Positions 1 through 64,000 of a DNA stretch of 64,000 nucleotides are shown here, piece after piece (the first letter of the stretch is position 1; the number at the start of each line of letters is the position of its first letter). Source of the DNA: Tangfeifania diversioriginum (GTDB taxonomy: Bacteria; Bacteroidota; Bacteroidia; Bacteroidales; Prolixibacteraceae); NCBI GenBank assembly GCA_945873105.1, contig CAMCBW010000015.1, positions 1 to 64,000 of the forward strand, in the 5' to 3' direction. Under the pieces are notes generated by a model. That model saw only the letters and a list, made by a program, of their open reading frames with translations, made no database searches and had not been told where the DNA came from. Both the position numbers and the translations under genes were made by a program.

Positions 1-1156
1 GGAAACCATTTCGTTCGCTCCGGCCAACCACGACCATTCCATTTTTTTTGATGATGACGGCAAGACCTACATCATCTGGAGTGTTCGGAAATTAAGGATC
101 GCTGAATTAAAGGACGACCTGACAGGTGTAAAGGAAGGCACGGAAAGAGTTCTCATTGAAGATGCCAATGCACCGGTCGGAAAAAATGTTGGACTCGGTG
201 AAGGATCTCAACTCTTCAAGGTGAACGGCAAATACTACCTGTTCAACATTGCCTGGCCTCGTGGAGGAATGCGCACGGTGGTAATTCATCGAGCCGATAA
301 AATTACGGGTCCCTGGGAAGGCAGAATGGCTTTTCAAGATCTTGGCGTTGCCCAGGGTGGGTTGATTGATACACCAGATGGTCGTTGGTTTGCCTACCTA
401 TTCCGTGATTATGGTTCGGTAGGCAGGATTCCTTACCTTGTTCCCGTTAAATGGGAAGATGGTTGGCCAGTCTTAGGTGTGGATGGAAAGGTCCCCGAAA
501 CGCTTGATCTGCCTGTCAGCAAAGGTTTGATTCCGGGAATCGTCCATTCGGATGAGTTCAGTCGCAAAAAAGGCGAACCGGCACTGCCACTGGTTTGGCA
601 GTGGAACCACAATCCGGATAACAGTTTGTGGTCGGTAAAAGACAGAAAGGGGTATTTGCGTCTCAAAACCGGAAGAATAGATACATTGTTCTTAAAATCA
701 AGGAATACACTGACACAGCGTACGTTTGGTCCGGTTTGTTCAGGTTCGGCCAGGATGGAAGTATCAGGTATGAAAGAGGGGGATTTTGCCGGTCTGTGCG
801 CCTTGCAGCGCAAATTTGGACAGGTTGGTGTCAAAGTCGTGAATGGGGAGAAATTTATTTTTATGGTAAGTGCTGAAACCAATAAGCCGGTGGAGATGCA
901 GAGTCTGCCGCTTTCGCAAAACAGTATCGACTTAAAAATTGAATGTGATTTTCGCGATAAGGTGGATATAGCCTACTTCTTCTACAGTTTGGACGGTAAA
1001 ACATGGAATCCCATTGGCGAACAACTGAAAATGGAATACACCCTAATGGAGCACTTTATGGGTTACCGTTTTGGCCTGTTCAACTATTCAACCACGAATC
1101 CCGGTGGATATGCAGATTTTGACTTCTTTCATCTCAGTGATCGGATATCCCAATAG
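1..1156 (+). CDS. Glycoside hydrolase family 43-like protein with C-terminal beta-sandwich domain (5' end outside window)
   Basis: Frame 2 is open from base 2 (ETISFAPANHDHSIFFDDDGKTYIIW...) into ORF 221-1156. GH43-like blades: EGSQLFKVNGKYYLF, GGLIDTPDGRWFAYLF. Confidence 0.85.
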   Translation, partial: ETISFAPANHDHSIFFDDDGKTYIIWSVRKLRIAELKDDLTGVKEGTERVLIEDANAPVGKNVGLGEGSQLFKVNGKYYLFNIAWPRGGMRTVVIHRADKITGPWEGRMAFQDLGVAQGGLIDTPDGRWFAYLFRDYGSVGRIPYLVPVKWEDGWPVLGVDGKVPETLDLPVSKGLIPGIVHSDEFSRKKGEPALPLVWQWNHNPDNSLWSVKDRKGYLRLKTGRIDTLFLKSRNTLTQRTFGPVCSGSARMEVSGMKEGDFAGLCALQRKFGQVGVKVVNGEKFIFMVSAETNKPVEMQSLPLSQNSIDLKIECDFRDKVDIAYFFYSLDGKTWNPIGEQLKMEYTLMEHFMGYRFGLFNYSTTNPGGYADFDFFHLSDRISQ

Positions 1157-1283
1157 AATTGAATGTATAGACTTGAATAAACCTCGGCCAATTGTTATTC
1201 ACCATAAATTTTGAATCAGTTGAAGGCGCTTCAAATTAAAAAATGACAACCTAATATTTACCAGTCAAGAACAAGCTAAAATT

Positions 1284-2750
1284 ATGAGCAATGCCTCCTT
1301 AAGGATTTCGACCTTCGAAAAAATCGGCTACAGCCTGGGTGATCTGGCTGCCAACCTGGTTTTCCAGACACTGATTACCTACCTGGCCTATTTCTACACC
1401 GATATTTATGGGCTCAAGAGTACCGATGCCTCCATCATCATGTTGGCGGTTGGTCTGACTGCAGCATTTGTCTTCAACCCATTGGTGGGAGTATTGGCCG
1501 ACAGGACCATCTCCAAATGGGGAAAATTCAGACCCTGGATCCTCTATTCTGCTGTGCCGCTAGGTGTGGTTGCGCTTCTGGCCTTTTCAACCCCCAATTT
1601 TTCCTACCAGGGGAAATTGATTTATGCGGCAGTGACCTATTCACTCCTGCTGCTGTTGTATGCTTCCAGCAACCTGCCCTATTCGGCTTTGAGTGGGGTG
1701 ATCACCGGCGATATGGGCGAAAGGAACAGCATCTCCTCCTACCGCTTCGTGGCGGTCATGTTTGCCCAATTTTTTGTGCAGGTCTTCATGTTGCCGATCA
1801 TCATTTCTGCGGGTCATGGAGACAAAGCTGCAGGAATTGAGACCGTCATGACCTGGATGGCCATTGTGGGTACCATCATGTTGCTGGTCACCTTTTTTAC
1901 CACGAAGGAGCGCATCGTTCCAACGTTGGAACAGAAATCATCCATCAAGGATGACCTTTCCGACCTGGTGAAAAACAGGCCCTGGATCATCATGCTCACA
2001 CTTACCATTTTGTTGTTCATTACCCTGGCCATGAAAGGGGGCTCCTATGTCTTTTATTTTAACAACTATGTGGACAAGGCTGCACTGGCAGATTTTATCA
2101 ATCCCGTTATTTCGGCCCTTGCAGGTATAGGAATCAACTTTTTTGGATCGGATCCTGTAGCCGCAGGTTTTGGCCTGTTTAACGCAGGAGGGATCATTTT
2201 TATGATAGTCGGAATCTCATTTTCGAAGAAATTGGCAGATAAATATGGGAAGCGGGATGTTTTCAAGTATGGTATTCTGGCGGCGACCATATTTATCCTG
2301 GTCTTCATCTTTTTCAAACCGGAAAATGTGTCGCTGATGTTCGCTTCGCAGATCCTGCACGGCCTGACGTATGGAATCACCATTCCCATTCTGTGGGCCA
2401 TGATCGCCGATGTGGCGGATTACTCAGAAATGAAAACCAACCGCAGGGCTACCGCGATCATTTTTTCCGCCATGATGGTGGGACTTAAGGCGGGACTCTC
2501 CATTGGTGGTGCTTTGGTGTCCTGGATATTAAGCATGTACGGATACATTGCGAAAGAGAGTGCTGTGGCAGGACAGGAGATCATTCAACCTCCTTCTGTC
2601 GCCGAAGGTTCCAGAATGCTGGTGAGCCTCTATCCATCCATTCCTTTCCTGATAGGGGTGGGATTGCTTTTCTTCTATGTCATTGACAAAAAGATGGAGG
2701 TAAGAATAGAAGCAGAATTGAGAACAAGAAGGGAAGGGAACAAACAATAA
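1284..2750 (+). CDS. GPH-family (glycoside-pentoside-hexuronide) MFS sugar transporter
   Basis: 488 aa, EKIGYSLGDLAANLVFQ...YFYTDIYG N-terminus typical of GPH symporters, about 12 TM segments. Confidence 0.9.
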   Translation: MSNASLRISTFEKIGYSLGDLAANLVFQTLITYLAYFYTDIYGLKSTDASIIMLAVGLTAAFVFNPLVGVLADRTISKWGKFRPWILYSAVPLGVVALLAFSTPNFSYQGKLIYAAVTYSLLLLLYASSNLPYSALSGVITGDMGERNSISSYRFVAVMFAQFFVQVFMLPIIISAGHGDKAAGIETVMTWMAIVGTIMLLVTFFTTKERIVPTLEQKSSIKDDLSDLVKNRPWIIMLTLTILLFITLAMKGGSYVFYFNNYVDKAALADFINPVISALAGIGINFFGSDPVAAGFGLFNAGGIIFMIVGISFSKKLADKYGKRDVFKYGILAATIFILVFIFFKPENVSLMFASQILHGLTYGITIPILWAMIADVADYSEMKTNRRATAIIFSAMMVGLKAGLSIGGALVSWILSMYGYIAKESAVAGQEIIQPPSVAEGSRMLVSLYPSIPFLIGVGLLFFYVIDKKMEVRIEAELRTRREGNKQ

Positions 2751-2757
2751 TCTAACA

Positions 2758-3888
2758 ATGAAGTATATGAGCATTAAATCTATTTCCGCAATTACCATGC
2801 TGGTTTGTCTGGCAACTCTGCAAACCACGGCCCAAAAGACATTGGGTGAAGCCACCAAAGATAAGTTTCTGTTTGGAGTAGCCGTCAACAGCCGTCAAAT
2901 TAAGGGCGCTGTTCCTGCCGAAAGTGAACTGATAGCCAAAGAATTCAGTGCCATTGTGGGTGAAAACTGCATGAAACCAGAGCCCATCCACCCTGAAGAG
3001 AACCGCTTCGACTGGGAGGATGCGGACCAGCTGGTTGCTTTCGGAGAAAAGAACAACCAGGTGGTAACCGGCCATTGTCTGATCTGGCATTCTCAAATCG
3101 GTAAATGGTTTTTTACCGATGAAAGCGGAAAAGAGGTGGCACCCGAAGTGCTGAAGGAGCGCATGCGTCAGCACATTTCAACTGTCGTTGGCCGTTACAA
3201 AGGCCGGATAAAAGGATGGGATGTGGTCAACGAAGCCTTCGAAGACAATGGCAGCTACCGGAAAAGTAAATTCTTCCAGATCCTGGGCAAGGATTTCATC
3301 AAATATGCCTTCCAGTTTGCCCACGAAGCGGATCCCGGTGCAGAGCTCTATTACAACGATTACAACGTGGAAAGACCAGCCAAATGCGATGCAATTGTTG
3401 CATTGGTCAAGGAACTCAGGGCAGAAGGTTGCAGGATCGATGCGATCGGATCACAGGCACACATGCACATGAAATCTCCTTCGCTGGAGGCAACGGAGAC
3501 CAGCCTGAAGAAACTCAAGGCTGCCGGCGTTAAAATTTTGATCACAGAATGGGACATGTCTATTCTCCCAAGTCCATTTGAGGGGGCCGAAATCTCCAGG
3601 AATTTCAGCTATACCAAAGAGATGGATCCCTACCGGGAAGCAGTGCCGGAGGATGTCCAGCAAAAATGGAATCAACGCATGCTGGACATGTTCGGACTCT
3701 TCCTAAAATACAGTGAGGTGATCGACCGCGTTACCGTCTGGGGACTGACCGACAATACTACCTGGCTGAACAACTTCCCGATCAGGGGCAGGAAGGATTA
3801 TCCCGTACTCTACGACCGCATCAACCAACGCAAACCTGTCTTGGAGGAGATGATCAGGATGGCTGAAACCTACAAACCAGCGAAATGA
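2758..3888 (+). CDS. GH10 endo-1,4-beta-xylanase (secreted)
   Basis: Signal peptide; GH10 motifs DVVNEAF (acid/base Glu) and ILITEWDMS (nucleophile Glu). Confidence 0.93.
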   Translation: MKYMSIKSISAITMLVCLATLQTTAQKTLGEATKDKFLFGVAVNSRQIKGAVPAESELIAKEFSAIVGENCMKPEPIHPEENRFDWEDADQLVAFGEKNNQVVTGHCLIWHSQIGKWFFTDESGKEVAPEVLKERMRQHISTVVGRYKGRIKGWDVVNEAFEDNGSYRKSKFFQILGKDFIKYAFQFAHEADPGAELYYNDYNVERPAKCDAIVALVKELRAEGCRIDAIGSQAHMHMKSPSLEATETSLKKLKAAGVKILITEWDMSILPSPFEGAEISRNFSYTKEMDPYREAVPEDVQQKWNQRMLDMFGLFLKYSEVIDRVTVWGLTDNTTWLNNFPIRGRKDYPVLYDRINQRKPVLEEMIRMAETYKPAK

Positions 3889-4868
3889 AAGAGCCCAAAT
3901 ACCTGGTAGATCACCTTTTTATGGCCGATCCTTCTGTCCACATTTTCGAAGGAAAGCTATACATCTACCCTTCCCACGATCGCGAATCCGGGATCCCTGA
4001 GAATGACAACGGCGATCATTTCGACATGAACGACTACCATGTTTTCTCCACTTCAGACATTGAAAACGAACCGCTGACGGATCACGGGGTGGTACTAAAA
4101 GTCAGCGACATTCCATGGGCCGGTCGCCAGTTGTGGGATTGCGATGTAGCCTGCAAAAAAGGAACATACTACATGTACTACCCGTTGAAGGACAAGACCG
4201 ATATTTTCCGACTGGGCGTAGCAATTGCCGATAATCCTGCCGGACCATTCATTCCCCAACCAGATCCGATCAGGGGAAGTTACAGCATAGATCCTGCTGT
4301 TTTCGAGGATACCGATGGCACCCACTATCTGTACTTCGGTGGTTTGTGGGGCGGACAGCTGCAACGCTACAGGGAGAACAAGGCGATGGAGTGTGCCTGT
4401 TTGCCTTCAGGCGATGAACCGGCACTGCCTTCCCGGGTGGTCCGCCTGTCGGAGGATATGCTGGGGTTTGCCGAGGAACCAAGGCCCGTCACCATCCTGG
4501 ATCAGGATGGAACGCCAATGAAAGCGGGGCAAACCGACCGCCGTTTCTTCGAAGCCTCCTGGATGCACCGGTACATGGGTCAATACTATTTCTCCTACTC
4601 AACCGGAGACACCCATCTTTTGTGCTACGCTACAGGGGATAACCCCTATGGCCCTTTCACCTACCAGGGAGTCATCCTGACCCCTGTAATTGGCTGGACC
4701 ACGCACCATTCCATCGTCGAGTTTCAAGGAAAGTGGTACCTGTTTTTCCATGACAGCGTACCCTCTGGCGGCAAAACCTGGCTGCGCAGCCTGAAGGTGG
4801 TACAGCTGGAATACGACAAGGTGGGGAAAATTACCACGATCGATGGGGGAGGAGCCTGGCTCTTTTAG
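3885..4868 (+). CDS. GH43 family beta-xylosidase/arabinofuranosidase-like
   Basis: MADPSVHIFEGKLYIYPSHD and SIDPAVFEDTDGTHYLYFGG motifs. ATGA overlap with the upstream GH10. Confidence 0.9.
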   Translation: MKEPKYLVDHLFMADPSVHIFEGKLYIYPSHDRESGIPENDNGDHFDMNDYHVFSTSDIENEPLTDHGVVLKVSDIPWAGRQLWDCDVACKKGTYYMYYPLKDKTDIFRLGVAIADNPAGPFIPQPDPIRGSYSIDPAVFEDTDGTHYLYFGGLWGGQLQRYRENKAMECACLPSGDEPALPSRVVRLSEDMLGFAEEPRPVTILDQDGTPMKAGQTDRRFFEASWMHRYMGQYYFSYSTGDTHLLCYATGDNPYGPFTYQGVILTPVIGWTTHHSIVEFQGKWYLFFHDSVPSGGKTWLRSLKVVQLEYDKVGKITTIDGGGAWLF

Positions 4869-4999
4869 CGAAGCTAATTCGAATCACACATACATGAACC
4901 AGGAGTGCAATATTATGTGCTCCTGATTCGTTTATTTGGCTGGAATGTTGTAACTTACAATAGAGAAATCATATTGTTATTACCCATAATCAGTTTGCG

Positions 5000-5308
5000 A
5001 TGTCAGTTGAAAATTGCAATGTTTTGGTGCCTGATGAGCGAGTCATGAGCAAAATTTACCTGACAAGAGATCAAAAAGTAATGATTGATAGTGACTTGGC
5101 AGAACTTAATGGAGTTGAAACCAAAGTATTGAAACAACAAGTCCGTAGAAATTCAGATCGATTCCCCGTTGATTTTATGTTTGAATTGACGGACAATGAA
5201 TTCTCTATCTTGAGGTCACAATTTGTGACCTCAAGTTGGGGAGGAGTCCGTTATTTGCCAATGGTCTTTACGGAACAGTGGGTAGCAATGCTCCCCGCAA
5301 ACGAATAG
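5000..5308 (+). pseudogene. ORF6N-domain protein, copy 1, internally deleted and frameshifted
   Basis: N-terminal half matches copies 2 and 3. The ORF ends at VAMLPANE*. Out-of-frame tail CCCCGCAAACGAATAGGATACAAATGA (5293-5319) encodes PRKRIGYK*, the C-terminus of copy 2. Confidence 0.75.
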
Positions 5309-5347
5309 GATACAAATGATCTCCAAGCTATATAAATTAATTGCCCT

Positions 5348-5875
5348 ATGTCAGAAGAAATCGCGGCAGTGCTAATTCCCGATGACATCATCAATAGCAA
5401 GATATACTTCATCAGGGAAACAAAGGTCATGCTAGACAAAGATCTTGCAGAATTGTATCAGGTTACAACCGGGAATCTAAACAAGGCAGTGGAGAGAAAT
5501 TTGAAAAGGTTCCCCAAAGATTTTATGTTTCAACTCTCTGAAAAAGAGTTTGAGATCTTGATATTCCAATTTGGAAGATCAAGTTGGGGTGGCAACAGGT
5601 TTTTGCCATATGCTTTTACTGAACAGGGTGTTGCGATGTTGTCAGGAATATTGAAGAGTGATAGGGCAATAAGTGTCAACATTCAGATCATGCGGATTTT
5701 CTCCAAATTAAGAGCAGTGTTTACAGACACTTTATGCTTGAAACTTGAAATCGAAGAGATTCGGAAAAAGCTTCAAAACCAGGACAAAAATATCGAACTG
5801 GTTTTCAGTTACCTGGATGAACTGATCACCAAGCAAGAGAACAATCCACCCCGCAAACGAATTGGATATAAGTAA
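5348..5875 (+). CDS. ORF6N-domain protein, copy 2
   Basis: IYFIRETKVMLDKDLAELYQV...RFPKDFMFQL...LPYAFTEQGVAML. Confidence 0.85.
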   Translation: MSEEIAAVLIPDDIINSKIYFIRETKVMLDKDLAELYQVTTGNLNKAVERNLKRFPKDFMFQLSEKEFEILIFQFGRSSWGGNRFLPYAFTEQGVAMLSGILKSDRAISVNIQIMRIFSKLRAVFTDTLCLKLEIEEIRKKLQNQDKNIELVFSYLDELITKQENNPPRKRIGYK

Positions 5876-6457
5876 ATGGTATTATCAAAAAATCTGTTTA
5901 AGATGTCAGTTGAGAATTGCAGTGTTTTAGTGCCGGATGAACGCATCATGGACAAGATTTATCTGATCCGTGATCAGAAAGTAATGTTGGACAGGGATTT
6001 GGCTTTATTGTTTTCGGTCAAAGCGAGACGGTTAAGGGAACAGGTTAGAAGAAATCCGGATAAGTTTCCACCGCATTTCATGTTTCAGCTAAACGAATCT
6101 GAAGTTGGAATCATGGTGTCGCAAAATGCGACACCATCGAAGCAATCTTTAGGAGGATCTTTACCGTATGTTTTTACTGAATATGGAGTATTACAATTGG
6201 CAAATGTTTTGAATAGCAAAATGGCTGTACAAATAAGCATAAAAATTATAGAAATATTCGTTCGGCTCAAACAAGCCTTGACAGATACCTTGAGCCTCAA
6301 ATTGGAAATTGAAACCATTAAGAAAAAGCTTCAAAATCAGGACAAAAACATAGAACTTGTATTCAGCTACCTGGAAGAACTAATCACCAAACAAGAGAAC
6401 AATCCACCTCGCAAACCCATCGGTTACAAGATTATTGGTAAACAGACGCTTTCCTGA
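5876..6457 (+). CDS. ORF6N-domain protein, copy 3 (translation start probably at 5903, MSVENCSV)
   Basis: Paralogue of copy 2; shared tail IKKKLQNQDKNIELVFSYLEELITKQENNPPRKPIGYK. Confidence 0.85.
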   Translation: MVLSKNLFKMSVENCSVLVPDERIMDKIYLIRDQKVMLDRDLALLFSVKARRLREQVRRNPDKFPPHFMFQLNESEVGIMVSQNATPSKQSLGGSLPYVFTEYGVLQLANVLNSKMAVQISIKIIEIFVRLKQALTDTLSLKLEIETIKKKLQNQDKNIELVFSYLEELITKQENNPPRKPIGYKIIGKQTLS

Positions 6458-6498
6458 ACCTAAATGCTTATTTTAGCCTCTATCTAATATCTATACTC

Positions 6499-6792
6499 AT
6501 GGCACTAACAACCTGTGTTCATGTTTGGGTAAAGCCTGACAATGTAAGGGAATTCATAGCGGCATGCATGGAAAATCAGCTGCATTCCAGCAAGGAAAAG
6601 GGCAATATTCGTTTCGATGTTTGTCAGGACCCAACAAATCCATGCAAATTTTTGCTCTATGAGGCTTATGTGGATGAATTATCAGCCTCCGCCCACAAAG
6701 AAACGGCTCATTATTTGAAGTGGCGCGATACGGTAGCATCCTTTATGGAGCAACCTCGAAAAGCAGACAAATACAATATTTTGGCATATTGA
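6499..6792 (+). CDS. Antibiotic biosynthesis monooxygenase (ABM)-domain protein
   Basis: 97 aa with CVHVWVKPDNVREFIAA...GNIRFDV...FLLYEAYVD...H..T.HY..W. Confidence 0.85.
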   Translation: MALTTCVHVWVKPDNVREFIAACMENQLHSSKEKGNIRFDVCQDPTNPCKFLLYEAYVDELSASAHKETAHYLKWRDTVASFMEQPRKADKYNILAY

Positions 6793-6805
6793 GAATATCT
6801 ATTAA

Positions 6806-7978
6806 ATGAAAAGCTTCTCGTTGGCACGTATTCCTGAATTGGTTTTTGGACCGGGAAAATTGTCGGAACTTCCGGGTTTCGTTCATCGGTATGGGAAAAA
6901 TTTGCTCATCATAACCGGGCAGCATTCATTTCTGGAATCTTCCCGGGCGGATTTTTTATTAGGAAATCTCCAGCAAAAAGGTTTTCAATGGGAAGTATAT
7001 CAAATCCATCACGAACCTTCTCCTGCCGATATAGATTTTGCCGTACAGCAGTTCAAAAAATCATTGCCCGATGTGGTGGTAGCCATCGGTGGCGGTAGTG
7101 TGATGGATGCAGGTAAGGCCATCTCTGCCATGTTGGTCAGTCCTGAAAAAATTGTAGCCTATCTGGAGGGAGTAGGGACACAACCACCACCGGGAACAAA
7201 GATCCCCTTCATTGCCATTCCAACAACTTCCGGAACAGGCAGCGAGGCTACCAAAAATGCAGTGATTACCGAAATTGGTGCAAATGGTTTTAAAAGCTCG
7301 CTGCGACATTCCAATTACATCCCGGATCTGGCACTGATCGACCCGGAACTGCAACTCAACTGTCCGGTTGGGCAAACAGCCTATAGTGGCATGGATGCCT
7401 TTACCCAGCTGCTTGAATCCTATCTGTCGACCGAAGCAAATCCGATGACTGATTCCATGGCTTTGGATGGAATAAATTTCATCCATCAATCATTAATTCC
7501 ATTGGTTAAAAATGATCCCGGCAATGTTCAGAACAGGTCAAAAATGGCCTATGCCGCCTGGCTTTCGGGAATCACCCTGGCAAATGCAGGTTTGGGAACA
7601 GTGCATGGATTTGCCTCCTCCATCGGCTCAAAATTTACCATTCCGCATGGAGTGGTTTGTGGTACATTGATGGCTGAAGCAAACCGTATCACCCTTCAAA
7701 AGCTCACCGATTCAGGGAAGGAAAAGTATTTCCTGGCAAAATATGCTACAGTTGGCCGGATACTTTCGACAAAGAAGCGTGGTTCAGATAGCTATTTTGC
7801 CAGTTCATTGATCAATTCCTTGTTTCAAATGACAGAGGAACTCGGCATTCCACGGCTTTCAGAATTTGGGCTAACCAATGCTGATCTGGAGGCGCTGGCT
7901 AAACAAACATCGAACAAAAACAATCCGGTAAAGCTTACCTGGTCAGAGTTGAAGGAGATTTTGACCAACAGGCTTTAA
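6806..7978 (+). CDS. Iron-containing alcohol dehydrogenase
   Basis: VVAIGGGSVMDAGKAISAM, PTTSGTGSEATKNAVI, metal-binding region H...VHGFASSIGSKFTIPHG. Confidence 0.93.
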   Translation: MKSFSLARIPELVFGPGKLSELPGFVHRYGKNLLIITGQHSFLESSRADFLLGNLQQKGFQWEVYQIHHEPSPADIDFAVQQFKKSLPDVVVAIGGGSVMDAGKAISAMLVSPEKIVAYLEGVGTQPPPGTKIPFIAIPTTSGTGSEATKNAVITEIGANGFKSSLRHSNYIPDLALIDPELQLNCPVGQTAYSGMDAFTQLLESYLSTEANPMTDSMALDGINFIHQSLIPLVKNDPGNVQNRSKMAYAAWLSGITLANAGLGTVHGFASSIGSKFTIPHGVVCGTLMAEANRITLQKLTDSGKEKYFLAKYATVGRILSTKKRGSDSYFASSLINSLFQMTEELGIPRLSEFGLTNADLEALAKQTSNKNNPVKLTWSELKEILTNRL

Positions 7979-7988
7979 CTGAAATTTC

Positions 7989-8957
7989 TCAAACAAGGAG
8001 TTCGATCATCAGTAAAACGATGGGCAAAGAAATGAGGCTGACAACAGTTGACACAGCAACATTTGCAGTGGCCAGCTTGTCGTCCGCACCAAATATTTTG
8101 GCCATTATTACCACATTGGCCATCCCGGGCATAGCCACCAGCAATACCAGCACCCCTATTACAATTCTGTCCAAACCTCCAGGGATAAAATCAATTGCCT
8201 TTGACAATACAAATATTAGCATAACCGGCAGGATGAACAGTTTGCTAAGTGTAAAAATATAGACTTCCCGCCTGTTCAGGAAACCCTTCAGGCTTGAATA
8301 GTACATCATGGCACCAATGTATACCATGGAAAGATAAGCCGTAGAATCCCCCAGGCCGCCAAATGATTGCAACAATACATGGGGGAGTTTCACCGAAAAG
8401 AGGAACATGACAAATCCGATGACCACTGCAAAGGAGTTGGGATTTAGGATATGCCTGACATTCTGCAAGATGGACAGATTCTTTCCCTGGTTGAGGATCA
8501 CTACCCCAATCGTCCAGATCATCATATTGGTAACAAGTTGGAACATTCCGGCATAGAGCAGTCCTTCCTCTCCGTACAAGGCCGCAATGAGCGGAAATCC
8601 AAGGTAAACAATGTTGCCAAATACGCAGTGTGTTTTGAATATGGATGCTTCTCCCCTGGGCATCCGGAATGCCTTTGAGATAAACCAGCTAATCAAAAGC
8701 ATGAATGCCAGGGCAAGAAAGGTCAGTAAAAGTATATGCAAGCTGTTGGTGAGTAATCTTGGTGTAATGCTGATTCTGCTAAAATTGGTGAGCAGCATCA
8801 ATGGCAGGGTGATGTTAAAAATCAATTTTGCCAGGCTATCCTTTCCCGCTGCCGAAATTACCTCCAATTTGGCTCCGGCAATGCCAATGAAAATAAGAAT
8901 GGAGAGGATGAGGATCTGTTGAAATATGATGTCAATGTGCATTTTAGTAATGTTCAA
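7989..8957 (-). CDS. AEC-family transporter (auxin efflux carrier-like permease)
   Basis: Hydrophobic 322 aa protein, KLIFNITLPLMLLTNFSR and GMANVVIMAKIFGAD signatures. Confidence 0.85.
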   Translation of the reverse strand: MNITKMHIDIIFQQILILSILIFIGIAGAKLEVISAAGKDSLAKLIFNITLPLMLLTNFSRISITPRLLTNSLHILLLTFLALAFMLLISWFISKAFRMPRGEASIFKTHCVFGNIVYLGFPLIAALYGEEGLLYAGMFQLVTNMMIWTIGVVILNQGKNLSILQNVRHILNPNSFAVVIGFVMFLFSVKLPHVLLQSFGGLGDSTAYLSMVYIGAMMYYSSLKGFLNRREVYIFTLSKLFILPVMLIFVLSKAIDFIPGGLDRIVIGVLVLLVAMPGMANVVIMAKIFGADDKLATANVAVSTVVSLISLPIVLLMIELLV

Positions 8958-9173
8958 ATAGTAGTGTCGATCTTTTTTCTTTGCGAACTTGGCGTGCTTT
9001 GCGCGAAAACAAACTGGTAAGGCTCAAGAGAACGACTGAAAACCTATAACTTTATATTGTTCTCCTTACTTAATTTGCGAAAGGAGTTTTTACATTTTAA
9101 TATTCGCCTTCAAAAATAGACATTCATGGGTAATAAGCTATATTTGTCTTGAACTAACAACAACAAACACTCT

Positions 9174-9758
9174 TTGAGAATATTTCCGGAGGATATTGAA
9201 TTGGTGCCAAAGCTCCAGAAAGGGGAGGTAGAGGCTTTCGACCTGGTATATGCCAAATATGCCGGGAAGCTCTATGGGTTTGCGTTCAAATACCTCAAAT
9301 CAAAAGCTGAAACGGAAGAGCTGGTTCAGTCGGTCTTTCTCAAGGTATGGGAAAACCACAAAACCCTCCGCAAAGAATCTTCCTTCAAATCCTACCTTTT
9401 CACCATCGCCTACAACGAAATCTGCAACAGTTTCAGGCGAAGAGTCCACCTGCAAAAGTTTATAGGGGTGCAACAGCTCGAGAATTCCAATGCCTCCAGC
9501 GATACCGAAGAACTGATCAATTACCATTCCACTTTGGAGCAACTCCAAGAGATTATTGCCAAACTCCCGGAACGGCAACGCACCATTTTCCTGAAAAGCA
9601 GGCAGGAGGGAAAAACGAACAAGGAAATTGCCACTGAACTTGGTATCTCCTCCGGAACAGTTGACAATTACATCTCGGAATCCCTGAAATTTATCCGGAC
9701 CCATTTGCAGGACAAAAATTTTTCATTGTTGCTGCTGTTCTCGCTCTTTTTGTCGTAA
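9174..9758 (+). CDS. RNA polymerase ECF-type sigma-70 factor
   Basis: Region 2 (FDLVYAKYAGKLYGFAFKYLKSKAETEELVQSVFLKVWEN) and region 4 (LPERQRTIFLKSRQEGKTNKEIATELGIS). TTG start. Confidence 0.93.
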   Translation: MRIFPEDIELVPKLQKGEVEAFDLVYAKYAGKLYGFAFKYLKSKAETEELVQSVFLKVWENHKTLRKESSFKSYLFTIAYNEICNSFRRRVHLQKFIGVQQLENSNASSDTEELINYHSTLEQLQEIIAKLPERQRTIFLKSRQEGKTNKEIATELGISSGTVDNYISESLKFIRTHLQDKNFSLLLLFSLFLS

Positions 9759-9871
9759 AATATTTCACACCCTTATTTGCCTATATTACAATTTTATACC
9801 AAATTGGAGAAGGTTAAAATGTAGATTTTATTTTCATTCACTCAAATTGTAGCCCACAAAACATCGAATAG

Positions 9872-10067
9872 AAAAACCTTATTTTCTGATTTAACCTTAG
9901 TAGAAATTGATTGATAATTTTGAAATAACCTTATTACCTTATTCTAAAACTTTCATTTATTGGTATCTACATCTATTTATAACATCTTTTTAAAAATAAG
10001 GTAATAAGGTTGTGATTCTTAAGGGGCTTCCTTTCTACTAAGGTTAAATTAGAAAATTAAGGTTTTG
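9872..10067. repeat. Long interrupted palindrome (nested inverted repeats) between sigma factor and fecR genes
   Basis: Outer arms AAAACCTTATTTTCTGATTTAACCTTAGTAGAAA / TTTCTACTAAGGTTAAATTAGAAAATTAAGGTTTT. Inner arms ATAACCTTATTACCTTATT / AATAAGGTAATAAGGTTGT. Confidence 0.88.
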
Positions 10068-10204
10068 AATTTGATAACTTTTAACAGGAAGAATCATGTT
10101 CAAAAAAATGACAGATTTGAGTATGAGATTGTATCCCACTGATTGTATAATATGACAGAAGGAGGAATAGGATCAAATTCCACTTCCGTCACAAAAAACA
10201 AAAC

Positions 10205-11275
10205 ATGCTGAATCACACAGAAATAGATCAAATCGAAAAATACATCAGCGGTACCGCTGATGCCAAGGAAATGGCATTCGTTGAATCCCTTTTTTCGCAT
10301 GGAGCGGAGAATGATGGGTTACGCAACCAGCTCAAAGCGGATTGGGAGGGAGATCCCCAGAAGGATATTCCCTCCGATGAAATCCTTAATGGCCTGCTAG
10401 ACCGTGTCCATCACCTGATCAGAAACAAGGAAGATCAAAAACGAAAACTTTTGGCCTACCGCATCGTTCGTACCTTTAGCAGGGTAGCGGCAACACTTTT
10501 CCTTCCTTTGCTCCTTGCAGGCGGTCTGACGATCGGATATTTGATGCAATCACCGGAAAAAACAATCGAGCAGTCGGTTAGCTCGGTGATCCATGCACCA
10601 ATGGGATCCCGGGTCTCCTTCAATCTGCCAGATGGTACCAAAGGCTGGCTCAACAGTGGCTCCAGCCTGACCCATTCCTTCCCTTTCAACAGCAATAGAA
10701 ATGTGGCACTCAATGGAGAAGCATGGTTCGATGTAACGCCCGACCAGCAACATCCTTTTGAAATCAGTGCCGGTAAATCAAAAGTTAAGGTTCTGGGCAC
10801 CAGTTTTAACGTAAGTGCTTACCAGGATGCTCAATACATAGAAGTGGTACTTCAGCAGGGGAAGGTGGAATTCTACCAGAATAATTCGGCAGAAAAGATA
10901 ACCATGGCTCCTTCTCAAAAGCTGGTCTGCAGCAACGGGAAAGTGGAAGTATCTGCTACCGATCCATCCAAATACGAAGCCTGGACGGAGGGCAAACTGG
11001 TATTCAGGGGCGACAACATGGCCGAAGTGGCCAGGAGGATCGAACGCTGGTACAATGTAAAGGTGGTGCTGGCCGACAAAGACCTTGAAAACTACTCTTT
11101 CCGGGCCACTTTCGAGGATGACTCGCTCGAAGAGGTGATGCGGCTGCTTAGCTTAACTTCACCCATCGATTACAAAATAGCGCCGCGTGTCACGAAACCG
11201 GATGGAACCATCGGGAAAGTGGTTGTTTCGTTGTACAAAAGAGTTGGCAGGAAAAGCAATAACCCTAAAATATAA
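10205..11275 (+). CDS. FecR-family anti-sigma factor
   Basis: Single TM; APMGSRVSFNLPDGTKGWLNSGS, GEAWFDVTPDQQHPFEI, VKVLGTSFNV. Confidence 0.94.
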   Translation: MLNHTEIDQIEKYISGTADAKEMAFVESLFSHGAENDGLRNQLKADWEGDPQKDIPSDEILNGLLDRVHHLIRNKEDQKRKLLAYRIVRTFSRVAATLFLPLLLAGGLTIGYLMQSPEKTIEQSVSSVIHAPMGSRVSFNLPDGTKGWLNSGSSLTHSFPFNSNRNVALNGEAWFDVTPDQQHPFEISAGKSKVKVLGTSFNVSAYQDAQYIEVVLQQGKVEFYQNNSAEKITMAPSQKLVCSNGKVEVSATDPSKYEAWTEGKLVFRGDNMAEVARRIERWYNVKVVLADKDLENYSFRATFEDDSLEEVMRLLSLTSPIDYKIAPRVTKPDGTIGKVVVSLYKRVGRKSNNPKI

Positions 11276-11316
11276 AATATGAGATAAACCGATCAGGCTA
11301 AACCAAACATCAAAAA

Positions 11317-11344
11317 AAAGGAAACCGCGCCAACGGTTTCCTTT
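11317..11344. terminator. Hairpin between fecR and susC-like gene
   Basis: AAAGGAAACCG-CGCCAA-CGGTTTCCTTT, 11-bp perfect stem. Confidence 0.6.
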
Positions 11345-11391
11345 CAAAATCATCCATTTAGGAATCTTTTATAAACAAACATGTCAAAGGT

Positions 11392-14300
11392 ATGAAAAAA
11401 AATTATTCAGACTGGGGAGAGCTCTGCCTATCCCTGAAAAAAACACTACTCATTATGCGCATTGCTCTTGTTCTTTTGCTCGTCGGTTTTCTGCAAACCC
11501 ATGCAAACGATGCCTATGCCCAGAAAACCAGACTTTCGGTCAGCTTTACCAATACTCAATTGGCAAAAGTGCTTGATCAGATTGAAAACAAGAGCGAGTT
11601 TTTCTTTCTCTACAACGAAAAGCTGATTGATGCCAACCGCAAGGTCTCCATAGAGGCCAAGGATGAGCAGATTGATGAAATCCTAAAAATACTATTTATT
11701 GGAACTGATATAGAGTACATTATTACAGACCGTAAGATCATTCTGGCTCCTTCAAACATTTCTGAATCACAGCTGATTGGTAAAAAAGTATCGGGGAAAG
11801 TCACTGACGCTTCAGGAGCTACTCTACCTGGGGTTTCGGTTGTGGTGAAAGGAACCGCCAATGGGGTGATAACTGACAATGATGGACTATTTTCGTTGGC
11901 CAATGTTCCTGAAAATGCAACTTTGCAATTTTCATTTGTTGGGATGAAAGGGATAGAGGTTGCGGTAGGAGGAAAGACAACTCTAAAGGTTATTTTAGAA
12001 GAGGAATATATAGGAATAGGCGAAGTAGTTGCTGTTGGCTATGGTACTGCGAAAAAAGTAAATCTCACAGGAGCGATTTCAACTGTAAACCTGAAAGAAG
12101 TTGAGAACCGCCCAATTACTAATTCGACACAAGCGTTGCAAGGGGTTTCCGGAGTATATGTAAACCAAGCTGGTGGCCAACCGGGGAAAGATGCTGCGAC
12201 TATACGTGTACGTGGACAGGGGACCCTAAACAACAATGATCCGTTAGTCCTTGTGGATGGTATTGAGTTTCCGCTGTCGGCTGTAAATCCCAATGACATT
12301 GAAAGCATTTCTGTATTAAAGGATGCTGCATCAGCATCCATTTATGGGAATAGGGCTGCAAACGGCGTCATTCTGGTAACTACCAAACAGGGGTCTCAGA
12401 ATGTATTAAAAATCGAGTACAGCAATTATATGGGATTCCAAAGGGTGAATTACCTTCCTAATCTGGTTAAAGACCCGGTTGAATATATGAAATTGAGAAA
12501 CCAGGCTCAAAAAAACGCTGGAAGATTAGTTGTAGATTATACAGATGCAACTATTACAGAATATGAAAAAGGGCGTCTGACCAATCCGTATGTGTATCCT
12601 TCAAACGATTGGTTGGATATTATGTTCAACGATGCACCGATTCAGGAACACAATTTGCGCTTTTCAGGAGGCAAGGATAAAGTCAGTTATACTTTGTCGG
12701 TTGGTTATCAGAATCAGGATGGGGTATTAATGGGTTCCAGCAGCAATCAGCTGTCAGTAAGGTCAAACGTGAATTTTCAGTTGAGGGATTGGATCAAGAT
12801 TGGGTCAGATTTTTCAACCATGTACCGATATATCCATGAACCGGCAACGACTGCTGCTCAAATGATGTCAATAGTTTTTAAAGCACAGGGGTTTCACCCT
12901 ACTTACTTGGAAGATGGACGTTATGCAAATGTGTGGGTAAGAACGCCCGGACATAATGTATATAGGCATCCACTTGTATGGGCAAAGGAAGGATACCTGA
13001 ATAACAAAACCAACAGAATGCTGATGAGTATTTACACGGAAATTAAGCTTCCTTATGGCATTAACTATTTAGCAAAAGCAGGTGCGAATAAATATGATGG
13101 ATTTCAAGAGCAGTTTGTTCCGGATATTTACATGTACCAGGTAAAGACGCTGGAGGCTTCGCGAGTGGATTTTACTACGTCAAACAAGAACAGACATGTG
13201 ACCAACCAGGATGACAATAATCTGAATATCACATTATTTAACACATTGTCGTGGAATAAAACATTTGCAGAAAAACATAATTTTAAAGCTTTGCTAGGAG
13301 GCAGTTATGAGAGTTTTTCAACACGCTATTTCAGTGGTACTATCGAAGGTTTTCTAGGGAACTCTCTCCACGAACTTAATGCAGGATCGACTAATCCAAG
13401 TGTTTCCGGCAGCTCCGCAGCCAATTATCTCATTGGATATTTTGGAAGGATTAATTACGATTTTTTGCAGAAATATTTGTTTGAGGCCAATTTTCGTTAT
13501 GATGGTTCTTCAAAATTTGCAGAAGGGAATCGCTGGGGATTCTTCCCTTCATTTTCAGCTGGATGGAGGATGGATCAAGAAGGTTTCATGAAAGATCAGA
13601 AATGGATTTCTTTACTTAAACTAAGAGCTTCTTACGGGGGGCTGGGAAATGAACAGATAGGCGACTTCAAATATGTGAACATGATGGACTTCAATAAAGA
13701 GTACCTGTTCGGGGGAGTAGTAAATCCTGGTGTTGCGATAAGTTCATACAATGATCCAAACATCACATGGGAAACAACAACAATTGCCAACCTCGGTCTT
13801 GATGCAAATTTTTTCAATAACAGGTTAAATTTCAATTTTGAAGTCTATGACAAACAGACCACTAACATTTTACGCCAGGTTAACCTCCCTTCCCAGATAG
13901 GGAATCTGGCGGGTCCGATAATGAACATCGGGACTGTTGACAATAAAGGTTATGAGCTCAGTGTGGGATATCAAAATAATATAGGGTCGTTCAAATATAA
14001 AGTGGATGCAGGTGTGAATTACAATACCAACCAGGTAAAAGAGCTAGATGATCAGGTCATTTATAATGGTAAATATATCACGAAAGAAGATTACTCAATC
14101 GACTCTTATTATTTGCTTGATGCAATTGGAATTTTTCAGTCAAAAGAAGAGATAGCTTCCAGCCCATTTCAGAATATTACCACCAAACCCGGGTATCTGA
14201 AATACAAAGACCAAAACGGTGATAAAGTTATTAATCAGAATGATCGGGTGATTACCGGCGGAGTTATTCCCAAATACAATTATGATTTGACTTTCAACCT

Positions 14301-14754
14301 ATCGTATAAAAATTGGGCGGTGACTGCTTTTATCCAGGGTGTACAAGGGATCAAAACATATCCTGAAGGAATGGTGGCCACCCCTTTCTGGTTTGGTACT
14401 TCTGTTACTAAGGATTGGGTGAACGATTCATGGACACCCGAGCGCCCGGATGCGAAATTGCCTATAATGACCACATATGAGGATTCTCAAAATGACAATT
14501 TTATGTTATCTGATTTTTGGCTGCTGGATGCATCATTCTTGAGGCTGAAAAATCTCCAGTTCTCTTATGATGTGCCTAAAACCTTTATTTCGAAGATTGG
14601 TATAAAAAACCTGCTGCTTTTTGTAAATGGACAAAATATATTTACAATTTCGAAAATGAAAGATTTTGATCCGGAAAGGAATATTAAACAAGGAGATTAT
14701 TTCGAATACCCATCTGTGAAAACTTATACTGCTGGGCTAAATGTTTCATTTTAA
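11392..14754 (+). CDS. susC-like: SusC/RagA-type TonB-linked outer membrane transporter with N-terminal STN domain
   Basis: STN domain, carboxypeptidase-like GKVTDASGATLPGVSVVVKGT, plug DPLVLVDGIEFPLSAVNPNDIESISVLKDAASASIYGNRAANGVILVTTK. Confidence 0.96.
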   Translation: MKKNYSDWGELCLSLKKTLLIMRIALVLLLVGFLQTHANDAYAQKTRLSVSFTNTQLAKVLDQIENKSEFFFLYNEKLIDANRKVSIEAKDEQIDEILKILFIGTDIEYIITDRKIILAPSNISESQLIGKKVSGKVTDASGATLPGVSVVVKGTANGVITDNDGLFSLANVPENATLQFSFVGMKGIEVAVGGKTTLKVILEEEYIGIGEVVAVGYGTAKKVNLTGAISTVNLKEVENRPITNSTQALQGVSGVYVNQAGGQPGKDAATIRVRGQGTLNNNDPLVLVDGIEFPLSAVNPNDIESISVLKDAASASIYGNRAANGVILVTTKQGSQNVLKIEYSNYMGFQRVNYLPNLVKDPVEYMKLRNQAQKNAGRLVVDYTDATITEYEKGRLTNPYVYPSNDWLDIMFNDAPIQEHNLRFSGGKDKVSYTLSVGYQNQDGVLMGSSSNQLSVRSNVNFQLRDWIKIGSDFSTMYRYIHEPATTAAQMMSIVFKAQGFHPTYLEDGRYANVWVRTPGHNVYRHPLVWAKEGYLNNKTNRMLMSIYTEIKLPYGINYLAKAGANKYDGFQEQFVPDIYMYQVKTLEASRVDFTTSNKNRHVTNQDDNNLNITLFNTLSWNKTFAEKHNFKALLGGSYESFSTRYFSGTIEGFLGNSLHELNAGSTNPSVSGSSAANYLIGYFGRINYDFLQKYLFEANFRYDGSSKFAEGNRWGFFPSFSAGWRMDQEGFMKDQKWISLLKLRASYGGLGNEQIGDFKYVNMMDFNKEYLFGGVVNPGVAISSYNDPNITWETTTIANLGLDANFFNNRLNFNFEVYDKQTTNILRQVNLPSQIGNLAGPIMNIGTVDNKGYELSVGYQNNIGSFKYKVDAGVNYNTNQVKELDDQVIYNGKYITKEDYSIDSYYLLDAIGIFQSKEEIASSPFQNITTKPGYLKYKDQNGDKVINQNDRVITGGVIPKYNYDLTFNLSYKNWAVTAFIQGVQGIKTYPEGMVATPFWFGTSVTKDWVNDSWTPERPDAKLPIMTTYEDSQNDNFMLSDFWLLDASFLRLKNLQFSYDVPKTFISKIGIKNLLLFVNGQNIFTISKMKDFDPERNIKQGDYFEYPSVKTYTAGLNVSF

Positions 14755-14766
14755 ACTAAATAAATC

Positions 14767-16263
14767 ATGAAAAAAATATATTTATTCCTATTTATTGTCG
14801 GATTGATTTCATGTGATTCAATGTTGGAAGTGAACCCATCGGACAAATACAGTACAGCTACTTTCTGGGCTGATGAAGAACAATACAATGCGGCGCTTAC
14901 TGGCTGTTACAATAATTTTTATAACTCACTTGTCTTCTTTAATGGTGAAACTGAAATGATCACCCCAAATTCCAAGGCCTATAATGAAACCAATGGGACC
15001 GACGGAATCGCTAAAGGTTCTGCATTTTCGACTACAGCCCTTTTTTCTTTATTTTGGAAAAATTCCTACCAGGGGATAGGAAGATGCAATACTTTACTCG
15101 ACAATTTGGAAAAGGCTACTTTTACTGAGGCCAAAAAGAATCAGATGAAGGGTGAAACGCTTTTCCTCAGGGCGTTGAACTACTCCTACCTGATGAATCA
15201 TTTTGGAGGATGTCCACTCATTATACACACTCCGGATAATGATACTCAGGGACAACTTCCGCGAAACTCAGCTACAGAGGTGTTAGTTCAAATCATTGCT
15301 GATTTAGACCAGGCAGCCACCTTCCTTCCATCCAGTTATGCCGGTACACTGAATAAAGGTAGAGCAACAAAAGGGGCCGCTCTTGCACTGAAAGCCAGGA
15401 TGCTTTTGTATAATGAAAGATGGGCTGAAGCTGCAGTAGCCGCCAAGGCAGTAATAGATCTGGGTGTTTTCGATTTATTCCCTGATTACAGGGGGATGTA
15501 CTTGCTGAATAACGAAAACAACAAAGAGATTATTTTTGACATCCAGTACACAGCCCCGTATCGTAAACATGATTTGGACAATGCAATAGCAACTCTCAAC
15601 CGTCCCGCTCCATTGAAAAGCCTGGTCGATGCGTATTTAATGACAGATGGTAAACCTATAAATGAATCGCCTTTATATAATCCAGCTAAACCTTACGAAA
15701 ACAGGGATCCGCGATTGCTTCAAACTGTTGTTTGCATAGGATACCCCTATAACGGCAAAATTACGACGCTTTCAGATGTTGTAACTACCGGTTTTGGGAG
15801 CAAAAAACTTACCACTTTCAGCGACAATACAAAAATATCAGTAACAGTCGGCAACTCAGAAGTGAATCCAATTGTAATCAGATATGGTGAGGTTTTGGTA
15901 ACTTATGCTGAAGCATTAAATGAATCCAATCCTGCTCCAAATTCTGAAGTATACTGGGCACTCAACAAGATCAGGACGAGACCAACTGTAAACATGCCCG
16001 AATTACTGTCAGGCTTGACCAAAGAAAAGATGAGGGAAACTATAAGGTTGGAGAGGCGGATAGAACTGGCAATGGAAGGTCATTATTATATGGACATTAA
16101 ACGATGGAAGATCGCGGAAGTTGTCAATAATGGAGTCATATATAATTATCAGGGAGTGGCAATTGATAAAAGGGCTTTCAATATTAACCGTGATTATCTA
16201 TGGGCAATACCGGAAGTTGAGATTCAGGAGAACACAAATCTGAAACAAAATCCCGGTTGGTAA
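14767..16263 (+). CDS. susD-like: SusD/RagB-type outer membrane lipoprotein
   Basis: Lipobox LISCDSMLEV; LFLRALNYSYLMNHFGGCPL; C-terminal SusD region RRIELAMEGHYYMDIKRW. Confidence 0.95.
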   Translation: MKKIYLFLFIVGLISCDSMLEVNPSDKYSTATFWADEEQYNAALTGCYNNFYNSLVFFNGETEMITPNSKAYNETNGTDGIAKGSAFSTTALFSLFWKNSYQGIGRCNTLLDNLEKATFTEAKKNQMKGETLFLRALNYSYLMNHFGGCPLIIHTPDNDTQGQLPRNSATEVLVQIIADLDQAATFLPSSYAGTLNKGRATKGAALALKARMLLYNERWAEAAVAAKAVIDLGVFDLFPDYRGMYLLNNENNKEIIFDIQYTAPYRKHDLDNAIATLNRPAPLKSLVDAYLMTDGKPINESPLYNPAKPYENRDPRLLQTVVCIGYPYNGKITTLSDVVTTGFGSKKLTTFSDNTKISVTVGNSEVNPIVIRYGEVLVTYAEALNESNPAPNSEVYWALNKIRTRPTVNMPELLSGLTKEKMRETIRLERRIELAMEGHYYMDIKRWKIAEVVNNGVIYNYQGVAIDKRAFNINRDYLWAIPEVEIQENTNLKQNPGW

Positions 16264-16274
16264 CATTTAAATAA

Positions 16275-17599
16275 GGGAGGTTCTATAAATTAATATTTTG
16301 ATATTCAGATATATAATGCTATCTTAGCAATACAGAAAACAAAGTTAGCTATTCTATGGGCAAGATGTATAAATCACAGGGTAAAAAGGGTTTGTTCGAT
16401 GAACATTTTTCAACCGCACACCTTACTACCATGGGTAATCTGCTGGAATCAATCAGTAAAGTAATTGATTTTGAAATGTTTAGATCAACCCTTGAAGCCA
16501 GACTTCTGAATACGTCAAAGAAGACCAATGCAGGAGCCAAACCATTTGATGTTTTGATGATGTTTAAATCCTGATACTTCAGCGCTATTACAACCTTGGT
16601 GACAGACAGGTTGAATATCAAATCGTTGATCGGACGAGCTTCAAAAAATTCTTAGGGCTTGAGACTGGCGATAAAGTTCCGGACGAAAAGACAGTTTGGT
16701 CATTTCGTGAGCGGCTTACCCAGTCAGGCACTGTAGAAGATTTATTTGAGCTGTTTGTCTTTCATCTGCAACAAAAGGGATTGATGTTCAATGAAGGCCA
16801 GATCATTGATGCCAGTTTTACCGAGATTCCCCGCCAGCGCAATACCCGGGAAGAAAACAAGATAATCAAGGACGATTGTGGCGATGACCTTTGGAAAGAC
16901 CAGCCCAATAAGAAGTGCCATAAAGATATTGATGCCCGCTGGACCAAGAAGAACGGCGATACATTCTACGGATACAAAAACCATGTTAAGGTTGATGCTA
17001 AAAGCAAAATTATTGGAACATACTATGTGACAGATGCTTCCGTACATGATTCACAAGTATTGGACTCATTGCTAATTGAAAAGGACGAGGGTCAGGAGCT
17101 TTTTGCTGATAGTGCATATACCGGATAAGAGCTGGAAAATACTGTTTCAGAACACGGTATGATAAACAAGATTCACGAAAAAGGTTACAAAAACAAACCA
17201 CTAACAGAAGAGCAAATAGCAAACAATAATTTGAAATCAAAGACAAGGGTACGTGTTGAACACATCTTTGGATTTATGGAGCGGAGTATGAACGGTATGT
17301 ATATCTGGTCAGTTGGGATGCCCCGAGCCACTGCGATAATTGGCCTAATGAATTTGACTTACAATATTTTTAGGTACGAACAATTGATGAGATAATGAAA
17401 TAATCTGAATATCAATACAATAAAATAAGTGGAAACCTAATAAATAATCAAACGGCACACATTTTCAGAATCTTGGAGCAATTCCTTCTAGCGATTTTTC
17501 GATCAAATTAATCGAGCTGTGATTGAATCAACCAAGGTCGGAAATTATGCCGCCCCCATTTTTAAAGTTTTTCAAAAAAATCAATTTTTAGAACCTCCC
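16275..17599 (+). mobile_element. Decayed IS5-like insertion sequence, about 1325 bp, with TIRs and 3-bp TSD
   Basis: Left GGGAGGTTCTATAAATTAATATTTTGA, right (reverse complement) GGGAGGTTCTAAAAATTGATTTTTTTGA, flanked by TAA on both sides. Contains a disrupted DDE transposase. Confidence 0.85.
16356..17395 (+). pseudogene. IS5-family transposase, two disabling mutations
   Basis: N-part MGKMYKSQGKKGLFDEHF... frameshifts at tttaaa|tcctg (16565-16574). Core NEGQIIDASFTEIPRQRNTREEN ends at SAYTG* (TAA 17126-17128). Reading continues in frame ELENTVSEHGMINKI...RVEHIFGFMERSM. Confidence 0.88.
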
Positions 17600-17620
17600 T
17601 AAAATTAACATTGAATAAAC

Positions 17621-18913
17621 ATGAACAGAAGGACATTTCTCAGAAATTCTGGTATTGCAGTTACGGGTGCGTCAATTGTGCCATTGAATTTCGGATGTGG
17701 CAGAAAACATCCGAATGATCTGATAACTATTGGGATGATTGGCGTTGGATCTCAAGGGGTTGAGCGTAATTTAAGACATTATCTTAAATACCCTGAATTG
17801 TGCCGCGTTGTTGCCGTTTGTGATGTTAGTATGGTAAGGGCAACAAGTGCAATGAACTTGGTCAATAATACGTATAAATCAAAAGATTGTGCTATATATC
17901 AGGATTTCAGGGAACTTCTGGAAGACAAAACAATCGATGCCGTTCAAATCTCAACCCCGGACCATTGGCATGTCCCTATCACCATTATGGCGGCCTTAAA
18001 AGGGAAACATGTTTGTTGCGAAAAACCAACATTGACAATCGATGAGGGTCGTTTATTGTGCAACGTTATCAAAAAGACAGGGGTCGTTTATCAGGTTTCA
18101 ATTGAAGACCGGTTTTTGTCTCCTTATCACCAAATGGCTGAAGTAGCTTTAAATGGAAGGTTGGGAGCTTTGAAACATATTGAAATTTCGCTTCCTGTGA
18201 CGCAATTGCCCAAAGAAGGTCTTGAAGTAATGACCCCACCAAAAGATCTTGACTATGATTTATGGCTTGGTCCGGCACCGGAAATTCCGTTTATCTATTC
18301 ACGTACTTTTTACCATTTCAGATGGTATGATGCCTATTCAGGTGGTTTACTTACAGACTGGGGTGCACACTATTGCGATACAGCACAATTAGTTACAGGG
18401 AATGAACTTTCGGGGCCGACTGAGGTATCACCTGTTGGGGAGACACTTTATTATAATGATGGCATTTTCAACACTGCTTATAATTTTGATTTACACTATA
18501 AATATGCCAATAATGTTACCATGAGGGTTAAAAGTGGTAACGCTTCAATCCGGCTTGAAGGCGAAGAAGCCTGGGTTGAAACGGTTGGCTGGAATAGAAA
18601 ACCTGTTGCCAGCAACGAGAAGATTTTGGATTTAACGGAGAAGAAAATCTCCTTACCTACAGCAAATGATGAATTTATTGATTTTCTTCAAAGCATAAAG
18701 GACGGAAGAACAGCAATTTACAGCGCCGAATCTGGTCATCGGACCAGTTCGCTTTTACATTTTGGAAATATTGCTTTAAAACTCAACCATAAGTTAGAAT
18801 GGAATCCTCAGGCTGAAATTTTTGTTAACAACCTTGAAGCCGAGAAATTGAGAAAAAGGGAGATGCGCGAGAAATGGAGTTACAGCAAAATTTGTCCGGA
18901 ATACAATTATTAG
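17621..18913 (+). CDS. Gfo/Idh/MocA oxidoreductase, Tat/lipoprotein-type export signal
   Basis: MNRRTFLRNSGIAVTGASIVPLNFGC; Rossmann GMIGVGSQG; CEKPTLT; DWGAHYCD. Confidence 0.9.
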   Translation: MNRRTFLRNSGIAVTGASIVPLNFGCGRKHPNDLITIGMIGVGSQGVERNLRHYLKYPELCRVVAVCDVSMVRATSAMNLVNNTYKSKDCAIYQDFRELLEDKTIDAVQISTPDHWHVPITIMAALKGKHVCCEKPTLTIDEGRLLCNVIKKTGVVYQVSIEDRFLSPYHQMAEVALNGRLGALKHIEISLPVTQLPKEGLEVMTPPKDLDYDLWLGPAPEIPFIYSRTFYHFRWYDAYSGGLLTDWGAHYCDTAQLVTGNELSGPTEVSPVGETLYYNDGIFNTAYNFDLHYKYANNVTMRVKSGNASIRLEGEEAWVETVGWNRKPVASNEKILDLTEKKISLPTANDEFIDFLQSIKDGRTAIYSAESGHRTSSLLHFGNIALKLNHKLEWNPQAEIFVNNLEAEKLRKREMREKWSYSKICPEYNY

Positions 18914-19272
18914 CTGCAACTAAGGAATACAAGTAATATTTAATTATATAGCTTGTCCCGAGAATCGGGAAACATCATTTTTACAAAGCCGACTGGGAAG
19001 AGCTTGATAGGCTCATCGGGCAGCATAAAAACAAAGAAAGGAAGATATTATGATAAACCCGGGGATTTATGGGCGAGGTACGTTCTATTAGCTCAAAAAA
19101 GGAAAAACAGAGGGCATTTTATGCCCTAAAGACAAAGGGTGAAAAATATTTTTGACTGGAGTTAAACCAAATTGGCCACGATTAAATAGCCTTTGTTCAA
19201 ATATCGGATGAATTCCGGTTCAAAAAATTCAATTTGGATTTTTAAATATCAATAAATTAAAATTTAAAGAAT

Positions 19273-20625
19273 ATGAACCAAAATTTTTCAAGAAGACATT
19301 TTATCAGAAATGCATCCATAGGGATTTCGGGTGCTATTGTCGTTCCAACTATTTTATCCTCATGTGCCAAAGGCGCCAACGACCGGATTTTAATCGGTCA
19401 TATTGGAGTCGGTTCAAGGGGAACGACGGAACTGCTGAATTATTTTCTTCCTCTCAGGGAAGCGAACAATATTGCCGTATGTGATGTGTTTAGAGACAAA
19501 CGGGAAAAAGCTGCCGAATACATTAACAATTTCTATAAAGAGAACAAGGTTAAGTCCGATCCATGTTTGGTTTATTCTGATTATGAAGAGCTTTTACAGA
19601 ATAAGGAAATTGATGCTGTGCATATCACCACTCCTGATCACTGGCATATTCAAATGGCCATCAAAGCTGCGCGTGCCGGGAAACATATAATGCTGGCAAA
19701 ACCTCTTGGATTGAGTTATCCGGAGTATAAGATATTGATTAAAGAATTGAATAAAAACGATGTACGCTTCCATTACGGGCCACAACAGCGTACATATGAT
19801 CATTTAAAGCTTGGCTATGATATTATCCGTGATGGGAAAATCGGGGAGATTGAGCGGGTGGATGTATGGGCTCCGGAAGGGCAGTCTGTCTCCCCGCCTT
19901 GCAACGAAGCCAGTGTGCCGGATGATCTGGACTACGAAAGATGGATAGGCCCTGCTCCCATGCGGCCTTATTGTCCGGAGCGCACAAAAAACCTTGGTTC
20001 ATGGTTCATCAATGATTACAGTATCGGATGGCTGGCAGGCTGGGGTGCACATCCGCTGGATATCATGGTCTGGATAGTAAAGGAAAAGGTCAAAGGGGGA
20101 TATACCGTCACTGGAACCGGCAAAATCCCCCCTTCCGGAAGTCTTTTTGATACGGTTTATTCCTGGGATGTTGCCTTTGCCTACCGGAATGGATTTGATT
20201 TACATTTTTCCAGCTTTGAAGTCGCCCGGCAGAATGGCATGATAGGTAACCGCAAGGTTGAAGAATCCAATGGTACAACGTTTTATGGCAGCAAAGGGTG
20301 GATCTCTTTAAGCCGTAGATCGGCAGAGTCAAATATTTCTGAAATACATGACAAATTGAACAATTTCCCTAAGACCAAAGATGGATATATTTCCAGTGAA
20401 AACAACACAATGGGAAGAAGGTTTATCTCAGTTGTCAGGGAAAAAGAAAAGGAACTTTGTCCCCTTGATGAAGCGATCATATCTGATACAATCAGTCACA
20501 TGGGGAATATCGCCATCCGGACAGGACGTAAAATAACCTGGGACCCGAAGCAAGGACAAGTTGTGGACGATTCCGAAGCAAATAATTTATATTCCAGAGA
20601 GATGAGATCGCCCTACTTGATTTAG
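19273..20625 (+). CDS. Gfo/Idh/MocA oxidoreductase, Tat/lipoprotein-type export signal
   Basis: FSRRHFIRNASIGISGAIVVPTILSSC; GHIGVGSRG; AKPLGLS in the EKP position; GWGAHPLDI. Confidence 0.9.
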   Translation: MNQNFSRRHFIRNASIGISGAIVVPTILSSCAKGANDRILIGHIGVGSRGTTELLNYFLPLREANNIAVCDVFRDKREKAAEYINNFYKENKVKSDPCLVYSDYEELLQNKEIDAVHITTPDHWHIQMAIKAARAGKHIMLAKPLGLSYPEYKILIKELNKNDVRFHYGPQQRTYDHLKLGYDIIRDGKIGEIERVDVWAPEGQSVSPPCNEASVPDDLDYERWIGPAPMRPYCPERTKNLGSWFINDYSIGWLAGWGAHPLDIMVWIVKEKVKGGYTVTGTGKIPPSGSLFDTVYSWDVAFAYRNGFDLHFSSFEVARQNGMIGNRKVEESNGTTFYGSKGWISLSRRSAESNISEIHDKLNNFPKTKDGYISSENNTMGRRFISVVREKEKELCPLDEAIISDTISHMGNIAIRTGRKITWDPKQGQVVDDSEANNLYSREMRSPYLI

Positions 20626-20666
20626 AACAAAATATGTCCAAAATTCAACTATTAAAATTTGTATTC

Positions 20667-21554
20667 ATGAAAAATCTATTAATAGGCCTACTACTCGGAT
20701 TTGTAATAATGGCGAACCCAGTGGCTGCTCAGAAGAAGAAAGTGAATAACATTTTATATGCCCAAAACACTTTAAAAGGTTTCACAAACACTCCTAAAAC
20801 TGCCCGGGAGAAAGCTAAAATATTAAAAACAATTGGTTATGATGGTTTAGAAGGGTTTGGATATGGGGACTTTTTTGAACTTAAAGATGCTCTCGATAAG
20901 GAGGGTTTAAGAATGCCTGTTAATTATGTGGGTCTTACATTCGGGGCAGATGGCAAACTTGGGGATACTTTGGCTGCTGAAATTAAAGAAATGATTCGGG
21001 AGACGGCAAAGGGAGATATAATCTATTTTCATATTCGTAGCCAGAGTTATAAAGTTAAATGTGAAGCGGGCGATGATATTGTTTCTTCGATACTTCGTGA
21101 ACTCTCTGATTATGCAGCATCTTATGGTGTTAAGTTATGTGCATATCCGCATATAAACACTTACTGCGAGACAGTGGCTCATTCCGTAAAACTGGCTAAG
21201 ATGGTGGACCGGAAAAACTATGGTGCTTCCTTGAACCTTTGTCATTTGCTTAAGGTAGAAGGGTCCGAAGGAATTGATGATAAGATAAAGGAGTTTACCC
21301 CATTTTTGTTTGCGGTAAATATATGCGGAGCTGACGATGGAGATACCAAACAAATGGGTTGGGATCGTTTGATTCAACCATTGGGGCAGGGGTCGTTTGA
21401 TACTTATCATTTTATTAAAGTATTGCTGGACAACGGGTACAATGATCCGATCGGGTTGCAATGTTTTAATCTTAAGGGTGATGCTGTTGAAACTTTAACA
21501 CAATCACTGGAAGTCTGGAAGGAATACAAAAAGCGATACGAAGAAGACAGATAA
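20667..21554 (+). CDS. Secreted sugar phosphate isomerase/epimerase-like TIM-barrel protein (AP endonuclease 2 fold)
   Basis: Signal peptide MKNLLIGLLLGFVIMANPVAAQ; KAKILKTIGYDGLEGFGYG; NYGASLNLCHLLKVEG. Confidence 0.85.
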   Translation: MKNLLIGLLLGFVIMANPVAAQKKKVNNILYAQNTLKGFTNTPKTAREKAKILKTIGYDGLEGFGYGDFFELKDALDKEGLRMPVNYVGLTFGADGKLGDTLAAEIKEMIRETAKGDIIYFHIRSQSYKVKCEAGDDIVSSILRELSDYAASYGVKLCAYPHINTYCETVAHSVKLAKMVDRKNYGASLNLCHLLKVEGSEGIDDKIKEFTPFLFAVNICGADDGDTKQMGWDRLIQPLGQGSFDTYHFIKVLLDNGYNDPIGLQCFNLKGDAVETLTQSLEVWKEYKKRYEEDR

Positions 21555-21632
21555 AGATTTTAAAGATTTTTTATTAGAGTTCGATCGGGTAAAATTCTTT
21601 TTAATATTTTTTAATTCTTAAAATACTTTAAT

Positions 21633-22754
21633 ATGGAACCAGGTAACATTGATTTTGCCATAGATCCGGTTATGCCGAAAAATCGGAATTCCAGGATAGG
21701 TTGTATTGGCGCTGGCTTTATTATGGCCGATTGCCATCTTGTGGCTTATAAGGATGCAGGGTTTAATCCTCAGGCAATCACTTCCCTGAGTCTTGATGAA
21801 TCGAAAGCCGTAGCGGCACGCCATAATATTCCCAAAGTATATAAAAACTGGAAAGAATTAATCAGTGATCCTGATATTGAAATTGTGGATATTGCCATAG
21901 CTCCCGATTCACAGTTGGGTGTAATCAGGGAACTAGTGAAACAGAATGATCATATTAAAGGAGTACTATGTCAGAAACCTCTTGCGATGAATTATCAAGA
22001 AGCTCAAATGATAGTTGAGCTATGTGAAGATTCAGGAATAAAACTGAGTGTAAACTCTAATATGCGTTACGATCAATCTATCAGGGCATTGAAAAGTATT
22101 TTAAATCAGAATTTTCTGGGGGAACCTGTTTTGGCAACCATTGAAATGCGGGCAATTCCGCATTGGCAAGATTTTCTTAAAAAATATGACCATTTAGAGA
22201 TCCTCAACATGGGAATCCATCATATAGACACTTTCCGGTACCTTTTTGGAGACCCTGAGAGGGTTACTACCATCACACGACAGGATCCAAGAACTAAATT
22301 TAGCCACATTGACGGCATTTCACAATATACTTTTCAGTATTCCAATGGTTTTATGGCAACAAGTCTAGACGATGTTTGGGCATGGCCCGGTGAAGGGACC
22401 GAAAAGGATATTTATATTAAATGGCGTGTTGAAGGTATGGATGGAATGGCCCAGGGAACTATCGGCTGGCCAAAATATCCCGAGCCAACACCGAGTACAC
22501 TCGAATTTACTTCTAACCATTTCCCGGGAAAATGGATCCGTCCTCATTGGAATAAAGTCTGGTTTCCCGATGCATTTCAGGGTACAATGGCCCAATTGCT
22601 CGTGGCTGTAGAAAAAAACGCCGAACCGGAAATCAGCGGCAAGGATAATTTGGTTACCATGGCAATTATCGATGCATGCTATCAATCCATTAAGGAACAA
22701 CGAACAATATATTTATCAGAAACAATTAAAGCAAATAAGGAGGCTCGATTATGA
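21633..22754 (+). CDS. Gfo/Idh/MocA oxidoreductase, no export signal (predicted cytoplasmic)
   Basis: RIGCIGAGFIMADCHLVAY; CQKPLAMNYQEA; NMGIHHIDTFRYLFG. Confidence 0.9.
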   Translation: MEPGNIDFAIDPVMPKNRNSRIGCIGAGFIMADCHLVAYKDAGFNPQAITSLSLDESKAVAARHNIPKVYKNWKELISDPDIEIVDIAIAPDSQLGVIRELVKQNDHIKGVLCQKPLAMNYQEAQMIVELCEDSGIKLSVNSNMRYDQSIRALKSILNQNFLGEPVLATIEMRAIPHWQDFLKKYDHLEILNMGIHHIDTFRYLFGDPERVTTITRQDPRTKFSHIDGISQYTFQYSNGFMATSLDDVWAWPGEGTEKDIYIKWRVEGMDGMAQGTIGWPKYPEPTPSTLEFTSNHFPGKWIRPHWNKVWFPDAFQGTMAQLLVAVEKNAEPEISGKDNLVTMAIIDACYQSIKEQRTIYLSETIKANKEARL

Positions 22755-23653
22755 TCTCAGTAGGAATTTTCAATGGTTATTTTCCCTATACTTTGGAGGA
22801 ATCGGTAAAAAGAATTAAAGCACTAGGTTTTACTGCTGTTCAGCTTGACCTTTCGTTTAAAGGAATGGATCTTTCATTTGATTCTTTGAACGCTGAAAAG
22901 TGCCATTTCATAAGGGATTATTTTCGCGATGCCAACCTGCCAATTGTGGCGGTCTCAGGTTATACTAATCTCGTTCATCCCAATTTGGTGAGGCGTGAAG
23001 AGAATATCAGAAACCTGAAAACACTATTAAAGTTTGCCCGTGATCTTGGTTCTCCTTACGTAGTCAGTGAAACAGGGACTTTTGACAAAGATAGTGATTG
23101 GGTTTACCATGAAAAAAATGGAACACCTGAAGCTTATGAAACACTTTGTGAAATTGTAGCTGAACTGACGAAATTTGCACATGATAATGGCTCTGTATTT
23201 CTTGTTGAAAATTACGTTAATAACATCATAGGAACGGTTAATCAGTTATTACGGTTATTTTCAGATGTGAATCACCCTGCCCTGGGCTTGCTGATGGATC
23301 CTACAAATTACTTCTCCGATATTAATATTGAGGATGTTGATGGAGAGCTTAACAGAATTTTTAATGCTTTAGGTGATAAAATAAGAATTGCGCATGCAAA
23401 GGATTGTAAACGTGCTGATAACATTGCTGAAAAACATGCCGACATTGATGCAGATGAATCGCATACTTTCAGGGGTGCCGGGTCGGTAGAACTTCCCGCT
23501 CCAGGTCTGGGAATATTAAATTACGACCTCTATTTAAAACGGTTATCTTCAATTCATCCCAATATTCCGATTATCATTGAACATCTCGATGAGGCTGATA
23601 TTCCGAGGGCCAAAAAATTTGTCGATGACAAACTTAAGAAGGCAGGTTGCTAA
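22751..23653 (+). CDS. Sugar phosphate isomerase/epimerase TIM-barrel protein (predicted cytoplasmic)
   Basis: 4-bp overlap with upstream gene; IKALGFTAVQLD; LGLLMDPTNYFSD; RIAHAKDCKR; IIIEHLDEAD. Confidence 0.88.
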   Translation: MISVGIFNGYFPYTLEESVKRIKALGFTAVQLDLSFKGMDLSFDSLNAEKCHFIRDYFRDANLPIVAVSGYTNLVHPNLVRREENIRNLKTLLKFARDLGSPYVVSETGTFDKDSDWVYHEKNGTPEAYETLCEIVAELTKFAHDNGSVFLVENYVNNIIGTVNQLLRLFSDVNHPALGLLMDPTNYFSDINIEDVDGELNRIFNALGDKIRIAHAKDCKRADNIAEKHADIDADESHTFRGAGSVELPAPGLGILNYDLYLKRLSSIHPNIPIIIEHLDEADIPRAKKFVDDKLKKAGC

Positions 23654-23730
23654 ATATTTTAAAAAATCAATTTTTAATGAAAAGGAATAATTATTCATTG
23701 ACGAAATTCATAAAAAGTAAAGATAAATAG

Positions 23731-25098
23731 ATGGAACTAAATATAAAGCGTATAGTCCCTTTTGGTTTGGCAATAACTGCTTGTTTTAATTTGAATGCAT
23801 TAACCACAGATCATAATGTAAAACCAAATGTAATTTTAATCCTGACCGATGATCAGGGTAGTATCGACTTAAATTGTTATGGCGCAAAGGACTTAAAAAC
23901 TCCAAACCTGGACAGATTAGCACAAACAGGGATTCGTTTTTCCCAATTTTATTCGGGATCTTCTGTTTGCTCTCCTTCAAGGGCTTGTTTGCTGACAGGA
24001 AAAACCCCACAAGGTGCAGATCTGACTGCTAATGCTCCTTCTACAAAAGGACTGGCTGGTATGCCAACTGAGCAGGTGACAATTGCTGAAATCTTGAAAA
24101 CCGCGGGTTATAAGACCGGGCATATTGGGAAATGGCACATAGGTTATTCTCCTGAAACAATGCCATTAGGCCAGGGATTCGACTATTCATTTGGCCACAT
24201 GGGGGGTTGTATCGACAACTATTCGCATTTCTTTTACTGGGATGGTCCTAATCGGCATGACTTATGGGAAAACGGTGAAGAAGTATTTGAAGATGGATTA
24301 TATTTCCCCGACCTGATGGTCGAAAAGGCCAGCGAGTATATCAAAAACAATCAAAACAATCCGTTCTTTCTCTATCTGGCTTTTAATACTCCGCATTATC
24401 CATTGCAGCCGACTCAGAAGTGGAGAGAATTTTACAAAGATTTGCCTAGCCCAAGACGCGAATATGCAGGTTTTGTTTCTTCCGCCGACGAGCGTATAGG
24501 AAAGATAATTGATCTTCTGGACAATCTTAAGATGAGAGAAAATACATTGATTGTTTTTCTTTCCGACCAAGGGCATTCCTATGAAGACCGCACTGGTGGT
24601 AGTGGTGGAAATTCCGGGCCCTACAGAGGAGGAAAATTTTCATTGTTCGAAGGAGGTATCCGTGTGCCGGCAATTTTTAATTGGAAAGGGGTCATCCCTG
24701 AAGGAGTTGTCAATAACGAGATATGTATGAGTATGGACATTTTGCCAACTATTGCAGATTTCTGCGGAGTAAAGGAGGTACCGACTGAAGTAGAAGGGAA
24801 AAGTATTAAGTCCGTTATCTTTGAAAATCAGGCATCTGTGCACAAAGTGTCCTATTGGCAACTTGGAAAGCAATGGGCAGTTCGAGCCGGGGATTGGAAA
24901 ATGGTAGGAAATCCGGTTGATCCTTCAACATCAAAAAACAATCTTCATTTTCCTATGGATAATATATTCTTATCAAACCTAAAATCAAATATTTCTGAAT
25001 CAATTAATCTTGCTGAACAATACCCCGAAAAAGTTAAGGAGATGATTGAATTATATCAGGAATGGAAATATGCCAAGGAAGAATATATAACACATTAA
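23731..25098 (+). CDS. Sulfatase (Cys-type formylglycine motif)
   Basis: NVILILTDDQG; CSPSRACLLTGK; GKWHIG. Confidence 0.95.
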   Translation: MELNIKRIVPFGLAITACFNLNALTTDHNVKPNVILILTDDQGSIDLNCYGAKDLKTPNLDRLAQTGIRFSQFYSGSSVCSPSRACLLTGKTPQGADLTANAPSTKGLAGMPTEQVTIAEILKTAGYKTGHIGKWHIGYSPETMPLGQGFDYSFGHMGGCIDNYSHFFYWDGPNRHDLWENGEEVFEDGLYFPDLMVEKASEYIKNNQNNPFFLYLAFNTPHYPLQPTQKWREFYKDLPSPRREYAGFVSSADERIGKIIDLLDNLKMRENTLIVFLSDQGHSYEDRTGGSGGNSGPYRGGKFSLFEGGIRVPAIFNWKGVIPEGVVNNEICMSMDILPTIADFCGVKEVPTEVEGKSIKSVIFENQASVHKVSYWQLGKQWAVRAGDWKMVGNPVDPSTSKNNLHFPMDNIFLSNLKSNISESINLAEQYPEKVKEMIELYQEWKYAKEEYITH

Positions 25099-25192
25099 AC
25101 TAAAAAACTAGAATACACTCTAATACTGACCGAATAGCCGGCATTCGTTCTGTGAAGTTAATACCGACGAAAAAACACATAAACGTAATTCT

Positions 25193-26422
25193 TTAATCCC
25201 TGATCTTCTCCATTGCTGATTGAATCGTATTCCTTGTTTCCCTGGTAATACCATATTCCCTGGCAATGGCTCCCCATTGGCCTATTGCTTCCTGAACCTC
25301 TTCAATAATGGAGGCAGCGTTTTTCATCCCGAAATGTGTGGCCAGTTTCATCAGCTCTCTTCGTCCCGGATTTTTACTTTCACCGGCTATCATGGTACTG
25401 TGAAACCCATAGCCGGAATACGAAAAGGTTAAGTCATAGGCTGGTGCAAACTGCCATTCTCCTTTTGCATTCATCAGAAAAGAGAAATTTTTGCTGTGAT
25501 CGTCCCGGTTATGCGAATAGACATTGAATGCAGCCAGCCTAAACACTTTTTCATAAGCTTTTACGTGCTTTTCCAAACGGAAAGCGCAATCCATCAGATG
25601 CCCGTAATCCAATGTACTCATTCTGAAGTTATCGTGCATGAGTCCGGAAGCCGTGTGGGTATGCAGACGATTATTCGTTACCCGGTCAAACCGCTTGGTC
25701 CCAAAATACACTTGTCCTGATTTTCCTTTAAAAAGGAGGCATTCACTCATTTCAATGCCTGCCATTAAGGCCATTTGGTGATAGGCAATTTCAATATTTG
25801 CAATCTCCCTGCTATCGGCGGATGACGGGAATTTGATGATCCATTCGTCATATCCTTCAGGGACATTGTCCGTACCGTGTATCAACTGGTCGGTTAGCGG
25901 GTTGTAAGAGGCAAATATCTTTGGTCTGGCTCCGCCGGAAGATCCTCCCAGAATAAACAGCTCCTGGATAATCTCTGAACTGTTGCCCTGTAGAACGTGA
26001 TTCATTTCATCAGCAAGGATGTCCAGTGCAGGGAAAGGCTCCGATGTATTTTTCGTTTTGATTTCCGGTCTGTAAACAAGTGCTCCCATTCCCCGCGATC
26101 CGACATGCGCCAGCCGGTCTAATGGAGTTATTGTTGTCATGTCAATCCCTTTGGCGGATAAGAAACGATCCAGTAGCAGTCTGCCCCAGCCGTCGGGCAG
26201 TGAATCGTTGAATACTCCAAACAACCCGTCAAATGGTTGTTTATCTGCACTTGCTATATCATTTGAAAAAGGGAGTTTTATGGGTGAAAGACTAAGTCCG
26301 GTTTTAAGAAAATCAGTATGGTACCTGAAATATATTTTTTGGTTGGAAAGCACCAGTTCCCCAACGTCGAAGTTGTGCCCTTCGAGAAGCAGTGATACAT
26401 ATAATTTATTGATAGCTACCAT
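25193..26422 (-). CDS. hipA: HipA-like serine/threonine kinase toxin
   Basis: GVFNDSLPDGWGRLLLDR; LGGSSGGARPK; NRDDHSKNFSF; PAYDLTFS. Confidence 0.92.
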   Translation of the reverse strand: MVAINKLYVSLLLEGHNFDVGELVLSNQKIYFRYHTDFLKTGLSLSPIKLPFSNDIASADKQPFDGLFGVFNDSLPDGWGRLLLDRFLSAKGIDMTTITPLDRLAHVGSRGMGALVYRPEIKTKNTSEPFPALDILADEMNHVLQGNSSEIIQELFILGGSSGGARPKIFASYNPLTDQLIHGTDNVPEGYDEWIIKFPSSADSREIANIEIAYHQMALMAGIEMSECLLFKGKSGQVYFGTKRFDRVTNNRLHTHTASGLMHDNFRMSTLDYGHLMDCAFRLEKHVKAYEKVFRLAAFNVYSHNRDDHSKNFSFLMNAKGEWQFAPAYDLTFSYSGYGFHSTMIAGESKNPGRRELMKLATHFGMKNAASIIEEVQEAIGQWGAIAREYGITRETRNTIQSAMEKIRD

Positions 26423-26425
26423 CTA

Positions 26426-26698
26426 TTATTTTGTTAAGAGTTTCTTAACGTTATCGATGTTTTCCGTCGGAAGCATGAGGTTGTCAAATTCATTTAACCG
26501 TCCTAACAGGTGCATTAGTCTCAGTAGTGAATCCAACGATATTTTCCCGGTATTCTCAAAACGCTTTAAGCTTCCTAGAGATAGTCCCGAACGATCGGCC
26601 ATTTCTTTCTGCGACATTTTTAGATGCTTTCGCAAAGCGCGATGTTTTTGGGCCAATGCCTTACTTATATCTAGTGGAGTTGGTTCTAATGAATACAT
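26426..26698 (-). CDS. hipB: HipB-like HTH antitoxin
   Basis: HTH MSQKEMADRSGLSLGSLKRFENTGKIS, adjacent to hipA. ATG at 26698 preferred because the operator palindrome lies just upstream. Confidence 0.82.
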   Translation of the reverse strand: MYSLEPTPLDISKALAQKHRALRKHLKMSQKEMADRSGLSLGSLKRFENTGKISLDSLLRLMHLLGRLNEFDNLMLPTENIDNVKKLLTK

Positions 26699-26703
26699 CT
26701 TAA

Positions 26704-26723
26704 TTGGATAATATATTATCCAA
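26704..26723. promoter_or_regulatory. Putative HipB operator, perfect 20-bp palindrome, with a second partial copy at 26750-26764
   Basis: TTGGATAATATATTATCCAA; second site TAATATATTATCCAA. Confidence 0.7.
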
Positions 26724-26775
26724 ATATAATAAAAAATTACACAAATAGCTAATATATTATCCAATAAAATTAAGA

Positions 26776-26895
26776 GTTTCTCCTTCCCGTGTAAGCTATT
26801 ATCTTACAGGGAAGTGTGAGCCTACACTTAAAAAAGCACGAAAGATCAGTAAAATACTAAATATTGAACCTTCCATCATTTTGGGGGTAGGATAG
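26776..26895 (+). pseudogene. Remnant of a HigA antitoxin C-terminus
   Basis: Reads VSPSRVSYYLTGKCEPTLKKARKISKILNIEPSIILGVG*, closely matching intact HigA VSPSRVSEYLTGKSEPTLKIARNISKILNIEPAIVLGL*. Confidence 0.85.
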
Positions 26896-26959
26896 CTGTT
26901 CCGGACTTCATCTTCCGTCAATTCGCCTCCCCGTCTCGCCGTTTCAAAAGATAATATTT

Positions 26960-26979
26960 AGACGTTGCATGCAACGTCT
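26960..26979. repeat. REP-like 20-bp perfect palindrome
   Basis: AGACGTTGCATGCAACGTCT. Confidence 0.7.
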
Positions 26980-26997
26980 GTACTGTAGTTTTTTTCA

Positions 26998-27666
26998 TCA
27001 CTCCCTGCCCGTCAACGCCAGCAAACCATTGATGATCGTCAATGGATGCGCCGGGTTACCGGCAATGTAGAGATCTACCCGGTTATTTTCAAGGAAACTG
27101 CGGTCCAGGGCAGGGGAACCTTCAAAGATGCCGCCGCTGATGGCGTCAGAGCCACACAAGACTACCATCTTCGGATCAGGAGTGGCGTCGTAGCAGATTT
27201 GCAGCGGTTCAGCCATGTTGGCCGTTATCGGACCGGTAATGACAATCCCATCGGCATGGCGGGGGGAGGCAACGAACTCAATCCCGAAACGGCTTAAGTC
27301 GAACTGCACGTTGTTGGCAGCATTGAGTTCCCATTCGCAGCTGTTGTCGCCTCCGGCCGAGACTTGCCGAAGCTTAAGCGAAGAGCCAAACAATAAACTG
27401 AAATTTTTCGGGATAATGGCTTGGTTAACTTCAACAGGTTGGTCTACGCCTTCTCTGATGATCAACCTTTCCCGCTCTGTTTCAAATCCGCAGAGGCTCT
27501 TCCAGACTTGTGCAAAAGCAGTGGAATGTCTTACTACCGTATCCCCCTGCTGGCCCGGGTCTTCGACCCTTGTCTTGCTTTGTAAAAGCAAAAAAATCAA
27601 ATAGTTTTTCAACCCGGTTACCATCGGGTCGACATCTGCAAATGAGGGCAAAATTGCACAAATCAT
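26998..27666 (-). pseudogene. Chimeric fragment of hydrogenase-like large and small subunits (relic of a second Ehr-like locus)
   Basis: GDTVVRHSTAFAQVWKSLCGFETERE matches the large subunit; ERLIIREG...GGDNSCEWELNAANNVQFD...MNGLLALTGRE-type tail matches the small subunit. First ~40 residues come from repeat sequence. Confidence 0.85.
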
Positions 27667-27822
27667 GGATTTTGAGAATTGAATCTCATATTGAAATCCC
27701 CTCCGCCCTTCGATTGGAACAAAGGTGGGTTGTTTGGTTGAGGTAAGGTATGTTCCTGATAAGATGTCTAATTACACCCATTACTCCATCAGCAAAAAGT
27801 CGGCAATTTATACATGTTTTAC
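27553..27822. repeat. Direct repeat, copy A (includes remnant of a DUF4143 ATPase 3' end)
   Basis: Shares gggtcttcgacccttg...tcaaatag.ttttcaacccggtta...catctgcaaatgagggca...ggtatgttcctgataagatgtctaattacacccatt with copy B. Confidence 0.88.
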
Positions 27823-27928
27823 TCAAATATTAGGCTTCGATGGCAATTATTACATGAGATAAACAAATCCTGAAATAGTTTTGAAAAACAAAACTTATTG
27901 GTATATTTATATTGTAAAACAATACGCA

Positions 27929-28222
27929 ATGAAAATAGTATCACACAAAATACTATTCGATTTTTACCAAAAGTACCATGAGGCTGAAGTGCCATTAAAC
28001 CATTGGTTCAGAACGGCAAAGAGTGCTAAATGGAAGTGTTTTGCCGACATCAAAAAGGATTTTAACAGTGTGGACAGTATCGGCAACCAGAGATACGTAT
28101 TCAATATAAAAGGAAATACCTACAGATTGGTAGTGGTCATTCAATTTTTACATGGCTACATCTATATCAGATTTGTTGGAACTCATGCCGAATATGATAA
28201 AATTGATTGTAAAACAATTTAG
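27929..28222 (+). CDS. higB: HigB-like mRNA interferase toxin
   Basis: FYQKYHEAEVPLNHWFRTAKSAKWKCFADIKKDF...RYVFNIKGNTYRLVVVIQF...IRFVGTHAEYDKI. Confidence 0.88.
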   Translation: MKIVSHKILFDFYQKYHEAEVPLNHWFRTAKSAKWKCFADIKKDFNSVDSIGNQRYVFNIKGNTYRLVVVIQFLHGYIYIRFVGTHAEYDKIDCKTI

Positions 28223-28235
28223 AATCCCATACAAT

Positions 28236-28601
28236 ATGGAAAGAATAATATCAGAAGACGTTTATAAAACCGCATTGGAGAGGATAGAAGAACTTTTGCC
28301 CATGGTCTCAGACAGTACGCCAATATATGACCGAAAAGCCATTGAATTGAAAATTATGTCTGATATAGTGATTGAATATGAGGAGCATCATTTTCCAATT
28401 GGCAAAACTTCGCTGGCAGATGTGGTAAAAATGAGGCTGGAGCAAGAAGCCATGTCACAGCGCGAATTGGCGAAAAAAATAGGCGTTTCTCCCTCCCGTG
28501 TTAGTGAGTATCTTACCGGCAAGAGTGAACCTACCCTAAAAATAGCCCGAAATATCAGTAAAATACTCAACATCGAACCGGCCATTGTTTTAGGTTTATG
28601 A
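28236..28601 (+). CDS. higA: HigA-like HTH antitoxin
   Basis: HTH MSQRELAKKIGVSPSRVSEYLTGKSEPTLKIARNISKIL, immediately after higB. Confidence 0.87.
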   Translation: MERIISEDVYKTALERIEELLPMVSDSTPIYDRKAIELKIMSDIVIEYEEHHFPIGKTSLADVVKMRLEQEAMSQRELAKKIGVSPSRVSEYLTGKSEPTLKIARNISKILNIEPAIVLGL

Positions 28602-28670
28602 TTTCTGTTTCAGCATCCAAAGCTATCCAAATCACTTTCACTCCCAATCCCCGTATCTCCGTTTCCCTGG

Positions 28671-28938
28671 TGCGGGTCTGCGACCCTTGCCTTGCTTGTA
28701 GGACCCAAAAAGTCAAATAGTCTTTCAACCCGGTTATTATATGGTTGACATCTGCAAATGAGGGCAGGATTGCATAAATCATGAATTTTGAGCATTGAAT
28801 CTCCTATTGAAATCCCCCCTGCCCATTGATCTAAGCGAAGGGGGGTTACTTGGTTGAGGTGAGGTATGTTCCTGATAAGATGTCTAATTACACCCATTGC
28901 TCCATCAGTAAAAAGTCGGCAATGTATACATGTTTTAC
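28671..28938. repeat. Direct repeat, copy B (overlaps 3' end of the intact DUF4143 ATPase gene)
   Basis: Matches copy A (27553-27822) over most of its length. Confidence 0.88.
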
Positions 28939-30108
28939 GCCGTCTATATTGTCTTTCCAAAAATCATCCATTGTTACCACATATTTGGGATGATTGTCTT
29001 TTATTTCCAGTAGTGGTTTAAATTCACGGTCAATTGTTGATTGCTCCGTCATTTTATAAGCAACTTGAATATATATTTTGTTGTCATTTTTTTCACCAAC
29101 AAAATCAATTTCCCGCTCTCCCCATTTTCCGGTAAAAACTTTAAAACCCCTTCTTTTCAATTCAAGCATAACAATGTTTTCGAGCACTCCTGAAATCATT
29201 CTGTCTTTGTATCCCATTACGGCGTAAATAATTGCCTGATCCCCTGCAAAATATTTTTCATAGGTTTTTAATATTTCCTTTCCCGCCAAATCGTATCTTG
29301 GAATCCGGTCGATGATAAAAGCGCTTTCAAGTGCATTCAGGTAATTGTAAACTGTATTCAGGTCAATTTTTCTGTGCTGGCTTTTAAAATAGTCGGCCAC
29401 ATTCTTTGCAGAGAACTTATTCCCGACATTATCCAATACAAATTTCACAACTCTTTCCAGAAGTTCCACATCGCGTATTTTATTGCGCTGTATGGTGTCA
29501 CGTAAAATAGCTGAAGAATAAATATCGAAAACTATTTTGTAAGCCGATTCTATCGGATAATCAGCGACGTGTAATACCGGGAATCCACCCATTCTGAGGA
29601 AAGTATCAAATTCGGTTTTGGTAGTTAATTCCGCAATACCTGTTCGTGCAGTCTTAAACCGAAGGGTTTCTGAAAAAGAAAGCGGATATAGGTGGATTTC
29701 CACGTAACGACCGGTAAGATAGGTAGCAAGCTCGGAGGACAAGAGCCGGGAATTGGAACCTGTTAGGTAGATATCAACATCAAAATCAGCAAGAAATGAA
29801 TTGACGGCTTTTTCCCAGGATTCAACTTCTTGTATCTCATCAAGAAGTATATAACTTCTTTTGTTTTTAACAATTCGCTCTTTTATATAGGCATAAAGCT
29901 TTTCCGAACGTTCGATATCGGAAAACTCAAGACTTTCGAAATTCAGATAAATTATTTGACTTTCGCCAATTCCCCTTTCAAGTAAATCTTCTTTTAACAA
30001 CTTTAGAATTACCGATTTGCCACTCCTTCTGATACCGGTAATTACTTTTATTAGCGGTTTGTCTACAAAGGGTTTGATTTGTTTTAAATACAAGTCTCTT
30101 TTAATCAT
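28888..30108 (-). CDS. AAA_14/DUF4143 ATPase
   Basis: Walker A GIRRSGKSVILKLL, Walker B YILLDEIQEV, LTGSNSRLLSSELATYLTGRYVEIHLYPLSF. Confidence 0.93.
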   Translation of the reverse strand: MIKRDLYLKQIKPFVDKPLIKVITGIRRSGKSVILKLLKEDLLERGIGESQIIYLNFESLEFSDIERSEKLYAYIKERIVKNKRSYILLDEIQEVESWEKAVNSFLADFDVDIYLTGSNSRLLSSELATYLTGRYVEIHLYPLSFSETLRFKTARTGIAELTTKTEFDTFLRMGGFPVLHVADYPIESAYKIVFDIYSSAILRDTIQRNKIRDVELLERVVKFVLDNVGNKFSAKNVADYFKSQHRKIDLNTVYNYLNALESAFIIDRIPRYDLAGKEILKTYEKYFAGDQAIIYAVMGYKDRMISGVLENIVMLELKRRGFKVFTGKWGEREIDFVGEKNDNKIYIQVAYKMTEQSTIDREFKPLLEIKDNHPKYVVTMDDFWKDNIDGVKHVYIADFLLMEQWV

Positions 30109-30270
30109 TTGTAATTTTTAAGGTTATAACCACAAATATGGGAATTATTACTGGATTATTTATGGTTATAACCATAATAAAGTTACATTATAAGGTAGTT
30201 TTACAGGTTATAATGTCATATAAAAATTAATAACGGATTCCAAAATGGGGATACTGACTTATGACCTGGC

Positions 30271-30328
30271 GCGGGTCTACGACCAATGCCTTGCTTGCAG
30301 GAGCAAAAAAGTCAAATAGTCTTTCAAC
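30271..30328. repeat. Partial third copy of the A/B direct repeat
   Basis: gcgggtctacgaccaatgccttgcttgcaggagcaaaaaagtcaaatagtctttcaacg versus copy B gcgggtctgcgacccttgccttgcttgtaggacccaaaaagtcaaatagtctttcaacc. Confidence 0.85.
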
Positions 30329-30395
30329 GTGATGTTAAGTGCTTATCTTTATATAATTAACAACATCATATTTCAACCCTTATTTTGCATCGGAA

Positions 30396-32243
30396 ATGAA
30401 ATTTAAAATCAGGTTAATAGCTATTGGTACTTGTGCTTTTATTTTGACTCTGCCCAACCTGACATCGATGGCGGCTAAAACCAACCCAATACCATCGTTA
30501 AAGGCACCCAACGTGATCATTGTTCTTAGCGACGATCAAGGTTATGGCGACTTGTCGCTGACAGGGAATCCAATTTTAAAGACTCCCAACATGGACAAAT
30601 TGGCTCGCGATGGGGTGCAATTCTCAAATTTTCATGTGGATGCCTATTGCACACCCACGCGCTCCGCATTGTTGACCGGGCGCTACAGCCATCGGGTAGG
30701 CGGTTGGGGGACAATCAATGGCCGTAACATGCTGCGCGATGAAGAAGTGACGATGGCAAATGTTTTTCATCACAACGGCTACATAACAGGTCATTTCGGC
30801 AAGTGGCACCTCGGTACCAGTTACCCTTACCGGCCTATAGACCGGGGTTTTGACGAGTGGCTCGGGCATGGCGATGGCGGCACTGGTTGCACCTCCGACT
30901 ACTGGGGCAACGATCGGGTTAACGACTATTACATCCACAATGGCCTGTGGGAGGAAAAACCGCACACTGGGTATGAGTGTGATGTTTTTTTTGATGCGGC
31001 GATGCAATTTATCAGCAAAAATAAAAACCGGCCATTCTTCACCTACCTGGCGCTTTATAATCCGCATGGTCCGTGCAGTAATCCTGATCCGGAATGGGCG
31101 AAAAGCTACCAGGGTGAGAAGGTTCCTGGCGACTTCTATGCTGCCATCGTCAATTTGGACGAGAACCTTGGCCGGCTCCGCCAATTCCTCCTGAAGGAGG
31201 GACTCACGGAAAACACCCTGCTGATTTTTCTTTCCGACAATGGCTCGGCACAGGGAGAAAAAGTATTTAATGCTGGCATGCGCGGCAAGAAAGGTTCACC
31301 CTACGATGGTGGCCACCGTGTGCCGTTTTTCCTTTATTGGCCGGCGGGAGGATTCGAGATGCCAGCAACGTTAAATCGGCTAGCAGCCCATCTGGACTGG
31401 CTGCCGACATTGGTCGACCTGTGCGGATTGAAGCTGCCTGAACAGATCGCATTTGATGGGATAAGTCTGAAACCATTGTTGGAGAAGAAAGACTCCTCTT
31501 TGCCAAATCGAACCATTATTATGGGTACCCCGGGAAATGATACCGGGGCAAATCCGCAATCGCCAAAATATGGCCAAAACTGTGCTGTGATGACTGATCG
31601 GTGGCGGTTGGTGAATAACCAGGAACTCTATGACATGGCAACTGACCCGGGACAAATGTTGAATGTTGCCGGTGAGCACCGCGATGTGGTCAATGAGCTG
31701 CATGCGGTTTATCAAAAGTATTGGGAGGATGTCAGTGCGAAAGACAAGGGCTGGAGAGGTCGCCCTGTCATAGGTTCTCCCAACATGCCTGAAGTTGCAC
31801 TCTGTGCGGAGGATTGGTACACAACCGAGGGAAATTGTCCCTGGAACCAGGGGGCGGTGGCACTCGGTTCAGTCTCATTTGGCAAATGGCCGGTACGTTT
31901 TGCTGAAGCGGGGACCTACCGGATTGAACTTCGCCGATGGCCACGCGAACTGGATACACCCATGGCTGAGACTCCAGCCATCGAAAAGACTATCGATGCG
32001 TGGTTGAATGGAAAACCGGTGAGCAACACGCTGTACAACGCTAAACCAGTGGCATTGCCGGTAACCAAGGCACAACTACGGATTGGTGAAAATGTGCAGG
32101 GATTGAAGGTAGCACAGGGGGATAAAGTAGCAGTGTTCAAAATGAAAGTCGGGGCTGGCCTAACCGACATCTCAACCACATTGTTTGACGAGCGTGGCAA
32201 GCCACTGTGTAGCGCCTTCTATGTAGAAATACGGAAATTATAA
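30396..32243 (+). CDS. Arylsulfatase-like sulfatase with C-terminal accessory domain
   Basis: NVIIVLSDDQGYGDLSLTGNP; CTPTRSALLTGR (Cys-type); GKWHLG. Confidence 0.95.
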   Translation: MKFKIRLIAIGTCAFILTLPNLTSMAAKTNPIPSLKAPNVIIVLSDDQGYGDLSLTGNPILKTPNMDKLARDGVQFSNFHVDAYCTPTRSALLTGRYSHRVGGWGTINGRNMLRDEEVTMANVFHHNGYITGHFGKWHLGTSYPYRPIDRGFDEWLGHGDGGTGCTSDYWGNDRVNDYYIHNGLWEEKPHTGYECDVFFDAAMQFISKNKNRPFFTYLALYNPHGPCSNPDPEWAKSYQGEKVPGDFYAAIVNLDENLGRLRQFLLKEGLTENTLLIFLSDNGSAQGEKVFNAGMRGKKGSPYDGGHRVPFFLYWPAGGFEMPATLNRLAAHLDWLPTLVDLCGLKLPEQIAFDGISLKPLLEKKDSSLPNRTIIMGTPGNDTGANPQSPKYGQNCAVMTDRWRLVNNQELYDMATDPGQMLNVAGEHRDVVNELHAVYQKYWEDVSAKDKGWRGRPVIGSPNMPEVALCAEDWYTTEGNCPWNQGAVALGSVSFGKWPVRFAEAGTYRIELRRWPRELDTPMAETPAIEKTIDAWLNGKPVSNTLYNAKPVALPVTKAQLRIGENVQGLKVAQGDKVAVFKMKVGAGLTDISTTLFDERGKPLCSAFYVEIRKL

Positions 32244-32337
32244 ACAGACCTGCCGGTCCCAAGAACATTAAAATTTAGTATTCTGCAAGCGAAGTATGGA
32301 TGGAGAAAGAAAAAGACCAACACAAATTTACCATAAA

Positions 32338-33594
32338 ATGAGACTGATAATTTATTTACTTAAAAGGAGCAGTGTTTTGGTTGTTGCACTTTTAGCCTTT
32401 TTGCAATTTGAATGTGCTGCGCAGAAATCAGAAACGGAGCAATCCATTGACCGTATCCGGAAGGGGGCAATCCTTGTAAAAGCAAAGCCTGGTGCGAAGG
32501 TGCAAGTGGAGCAGGTTGCCCATGAATTCTGGTTTGGTTGTGCCATCCCCAACAGCTTCGTCGACGGTTCGATGTCGGAAAATGACAAGAAACAATTCGA
32601 AGAGAAGTTTCTTTCCAATTTTAATTCGGCGGTAACCGAAAATGCCGTGAAATGGGGCACGATGGAGCGCCGGAAAGGGGAGGTGAACTATTCAGTCATT
32701 GAGGACATTTTAAAATGGACCGAGGCGAACAAGATCCCGATCCGGGGACACAACCTCTTTTGGGGGATTCCGCAGTTTGTCCAGCCCTGGGTGAAAGAGC
32801 TGTCGGATGAAGAACTGGAACGCACGCTGAAGAACCGTGCCGAAACCGTAACTGCCCGCTACAAAGGCAGGTTTGTAGAGTACGACCTGAACAATGAAAT
32901 GGTTCATGGAAATTATTATGAAGACAGGCTAGGCGCCGACATTACAAGTAAAATGGCGAAATGGTCGCAAAATGGCGACCCGGACATCAAGCTCTGGCTG
33001 AATGATTACGACATCCTGACCGGTAAAAAACTGCCGGAGTACATGGCTCAGATCCGTAGGTACCTAAAAGAGGGGGTCCCGGTTGCAGGGATTGGCGTAC
33101 AAGGCCACCTACACGCCGAAACATTCGATCGCCTTCAACTCAAGAATGCGCTCGATTCGCTGGCACAGTTTCATTTGCCCATCCGTGTAACAGAATTCAA
33201 CATCCCCGGCCAAAGGTCAAAATATTACGAGGACCGGAAATTGAAACTGACCGAGGAAGAGGAGCTGCAAAAAGCAACTGAACTGGTGGACTATTACAGA
33301 ATCTGCTTTGCCCATCCTGCAGTTGAGGGAATGATCATGTGGGGATTTTGGGAAGGGGCCAACTGGATTCCGGTTTCATCGCTCTACAAACGCGACTGGT
33401 CGCCAACTCCGGCGGCAGAAGCATACAAAAACCTGGTCTTCAAAGAGTGGTGGACCAGGGAAGAGGGCAAAGTCAATCGTAAGGGAGAACTTTCCATTCC
33501 GGCATTTTTCGGAAAATACAAGGTCACCGTTGACGGCAACACCAAAACAGTTGATTTGAACAGAGCGCAGGGGAATGTGTTTGTTACTTTTTGA
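32338..33594 (+). CDS. GH10 family xylanase-like protein (start at MRLIIYLL preferred over ORF start 32296)
   Basis: NAVKWGTMERRKGEVNY; HNLFWG; YDLNNEMVHG; IRVTEFNIPG. Confidence 0.9.
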   Translation: MRLIIYLLKRSSVLVVALLAFLQFECAAQKSETEQSIDRIRKGAILVKAKPGAKVQVEQVAHEFWFGCAIPNSFVDGSMSENDKKQFEEKFLSNFNSAVTENAVKWGTMERRKGEVNYSVIEDILKWTEANKIPIRGHNLFWGIPQFVQPWVKELSDEELERTLKNRAETVTARYKGRFVEYDLNNEMVHGNYYEDRLGADITSKMAKWSQNGDPDIKLWLNDYDILTGKKLPEYMAQIRRYLKEGVPVAGIGVQGHLHAETFDRLQLKNALDSLAQFHLPIRVTEFNIPGQRSKYYEDRKLKLTEEEELQKATELVDYYRICFAHPAVEGMIMWGFWEGANWIPVSSLYKRDWSPTPAAEAYKNLVFKEWWTREEGKVNRKGELSIPAFFGKYKVTVDGNTKTVDLNRAQGNVFVTF

Positions 33595-33648
33595 GAGGAT
33601 TACTAACGAGCCATTTTTGTTCGATTTTGAGGGTTTAGCGAAAGGGTA

Positions 33649-33670
33649 CCGCGAATTCCAATTCGCGGTT
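33649..33670. repeat. Short inverted repeat downstream of GH10
   Basis: ACCGCGAATT-CC-AATTCGCGGT. Confidence 0.55.
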
Positions 33671-33759
33671 GATTTTCGGCGAATCGGAATTTGCAGTTCC
33701 CGATAGCCAATCTATCGATTTAATAACGTATTAATTCAACTGGAGAAAGCTCGGTTTAG

Positions 33760-34025
33760 TTTTCTGAAACCGCTGTTTCATTTTCTAAAACCGCTGTTTC
33801 ATTTTGACCCTGATCTGTTATATTTCGACCCCGGTCACGACCTCTTTTACCTCGGTCTGTTTCATTTTAACCCTGATCTGTTATGGCTGGACCCCAGTCT
33901 GTTTCATTTTTATCCCGGTAACGCCCTCTTCGACCCCGGTCTGTTACATCCCGATCCCAGTCTGTTTTAATTTGACCCTGATCTGTTATGTTTTGACCCC
34001 GGTCTGTTTCATTTCAACCCTGATT
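33760..34025. repeat. Degenerate minisatellite, about 12 units of 21 bp
   Basis: Units such as TCTGTTTCATTTTGACCCTGA / TCTGTTATATTTCGACCCCGG / TCTGTTTCATTTTAACCCTGA recur every 21 nt. Confidence 0.9.
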
Positions 34026-34032
34026 AAGAAAT

Positions 34033-34071
34033 AGCCCCGGCAGCACTTACACAGCCCTGACTGCCGGGGCT
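34033..34071 (-). terminator. Strong hairpin downstream of the 34079-34348 ORF
   Basis: AGCCCCGGCAG ... CTGCCGGGGCT, 11-bp perfect stem, followed on the minus strand by ATTTCTTAAT. Confidence 0.6.
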
Positions 34072-34078
34072 ACTAAAA

Positions 34079-34348
34079 TTATTGGACAACTAAAGGAACA
34101 TCAGGTTGATTGGATCTTCCCTGCGGAGCATACAAAAGTCCCAGGTCGTCGACAATGCTCTTCGTACCGGGTACGTTGAGCGAGGCGGCGATCTTTGACA
34201 TCTTGTAGGTAACCCTTGCAAACTGGTAGAGTTCGGCACCGGCCAGCATGCGGGTATCACTGACCATCTCGCTAAGGCGGCTCAGCTCACGCTCTACGGT
34301 TTGCAATTTGGTGTATAGCGCAAGATCTTTCTGCGCTTCATTGAGCAA
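34079..34348 (-). CDS. Small hypothetical protein
   Basis: 89 aa amphipathic ORF with possible TTG start; ends just before a terminator-like hairpin. Confidence 0.45.
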   Translation of the reverse strand: MLNEAQKDLALYTKLQTVERELSRLSEMVSDTRMLAGAELYQFARVTYKMSKIAASLNVPGTKSIVDDLGLLYAPQGRSNQPDVPLVVQ

Positions 34349-34636
34349 AGGTGGATTGGGAGAAATAGCAGTCTCACGGGAGGCATATTAAATTCCGGCT
34401 GTCCGCCAAAATACCTAATTTTAGCCATGGCCAACTTTTCTGTCCGGAAACGCAAAGCAGCCAAACCGGGTTAGGCTGGAAACTGTCTGATCCGGTCAAA
34501 TATTTGTGCCGGCGGGCAGTGAATAAAAAGAAGGGAATAGGCAATGAACAGGTGTCCATCCCACAAAAGGGGAGGTAAATGCATGGGCGAGTTCCATGGG
34601 TACTTACTGATATACAATAATTTAATTTTTCTATTG

Positions 34637-35467
34637 ATGAGAACCAAAATCAGCATCCTGGCAACCATTATCGCCATTTGTACGATGATTTCATTTGCGC
34701 CAAAGAAAATCCGTTGGGTGGCCATTGGCGATTCAATTACCTATTTGAACGAACACCCCGGTGAAACCCAAAACAGAATTGCCAAAGGCTACATGACCCT
34801 GGTGGTCGAAAAACTTCCCCATATCAGCTACATCAACCAGGGACACAATGGCTGGACATCGGGCGGGATAGCCGAAAAAATTGAAAAATTAGGGTTAATT
34901 CCTGCCGATGTATATTCGATTTTCCTTGGCACCAACGATTGGTGGCAGGGCCGTCCGGTTGGTGCTATGTCTGATTATCAGAACAATACAGGGAACAATA
35001 CGCTTTATGGCTCTTTTCGTATCATCATCGAAAAACTTCGGAGTCTGAATAAAAATGCCCGTATCATTCTGATAACCCCAATGCAACGAGTTGATTTTGT
35101 CTATATTAACAATATGAAAAACAATGCCTGGGGTTCTTACCGGGATAAAAACGGCCAGTCGCTTGGCGCTTTTGCCAGGGCTATTTCGGAAATTGGCAAG
35201 TTCGAAAAATTTGAGGTGGTGGATTTGTACCATTCACCTGCCTTAAAAATGGAGGACCTTGTGAAATACAAACGTTTAAAAGACCCGCAAACAGGCGAAT
35301 ATAAAAATTATCCCTACCCACATTTTATTGATGTTCCCTTTCATCCTGAAACCGACGAATATCCTTATCCGGCCGAATCCATCCATTTAACCTACGATGG
35401 TTTGCATCCTTCGGACAAAGGCTACCAGATCATTGCGGATATGTTGACAGAAATTCTTAAGAATTAA
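34637..35467 (+). CDS. SGNH/GDSL-type esterase/lipase
   Basis: VAIGDSITYLNEHPG; GHNGWTSGG; IFLGTNDWW; YDGLHPSDKGY. Signal peptide from 34637. Confidence 0.88.
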   Translation: MRTKISILATIIAICTMISFAPKKIRWVAIGDSITYLNEHPGETQNRIAKGYMTLVVEKLPHISYINQGHNGWTSGGIAEKIEKLGLIPADVYSIFLGTNDWWQGRPVGAMSDYQNNTGNNTLYGSFRIIIEKLRSLNKNARIILITPMQRVDFVYINNMKNNAWGSYRDKNGQSLGAFARAISEIGKFEKFEVVDLYHSPALKMEDLVKYKRLKDPQTGEYKNYPYPHFIDVPFHPETDEYPYPAESIHLTYDGLHPSDKGYQIIADMLTEILKN

Positions 35468-35647
35468 ATGGATGTTGCCCGCGTAAGAGCCCCTGGTTCC
35501 GCTGCGCTTCACCTGGGGATACCATACTGTAACCGCCATGCGGTAGGATTTGAGCAGGTGCATAAGTGTGGTCAAAAAAGAATTTTGTCGGCGAAATTTA
35601 GGATGGACGGCCACACAGGGCCGCCCCTGCAATCTCTGTTGCATCGT

Positions 35648-35765
35648 TTCCCCGTTTCATTTCTCCGTCTCTCCGTCATTCTCTCCGTCATTCTCTCGTC
35701 CCTCCGTCATTCTCTCCGTCATTCTCTCGTCCCTCCGTCATTTTCCGTCCCTCCGTCATTCCTCC
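35648..35765. repeat. Short-period degenerate repeat (TCCGTCATTCTC-type)
   Basis: ctccgtctctccgtcattctctccgtcattctctcgtccctccgtcattctctccgtcattctctcgtccctccgtcatt. Confidence 0.85.
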
Positions 35766-36511
35766 GCTCGTCCCGTCACCGCCAGCATCCCATTGATCAC
35801 CGTCAGTGGGTGCACCGGATTGCCGGCCATGTAGAGATCTACCCGGTGGTTGTTGAGGAAACTGCGGTCAAGGGCAGGGGAGCCTGCGAAAATGCCCCCG
35901 CTGATGGCATCCGTACCAGCCAAAACCACCATCTTGGGATCCGGAACGGCATCGTAGCAGATTTGCAGCGGTTCAGCCATATTGGCCGTAATGGGACCGG
36001 TGATGACGATGCCGTCGGCATGGCGGGGGGAGGCCACGAATTCAATGCCAAAGCGACCCATGTCGAACTGCACATTGTTGGCTGCATTGAGCTCCCATTC
36101 GCAACTATTGTCGCCGCCGGCTGATACCTGTCTTAACTTCAGGGAGTTGCCAAAAAGCGAGGTGAATTCTACCGGAATCAGGGTCTTATCCATTTCAATG
36201 GGATGGTCTTGCCCCTCTGTAACGACCAACCGTTCCCGTACGTTGGTGGAGAGCTTGTAATCGGTGGTAAAACGAATCTTTTCCGGGAAAGCAAAGGCAC
36301 ATTCACCGCAAAAAGTACATTTTCCAAGGTCTATGGCAACCGGTGCAATGGATATGGCCCTGGTTGGACAACAGTTAACCAATGCCTCCTCATCCACCTT
36401 CTCCAGCGAAATCACCGGCCGACCCCTGAATATCCCGGGTACTTTGGAACTCCTTACATCCGGAATAAACTGCTTCCCCTGGTGGTACCAGATTTTAAGA
36501 TTACTGAACAT
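35756..36511 (-). CDS. NuoB/HyfI-like small subunit with N-terminal ferredoxin-like domain, cysteine-depleted
   Basis: CCPTRAISI...CTFCGEC; QVSAGGDNSCEWELNAANNVQFD; HADGIVITGPIT; AGTDAISGGIF; AGNPVHP. ORF track start is 36547; MFSNLKIWY start estimated near 36511. Confidence 0.85.
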   Translation of the reverse strand: MFSNLKIWYHQGKQFIPDVRSSKVPGIFRGRPVISLEKVDEEALVNCCPTRAISIAPVAIDLGKCTFCGECAFAFPEKIRFTTDYKLSTNVRERLVVTEGQDHPIEMDKTLIPVEFTSLFGNSLKLRQVSAGGDNSCEWELNAANNVQFDMGRFGIEFVASPRHADGIVITGPITANMAEPLQICYDAVPDPKMVVLAGTDAISGGIFAGSPALDRSFLNNHRVDLYMAGNPVHPLTVINGMLAVTGRAEE

Positions 36512-36720
36512 AAACTCAATTTTTATATGTTTCTTCCAATTCAGCAAAAAATTTTCGATTTTGGATTTTCGATTTTGGATTTTACCCCAACCACGAATTA
36601 CACAAATTACACGAATTAAGAAAAAAAGTATAATCCTGATTACTGTTTACTTATTCTGTAAACCTATTTCAGGACTAGACACTATTTTCACATTTCCACA
36701 TTTCCCAATTTCCACATTAA

Positions 36721-38217
36721 TCAAAGATCATGCCCGCAGTACGACAAATTGAAACTCTTGTTGCAGATCGGAAAGTCGGATATTTCATTGTTCCTTACCG
36801 CAAGCGCCAATGCCAGCCAGTTGTGGAAGGAGGGATCCTTGACCTTGTAATGGACCAACTCCCCCTTCGAACCGGTGACGGCACAATGACAGATTTCTCC
36901 CCGCCATCCTTCCACCAGGGATAGGGCAAAAAGCCCTTCCCCGGGAGCTGAAAGCGTGGGGATAGGTTCCTCCGTTGGAAGATTGGCTGCCATGCTTTTC
37001 AGGTAACCAATTGACTGTATCACCTCGTTTTTGCGCATCTGCACCCGGGAATAGACATCCCCGTGCCGCTTGACCTTGATTTCATGCCTAAGTTCAGGAT
37101 AGAGGCTGTGCGGATGCGTCGTCCTGATGTCCCGCGGTACACCACTGGTACGGGCAGCCATCCCCACTGCACCAATCGCACTGGCATCTTCGGTGGAGAC
37201 GACGCCTGTCCGCTCGAACCGTGAAAGCGCACTGGGCAGACTGAAAAGCTCCTTGTTCATCTCCAGAAAATCGGGCGTAAAGGCATCCAGTACCTCTCTC
37301 AGCCTGGCCGCCAGCTCGGGCGTAAACCTGAACCGGTTTTGTCCGGGCCGGATGAAACCTTTGGAGAGGCGGTTACCACCCCACTCCTGCATGAAATTGA
37401 TGATGGGGGTGCGCAGTCGGCCAAATACCGAACTCCCCAACTGGTAGGCTATGTCCGTACAGAGGGCACTCAGGTCACCGGTATGGATGGCGATCCGTTC
37501 TAGTTCGAGCGCCATTGTACGCGAAAAGTCGATCTCCCGGGTAGTTTTGAAACCACAGAGACTCTCCCAAATCTGGGCGAAGGCAGTGGTATGGCCAATT
37601 ACCGTATCCCCGGCAATGCTTTCTGCGAGGGTAACCAACCTGGATAGCTCCCTGTTCTGTACCATCAACTTTTCGATACCCCGGTGCTGGTAGCCCAACT
37701 GGATCTCCAGGTGCAGGATCTGCTCCCCGTTGCAGATAAACCTGAAATGTCCGGGTTCAATCACCCCGGCATGGATGGGGCCTACACCCACTTCGTGCAG
37801 CTCTTCACTGTCGATCGAATAGAAGGGATAATTGGCAATTTGTTGGGTCTGGTCTGCACGGTCAATCGGGTACCTGACAGGTTTTAACCAGGGATGATCA
37901 CTGTATTTTACGCCAAAATTCTCGTGGATCTCCCGTTCAAATTTTTCGAAGCAAAACAGCTTTGCGGAAAATGAGGGTAAAATACGATCTGGCTGGATTT
38001 TACAGCTGGAGATCAGAATTACCTGTTCCAGGTCATCGGCCATGCAGCAGATCAGTTGGATCCCATCGGTTTCGGGAATTCCAAAATAGTTGACACAGTG
38101 AATTTCAGGCTTCTCTGCCACCAAACCGGTATTCAGGGCAAAGAACGCCTCATAGCTGAATTCCGGAATGCTGGAACGTGGAATGGACTGGTTATTTTTG
38201 ATGGAGATGGGTTTCAT
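36721..38217 (-). CDS. NuoCD/HyfG-like large subunit lacking canonical NiFe ligands
   Basis: NuoC-like N-terminus, EVGVGPIHAGVIEPGHFRF, LGYQHRGIEKLM, RFERTGVVS. L1 region AGDT and L2 region LSYC where hydrogenases have CxxC. Start MKPISIKNN at 38217. Confidence 0.9.
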   Translation of the reverse strand: MKPISIKNNQSIPRSSIPEFSYEAFFALNTGLVAEKPEIHCVNYFGIPETDGIQLICCMADDLEQVILISSCKIQPDRILPSFSAKLFCFEKFEREIHENFGVKYSDHPWLKPVRYPIDRADQTQQIANYPFYSIDSEELHEVGVGPIHAGVIEPGHFRFICNGEQILHLEIQLGYQHRGIEKLMVQNRELSRLVTLAESIAGDTVIGHTTAFAQIWESLCGFKTTREIDFSRTMALELERIAIHTGDLSALCTDIAYQLGSSVFGRLRTPIINFMQEWGGNRLSKGFIRPGQNRFRFTPELAARLREVLDAFTPDFLEMNKELFSLPSALSRFERTGVVSTEDASAIGAVGMAARTSGVPRDIRTTHPHSLYPELRHEIKVKRHGDVYSRVQMRKNEVIQSIGYLKSMAANLPTEEPIPTLSAPGEGLFALSLVEGWRGEICHCAVTGSKGELVHYKVKDPSFHNWLALALAVRNNEISDFPICNKSFNLSYCGHDL

Positions 38218-38219
38218 GT

Positions 38220-39647
38220 TCAATGGGGTAAGAGGATGATACTGTCGTTGATCAGCTGAACAAAAATGGGGGGTGGATTCAGTCCAAGGTAGACAGCCAA
38301 GGCCAGCAGCAAGTATTGGGACAATGACTCCCACTGACTGATTTTGACCACCTGTGAATCGTCAAAACCTTCGACGGGTACGAAGAGCACTTTGAATATG
38401 TTCTTGCCGAATGCCCAGATAATCATGGTAAGAAGCAGTAAAACCACCACCAGCAGCAAGATCTGTTTGGCATCGAAGATGGACTTGAAGATCAGGAATT
38501 CACTCACGAACAGTCCGGAAGGGGGCATCGCGGCAGAACTGACAAAGCCGAGCAACAGAACGATCGCTCCGGTAGGATTGTATTTGAAGTAGTTTCCCAG
38601 GTGCGTTATGCTTTTACTTTGAAACACCCTGTAAAGCTGGTTGTACTGAAAGAATAAACTCGATTTTACAAAGGCATGCAGCACAATGTGCAGGATGGCC
38701 GCATAATAACCGATACCCCCGGCAGCGATACCCAACATGACGATGCCCATGTGTTCAATGCCGGAATAGGCGAACATCCTTTTGATGTTTTTGACTTTCA
38801 GCATGTAAACAGTCGCCACAAAAAGCGACAGAAAGGCCGCTGAACCCACCACCAGTTGGGCCCAGTGCAGGAGCGGAGTGTTGGCAATGACCACATAAAA
38901 CCGGAATATCCCGACGAATCCAAGGTTCATCAGCACACTGGCCATCAGGGCTCCGGCAGGGGCCGGAGCAGTATCCTTGGCATCTATTCCGGCCGTAAAC
39001 ATCGGTACTAGTCCCAGTTTGGCGGTGAATCCGGTGAAAATAAAGAGGAAGGCCATCCTGAGCCAGACCGGATTTAGCTCTTTGCTGTTGGCCAGGAGGT
39101 TGCTGAAGGAGAGATTGTCGGATCCTGCTTGTTGCAGCGAAAGGCTAAGGAAAAGTATGCCAATGAAAATGAAGGTGATGCTGATGGCACAGATGAAGAC
39201 ATATTTCCAGGTGCCCTCCAGGGCCAGCTTGTTGCGGTGGTGATAGATCAGGGCGGAGGCGCTAAGGGTCGTGATCTCGGTGAAAATCCAGGTTACTGCA
39301 ATATGGTTGGAGAGGTAGCCGGCAGTGATGGCCATGATCAGCAGAATCATCGAAGCAAGGTACAAAGACCTGGACCTGGGGGGCTCGTGGTGATTCTCGA
39401 TGTAAATATAGCTGTGAATTGCGGCGGGTATGGCGATGATGGTGAGGGTAACGAGCAGCAGGATTCCAAGGGAGTCGAAGGTGAAATAGACGGAATCCGT
39501 TGTGCCCAACAGGGTTGAGGCCTTGAGGGTAAACCAGGATTGCCAAACCAAAAATAATCCCAGCAAAGAGAATACAAACTGTTTGTTCCTGCTAAAAAAG
39601 AGGGTCAAAACAACCGCGATGGAACCTAATAAGTAAATGATAACCAT
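38220..39647 (-). CDS. HyfF/NuoN/MrpD-like proton-translocating membrane subunit
   Basis: AKLGLVPMFTAGIDAKDTAPAPAGALMASVLMNLGF; RMFAYSGIEHMGIV. Confidence 0.9.
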   Translation of the reverse strand: MVIIYLLGSIAVVLTLFFSRNKQFVFSLLGLFLVWQSWFTLKASTLLGTTDSVYFTFDSLGILLLVTLTIIAIPAAIHSYIYIENHHEPPRSRSLYLASMILLIMAITAGYLSNHIAVTWIFTEITTLSASALIYHHRNKLALEGTWKYVFICAISITFIFIGILFLSLSLQQAGSDNLSFSNLLANSKELNPVWLRMAFLFIFTGFTAKLGLVPMFTAGIDAKDTAPAPAGALMASVLMNLGFVGIFRFYVVIANTPLLHWAQLVVGSAAFLSLFVATVYMLKVKNIKRMFAYSGIEHMGIVMLGIAAGGIGYYAAILHIVLHAFVKSSLFFQYNQLYRVFQSKSITHLGNYFKYNPTGAIVLLLGFVSSAAMPPSGLFVSEFLIFKSIFDAKQILLLVVVLLLLTMIIWAFGKNIFKVLFVPVEGFDDSQVVKISQWESLSQYLLLALAVYLGLNPPPIFVQLINDSIILLPH

Positions 39648-39665
39648 TGATTTCGGGTGTTTGAA

Positions 39666-40298
39666 TTAATAATCTTTTAAGTTGCTCAGCTGATCCACAT
39701 CCACATCCTTGAAAACGTCCCCAATCTTGTTCATAAAGATGCCCAGGATCAGCACACTGGCAAAAATATCCAGCATGATACCCAGGTTCACCAGGATCGG
39801 CATCTCGTTCCCGATGGCCAGGGAGAGGACAAAAACGCCATTCTCAATCACCATGTATCCCATAACGTGGGTGATGATTTTGCGACGGGTGGCAATCAGG
39901 TACAACCCGAAAAAGAGGGTGGAGAGTGCCACCACGAAGAAGATCTTGTCTAGATGAGTGTCATCAATCATCGTGGCAATCAAAATATTGACAACCACAA
40001 TGGAAGTGGTAATCACCAGTGAAACAAAATTGGGCAGGAAGGGCTCCGCTTCGCGGGTAATATTGTTCCGCTTCAGCAAATAACTCAGGAAAATGGGCAC
40101 TGCCAGTGATTTGAATACAATGGTTTCAAGGAGGATCAAGGTTAGGTTCACCACGCCAATTTCACTCAGCTGAATAAACACGACGAAAAACAACAATACC
40201 CCCTGAAAAGCCAGCACATTGATGTAGGTCATCATTCTGTTGGCAATGGACATATAGAAGAGGGTGATGATAAATACAATCAGGAGTACATGTATCAT
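39666..40298 (-). CDS. HyfE/NuoK-like membrane subunit
   Basis: 210 aa, about 6 TM, MGYMVIENGVFVLSLAIGNEMPILVNLGIMLDIF. Confidence 0.85.
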   Translation of the reverse strand: MIHVLLIVFIITLFYMSIANRMMTYINVLAFQGVLLFFVVFIQLSEIGVVNLTLILLETIVFKSLAVPIFLSYLLKRNNITREAEPFLPNFVSLVITTSIVVVNILIATMIDDTHLDKIFFVVALSTLFFGLYLIATRRKIITHVMGYMVIENGVFVLSLAIGNEMPILVNLGIMLDIFASVLILGIFMNKIGDVFKDVDVDQLSNLKDY

Positions 40299-40322
40299 AA
40301 GTTCCTATTTTATTTGAGATGT

Positions 40323-41228
40323 CTAGATAAATTTTTGGAGAATCAGCAGTACTCCGAAAAAGATGAGCAAGCTAACAGAAGTGAGTACAACAATAAACTG
40401 TGGATTGTGACTCATTCTGAAACGGGCCATAAACGATTCGATCAAACCAATGGCTACGGCCATCAGAAACTGAATGCCAAAAAAAGCAGAAATGGCATAC
40501 TGGTAAGGAATTACACCAATGAAAAGATTGACGATGAGCGCTCCGTACAAGGCAAATTTAAGGTAGCCGGCCGTCAATATCAATCCCAGGTCAAAACCAC
40601 TGTTGTCGAGGATCATCACCTCGTGGACCATGGTCAATTCGAGGTGCGTCTTGGGGTCATCAATCGGCATGCGGCTGTTCTCTATCATGGCAATCATTAG
40701 CAGGACAAAGGTTGCCAGGGCAGCCATTGCGTAGCTGATTTGGGATCCAATGTGCAGGGAGGCAAAAATCTCCTGAAAAGAGGTGTGTCCCGAAAGCAGG
40801 GCAAGGGAGCCCATCAGGATGAAGAAGGCAGGCTCTGCAAACATGGAATAAAGTGCTTCACGGCTGGCTCCCATCCCCTCAAAACTGCTGCCGGTATCCA
40901 GGGCTGCGATGATGCTGAAGAATTTTCCCAGAGCCAGCACATAGGCGAAGAAGATGAAATCACCATTGAAACTGAGCACTCCCTTCGACTGCCCGAATGG
41001 TACCACCAGCATGGCCATCACCACAGAGGCGAAGTAAACGGTGGGTGCCAGTTGAAATACAAAGCTGGTGGTTTCGCTGTAAACAGTTCCTTTGCGGAAC
41101 AACCGGAGAACATCCCTGATTGGTTGCATTATTCCCGGACCTTTCCGGCCCGAAGCCAGACTCTTGGTCCGGATAATGATCCCTGTAAAGAACAGGGCAG
41201 CCAACAATATCAATGTAACACTCAGCAT
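40323..41228 (-). CDS. HyfC/NuoH-like membrane subunit
   Basis: MQPIRDVLRLFRKG; FSIIAALDTGSSFEGMGASREALYSMFAEPAFF; DDPKTHLELTMVHEVM. Confidence 0.92.
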   Translation of the reverse strand: MLSVTLILLAALFFTGIIIRTKSLASGRKGPGIMQPIRDVLRLFRKGTVYSETTSFVFQLAPTVYFASVVMAMLVVPFGQSKGVLSFNGDFIFFAYVLALGKFFSIIAALDTGSSFEGMGASREALYSMFAEPAFFILMGSLALLSGHTSFQEIFASLHIGSQISYAMAALATFVLLMIAMIENSRMPIDDPKTHLELTMVHEVMILDNSGFDLGLILTAGYLKFALYGALIVNLFIGVIPYQYAISAFFGIQFLMAVAIGLIESFMARFRMSHNPQFIVVLTSVSLLIFFGVLLILQKFI

Positions 41229-41230
41229 GG

Positions 41231-43258
41231 TTATAGAAGTTTTAACAGTTCAATGAAGGATACAACATACCGGTAAAGCACCGGAATACCAAGTACAGTA
41301 ACGATAAAAACAATCCCATACAAGATGTAGAACTGTAGTCTACCATTGTTCAGGAAGATAAACCGGCCCATGAAATTCTTGTTCAACTTCAGGATCCGGT
41401 CTATCAGATTCTTTTCAACTTTATCGTAGGAATGGGTTTTATACCCTGCCTCATTGGGGAAAATCCCCTTCACAGTGGTCTCCTCTTTTTCTACCAGCAG
41501 GACAGGAGCAAACAATTTGCCAAAGGTCCTGACAAAAGAGCCTGCGGTATATTGTTGCTTGACAGTGGGTGCCACGTAACCGCAACCCCAGGTCGAAGCA
41601 GTGCTTACCCGACTGCGGGAGCGAAAATAGCTGCGCAATCCGAAAATCAGGGCCACCAGTAGTACAAGCAGCCATACAGCCAGGCTGATCGGTTGCAATA
41701 CTTCAAACACACCATCCTGCAAGGGATTGTTCGTCCACATGGTACCTCCGGTAAACAGACCGACCGGCATGGACAATAACCTGATGAAAAGCATAGGAAA
41801 CAATCCGATGAGGAGAATAACAGCAGCAAGCAGATAGGTAGGAATCAGTTGTACGAAGGGTACCTCCCGGCAGGTGGGAGGCAGGGGAGAGCGTTCATTT
41901 CCAAGGAAGATGATTCCAAATGCCTTGGTAAAGCAAAGCATCGCCAATCCACCGATGGCAGCCAATCCTACCGTTGAGAAGATCGCGGCAAGCATGGAAA
42001 AGAGGTTGCCACCGGAGAGCCAGTTGTACAATCCGGTATAGAGGATAAATTCAGAGATAAAGCCGTTGAACGGTGGAATTCCGCAAATGGAGATGGAGGC
42101 TATTAAAAACAGCAGGGTGGTTTGGGGCATCCTTTTAACCAATCCCCCCAGCTTTTCTATCTCCATGGTATGGGTTGCCTGGTAAACATTGCCAGCGGCA
42201 TAGAAAAGCAATGATTTGAACAAGCCATGGTTGAGGGTATGCAACAATGCTCCGGCGAAACCAAGCGTCGTCAATACCTGGTTGCCGGTGCCGATGCCGA
42301 TACAGCCAAGTCCGATCCCAATTCCGATGATGCCGATATTTTCGATGCTGTGGTAAGCAAGCAGCTTCTTCAGGTTGTGCTGGATGATGGCAAGCATCAC
42401 CCCATAGAGTCCGGAAATCACGGAGATGACGAGCAGGATGTATCCGGCTGTCAGGTAGTCAGTTTTGACAATCAACAACATACGGAGAATTCCAAAGATG
42501 CCAATCTTGATAATCACCCCCGACATCATCCCGGAAATATGGGAAGGGGCAGCGGGATGCGCATAGGGCAACCAGGTGTGAAAGGGTACAAAGCCGGCTT
42601 TGAGGGCAAATGCCACGAAGAAACAGAGGAACAGCACCAGGGAGGCCATCCCCGGCAGGGAGGCAGAATAGGTAGTGATGGCTTGGAAATCGTAACTGCC
42701 GGTTTTGTTGAGGACCCACAGGAATCCGATCATCAGAAACACAATGGAGAAGTGAGCCTGTATCAGGTAGTTGATGCCGGCTTTGATGGTTACAGGATTC
42801 TCGTGCTCGAAAATAATCAAGAAAAAGGAACTTAAGGCCAGGATTTCCCAGGCAATCAGGAATACCAGACTGTTCTGTATACCACAAATGCTGATGATGG
42901 AGGTATGTTGAAGCAAAAAGGCTATGCTGTGCAAGGTAAGGCTGTTGTTCCGTTTTTTGTAGGCTTTCAGGTAGGAGTAACCATAGATGGCCCCGGTTAG
43001 AAAAATCAGGTTGATGATCAGGATAAACCATCCGGACAGGGCATCAATCCTGATCGGAATAGCTCCCGTGACATAACTTCCCGGTAGGGTGGTGGAGAAG
43101 GGAGTACCCAAAAGACTTTGCACCGCCAGATAACCGGAGAGGATTATATTGACCGTTAGCAACAACAAGGTGAGCATACCTTTCCCCTTTACCTTCAGAA
43201 AAGGGAAAAATAGCATCCCGGCAAACGGTATCCCTACAAAAGCGGTGATCAGATTCAT
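41231..43258 (-). CDS. HyfB/NuoL-like membrane subunit, copy 2 of tandem pair
   Basis: AGFVPFHTWLPYAHPAAPSHISGMMSGVIIKIGIFGILRM; LLAYHSIENIGIIGIG; WGCGYVAPTVKQQYTAGSF. Confidence 0.93.
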   Translation of the reverse strand: MNLITAFVGIPFAGMLFFPFLKVKGKGMLTLLLLTVNIILSGYLAVQSLLGTPFSTTLPGSYVTGAIPIRIDALSGWFILIINLIFLTGAIYGYSYLKAYKKRNNSLTLHSIAFLLQHTSIISICGIQNSLVFLIAWEILALSSFFLIIFEHENPVTIKAGINYLIQAHFSIVFLMIGFLWVLNKTGSYDFQAITTYSASLPGMASLVLFLCFFVAFALKAGFVPFHTWLPYAHPAAPSHISGMMSGVIIKIGIFGILRMLLIVKTDYLTAGYILLVISVISGLYGVMLAIIQHNLKKLLAYHSIENIGIIGIGIGLGCIGIGTGNQVLTTLGFAGALLHTLNHGLFKSLLFYAAGNVYQATHTMEIEKLGGLVKRMPQTTLLFLIASISICGIPPFNGFISEFILYTGLYNWLSGGNLFSMLAAIFSTVGLAAIGGLAMLCFTKAFGIIFLGNERSPLPPTCREVPFVQLIPTYLLAAVILLIGLFPMLFIRLLSMPVGLFTGGTMWTNNPLQDGVFEVLQPISLAVWLLVLLVALIFGLRSYFRSRSRVSTASTWGCGYVAPTVKQQYTAGSFVRTFGKLFAPVLLVEKEETTVKGIFPNEAGYKTHSYDKVEKNLIDRILKLNKNFMGRFIFLNNGRLQFYILYGIVFIVTVLGIPVLYRYVVSFIELLKLL

Positions 43259-45261
43259 GCTACAATGTTAAAAATCGAGAGCAAGATCATGGCAAGCACA
43301 AAAACAATTCCATACAAAACGTACGATTGTATGCGTCCGTTCTGTATGAAGCTGAAGTAATTGGCCGAATTGACCATCCAGTCGGCCAGGGGAAGGATCA
43401 GCTTTTTCTCAAAAAGATCCTGATAATGCGATCCGTAAGATTTTCTGGCAGGAAATATTTCGCCCTGTTTCAATTCTTCAAATTGCTTCTTTTCAATCAC
43501 CAAAACATTGAAAATTTTAGACAATGGCTTGGAAAAAGATTTTCCGGTATATTGCTGCCGTTGATTCGGAGCCACATAGCCGCAGCCCCAGGTCGCACCT
43601 GCCTTGATACTTCTGTTTTTTAGCAACGAAGCGCGAATCAGCCAGGTGGCAGCGACAATCCCCACCAGTAGCAGCGAATAAAGGCTAATCCGCATGGAAG
43701 CTGTAACAATGCTGTCAAACATGGAGGGATCCGACTGCATGGGATGTATCATGACCAGGATGGTGCCGACGAATTTCAGGTATACCTGGGGAAAGAATGC
43801 AACACTGAGCATCAGGGCAATTATAACGAATTGGGGCACAAGCATTCTCATCGAAACCTCCTGTGGCTGGTGGTCAAGTTTGGTACGCGGTTGTCCCAGG
43901 AAGATGGTGCCAAACGATTTTGTAAAGGTCAGCAAGGAGAGACCCCCTACAAGGCTCATACCTGCAAGGGTCAATACAAAAAGGATTGTTTGACTGATAC
44001 TGCTGCTGTTCACCCCTGCGACCAATCCATTGTAAATTAAAAATTCGGAGACAAAGCCATTCAATGGAGGCAACCCTCCAATGGCCAGTGCACCGATAAG
44101 AAATACAACCGCTGTTTTCGGCATCGATTTAATCAATCCTCCCAGATTTTCCATGTTTTGGGTGTGGGTTTGCTGGTAAATGGAACCGGCAGCGTAGAAC
44201 AGCAATGACTTAAAGAGGGAGTGGTTTAGTACGTGCAGCAAGGCCCCGCCAAAACCGAGGTAGTACATCAAAGCGTTGTTGATGCCAATTCCCATCAGTC
44301 CGATTCCAATGCCAATTCCTATCACACCAATGTTTTCAATGGTACAGTAGGCAAGCATGCGTTTGAAGTCCCTGTGAACGGCGGCATTCAAGATTCCGTA
44401 GAGGCTGGTCAAAATGGAGAGGGTTAGGATGATTTCGCCCAAAAGCAAAAAATCAGCCTGCAAAAAGGTAATCATCCGCAATATCCCATAGATCCCCAGT
44501 TTTACAATCACTCCAGACATCACACCCGAAACATGTGCGGGAGCAGCCGGATGTGCATGGGGCAACCAGCTGTGGAAAGGGATAAAGCCGGCTTTAATGC
44601 CAAAACCAACGAAAAACAGCAGAAACAACCAGAGGTTTTGGTTGGTTTGGAAATAGGTCTGGATGGCACTGAAGCTGAATGACCCGGTTTGGTTGTAAAC
44701 CCAGATGAATCCGATGGTCAGAAAAGTTACCCCAATGTGCATCTGAACAAAATAGTTGATGGCTGCCTTGAAAGTTTTGGGATTTTCATGGTCGAAAAGT
44801 ACGAGCATCATGGAAGTGAGCGACATGATTTCCCAAACCACCAGAAAGGCAAAACCGTTCTGTATCATGCAGACAAAAAGCATGGAGAGGTGAAAGAAGA
44901 GAAAAAGGATCCAGTGCATCGACCGTTTAGCCCTTGAAAGCTGGTAACTTTTAAGGTATCCGGTGCCATAAAAGAATCCAGTCACTACCGTGAAGTTGAT
45001 GATCAAAATAAACCAGGAGGAGAGTCCGTCCAATCTCAAAAGTACCTCCCCGGCAAAATTGCCAAATTGGAAGGTCATCTCAAAAGGTTGAAACATCAAC
45101 GCTTGTAAAGCAATCCAACTTGTAGTAATTGAGGTATATACAACAGCAATTGCCGAGATCCAAAATAAAAATTTTTGGGGCAATACCAGCATCAACAGAA
45201 AAACCAACGCTGTCAACAGGATTGTCCCGTTCAACAACGCGGCACCAGAAAAAATTTCCAC
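43255..45261 (-). CDS. HyfB/NuoL-like membrane subunit, copy 1 of tandem pair
   Basis: AGFIPFHSWLPHAHPAAPAHVSGVMSGVIVKLGIYGILRM; WGCGYVAPNQRQQYTGKSF. 4-bp overlap with copy 2. Confidence 0.93.
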   Translation of the reverse strand: MEIFSGAALLNGTILLTALVFLLMLVLPQKFLFWISAIAVVYTSITTSWIALQALMFQPFEMTFQFGNFAGEVLLRLDGLSSWFILIINFTVVTGFFYGTGYLKSYQLSRAKRSMHWILFLFFHLSMLFVCMIQNGFAFLVVWEIMSLTSMMLVLFDHENPKTFKAAINYFVQMHIGVTFLTIGFIWVYNQTGSFSFSAIQTYFQTNQNLWLFLLFFVGFGIKAGFIPFHSWLPHAHPAAPAHVSGVMSGVIVKLGIYGILRMITFLQADFLLLGEIILTLSILTSLYGILNAAVHRDFKRMLAYCTIENIGVIGIGIGIGLMGIGINNALMYYLGFGGALLHVLNHSLFKSLLFYAAGSIYQQTHTQNMENLGGLIKSMPKTAVVFLIGALAIGGLPPLNGFVSEFLIYNGLVAGVNSSSISQTILFVLTLAGMSLVGGLSLLTFTKSFGTIFLGQPRTKLDHQPQEVSMRMLVPQFVIIALMLSVAFFPQVYLKFVGTILVMIHPMQSDPSMFDSIVTASMRISLYSLLLVGIVAATWLIRASLLKNRSIKAGATWGCGYVAPNQRQQYTGKSFSKPLSKIFNVLVIEKKQFEELKQGEIFPARKSYGSHYQDLFEKKLILPLADWMVNSANYFSFIQNGRIQSYVLYGIVFVLAMILLSIFNIVA

Positions 45262-45349
45262 TATAGCAGTTTTGGGTTTCTATTTACAAAGTAAGGCTAT
45301 TATACAGTGTAATCAAAGAAAAAAGGCCACAAATCCCAATTTTTAAAGC

Positions 45350-45485
45350 ATGGGGCATAGGGCATGGGGCATAAGGCATGGGGCGTGGCGTATTGCGGTG
45401 ATGAGCATGAAGAAAAGGAAAACAGGAAAGGCTTGGGAGCGCAGTACTCCAAAATCGAAAATCGAAAATCGAAAATCCAAAATAG
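45350..45485. repeat. Short-period repeats GGGGCATA-type and AAAATCGA-type
   Basis: ggggcatagggcatggggcataaggcatggggcgtgg and aaaatcgaaaatcgaaaatcgaaaatcc. Confidence 0.85.
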
Positions 45486-45486
45486 T

Positions 45487-47394
45487 CTACTGTTTGTTGA
45501 ATCTACGTTTGAACTTACTCTCGCCGTTCATGATGGCCTCAAGGATGTACCTTCCCTTTGGCAGATAGGCTACATTGTAATTAAACCTGCCCTGTTTTAC
45601 ACTTTGATACTCATGTCGTTCAACCAGTTTGCCATCGGCAGTAATGGTCACTTCCATTTTACCCGGAAGATCTGAGTGATAATCCAGGGCTATTGAATCT
45701 TTGGTCATTCTTGGATACAGCACAAAGGCATATTGCGAATTGCAGGTATCAGGGCGGTAGGTTGGGGAGGTAGTGAAAGCCAAAAATTGACCATTGCCAC
45801 AATCACTTTCAAAGTTTTTAATCAACCGGCCATGAAGATCCAGCAAGCGAAGATACCCAAACCCTTGTTCCGCCTCGTACCAAAATTCCAGGCCGTTTCC
45901 TGCACTGTCGTTAAGCATCAACTCATATTTACCTGCTTTGAGTGAAAGGGTATCAAGGTACATCGTTCCGGGGTTCGTCTGTTCGGGGCTTTTTAGGTAA
46001 ACACTTTCACCTGAACTGTCAACGATGGTGATGGTATTGTCTTTGGGATGGTTGTTGGTAAGGTACTGGACAACAAATTTCTCTGGCAGCACCACGGGCG
46101 ATTCAAATTGTGAAACCAGGGAGTTGTCTCCACTCCATTCATCTTTTCTTCCGTTCGGGTTGTTAAGCGTTACCTGAAAATGATGGTCGGATCCGGGGGC
46201 TTCAATGGTGCCGGGCAGAATTACCTCCTCAGATTTTCCGAATGCAAGATTTCCCTTCCAATGAAACAACTGTTTCTTTCCTCCAAGGGTCTGGTAGACA
46301 ATGTCCACCTTGTTGAGCGGTTCGCTGCCAAGATTCCGGATGACAATCCTCGGACGAAAGTTGGCCGGATTCATCCGGTTGTAAAGCTTGTTCCCATTTG
46401 GAACCAGAATTTCTTCGATGGCAACATCATTCTTGCTGTTGGGACCCTTGTATTGTACCAGGTAGGAGGCAATATTCTCATTGGCCTGTATGTTTTCTGT
46501 AGCAGCATAAGGCTCCATTGCCAAATGAAGGAGATGTTCCCCCGGTTTCAGGAACAGGTCGTAGCAGTCGGCCGGCTGCAGATCGCCGGGGCACCACATG
46601 CCACGGTCAAAGATCCAGGTACCCCCTTGTGGATAGAGGGGATTTGATCCGCACTCCTTCCACAGATTCTTCCGCTCAATGGTTGTTCCGTCCACTTGAA
46701 CCTCCCGCCACCTGCTGCAAAATTCACTGCATCCTTTGGGTTTGTCCATGCCATGCCCGGTTTGCTGAATTCTTAACCGGTTCACAACACTGTTTTTTTG
46801 CGTTACCACAGCCATGGGGGCAAGTAGTTTTTCTATGGGTTTATCAGGATCGCCGTATCTAAAGGAGCCATTCCACATAGGTTGGATGGAGATAGGATCC
46901 AATACGGGCTTTCCTGTGGTAATTTCGAAATCTACGGTTAGTGCCCAACCTACAGTCTGGGGTTCATAGCCGGAATGGGCATATTCGATCTCCACACTGT
47001 CACGCAGCAACTGCGAGAAATCTGTCACATCCACTGTCCAGGTAAAATCCCACCCTTTGTTGTAGATGCTGCCATAGGGGGTTAACATCCTGCCCAACTC
47101 ATAATTCAGCGACTGACCATTTTTTCCACCTTGTTTCAGCAAGGTGATATGATCCAGGTAATCCCAGTGCGCACAGGGTAGCGTATCCGGACAACCCAGC
47201 GTGACATGCAGGAGAATCTTTCTGATTTCAAGCTTTTGATCCGGAAATTTACTCCATACCGGAAATTTTCTTAATCCGCTTGGATGGGTTGTCACGGTTA
47301 CTTTGTTGTGAGTGGTTACATGCAATGTTGGGCCACTTTGGCCATTGCTGGTGATTGCCAGCAAAAGCAGGAGGGTGAAAAGATATACTTTCAT
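45487..47394 (-). CDS. Secreted PNGase F-like (peptide-N-glycosidase family) protein
   Basis: Signal peptide; LHVTLGCPDTLPCAHWDYLDHITLL; CSEFCSRWREV; C-terminal region with T9SS-like/adhesion beta domains. Confidence 0.6.
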   Translation of the reverse strand: MKVYLFTLLLLLAITSNGQSGPTLHVTTHNKVTVTTHPSGLRKFPVWSKFPDQKLEIRKILLHVTLGCPDTLPCAHWDYLDHITLLKQGGKNGQSLNYELGRMLTPYGSIYNKGWDFTWTVDVTDFSQLLRDSVEIEYAHSGYEPQTVGWALTVDFEITTGKPVLDPISIQPMWNGSFRYGDPDKPIEKLLAPMAVVTQKNSVVNRLRIQQTGHGMDKPKGCSEFCSRWREVQVDGTTIERKNLWKECGSNPLYPQGGTWIFDRGMWCPGDLQPADCYDLFLKPGEHLLHLAMEPYAATENIQANENIASYLVQYKGPNSKNDVAIEEILVPNGNKLYNRMNPANFRPRIVIRNLGSEPLNKVDIVYQTLGGKKQLFHWKGNLAFGKSEEVILPGTIEAPGSDHHFQVTLNNPNGRKDEWSGDNSLVSQFESPVVLPEKFVVQYLTNNHPKDNTITIVDSSGESVYLKSPEQTNPGTMYLDTLSLKAGKYELMLNDSAGNGLEFWYEAEQGFGYLRLLDLHGRLIKNFESDCGNGQFLAFTTSPTYRPDTCNSQYAFVLYPRMTKDSIALDYHSDLPGKMEVTITADGKLVERHEYQSVKQGRFNYNVAYLPKGRYILEAIMNGESKFKRRFNKQ

Positions 47395-47738
47395 GTGTTT
47401 ATAGTCTGTTTTTCAAAGGTGGCATAGAAGCATAAAAGTAAATTTTTTGGTTGGATTATCGCTGGCTATTTTCTGTCTGATTTTCAACGAAAGATGTCCC
47501 TCCTGCAGCGGAGTGTTAAAAAACCTGCTGTAAAACATATTAATAAATTAACTTTGTATGTTTCATTGAATCAATAAGTTGAAAATAATTCAAAATTCTT
47601 TTTTAACATTTTCTTAATGCGGGTAAGTATATCTTAACACTTTTTAATAAAAAGATGTAATTTAGTCGTGGAATTGAAATGAAACGTTGTTATCGGCTTT
47701 TACTAAAACTAAGTGTTTATTCTATCTAAACTATCAAA

Positions 47739-47770
47739 GAGTGGGTCTCAAAACCCGCTCTTTTTGTTTT
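47739..47770 (+). terminator. Rho-independent terminator upstream of rpsF
   Basis: GAGTGGGT-CTCAAA-ACCCGCTC followed by TTTTTGTTTT. Confidence 0.8.
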
Positions 47771-47827
47771 GTATGGTTTTCATCCGGACTGGCCGAAATA
47801 ACTTAATACAAAAAGATTGAATTACAG

Positions 47828-47858
47828 TTGGTAGAAAGAGAAAAGTTGTCTATTTTTG
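47828..47858 (+). promoter_or_regulatory. Bacteroidetes-type promoter for the rpsF operon
   Basis: TTG (47828-47830) - 20 nt - TATTTTTG (47851-47858), matching TAnnTTTG. Confidence 0.6.
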
Positions 47859-47906
47859 CGCCACTCAAATTACGAGTATATTGTTGAATGTAAATTTTAA
47901 AAAAGT

Positions 47907-48260
47907 ATGTTGAACCAGTACGAAACCGTTTTCATTACTACTCCCGTTTTGTCTGATGCTCAGATGAAGGAAGCGGTAGGAAAGTTCAAGGATCTTATCA
48001 CCTCCCATGGTTGTGAATTGATTCATGAAGAAAATTGGGGATTAAAAAAATTGGCTTATCCCATTCAAAAGAAATCGACAGGGTTTTATCAACTCCTCGA
48101 ATTCAAAGCCGATCCTGCCTTCATTGGTAAACTCGAGACAGAGTTTCGCCGTGACGAACGTATCATCCGTTTCATTACCGTGAAATTGGAGAAATATGCT
48201 GCTGAGTATGCAGAAAAGAGAAGAAAGAAAGTTAATGCAAAAACTCAATCAGAAAATTAG
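47907..48260 (+). CDS. rpsF: 30S ribosomal protein S6
   Basis: [24 protein letters not shown]...[13 protein letters not shown]. Confidence 0.97.
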
Positions 48261-48262
48261 TC

Positions 48263-48532
48263 ATGAGCACAAATTCCAGCGAAATCAGGTATCTTACTCC
48301 TCCTTCGGTTGAAGTAAAGAAGAAGAAATATTGTCGTTTCAAAAAAAACGGTATCAAGTATGTGGATTACAAAGATCCTGAATTCTTGAAAAAATTTCTC
48401 AATGAGCAGGGTAAAATTTTACCACGCCGTCTTACCGGTACTTCCTTGAAATACCAGCGTAAAGTATCACAGGCTATCAAGCGTTCTCGAATGATCGCAT
48501 TGCTGCCTTATGTAACAGATTTGTTAAAATAA
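48263..48532 (+). CDS. rpsR: 30S ribosomal protein S18
   Basis: [62 protein letters not shown]. Confidence 0.98.
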
Positions 48533-48550
48533 TTAGTAGGAGGTACGAAA

Positions 48551-48997
48551 ATGGAAATTATTCTGCTTCAAGATGTTGCAAATCTGGGTAGCAAAGATGA
48601 TGTATTAGTTGTGAAAAACGGCTATGGTCGTAATTACTTGATCCCCCAGAAGTTGGCTGTATTGGCCACCACATCGTCAAAAAAGGTTCTTTCTGAGAAC
48701 CTTAAACAACGCGCTCACAAAGAGGCCAAACTGAAAGAAGAGGCACTCAAACAGGCTGAGATCATCAAAACTATATCCATTGTGATTGGCGCAAAGACCA
48801 GTTCAACAGGAAAGATTTTTGGATCGGTCAACAACATTCAGGTTGCTGAGGCGTTGAAGGAAAAAGGATTTGAGGTCGATCGTAAACAGATCACCATCAA
48901 GGAAGATTCTATCAAGGAGATTGGAAAACATACTGCCAAGGTGAAATTTCACCGCGAAGTGGTGGTTGAACTGGAGTTTGAAGTCGTTGCCGAATAA
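48551..48997 (+). CDS. rplI: 50S ribosomal protein L9
   Basis: MEIILLQDVANLGSKDDVLVVKNGYGRNYLIPQKLAV. Confidence 0.98.
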   Translation: MEIILLQDVANLGSKDDVLVVKNGYGRNYLIPQKLAVLATTSSKKVLSENLKQRAHKEAKLKEEALKQAEIIKTISIVIGAKTSSTGKIFGSVNNIQVAEALKEKGFEVDRKQITIKEDSIKEIGKHTAKVKFHREVVVELEFEVVAE

Positions 48998-49046
48998 GGC
49001 ACTGAACGATACACCAGGTTTCCGAAATCATTTACAAAAACAGATA

Positions 49047-49081
49047 AAAAGCTGTCTCTGCCATGGAGACAGCTTTTTTTT
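49047..49081 (+). terminator. Rho-independent terminator after rplI
   Basis: AAAAGCTGTCTC-TGCCATG-GAGACAGCTTTTTTTT. Confidence 0.85.
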
Positions 49082-49107
49082 GGTATTTTTGCTTTAAATC
49101 AAACATC

Positions 49108-50532
49108 TTGGAAAAACTAACCAGACAAAAATTAACAGACCTCTTTCAACAAAGATTTCAGGAAGAGGTGATTTCAGCAGAAATGCTTCCGCCTTCAGGT
49201 TCCTACCGGGAGTATGTCCGGTTGAAAAGCATCCATTTTAGTGCCATAGGTACCTGGAATGAAGATGAAAAAGAGAACAATGCATTTGTTAACTTTTCAG
49301 GACACCTTCGATCAAGCGGGGTAAAGGTCCCTGAAATCTACGAATACGATTTTAAAAACCGAATCTACCTGCAGGAAGACCTGGGGGATGTAACCCTTTT
49401 CTCCTTTCTGACCGAAATCCGCGCCAAGAGCGGTTTTGTCTCCGAAATTACAGATGCTTACCGAAAAGTTGTTCGGGAATTGCCTGTTATTCAGGTTACT
49501 GCCGGAAAGTCGATCGATTTCAGTTTTTGCTATCCCAGAAAGGCCTTCGATCGCCAATCGATGATGTGGGACCTCAATTATTTCAAATACTATTTTCTGA
49601 AACTTGCCAAAGTTGCCTTCGATGAGCAAAAATTGGAGGACGACTACACAGCCTTCTGCGATTACCTGTTGAAGGCTGAAAGTGATTTCTTCATGATGCG
49701 GGATTTTCAGAGCAGGAATATTCTGCTCCGCGGTGAAGAGCCTTGGTTCATCGATTACCAGGGAGGACGGCGCGGTGCTCTGCAATACGATTTGGCCTCC
49801 CTGCTCTACGATGCGAAGGCTGATCTTCCCCAGGCAGTAAGGGAGGAGCTTATTGAAGAGTACCTCGACCATTTGACCACGCTGCATCCAGTGGATCGCA
49901 CAGAGTTCAAGCAATATTTTTATGGTTATGTCCTGATTCGTATGATGCAGGCCATGGGAGCCTATGGATTCAGAGGATTTTATGAGCAAAAGGCCCACTT
50001 CTTGAAGAGCATTCCATTTGCCCTTGAAAATCTGAATATCGTCCTGCAAAAGATCGATGTACCAATTCAGCTGCCGGAGCTCTACAAAGTTCTCCATTCT
50101 CTTGCCGAGTCGGAGGTGTTAAAAGCCATTGTTTCAAAAGAGACCGAACTAACCATTTCAGTCACGAGTTTTTCTTACAAAAAAGGTATTCCTGCGGATC
50201 CTTCCGGCAATGGAGGTGGATTTGTTTTCGATTGCAGGGCATTGCCTAATCCAGGTAGATTGTCAGAATACCAAAAACTCACCGGAAAAGATACCGAGGT
50301 TATCGCCTATCTTGAAGCCTACCCGGAGGTGGATGCATTTCTGAATGCAGCATTCAACCTGGTGGATCAAAGTACAAGGGTCTACCTCGACAGGAAATTT
50401 ACCCACTTGACCGTTCAGTTTGGCTGTACAGGGGGGCAACATCGCTCTGTCTATGCTGCTGAGCGACTGGCAGCGCATTTGAGAAACAATTTCCCGGTAA
50501 AAGTCGTACTACGACACAGAGAACAAGATTAA
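49108..50532 (+). CDS. APH-family (AmgK-like) phosphotransferase fused to a RapZ-like C-terminal domain
   Basis: Kinase motifs FFMMRDFQSRNILLRGEEPWFIDYQGG; RapZ-like C-terminus GGFVFDCRALPNPGR...VQFGCTGGQHRSVYAAERLA. Start TTG at 49108 because the ORF-track ATG lies in the terminator. Confidence 0.88.
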   Translation: MEKLTRQKLTDLFQQRFQEEVISAEMLPPSGSYREYVRLKSIHFSAIGTWNEDEKENNAFVNFSGHLRSSGVKVPEIYEYDFKNRIYLQEDLGDVTLFSFLTEIRAKSGFVSEITDAYRKVVRELPVIQVTAGKSIDFSFCYPRKAFDRQSMMWDLNYFKYYFLKLAKVAFDEQKLEDDYTAFCDYLLKAESDFFMMRDFQSRNILLRGEEPWFIDYQGGRRGALQYDLASLLYDAKADLPQAVREELIEEYLDHLTTLHPVDRTEFKQYFYGYVLIRMMQAMGAYGFRGFYEQKAHFLKSIPFALENLNIVLQKIDVPIQLPELYKVLHSLAESEVLKAIVSKETELTISVTSFSYKKGIPADPSGNGGGFVFDCRALPNPGRLSEYQKLTGKDTEVIAYLEAYPEVDAFLNAAFNLVDQSTRVYLDRKFTHLTVQFGCTGGQHRSVYAAERLAAHLRNNFPVKVVLRHREQD

Positions 50533-50550
50533 TATGAATTGTTTAGGATG

Positions 50551-50628
50551 TTTGAAGAGTTTGAAAAGTTACGGTAATTCAACATTTCAAACTTTTTAAA
50601 CATTTCAAACCCTTCAAACCAAATTTTT
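50551..50628. repeat. Short-period degenerate repeat (ACATTTCAAAC-type)
   Basis: aacatttcaaactttttaaacatttcaaacccttcaaacc with complementary gtttgaagagtttgaaaag upstream. Confidence 0.75.
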
Positions 50629-50629
50629 T

Positions 50630-50767
50630 ATGGCCAAAAAGAAATGCGAAGACAAGGATTACGAAAAACCGGAACATCCAAAATTTGAATGCAAGAAATG
50701 TGGAAGAACTTCAAAAAAGGAGGATAAGGTTTGTAAACCCATAAAATTGAACAACCAAACCTTCTGA
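50630..50767 (+). CDS. Small (45 aa) zinc-ribbon-like protein, missed by the ORF track
   Basis: MAKKKCEDKDYEKPEHPKFECKKCGRTSKKEDKVCKPIKLNNQTF*, four-Cys pattern. Confidence 0.7.
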   Translation: MAKKKCEDKDYEKPEHPKFECKKCGRTSKKEDKVCKPIKLNNQTF

Positions 50768-50772
50768 GCTCC

Positions 50773-51486
50773 ATGAAGGCACTCATCTTAGCAGCTGGAT
50801 TGGGCACCAGGTTGGGCCCTTTTACCAACGACAAGCCCAAGGCACTGGTCGAATTAAATGGTGTCACCTTGTTGGAAAGAGCCATCCGCAAAGTGACTGA
50901 GCTGGGTGTATCAGAGATTATTGTGAACATTCACCATTTCGGAGATCAAATCATAGAATTTCTAATTAGAAACAAGAACTTTCATCTTCCAATCAGCCTA
51001 TCCGATGAAAGAGACCAACTCCTTGATACCGGTGGTGCCCTATTAAAAGCCCGCTCATTGCTGGGTGACAAGGAGCCATTTTTGGTTTACAATGTGGATA
51101 TTCTCACCTCCCTGCACCTGGAAGATCTACTGGCCTATCATACCCTGAAAGGTGGCCTGGCGACCATGGCGGTGCGAAGCAGGGAGACACAACGATACCT
51201 GCTTTTTAATCCTCAAATGCAGCTTGCAGGTTGGAGAAATACCAAAACCGGAGAAGAGACGATTGTCAGGGATGATAATGACCTGCAAAATTTAGCTTTC
51301 AGCGGTATTCAAATTGTTCAACCCGAGATTTTCCCGCTCATTTCTGAAAGTGGCAAATTTTCGGTCATCCAACTCTACCTTCGGTTGGCAAAGAGTCAAA
51401 GTATCTTCGGTTTCAAGGATACATCCACTCTTTGGATGGATCTTGGCAAACCAGAACAACTCATTCAGGCGGAGAAGTTAATGTGA
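50773..51486 (+). CDS. MurU-like sugar-1-phosphate nucleotidyltransferase
   Basis: MKALILAAGLGTRLGPFTNDKPKALVELNGVTLLERAI; LVYNVDILTSLHL. Confidence 0.88.
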   Translation: MKALILAAGLGTRLGPFTNDKPKALVELNGVTLLERAIRKVTELGVSEIIVNIHHFGDQIIEFLIRNKNFHLPISLSDERDQLLDTGGALLKARSLLGDKEPFLVYNVDILTSLHLEDLLAYHTLKGGLATMAVRSRETQRYLLFNPQMQLAGWRNTKTGEETIVRDDNDLQNLAFSGIQIVQPEIFPLISESGKFSVIQLYLRLAKSQSIFGFKDTSTLWMDLGKPEQLIQAEKLM

Positions 51487-51514
51487 AAATTGGGAAATGT
51501 GAAAATTTGAAAAT

Positions 51515-51665
51515 GGAGATTTGTACGAATGCAACATTGACTCATTTATGACAAAAAAATGGGTTATTAAACCCAAATCATGATCAATGCTTCCTCATTT
51601 CCACATTTCCACATTTTCACATTTCCCAATTTCCATATTTTCACATTTCCCAATTTCCACATTGC
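51515..51665. repeat. Short-period degenerate repeat (CACATTTCCCAATTTC-type)
   Basis: atttccacatttccacattttcacatttcccaatttccatattttcacatttcccaatttccacatt plus complementary ttgggaaatgtgaaaatttgaaaatgg. Confidence 0.87.
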
Positions 51666-51668
51666 AAA

Positions 51669-52331
51669 TTACCACCGAATCGGTTCAATCCCATGTTGTT
51701 GCAGATAGTCGTTGGTTCTGCTGAAATGCTTGTTTCCAAAGAATCCCCGGTAGGAGGAGAGTGGGGATGGGTGAGGGGAGGAGAGTACCAGATGCCTGTT
51801 ACGGTCAATAAACTCCCCCTTTTTCTGGGCGAAGGATCCCCACAGCAGAAAAACCAGGTGCTGGTGTTCCGCTGCTAGTATACGTATGACACGATCGGTA
51901 AACTGCTCCCACCCTTTGTTTTGGTGAGAGCCTGCCCGGCTGGCTTGGACAGTCAAGGTTGCATTGAGCAGCAGTACCCCTTGCCTGGCCCAGCGATCCA
52001 AATTTCCGCTGGAAGGAGGTGATATGCCAAGATCCTGCTGAATCTCCTTGAAAATGTTTTGCAACGAAGGTGGTTGATCCACTCCATCCGGTACTGAAAA
52101 GCACAACCCATGTGCCTGCCCCGGTCCATGGTAGGGATCCTGTCCGAGTATGACAACTTTGGTTTGGTCAAAGGGGGATTGATCAAAAGCATGGAAGATC
52201 AGCCTCCCGGGAGGGAAAATTTGCCTGGTACCATATTCCTGCCGGATGAATTTCGTCAATTCAATGAAATATGGTTGTTCAAACTCACTGGCCAATCGCT
52301 GCTTCCAGCCGGATTCAATTTTTACTTCCAT
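51669..52331 (-). CDS. ung: Uracil-DNA glycosylase
   Basis: [56 protein letters not shown]. Confidence 0.97.
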
Positions 52332-52589
52332 TCAAATAAGTTTTGTATAAAAGATAATGTCGTATTTCTTTTTGCGGTCTTAGCGTGCTTTGCGCGACAA
52401 CATCTGGTAAATTGCTCAAGACTCAAAAATAGATACTACGACATTTAATTGTTCTTATTGCTTAAATAGGCTTGTGTGAAGGCATAAATATAGTGATTCA
52501 ACTCAAACGACCCCTTTGCTGCTTAGTTTTTTCTTATTTTTACCATTCTGAATTCGAAGCACTCATCGCTAATACTACTTTTAACAAAC

Positions 52590-53441
52590 ATGCAAACCTT
52601 AGAAAACATTGTAGGTGTTGATCTGGGCGGTACCAGTATCCGCGCAGGTAAAATAGTGGATGGCAAAATCGTTCATCTTTCCAGGTTGCCAACCCCCTCC
52701 GGCGGAACAGTGGAAGAGGTTCTGAGTCAACTATATGCTGTAATGGATGAATGCATTGATTCTTTTACCCAATCTATAGGGGTGGGTGTTCCTTCGGTGG
52801 TGGATGTTGAAAGGGGTATTGTGTATGATGTCATGAACATTCCCTCCTGGAAAGAGGTTCCGCTAAAGGAGTTGCTTGAAAAACGTTACGGTGTTGCGGT
52901 ATTTGTTAACAACGACGCCAATTGTTTTGCTGTGGGGGAGAAATACTTTGGAAAGGCAAAATCCTATAAAAATATTGTGGGGGTAACCCTTGGTACCGGA
53001 TTGGGTTGCGGACTCATTTTCAATGGGAAATTGTACGAAGGGTCCAATTGCGGGGCAGGGGAATTTGGAAATGTTCCTTATCTTGCTCACACTGTGGAAT
53101 ACTATTGCAGTGGTCAGTTTTTCTCCGATGAAAAGAAGGTGAATGCCGTGGAGATCTATCATTTGGCTCAAAAAGGGGACAAATTGGCAATGGCACTCTT
53201 TGCCGAGTATGGTTTTCACCTGGGACAGTCACTGAAATCTATTATTTACGCCTACGATCCTGAAATTGTAATGCTGGGTGGTTCTGTCGCCCGCTCCTTT
53301 GAGTTTTTCAGGGAGGCCATGTATTTGGCCATGCAGGATTTTGCTTTCAGCAACGTATTGGCAAATATGAGGATTGAACTTTCAGAACTGGACAATTCAG
53401 CCATTTTTGGTGCTGCTGCATTGCCACTGATCAAAAAATAA
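52590..53441 (+). CDS. ROK-family sugar kinase
   Basis: GVDLGGTSIRAGKI; NNDANCFAVGE; GVTLGTGLGCGLIFNGKLYEGSNCGAGEFG. Confidence 0.93.
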   Translation: MQTLENIVGVDLGGTSIRAGKIVDGKIVHLSRLPTPSGGTVEEVLSQLYAVMDECIDSFTQSIGVGVPSVVDVERGIVYDVMNIPSWKEVPLKELLEKRYGVAVFVNNDANCFAVGEKYFGKAKSYKNIVGVTLGTGLGCGLIFNGKLYEGSNCGAGEFGNVPYLAHTVEYYCSGQFFSDEKKVNAVEIYHLAQKGDKLAMALFAEYGFHLGQSLKSIIYAYDPEIVMLGGSVARSFEFFREAMYLAMQDFAFSNVLANMRIELSELDNSAIFGAAALPLIKK

Positions 53442-53470
53442 GTAACATAAATCAACCAAATACACCTCGA

Positions 53471-54721
53471 ATGAAACGTAACTATTACATGGTCTTTCTG
53501 GTCTTTGTCGTCTTTTTCGCCATCTCCTTTTTGACAAATATTCTGGGCGCAATTCTCCCTGTTGCCAAAGACGATTTTCATGCCAGTAACACCATGGCAG
53601 CATTTCTGCCCCTCTTTTTCTTCATTGCGTATGGCGTCATGTCCATTCCCGCCGGTTTGATGACGGAGCGATTCAAAGAAAAAAAGGTCATGTTGCTGGC
53701 CTTTGTCTCAGCCTTTGCGGGGGCCCTGATTTTTGGACTTGTTCCAAAATTTGGGGTGATGCTAGGCTCCCTCTTCTTTATTGGTGCTGGTATGGCTATA
53801 CTTCAGGTAGCCATCAATCCGCTTTTACGCGTTTCAGGTGGAGAAGAACATTTTGCCTTTAATTCAGTCATGGCGCAGCTCTTCTTCGGAGGTGCATCTT
53901 TTCTGAGCCCGATGCTCTATGCTTACCTTGTAAGCGAGCTGGGTCCACAGGGTACTCCAAACAGCGCGGTGAAATTTTTAGGGACGCTCGTCCCTGCCAA
54001 CCTGACATGGGTCTCCATTTATTGGATTTTTGCCATCATAGCCTCTATCATGTTTTTGATTGTATTGTTTTCTAAATTCCCCAAAGTTGAATTAAAAGAG
54101 GATGAAAAAACAGGAAATTTGGACACCATCCTGCATCTGCTTAAAAACAAGACGGTGATCGTATTTTTCTTTGGAATATTCGCCTATGTAGGAACAGAAC
54201 AGGGGGTCGCCAACTGGATTTCAGAGTTTTTAAAAACCTACCATGGAATGCGTCCGGAAGTAGAAGGTGCACAGGCTGTACAATGGTACTGGGGACTGAT
54301 GACCATTGGTTGCCTCTTGGGACTTGGATTGCTTAAGCTTGTGGATAGTAAGCTGGTTTTGAGATTATTCGTACTGGGCGCTATGGCGTGCTTGTCAACG
54401 GCACTTTTGACCTCAGATCCCAAAACAGCATTTTATGCCTTCATTGCCATGGGATTCTGTGCTTCAGTGATGTGGTCCATTGTATTTTCAATGGGAATGA
54501 ATTCGATCGCCGAACACCATGGTTCATTCTCCGGTATCCTCTGCTCAGGGATCATGGGTGGTGCAGTTACACCATTGATAGTTGGTTCATTGGCCGATCA
54601 TTTTGGACTGAGAACCGGAATGATGTTCAACTTTGTCACGCTCTCTTTCCTGCTCTTTCTCTCCTTTTGGGCAAAGCCATTGATATCCAACCAAACCATT
54701 TTCAAAAAGAGTGAACAATAG
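53471..54721 (+). CDS. MFS sugar transporter (FucP/glucose-galactose permease-like)
   Basis: 416 aa, 12 TM; FAISFLTNILGAILP; IFAYVGTEQGVANWISEFL. Confidence 0.9.
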   Translation: MKRNYYMVFLVFVVFFAISFLTNILGAILPVAKDDFHASNTMAAFLPLFFFIAYGVMSIPAGLMTERFKEKKVMLLAFVSAFAGALIFGLVPKFGVMLGSLFFIGAGMAILQVAINPLLRVSGGEEHFAFNSVMAQLFFGGASFLSPMLYAYLVSELGPQGTPNSAVKFLGTLVPANLTWVSIYWIFAIIASIMFLIVLFSKFPKVELKEDEKTGNLDTILHLLKNKTVIVFFFGIFAYVGTEQGVANWISEFLKTYHGMRPEVEGAQAVQWYWGLMTIGCLLGLGLLKLVDSKLVLRLFVLGAMACLSTALLTSDPKTAFYAFIAMGFCASVMWSIVFSMGMNSIAEHHGSFSGILCSGIMGGAVTPLIVGSLADHFGLRTGMMFNFVTLSFLLFLSFWAKPLISNQTIFKKSEQ

Positions 54722-54723
54722 AA

Positions 54724-54760
54724 AAACAGAGGAGGGAGCTTTTGGCTCCCTCCTCTGTTT
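54724..54760. terminator. Bidirectional terminator between convergent genes
   Basis: AAACAGAGGAGGGAGC-TTTTG-GCTCCCTCCTCTGTTT. Confidence 0.88.
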
Positions 54761-56204
54761 AAAATAGATTGTTGATCAATGATTGTTCCTCGCTGATCGG
54801 GAACTGCTTGTCCAGGGCAAAGTGCGGTCTCCTTTTAATCCACTGCCCCCTGGTGAAATCAGGGAAATCAACGGAGGCTCCGCCCCTTGCAACAGACATC
54901 TCCGACAATGCAGAAACGGCACTCCAGGCAGCCGCATCGTAAGCATCCAGTGGTACTTCAATTTTACCACGGACAGCATCAAAGAAGTGGTTCAGCATGA
55001 TGAAGTCCATGCCTCCATGTCCGGCACCCAGAGCTTGTGCACCTTTCTCCCGCCACAATTGGTGGTCATATTTTTTCAGCCAAGGCTCGGAAGGATCCCA
55101 GACATGCGGTTTGCTTTGTCCTTCCACATAGATTTGTTGGGCAGGATCCTGCCAGTTGCCACTACCTTCACCCCGCCAGATACCATTGGTGCCTTGTACC
55201 CTGAATCCAAGCGAGTAAGGACGTGGTAAGTTGGTGTCATGGGTAACCAGGATCGTTTCGCCATTGGCGCACTTGATCATCGAGGTGACGATGTCTCCTA
55301 GGTTGAACTGGATATTCCGGTAGATACTATCCTTGGCAGCATGGTCGTTGACGAAATCGTGCAATCCCCTTGATTTGGTTGCCATGGCTGATAGCGTAAG
55401 GAAACGGTTGCCTCTGTTGATATCCAGATAGGTACCGATAGGTCCCAATCCATGGGTAGGGTAGAGGTCACCATTGCGGCGGACAGAATGCAACCCCCTC
55501 CATTGTGCCTCTGAGTGAGCCTCTTTGCCAATCTTCAGGTCATTTTTCAATAAATCGAATTTGACAGAACGCAAATCGTGCTCGTAACCACACCTGGCAT
55601 GAACCAACTCTCCGAACATATTGGCGCGGACCATATTGAGAATCGCCATTACGTCCCTGCGGTAACATACATTCTCCAGGATCATCAACTGTTTGCCGGT
55701 CTCTTCATGCACATTCACGAGATCCCAGCACTCTTCAAGGGTATTGGCAGCAGATACTTCTACGCCGGTATAGGGTACGCCAGCCTTCATGGAGGCGATC
55801 GCCATCGGTACATGCCATTCCCATGGGGTGGCAATAATAACAGCATCCAGCTCTTCATTCTTCAGCATCTCCTCGTAGGCATGATCACTCCCGGTATAGA
55901 ATTTGGGTTCTTTTAAGCCGGCTTTGGAGATAATCTGTTTGGTTCGTTCGATGGATTGTGCACTGATATCACAAACCGCCTTAATTTCGATCCCACCAAC
56001 CGTTATGGAGTCATGTACATGACCCTGGCCACGACCACCGACACCAATAAAACCAACCCTGACGATGCTTTCATCCCGGGGTTCGGCTTTCTTTCCTTTC
56101 TCCTTTTTCTGGGCAAAAAGATCCTCGCTGACCATGGTCATGCCGGTAAGTCCTACTCCTGCCATACTTCCCTGTTTGATAAAGGTTCTCCGATTTGTAC
56201 TCAT
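54759..56204 (-). CDS. GH109-like Gfo/Idh-fold alpha-N-acetylgalactosaminidase
   Basis: Tat signal NRRTFIKQGSMAGVG; GVGGRGQGHV; ENVCYRRDVMAILNMVR; NGDLYPTHGLGPI; INRGNRFLTLSAMATKSRGLHDF. Confidence 0.85.
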   Translation of the reverse strand: MSTNRRTFIKQGSMAGVGLTGMTMVSEDLFAQKKEKGKKAEPRDESIVRVGFIGVGGRGQGHVHDSITVGGIEIKAVCDISAQSIERTKQIISKAGLKEPKFYTGSDHAYEEMLKNEELDAVIIATPWEWHVPMAIASMKAGVPYTGVEVSAANTLEECWDLVNVHEETGKQLMILENVCYRRDVMAILNMVRANMFGELVHARCGYEHDLRSVKFDLLKNDLKIGKEAHSEAQWRGLHSVRRNGDLYPTHGLGPIGTYLDINRGNRFLTLSAMATKSRGLHDFVNDHAAKDSIYRNIQFNLGDIVTSMIKCANGETILVTHDTNLPRPYSLGFRVQGTNGIWRGEGSGNWQDPAQQIYVEGQSKPHVWDPSEPWLKKYDHQLWREKGAQALGAGHGGMDFIMLNHFFDAVRGKIEVPLDAYDAAAWSAVSALSEMSVARGGASVDFPDFTRGQWIKRRPHFALDKQFPISEEQSLINNLF

Positions 56205-56432
56205 AAAGTTGTTTTGTTAGTTTTTATGTAATTATCTTGATATGAAGTTTTGTAAAATATTGAAATGTAAGATATTATTTCCAAAATAAATAAGCTCGTC
56301 CTTTTGATTTGTTTCAATCTGCATGGATAAATACCAAACACTTTAGGGCAAAATGCCGACCTCTTGACAAAATTGAGCATTTGCATTCATAAAAAGAATA
56401 ATTTTGATCAGTTTTAATTAATATTTTAAGAA

Positions 56433-58517
56433 ATGATGCAAAAAAGGTTTTTGTGCACACAAAAACCAGCTGTAACGTTCAGCAAATGGGGAAGGAAGGG
56501 TTATTCCATTTTTGCCAGCATGCACAAAGTCGTAAGGATTGCCACACTTAGCGCAGCCTACCTGACTTTTGCCATTCCCGCCAATGCAGAGCGTTTCATG
56601 CTAGTTGTTGCCTCAGACACCATCCAGCCTATGCAGGAAGTGGAGGTTGAAGAGGTCGTTGTAAGTGCACAGCGTGTACCGGTCGCATTCTCCCAGACCG
56701 CACGCATCGTACAAATTATTGGAAAGGAAGAATTGGCGAATGCGCCTGTCCATGACCTCCAGGATTTACTGAATTTTGCCGCCAATGTAGATATTCGGCA
56801 ACGTGGAAACAATGGCGTACAAGCGGATATCAGCATACGCGGCAGCTCTTTCGATCAGGTTCTAATTCTTTTAAATGGGATTCCACTCAACGATCCCCAA
56901 ACAGGTCACCACAACCTGAACCTTCCAGTCAGCTACGATGCAATCAATCGGATTGAAATTCTGGAAGGTCCCTCCGCCAGACTCTATGGCCCAAATGCTT
57001 TCAGCGGAGCCATCAACATCATCACCTCACAAGCCGCAAATACCTCAAATGCTTTCATTTCCGGCCGACTCAGCGGCGGACAATATGGCTTTTTCGAATC
57101 AGCATTAACAACTGATTTTGTGGCAGGCAATATGGTGCACAGTATTTCTGCTGATTACAAAAGTGGTCAGGGTTCACTCCCCAATCGGGATTTCAAGATT
57201 GGCAATCTATTTTACAGTGGCAACTGGTCTTATCCTACCGGGAATGTTATGTTCCAGGGTGGTTACTCCGATCGCGGATTTGGTGCCAATGAATTTTATA
57301 CTCCAGCCTATCCAAATCAATACGAACGAATTAAAACATCTTTTGCCTCAGTAAAAGCCGTTTCAAAGGGCACGCTTCATTTATCTCCCTCTTTTTACTG
57401 GCGAAGAAACCAGGATCGATTCGAACTTTTCAGGGATTTTGCAGGTGCACCTGCCTGGTACAAAATGCACAATTATCACCTGACTGATACCTATGGTGCA
57501 ACCCTTAGCGGCTGGATCAATTCAAATTTTGGAAAGTTGGCCTATGGTACTGATCTCAGAAGCGAAAATATCTGGAGTACAGTACTTGGCAAGGAAATGA
57601 ACACGCCAACCAATGTACCCGGCGAGACAGGCATTAAATTTAACCATACAGACAGCAGGTCGAATATCAGCCTTTTTGGTGAATATACCCACCATATTGG
57701 TCCCATTGATTTTTCCGGAGGGTTAATGGCAAACTGGAACTCTTCACTGGGAAGGAAATGGCAATTTTACCCAGGAGTGGACATTGGATGGAAAATAGTG
57801 ACTCCATTGAAACTCTTTGCCTCCCTTAACAAGGCACTTCGATTGCCCACCTTTACCGATCTTTATTACAAAAGTGCCACAAACATTGGAGATCCTGCTC
57901 TTTTGCCGGAAAAGGCCTTGTCACTTGAGTCTGGTCTGAAATACAACAATGCTTGGATAACTTCCCACGTTGCACTGTTTAAAAGGTGGGGAAGTGACAT
58001 GATTGACTGGGTAAGACAGCCTGAACAGACCATCTGGTACGCAAAAAACATTACCAGTCTTACTACTTCAGGGATTGAATGCTCTGCCAAACTCAATCCT
58101 TCAGAATTGTTTGAAAGGAAAATTTTGATCACATCGTTGGATATCTCCTATGGTTATCTCACACAAACCAAAGAATCTGGTGATTATATTTCCAAATACC
58201 TGCTGGACTACCTGAAACACAAGGTTGATATCCGGCTCACACATACCATTTTCAATCATTTTAGTGCGAGCTGGCTGTGCTCTTACCAGGATCGAAATGG
58301 AACCTTTACCCAATGGGAGGGGACCAAATATGGCAAAGAAATAGGCTATGAACCATTGTGGCTGATTGACGGAAGAATTAACTGGGTGAAAAACCAGTTC
58401 AACTTTTACATCGAAGCCAATAATCTTCTCAATACAACCTATGTGGATTATGGAAATGTTGAGCAACCCGGAATTTGGGCAAAAGTGGGAATGATCGTTA
58501 AATTGGCCAAACAGTGA
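56433..58517 (+). CDS. TonB-dependent receptor (non-SusC)
   Basis: Plug domain HDLQDLLNFAANVDIRQRGNNGVQADISIRGSSFDQVLILLNGIPLNDPQTGHHNLNLP. Confidence 0.93.
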   Translation: MMQKRFLCTQKPAVTFSKWGRKGYSIFASMHKVVRIATLSAAYLTFAIPANAERFMLVVASDTIQPMQEVEVEEVVVSAQRVPVAFSQTARIVQIIGKEELANAPVHDLQDLLNFAANVDIRQRGNNGVQADISIRGSSFDQVLILLNGIPLNDPQTGHHNLNLPVSYDAINRIEILEGPSARLYGPNAFSGAINIITSQAANTSNAFISGRLSGGQYGFFESALTTDFVAGNMVHSISADYKSGQGSLPNRDFKIGNLFYSGNWSYPTGNVMFQGGYSDRGFGANEFYTPAYPNQYERIKTSFASVKAVSKGTLHLSPSFYWRRNQDRFELFRDFAGAPAWYKMHNYHLTDTYGATLSGWINSNFGKLAYGTDLRSENIWSTVLGKEMNTPTNVPGETGIKFNHTDSRSNISLFGEYTHHIGPIDFSGGLMANWNSSLGRKWQFYPGVDIGWKIVTPLKLFASLNKALRLPTFTDLYYKSATNIGDPALLPEKALSLESGLKYNNAWITSHVALFKRWGSDMIDWVRQPEQTIWYAKNITSLTTSGIECSAKLNPSELFERKILITSLDISYGYLTQTKESGDYISKYLLDYLKHKVDIRLTHTIFNHFSASWLCSYQDRNGTFTQWEGTKYGKEIGYEPLWLIDGRINWVKNQFNFYIEANNLLNTTYVDYGNVEQPGIWAKVGMIVKLAKQ

Positions 58518-58631
58518 AGCTAACAATTTAACTTTCTTTAAATTACGTTGAATCGGTTTAACTAATTTTTACCGCATCTTTGCAAGTAAGCATTGAGCAT
58601 TTTTTTCATAGTTTTTGGTTAACTAAAAATG

Positions 58632-58667
58632 AAGCCGTCTTGATACCCCTGTCAAGACGGCTTTTAT
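58632..58667 (+). terminator. Rho-independent terminator
   Basis: AAGCCGTCTTGA-TACCCCTG-TCAAGACGGCTTTTA. Confidence 0.85.
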
Positions 58668-58746
58668 TTGGTGGATTTTTTGTTTGGTAGAATTACAGTT
58701 GCGTTACTTCAAATTAAAAATTCACACAAAGTTCAAAATTTTAACA

Positions 58747-59268
58747 TTACAACTTGCTGTCAATCAGTTTAACCAATTCGTTGAAGTGTGCTTCCTCAAA
58801 TCCTTCGGACAGATAAATAATCTTACCCTCTTCATCCATTAGAAAACTTCTTGGGATGGTTTGCTTTGCAAACTTGCCATATACACCCCTCTTGGGATCA
58901 GGATAAAAAGGAAATGTGAATTTATTGTCAGCTTTAAAATTGTCAACCTCTTTCCACGTATGTTCCCGACCAAATGTTAACATTAAAAATTTGGGATTGG
59001 AATGATGCTTGTTCCAGATCTCTGCTTCTATCTTGGGCAATTCGGTGCGGCAAGGACCGCACCACGTGGCAAAGAAATTGAGGAGTACAACTTTCCCTTT
59101 TAAATCGCTGGAAGAGCCACTCTTTCCTTTGGAAATCTCGTAGGTAAAGCCGGGCATTTGCATTCCCATGGAAACAAGGGTAGTAGTAACATTGGGAGTA
59201 CTTTGCGCCCAGGAAATTCCCAATGAGAAAATTGAGAAAACCACACTCAAAACTATTTTTTTGTTCAT
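58747..59268 (-). CDS. TlpA/ResA-like secreted thioredoxin
   Basis: VVLLNFFATWCGPCRTELPKIEAE; TIPRSFLMDEEGKIIYLSEGF. Confidence 0.93.
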   Translation of the reverse strand: MNKKIVLSVVFSIFSLGISWAQSTPNVTTTLVSMGMQMPGFTYEISKGKSGSSSDLKGKVVLLNFFATWCGPCRTELPKIEAEIWNKHHSNPKFLMLTFGREHTWKEVDNFKADNKFTFPFYPDPKRGVYGKFAKQTIPRSFLMDEEGKIIYLSEGFEEAHFNELVKLIDSKL

Positions 59269-59317
59269 ATTGCTGGTTCAATGGTAAAAAATGGAATGTC
59301 AACCGGTCAAAAAGTAA

Positions 59318-60274
59318 TTATGATTTGCTTAGAAATGTTGAAATATTCTTATAGATTCTTTCATTTACATCTTCCAGCCCTGCTTTTACGAAACTGTCTC
59401 CGGTAATATGCTCGAAAAGCTCGATGTACCGCTCAGATATCTGATCAACAAATTCATCACTCATAAAGGGAACCTGCTGACCCTCCTTGCCCTGAAAGTT
59501 GTTTTCAATGAGCCACTGACGTACAAACTCTTTGGACAGTTGTTTTTGATTTTCCCCTCTGGCAAGACGCTCTTCATAACCTTCAGCATAAAAGTACCTG
59601 GATGAGTCAGGGGTATGGATTTCATCGATCAGGTAGATGACGCCATCTTTCTTGCCAAATTCGTATTTGGTATCCACCAGGATCAAGCCCATTTTTGCTG
59701 CTATTTCAGTTCCTCTCTGGAAAATAGCCCTGGTAAAATGCTCAAGTTTGGCATACTCCTCTGCAGAAACCAGACCCTCGCTGATGATCTCCTCCCTTGA
59801 AATATCTTCATCATGGCCCTCCATTGCTTTGGTGGTTGGCGTAATGATTGGCTCCGGAAATCTTTCATTTTCCTTCATGCCATCAGGCATTTGGATACCG
59901 CACAAGGTGCGCTTGCCGGAATTGTACTCCCGCCAGGCATGGCCGGTCAAATAACCACGAATCACCATTTCTACCTTATAGGGATCACACAAATGCCCAA
60001 CCGTAACCATTGGATCCGGTGTGGCAATTTTCCAGTTTGGAACAATGTCTGCAGTGGCATCCAGAAATTTTGAGGCAATCTGGTTCAGTACTTGCCCTTT
60101 ATAAGGAATTCCCTTGGGCAAAACAACATCAAATGCAGATATTCTGTCTGAAACCACCATGACCAGGTATTCATTGTTGATGTTGTAAACATCACGAACT
60201 TTCCCAATGTAGGTACTTTTTAAACCGGGGAAAGTGAAATTTGTGGCAACTATTGCTTTGTTCATCGGATTCAA
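59318..60274 (-). CDS. purC: Phosphoribosylaminoimidazole-succinocarboxamide synthase
   Basis: [64 protein letters not shown]. Confidence 0.97.
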
Positions 60275-60412
60275 ATTAATTGAAGGTTTATTTTATTTTA
60301 TTTATTTTATTATTAGGTACTTGTACCCACCTTAAATTTCGATTAAGAAATGATTTGTTATTCAAAACCCACACCCCTTTTTCTCCTTTACCATTCTCCG
60401 TTTCCCCGTTTC

Positions 60413-61381
60413 TCAGTTTCGTTGCTCCTCTCTCTTCTCCTCGTATCGGTCGAAGGCCATAACAATGTCCTTAACCAACCTGTGTCTGATAATATCTGTA
60501 TGGTCAAAATAGACGGTAGCTATTCCTTCTATTCCTTTGAGAATTTTCAATGCAAAGATTAATCCCGATTGCTGGTGTCTGGGTAAATCAATCTGGGTAA
60601 CATCTCCAGTGATCACATATTTGGTATTTAGGCCCATTCTTGTTAGAAACATTTTCAATTGGGGCACTGTTGTATTCTGTGCCTCATCAAGTATGACAAA
60701 GGCATTACTAAGTGTTCTGCCACGCATGAAAGCCAAAGGAGCAATTTGTATGATACCATCCTTCAGATACTCTTCTAGTTTCTTGGCAGGAATCATGTCC
60801 AACAGGGCATCGTAAAGGGGCTGCAAATAAGGATCTATTTTTTCTTTGAGATCCCCGGGTAAGAATCCAAGATTCTCACCTGCTTCAACAGCCGGTCGAC
60901 TCAGAATAATCTTTTTTATCTCCCTGCTTTTTAGTAATTTGACTGCCAATGCGATAGCGGTATAGGTCTTTCCTGTTCCGGCAGGACCGATGGCGAACAT
61001 TAAATCAACCTCTGAACAACTCTCTACCAACTTCTTTTGGTTAAGGGTTCTGGCCCTGATCGGCTTGCCTGCATTTCCAAAAAGCAGTACATCGCTGTTG
61101 TTGAGCATACTTTGATCTGCAATCTCCGGATCATTGACCATAATTTGATGTACCGTCTCGTCTGTAAGGGTATTGAACCGATAAAAATGTTCGAGCAAGA
61201 GCTGAAATTTCTGCGAGAATTGGGTGACCTGCGTCTCGTCGCCCTTCACTTTGAGTGAATTCCCCCTGGCTATGAGTGATAGATTTGGACAGTATTTTTT
61301 GATTAAATCCAGCTTTGAATTCCTGACTCCATAAAAATCAGCAGGTTCAATGCCTTCCAGTTGAAAAGTATTTTCAATCAT
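60413..61381 (-). CDS. phoH: PhoH-family ATPase
   Basis: AIGPAGTGKTYTAIALAVKLL; SRPAVEAGENLGFLPGDLKEKIDPYLQPLYDAL; VILDEAQNTTVPQLKMFLTRMG. Confidence 0.96.
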   Translation of the reverse strand: MIENTFQLEGIEPADFYGVRNSKLDLIKKYCPNLSLIARGNSLKVKGDETQVTQFSQKFQLLLEHFYRFNTLTDETVHQIMVNDPEIADQSMLNNSDVLLFGNAGKPIRARTLNQKKLVESCSEVDLMFAIGPAGTGKTYTAIALAVKLLKSREIKKIILSRPAVEAGENLGFLPGDLKEKIDPYLQPLYDALLDMIPAKKLEEYLKDGIIQIAPLAFMRGRTLSNAFVILDEAQNTTVPQLKMFLTRMGLNTKYVITGDVTQIDLPRHQQSGLIFALKILKGIEGIATVYFDHTDIIRHRLVKDIVMAFDRYEEKREEQRN

Positions 61382-61497
61382 AGGATGGAAATTCCTTCAG
61401 TGTATTTTATGCAAATTAAATAATTTTTTGACACAGATTTCTGGAAGTTGGGGAGGAATTTTTAAGCCGCTAAAAGTGTATCTTAGCAAAGATCAAT

Positions 61498-62292
61498 ATG
61501 GCACTTATGAGAAGGGATGAGGTAAAAGAGATTTTCGGTAGGTTACTAAATATCATGGATGAACTGCGGGAGAAATGTCCCTGGGATCGCGAACAAACCA
61601 ATGAAACACTCCGCAAACTTACCATTGAGGAGGTATATGAACTTGGTGATGCTGTCTTGGAAAACAATGTCCTGGAAATCAGGAAGGAGCTGGGTGATAT
61701 TTTGCTCCACATCGTGTTTTATGCAAAAATAGGGGAGGAGAAGGGTCAATTTGACATCGGTGATGTGATGAATAATCTGATAGACAAATTGGTATATCGT
61801 CATCCGCATGTTTTTGGCACAATTGAAGCTAAGGATTCGGAACAAGTAATCCAAAACTGGGAAAATCTGAAATTGGTTGAAAAGGGTGGAAACAAACGTG
61901 TATTGGAGGGTGTACCCAAAGCATTGCCAGCACTTGTTAAGGCCAACAGGATCCAGGAAAAGGTGAGAGGAGTGGGTTTTGACTGGGAGTTTAAGGAACA
62001 AGTATGGGACAAAGTGAAGGAAGAGTTGGCTGAATTGGAGGTTGAAATGAAGGCCGGCAAAAAATTGGAGATGGAGAAAGAGTTTGGTGACCTTATTTTC
62101 TCCATGGTAAATGTAGCCAGATTGTATGGTATTGACCCGGAAAGTGCACTGGAAAGAACCAACCAGAAATTTATCAGAAGATTTAACTATCTCGAAGATA
62201 ATACCTTGTTAAAAGGAAAATCTCTTCAAGAGATGACTCTTGAAGAGATGGATGTTTATTGGAACGAAGCCAAAAAGTTCGACAAAAACTAA
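61498..62292 (+). CDS. mazG: Nucleoside triphosphate pyrophosphohydrolase MazG
   Basis: LREKCPWDREQTNETLRKLTIEEVYELGDAVLENN...ELGDILLHIVFYAKIGEEKG; second EFGDLIFSMVN motif. Confidence 0.97.
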   Translation: MALMRRDEVKEIFGRLLNIMDELREKCPWDREQTNETLRKLTIEEVYELGDAVLENNVLEIRKELGDILLHIVFYAKIGEEKGQFDIGDVMNNLIDKLVYRHPHVFGTIEAKDSEQVIQNWENLKLVEKGGNKRVLEGVPKALPALVKANRIQEKVRGVGFDWEFKEQVWDKVKEELAELEVEMKAGKKLEMEKEFGDLIFSMVNVARLYGIDPESALERTNQKFIRRFNYLEDNTLLKGKSLQEMTLEEMDVYWNEAKKFDKN

Positions 62293-62295
62293 GGT

Positions 62296-64000
62296 CTATC
62301 CCAAAGTTCCGGCTGGCAATTCCGGCAATGTGGAGTTTTCATCCGGTTTGGTTTGTTGGATGATTTTGGCAATTATCTTATCTTTTGCCTCATTCAACTC
62401 AACCGAAATGGTATCACCCTCCGCAATTTCACTGCCAATAATTACCTCTGCAATTTCGTCTTCCAAATATTTTTGGATGGCGCGTTTCAGCGGCCTGGCG
62501 CCAAACTGTGGGTCAAATCCCTTTTCGGAGATAAAATCCTTAGCATCGTCTGAGATATACAACTTGTATTTCAGTGCCTCAATTCGTTGATAGAATCCTT
62601 TCAGTTCAATGTCAATAATTTGATTTATATGTATTTTTTCCAAAGAATTGAACATGACAACATCGTCCACACGATTCAGGAATTCAGGAGCAAAGGCTCG
62701 TTTTAGTGCTTTTTGAATGACATATTTGTTGTGTTCATTCTCATCTTCCGGCGATGTCCTTGTATTGAAACCAACACCCTGTCCAAAATCTTTCAATTGT
62801 CTGGTTCCGATATTTGAGGTCATGATCAGAATGGTATTTCTAAAATCAATTTTTCTCCCCAGGCTATCTGTCAAACGACCTTCATCCATCACCTGAAGCA
62901 AGATATTGAACACATCAGGATGCGCTTTTTCTATCTCATCCAGCAGAATGACTGCGTAGGGCTTTCTCCTTACTTTTTCTGTCAATTGTCCCCCTTCCTC
63001 ATACCCGACATATCCGGGAGGTGCTCCTACCAATCTCGATACAGAAAATTTCTCCATGTACTCACTCATATCTACCCGAATCAGGGCATCGGTGGTGTCG
63101 AAAAGATATTGAGCCAATACTTTGGCCAATTGTGTCTTACCAACCCCTGTCGGACCAAGAAAAATAAATGAGCCAATCGGTTTGTTTGGATCCTTAAGCC
63201 CAGCCCTGTTCCTTTGAATGGCTTTGGTAATTTTTTCCACCGCTTCATCCTGGCCGATGATGTTCTTCTTCATGTCATTGTACATCACCTGAAGTCGCTT
63301 ACCTTCAGCCTGGGCAATCTTTTGAACAGGAATGCCTGACATCATGGCCACAATATCAGCTACCTGGGGCTCATCCACTATTTCACGGTGACTTTCCAGC
63401 TCGCGCTCCCAGAGCTCCTTTTCCTTTTCTACCAGGGAGAGAAGGTTTTTTTCATTGTCACGGTAGCTGGCAGCCAATTCAAAATTCTGTCCTTTTACAG
63501 CCAGAATCTTCGATGCCCGAACCTCTTCTATCTTCTCCTCCAATTTAATGATGCGCTCAGGAACGGTAATGTTTGAAATATGCACCCTGGAACCAGATTC
63601 ATCGAGTGCATCGATCGCCTTATCAGGAAGGTGACGGTCGGAGATGTATCTGGCTGTGAGCTTGACGCAGGCCTCAATTGCTTCCTTGGTGTAGGTAACA
63701 TTGTGATGGTCCTCATACCGTTCCTTGATGTTGTGCAATATCTCAATGGTCTCTTCTACCGAAGTGGGCTCAACCAATACTTTCTGAAATCTCCTTTCCA
63801 GAGCACCATCTTTTTCGATGTGTTGCCTGTATTCATCAAGCGTGGTGGCACCGATACACTGGATGTCTCCTCTGGCAAGTGCAGGTTTTAACATATTGGC
63901 AGCATCCAGCGAGCCGGTAGCTCCTCCTGCTCCAACTATGGTATGTATCTCATCAATGAACAAGATAATGTTGTCCACTTTGGCTAGTTCATTGAGAATT
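62296..64000 (-). CDS. clpC: ATP-dependent Clp protease ATP-binding subunit ClpC (5' part outside window)
   Basis: [56 protein letters not shown]; reading frame runs off the right edge. Confidence 0.94.

Follow-up and report, generated by a model that had tools for sequence, protein, structure and literature searches.

A SusC–SusD–sulfatase uptake locus of Tangfeifania diversioriginum may have gained, downstream of susD and ahead of the sulfatase gene, a transferable cassette for oxidative sugar catabolism; we assign this reading a probability of roughly 0.4. The cassette would comprise two oxidoreductase/TIM-barrel pairs, the exported GfoA–TIM1 and the cytoplasmic GfoC–TIM2, with GfoB, a third, exported oxidoreductase, set between GfoA and TIM1. 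It would work by an oxidise/eliminate/convert scheme across periplasm and cytoplasm and probably breaks down a sugar derivative by oxidation, not hydrolysis. Judged from gene order, the cluster is a composite of separate units and not one conserved pathway. Research on non-hydrolytic sugar breakdown via keto intermediates is recent; to our knowledge, most of the TIM-barrel partners involved have no assigned function. The analysis defines two conserved pairs, with no NCBIfam model matched above its cut-off.

Gene content of the locus

The window is a stretch of 64,000 nucleotides (contig CAMCBW010000015.1), in which the following features were located:

9174..9758, + strand: ECF-sigma-like gene, TTG start (open reading frame matched by ORFs upstream of SusC in relatives; family name from the initial annotation)
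10205..11275, + strand: FecR-like anti-sigma gene (homologues upstream of SusC in relatives; family name from the initial annotation)
11392..14754, + strand: SusC TonB-linked outer-membrane transporter (TIGR04056, 929.6 bits)
14767..16263, + strand: SusD glycan-binding lipoprotein (PF07980/PF14322)
16274..17600, no strand: insertion element with broken DDE_Tnp_1 transposase (26-nt terminal inverted repeats, TAA target duplication)
17621..18913, + strand: GfoA, exported Gfo/Idh oxidoreductase (PF01408 + PF19051; RR motif, weak lipobox)
18914..19272, no strand: 359-bp stretch separating GfoA from GfoB, no gene recognised (short segments found again on contig 3)
19273..20625, + strand: GfoB, exported Gfo/Idh oxidoreductase (PF01408 + PF19051; RR motif and LSSC)
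20634..21554, + strand: TIM1, Sec-exported xylose-isomerase-like TIM barrel (PF01261)
21633..22754, + strand: GfoC, cytoplasmic Gfo/Idh oxidoreductase (PF01408 + PF22725)
22751..23653, + strand: TIM2, cytoplasmic TIM barrel (PF01261)
23731..25098, + strand: SulfA, exported S1-type sulfatase (PF00884, 214 bits; CSPSR maturation motif)

Open reading frames and profile families place every gene of the initial annotation at its coordinates; the insertion element, the 359-bp gene-free stretch and the susD–gfoA distance of 1357 bp had been overlooked. As in SusCD-type polysaccharide utilisation loci, susC adjoins susD (TIGR04056, PF07980), and SulfA carries both the PF00884 domain and the C-x-P/A-x-R motif (CSPSR) of S1-type sulfatases. 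The PF01261 profile matches TIM1 with 69.6 bits and TIM2 with 93.5 bits (cut-off 31.1). The sulfatase is present, and no glycoside hydrolase or polysaccharide lyase was found between positions 9174 and 25098, in agreement with the earlier description. Neither of the two wider spaces hides such a gene: the 1357-bp space is the insertion element, and the 359-bp stretch holds no gene and no Rfam match. GH10/GH43 genes lie outside the unit, at 221–4868 and 32296–33594.

N-terminal signals were read by eye, without a predictor. GfoA and GfoB had been described as Tat/lipoprotein-type proteins; the RR motif is present in both, followed by LSSC in GfoB and by a weak lipobox (FGC) in GfoA. TIM1 has a Sec-type signal, and the signal-less GfoC overlaps the signal-less TIM2 by 4 bp (TIM2 ATG over GfoC stop), both as previously proposed.

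Gfo/Idh genes cluster in this genome beyond chance: of 42, 14 have another one within 5 kb, against a mean of 3.1 and a maximum of 13 in 5000 random draws. Three such genes inside 5 kb turn up in 2.5% of random draws. The same genome has a second cluster of SusCD, Gfo and sulfatase-like genes (L210), and SusCD, sulfatase and Gfo genes also occur together in genome G016 (L081).

A composite of separable units

In two relatives, SusC, SusD and SulfA are contiguous with nothing between them (G037, 59/58/54%; G004, 57/51/52%), so that the Gfo/TIM genes here interrupt a known unit; the direction of insertion, cassette into SusCD–sulfatase, is read from these two relatives only. Conversely, most loci with GfoA–TIM1 or GfoC–TIM2 have neither SusCD nor a sulfatase. 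Two other Bacteroidia contigs unite GfoA with GfoC–TIM2, again without SusCD or sulfatase; GfoA precedes GfoC–TIM2 in both, L093 (which also has TIM1) and L095. The synteny expected by the initial annotation (SusCD, two exported Gfo/Idh, two TIM barrels and sulfatase) was searched for and is absent from the other genomes examined.

These arrangements bear on whether the locus encodes a single two-compartment pathway, dedicated to a sulfated glycoside and working by oxidation, elimination and reduction, in which SusCD import, the sulfatase and the periplasmic and cytosolic couples would all serve the same molecule. In its favour, the genes all point the same way with little space between them except at the insertion element and the 359-bp stretch, susD is connected to gfoA in the empty site, and L210 and L081 pair the same kinds of genes. 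No other examined genome has the full set, however, and because each sub-unit occurs without the others, a conserved sulfatase–oxidoreductase pathway of the kind originally suggested is unsupported; we regard this reading as unlikely. The present locus is the sole support for a possibly sulfated substrate. A two-compartment oxidative sugar pathway as such is plausible, and the present data advise caution with "GH-free" SusCD loci, which may be composites.

The insertion element, a single copy whose transposase is broken by an in-frame stop and a frame change, presently separates susD from the oxidoreductase cassette. Removing the element and its 3-bp target duplication reduces the distance from 1357 bp to only 29 bp, and susD and gfoA therefore probably shared one operon before the insertion. 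Promoter and terminator scans of the locus gave no clear excess over shuffled sequences and do not decide co-transcription. Recent transfer was also considered from composition and rejected, the GC content of the cassette (0.38–0.43) not being set apart.

Two conserved oxidoreductase/TIM-barrel pairs

The exported and signal-less couples singled out by the initial annotation both recur as conserved pairs. GfoC and TIM2 are neighbours in 62 of the 62 loci in which both were called (73 loci in total, from several phyla), within about 200 bp in 59 of them, and GfoC relatives in several phyla are 56–83% identical. None of the 148 related genomes yielded a GfoC–TIM2 relative, and none of 338 genomes of the same class a TIM2 relative. 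The GfoC–TIM2 substrate may vary, since aldose epimerases, DeoC, PfkB, RbsD, ROK and glycyl-radical genes are also found nearby.

GfoA and TIM1 are adjacent in four contigs of the same family (GfoA identity 77–79%); with lower identity or a different gene order they are also found in L022, L023, L024 and L026. L016 has glycosidases and a PF06439 "3-keto-disaccharide hydrolase" protein beside them, and the TIM1 homologues of L023 and L024 carry a C-terminal extension that, by eye, resembles PF06439. The suggested 3-keto chemistry thus gains some support from these two observations; its extension to a sulfated-glycoside pathway as a unit does not. GfoB is missing from the relatives' GfoA–TIM1 pairs. 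It is a widespread separate gene: homologues (41–66% identical) occur in 25 of 148 relatives, and in five of the six closest contexts examined the neighbour is an ORF for a ThuA-domain protein or for one with a ThuA-like beginning.

Recurrent demethylase-like neighbours

In 40 of the 73 loci, GfoC–TIM2 adjoins one of three unrelated demethylase-like enzymes (MocD/E, PhyH or corrinoid URO-D type), which never co-occur there: a fatty-acid desaturase in 21 loci (accompanied in 12 by a Rieske ferredoxin, which passes TIGR02377 MocE in the one case tested), PhyH in 9 and URO-D in 10. The URO-D family is common to the GfoC–TIM2 and GfoA neighbourhoods: the L017 member, beside GfoA, is 44–52% identical to those on the GfoC–TIM2 side and 80% to that of L095. 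Corrinoid methyl-transfer genes surround URO-D in L185 and L186. The present locus itself contains neither a demethylase gene nor a PF06439 gene; a URO-D ortholog (80%) lies away from it in the same genome (C31:26465–27721). Judging from the neighbourhoods in other genomes, the substrate may be O-methylated and lose its methyl group to a separate demethylase; the matching corrinoid-type gene here is the URO-D ortholog just named. A literature search on methyl-inositol or methyl-sugar demethylation genes returned nothing decisive.

Tentatively, GfoC–TIM2 could form a so far undescribed core, shared across phyla, for the catabolism of an O-methylated sugar or cyclitol, served by interchangeable demethylases (MocD/E-type oxygenase, PhyH-type dioxygenase or corrinoid methyltransferase). 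In some Bacteroidota an exported oxidoreductase together with a metal-free TIM-barrel lyase would extend this core, which here would have been loaded into a SusCD/sulfatase locus. The demethylase link yields a concrete and cheap prediction on substrate class.

The same neighbours raise the question of a cyclitol route, in which GfoC–TIM2, and perhaps GfoA–TIM1, would act as dehydrogenase and dehydratase/isomerase on inositol, inosamine or O-methyl-inositol without glycosidic-bond cleavage, as rhizopine mocA/mocC do with mocDEF. It would fit the MocE-family ferredoxin above its curated cut-off and the desaturase-type oxygenase beside GfoC–TIM2 in Paenibacillaceae, the best NCBIfam match of GfoC (inositol 2-dehydrogenase IolG, TIGR04380; 89.7 bits, under the cut-off of 355) and the presence of IolE among the TIM2 fold matches. 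Yet aldose 1-epimerase or DUF4432 genes beside GfoC–TIM2 in Paenibacillaceae and rhizobia point to a reducing sugar, the glycosidases and PF06439 protein near GfoA–TIM1 in L016 fit poorly, and the mocA and mocC genes of rhizopine users are transcribed separately (PMC10107442); this route, too, is rather unlikely. The rhizopine system (mocABC/mocDEF; PMC10107442) resembles the present one in its Gfo/Idh enzyme and in the MocD/E-type oxygenase parts of the Paenibacillaceae relatives, whereas the locus itself lacks such an oxygenase.

TIM-barrel residues and the proposed route

TIM2 keeps all four metal ligands invariant (E153, D183, H215, E277). TIM1, in contrast, has N201, N/S229 and Q276 in place of the ligands D, H and E, and as aligned is without at least three of the usual four; its H173 is invariant and could be catalytic in this family, although TIM1 could also be inactive. 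A PDB sequence search with both barrels returned nothing at E ≤ 0.001. The initial annotation had proposed structure prediction and comparison, which placed the keto-sugar enzymes YcjR and AtHYD among the matches, matches that are generic for the superfamily. For TIM1 (model of moderate confidence, pLDDT 71, two sequences) they include the 3-keto-glucoside 4-epimerase YcjR, with a target-normalised TM-score of 0.70, the highest in the list shown; for TIM2 they include YcjR (0.74), IolE and the 2-hydroxy-3-keto-glucal hydratase AtHYD. The couples might change sugar configuration by oxidation, epimerisation and reduction without cleavage, the barrels being keto-sugar epimerases like E. coli YcjR. 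Epimerases of the YcjR type and related enzymes rely on a metal site, however, which TIM1 lacks, and we consider this improbable.

Under the cassette reading, GfoA (and GfoB), with bound NAD(P), would oxidise a ring hydroxyl, probably at C3, of an imported glycoside or sugar in the periplasm. The keto intermediate would then be the substrate of TIM1, which would use acid/base chemistry without a metal, probably for a beta-elimination via His173. In the cytoplasm, TIM2, with its intact divalent-metal site, and GfoC would finish by rehydration or epimerisation plus reduction or oxidation.

Comparison with known systems

GfoA, GfoB and GfoC score far under every NCBIfam cut-off for characterised enzymes. 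GfoA (124.8 bits) and GfoB (128.0 bits) were rejected as BT2158-type on NF058561 (BT_2158 glycoside 3-dehydrogenase, cut-off 750), and GfoC as IolG or levoglucosan dehydrogenase (NF052479, cut-off 650; GfoA 47.1, GfoB 52.2, GfoC 56.5 bits). As to an assignment of GfoC to rhizopine MocA, a tblastn search in plasmids returned only family-level labels ("Gfo/Idh/MocA family").

A Bacteroides 3-keto-disaccharide system (BT2157/BT2158) has been described (PMC9007349, PMC11300592) and is reportedly also treated by Nasseri et al. in Nature in 2024. The locus shares with it an exported Gfo/Idh of the same broad type in Bacteroidota, with the partial NF058561 match of GfoA and GfoB, and differs in having no PF06439 protein.

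The levoglucosan pathway (LgdA/LgdB1/LgdB2/LgdC) proceeds by oxidation, elimination, hydration and reduction, with a metal-independent LgdB1 and a Mn-dependent LgdB2, both annotated as "sugar phosphate isomerase" (PMC7676230). The likeness lies in its two oxidoreductase steps and its two isomerase-annotated enzymes; unlike the present locus, it is from Bacillus, with no periplasm/cytoplasm split as far as described (PMC7676230).

The Agrobacterium O-glycoside route combines a TIM-barrel eliminase (AtOGE), a hydratase (AtHYD) and a Gfo reductase (PMC10628242), and is resembled here in the match of TIM2 to AtHYD. AtOGE is a Mn enzyme with ligand His132 and catalytic His134 (PMC10628242), to which Y171 and the invariant H173 of TIM1, also two residues apart, may correspond, whereas TIM1 lacks the D, H and E ligands; AtOGE is not among the structure matches shown for TIM1.

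A chance or decaying assembly of separate genes brought together by mobile elements and not working as a unit is very improbable: the broken insertion element between susD and gfoA, the 359-bp gene-free stretch, the placing of GfoB between two genes that adjoin each other in relatives and the disturbed downstream neighbourhood would fit it, but the five enzyme genes are all intact, run in one direction and lie close together, and GfoA, TIM1, GfoC and TIM2 also stand together in L093.

Gene content of the locus and an insertion element within it

Open reading frames and profile matches place all the genes listed in the initial annotation where it had put them, each intact: ECF-sigma-like, FecR-like, SusC and SusD genes are followed by those for GfoA, GfoB, TIM1, GfoC, TIM2 and the sulfatase, all on the plus strand. 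Its description of the locus as GH-free also holds, with no GH or PL gene between the ECF-sigma-like gene and the sulfatase. The observation thus stands, except that it overlooked an insertion element:

16274-17600 (1327 bp), between susD and gfoA: insertion element with 26-nt inverted ends and a TAA target duplication

An in-frame stop and a shift of frame disrupt the DDE_Tnp_1 transposase of this element, and no second copy was found in the same genome. Once its flanks are joined, only 29 bp separate gfoA from the end of susD, an operon-like spacing that makes co-transcription of the two genes before the element arrived probable; scans for promoters and terminators at the locus gave no clear excess over shuffled sequences. 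Directly after the sulfatase lies a convergent HipA-like kinase gene (PF07804 and PF13657; 25193-26422, minus strand), and a Cro-type HTH gene is found at 28152-28601.

The locus is a composite of separable units

The SusCD-oxidoreductase-sulfatase unit is composite: conserved synteny of SusCD, Gfo/TIM-barrel genes and sulfatase, which the initial annotation proposed as a check, is not seen in the relatives examined, where the sub-units occur separately. SusC/SusD orthologues are directly followed by the sulfatase orthologue, uninterrupted by Gfo or TIM genes, in two related genomes, G037 (59/58/54% identity) and G004 (57/51/52%), and three further SusD homologues (47-48%) have a more distant sulfatase at most two genes away. 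In the G037 locus (L078), the closest relative of the SusCD-sulfatase unit, a pair of GH92 genes and one of the endonuclease/phosphatase family come next, a continuation that hints at a mannose-containing glycan.

Genomes of the same family carry GfoA and TIM1 side by side but lack GfoB, SusCD and sulfatase at the pair; TIM1 occurs without an adjoining GfoA in L019-L021 and as a paralogue in the window's own genome (L027), and PF06439, GH78, GH29 and GH97 domains are among the GfoA-TIM1 neighbours in L016. Of the 148 relatives, 25 have a GfoB homologue. Among the six closest contexts, L085-L087, L089 and L090 each show it adjoining an ORF that has a ThuA domain or a ThuA-like N-terminus, the profile scan covering that of L085; the exception is L088, the own-genome copy at a contig start.

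At the thresholds used, relatives of GfoC and TIM2 are absent from the 148 related genomes, and those of TIM2 from 338 genomes of the class. A single scan of a large genome collection, which detects close relatives only, found GfoC relatives (56-83%) in Paenibacillaceae, Clostridia, Treponema, Alphaproteobacteria, Sphingobacteriaceae and a few Bacteroidia contigs; a tree places the window GfoC in a fully supported group with three sequences from Bacteroidia. Both GfoC and TIM2 were called in 62 of 73 loci, and they are neighbours in all 62. Since GfoA-TIM1-GfoC-TIM2 stand in a row without GfoB in L093, and GfoA-GfoC-TIM2 in L095, these four genes form a set, GfoB and the SusCD-sulfatase context being peculiar to the window locus.

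GfoC-TIM2 homologues (51-64%) also occur on Variovorax, Sinorhizobium and Rhizobium plasmids (L169-L171), where their operons include a gene of mutarotase-like or DUF4432 type, an SDR, a CoA transferase and a sugar ABC transporter; the Variovorax operon has a Rieske oxygenase pair besides.

Exchangeable demethylase-like partners of GfoC-TIM2

Of greatest interest is a feature beyond the locus itself: the GfoC-TIM2 pair spans phyla and has demethylase-like partners that replace one another. Three mutually exclusive enzyme kinds occur in GfoC-TIM2 neighbourhoods, where most neighbours were annotated by BLAST clustering and Pfam on representatives: a fatty-acid-desaturase-like membrane protein (21 loci, 12 of them also with a Rieske ferredoxin, one of which was tested and scores over the curated MocE-family cut-off), a PhyH-type dioxygenase with an additional TIM barrel (9 loci) and a URO-D-type protein (10 loci). 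Judging from these neighbourhoods, their shared theme would be O-demethylation. The URO-D adjoining GfoA in L017 is 44-52% identical to the URO-Ds beside GfoC-TIM2 and 80% to that of L095. In L185, a URO-D family member next to GfoA is followed by homologues of an MtaA/CmuA-like protein, a homocysteine S-methyltransferase and a MetH-activation protein; a corrinoid protein is likewise found in L186. The window's own genome holds 16 URO-D-family genes, including the 80% orthologue, unlinked to the locus.

In other GfoC-TIM2 loci, DeoC, PfkB, RbsD, ROK or glycyl-radical genes replace the demethylase-like enzymes. A glycyl-radical-enzyme-like gene, named by eye, lies in four Clostridia and Treponema GfoC loci (L143, L149, L152, L164).

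Barrel residues and proposed mechanism

Across 15 aligned TIM1 homologues, N201 and Q276 do not vary and position 229 holds either N or S; the corresponding IolI residues, D174, E246 and H200, are metal ligands. H173, Y171, E179 and H204 of TIM1 are also invariant. The predicted loss of the first Glu ligand in TIM1 is less sure because the position sits in an alignment gap. TIM2 keeps E153, D183, H215 and E277 in all 38 sequences. Its model is good (pLDDT 93.7), with structure matches including AtHYD and IolE, and that of TIM1 moderate (pLDDT 71), with matches including YcjR and IolI, all generic for the superfamily.

The combination of oxidoreductases with two barrels, of which one lacks the usual metal ligands and the other keeps them, resembles LgdA/B1/B2/C, in which LgdB1 is Mn-independent and LgdB2 requires Mn (PMC7676230), and also the Agrobacterium route (PMC10628242). 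The analogy to both routes is drawn part by part and is not sequence-based; no score of GfoA, GfoB or GfoC against curated models of characterised families reaches the cut-off. By this analogy, the oxidise/eliminate step would take place in the periplasm and the hydrate/reduce step in the cytoplasm, a split suggested by the distribution of signal peptides (signal features were assigned by eye). The pathway proposed initially is thus partly supported: the oxidoreductase-barrel couples are real, the two-compartment logic is plausible, and the link to a sulfated substrate is conjectural.

Other features of the window and genome

A group-4-hydrogenase/complex-I-like set seems split:

26998-27666 and 36721-45261, minus strand: Oxidored_q6; 49-kDa/30-kDa fusion; NADHdh; q2; three Proton_antipo_M proteins

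The Oxidored_q6 gene lies about 9 kb off the rest, separated by unrelated genes (DUF4143 ATPase, sulfatase, GH10, GDSL). Also on the minus strand are a protein with a Peptide-N-glycosidase F C-terminal domain and a Por secretion tail (45487-47394) and an additional Gfo/Idh with a GH109-type C-terminal domain (54759-56204; PF21252, 257 bits). The genome (G000, 5.36 Mb) has 42 Gfo/Idh-domain genes beside those with URO-D domains, and its Gfo genes cluster above chance. On its contig C3, four sulfatase-like genes lie within 14 kb (L214), and short pieces near one of them resemble the 359-bp GfoA-GfoB spacer.
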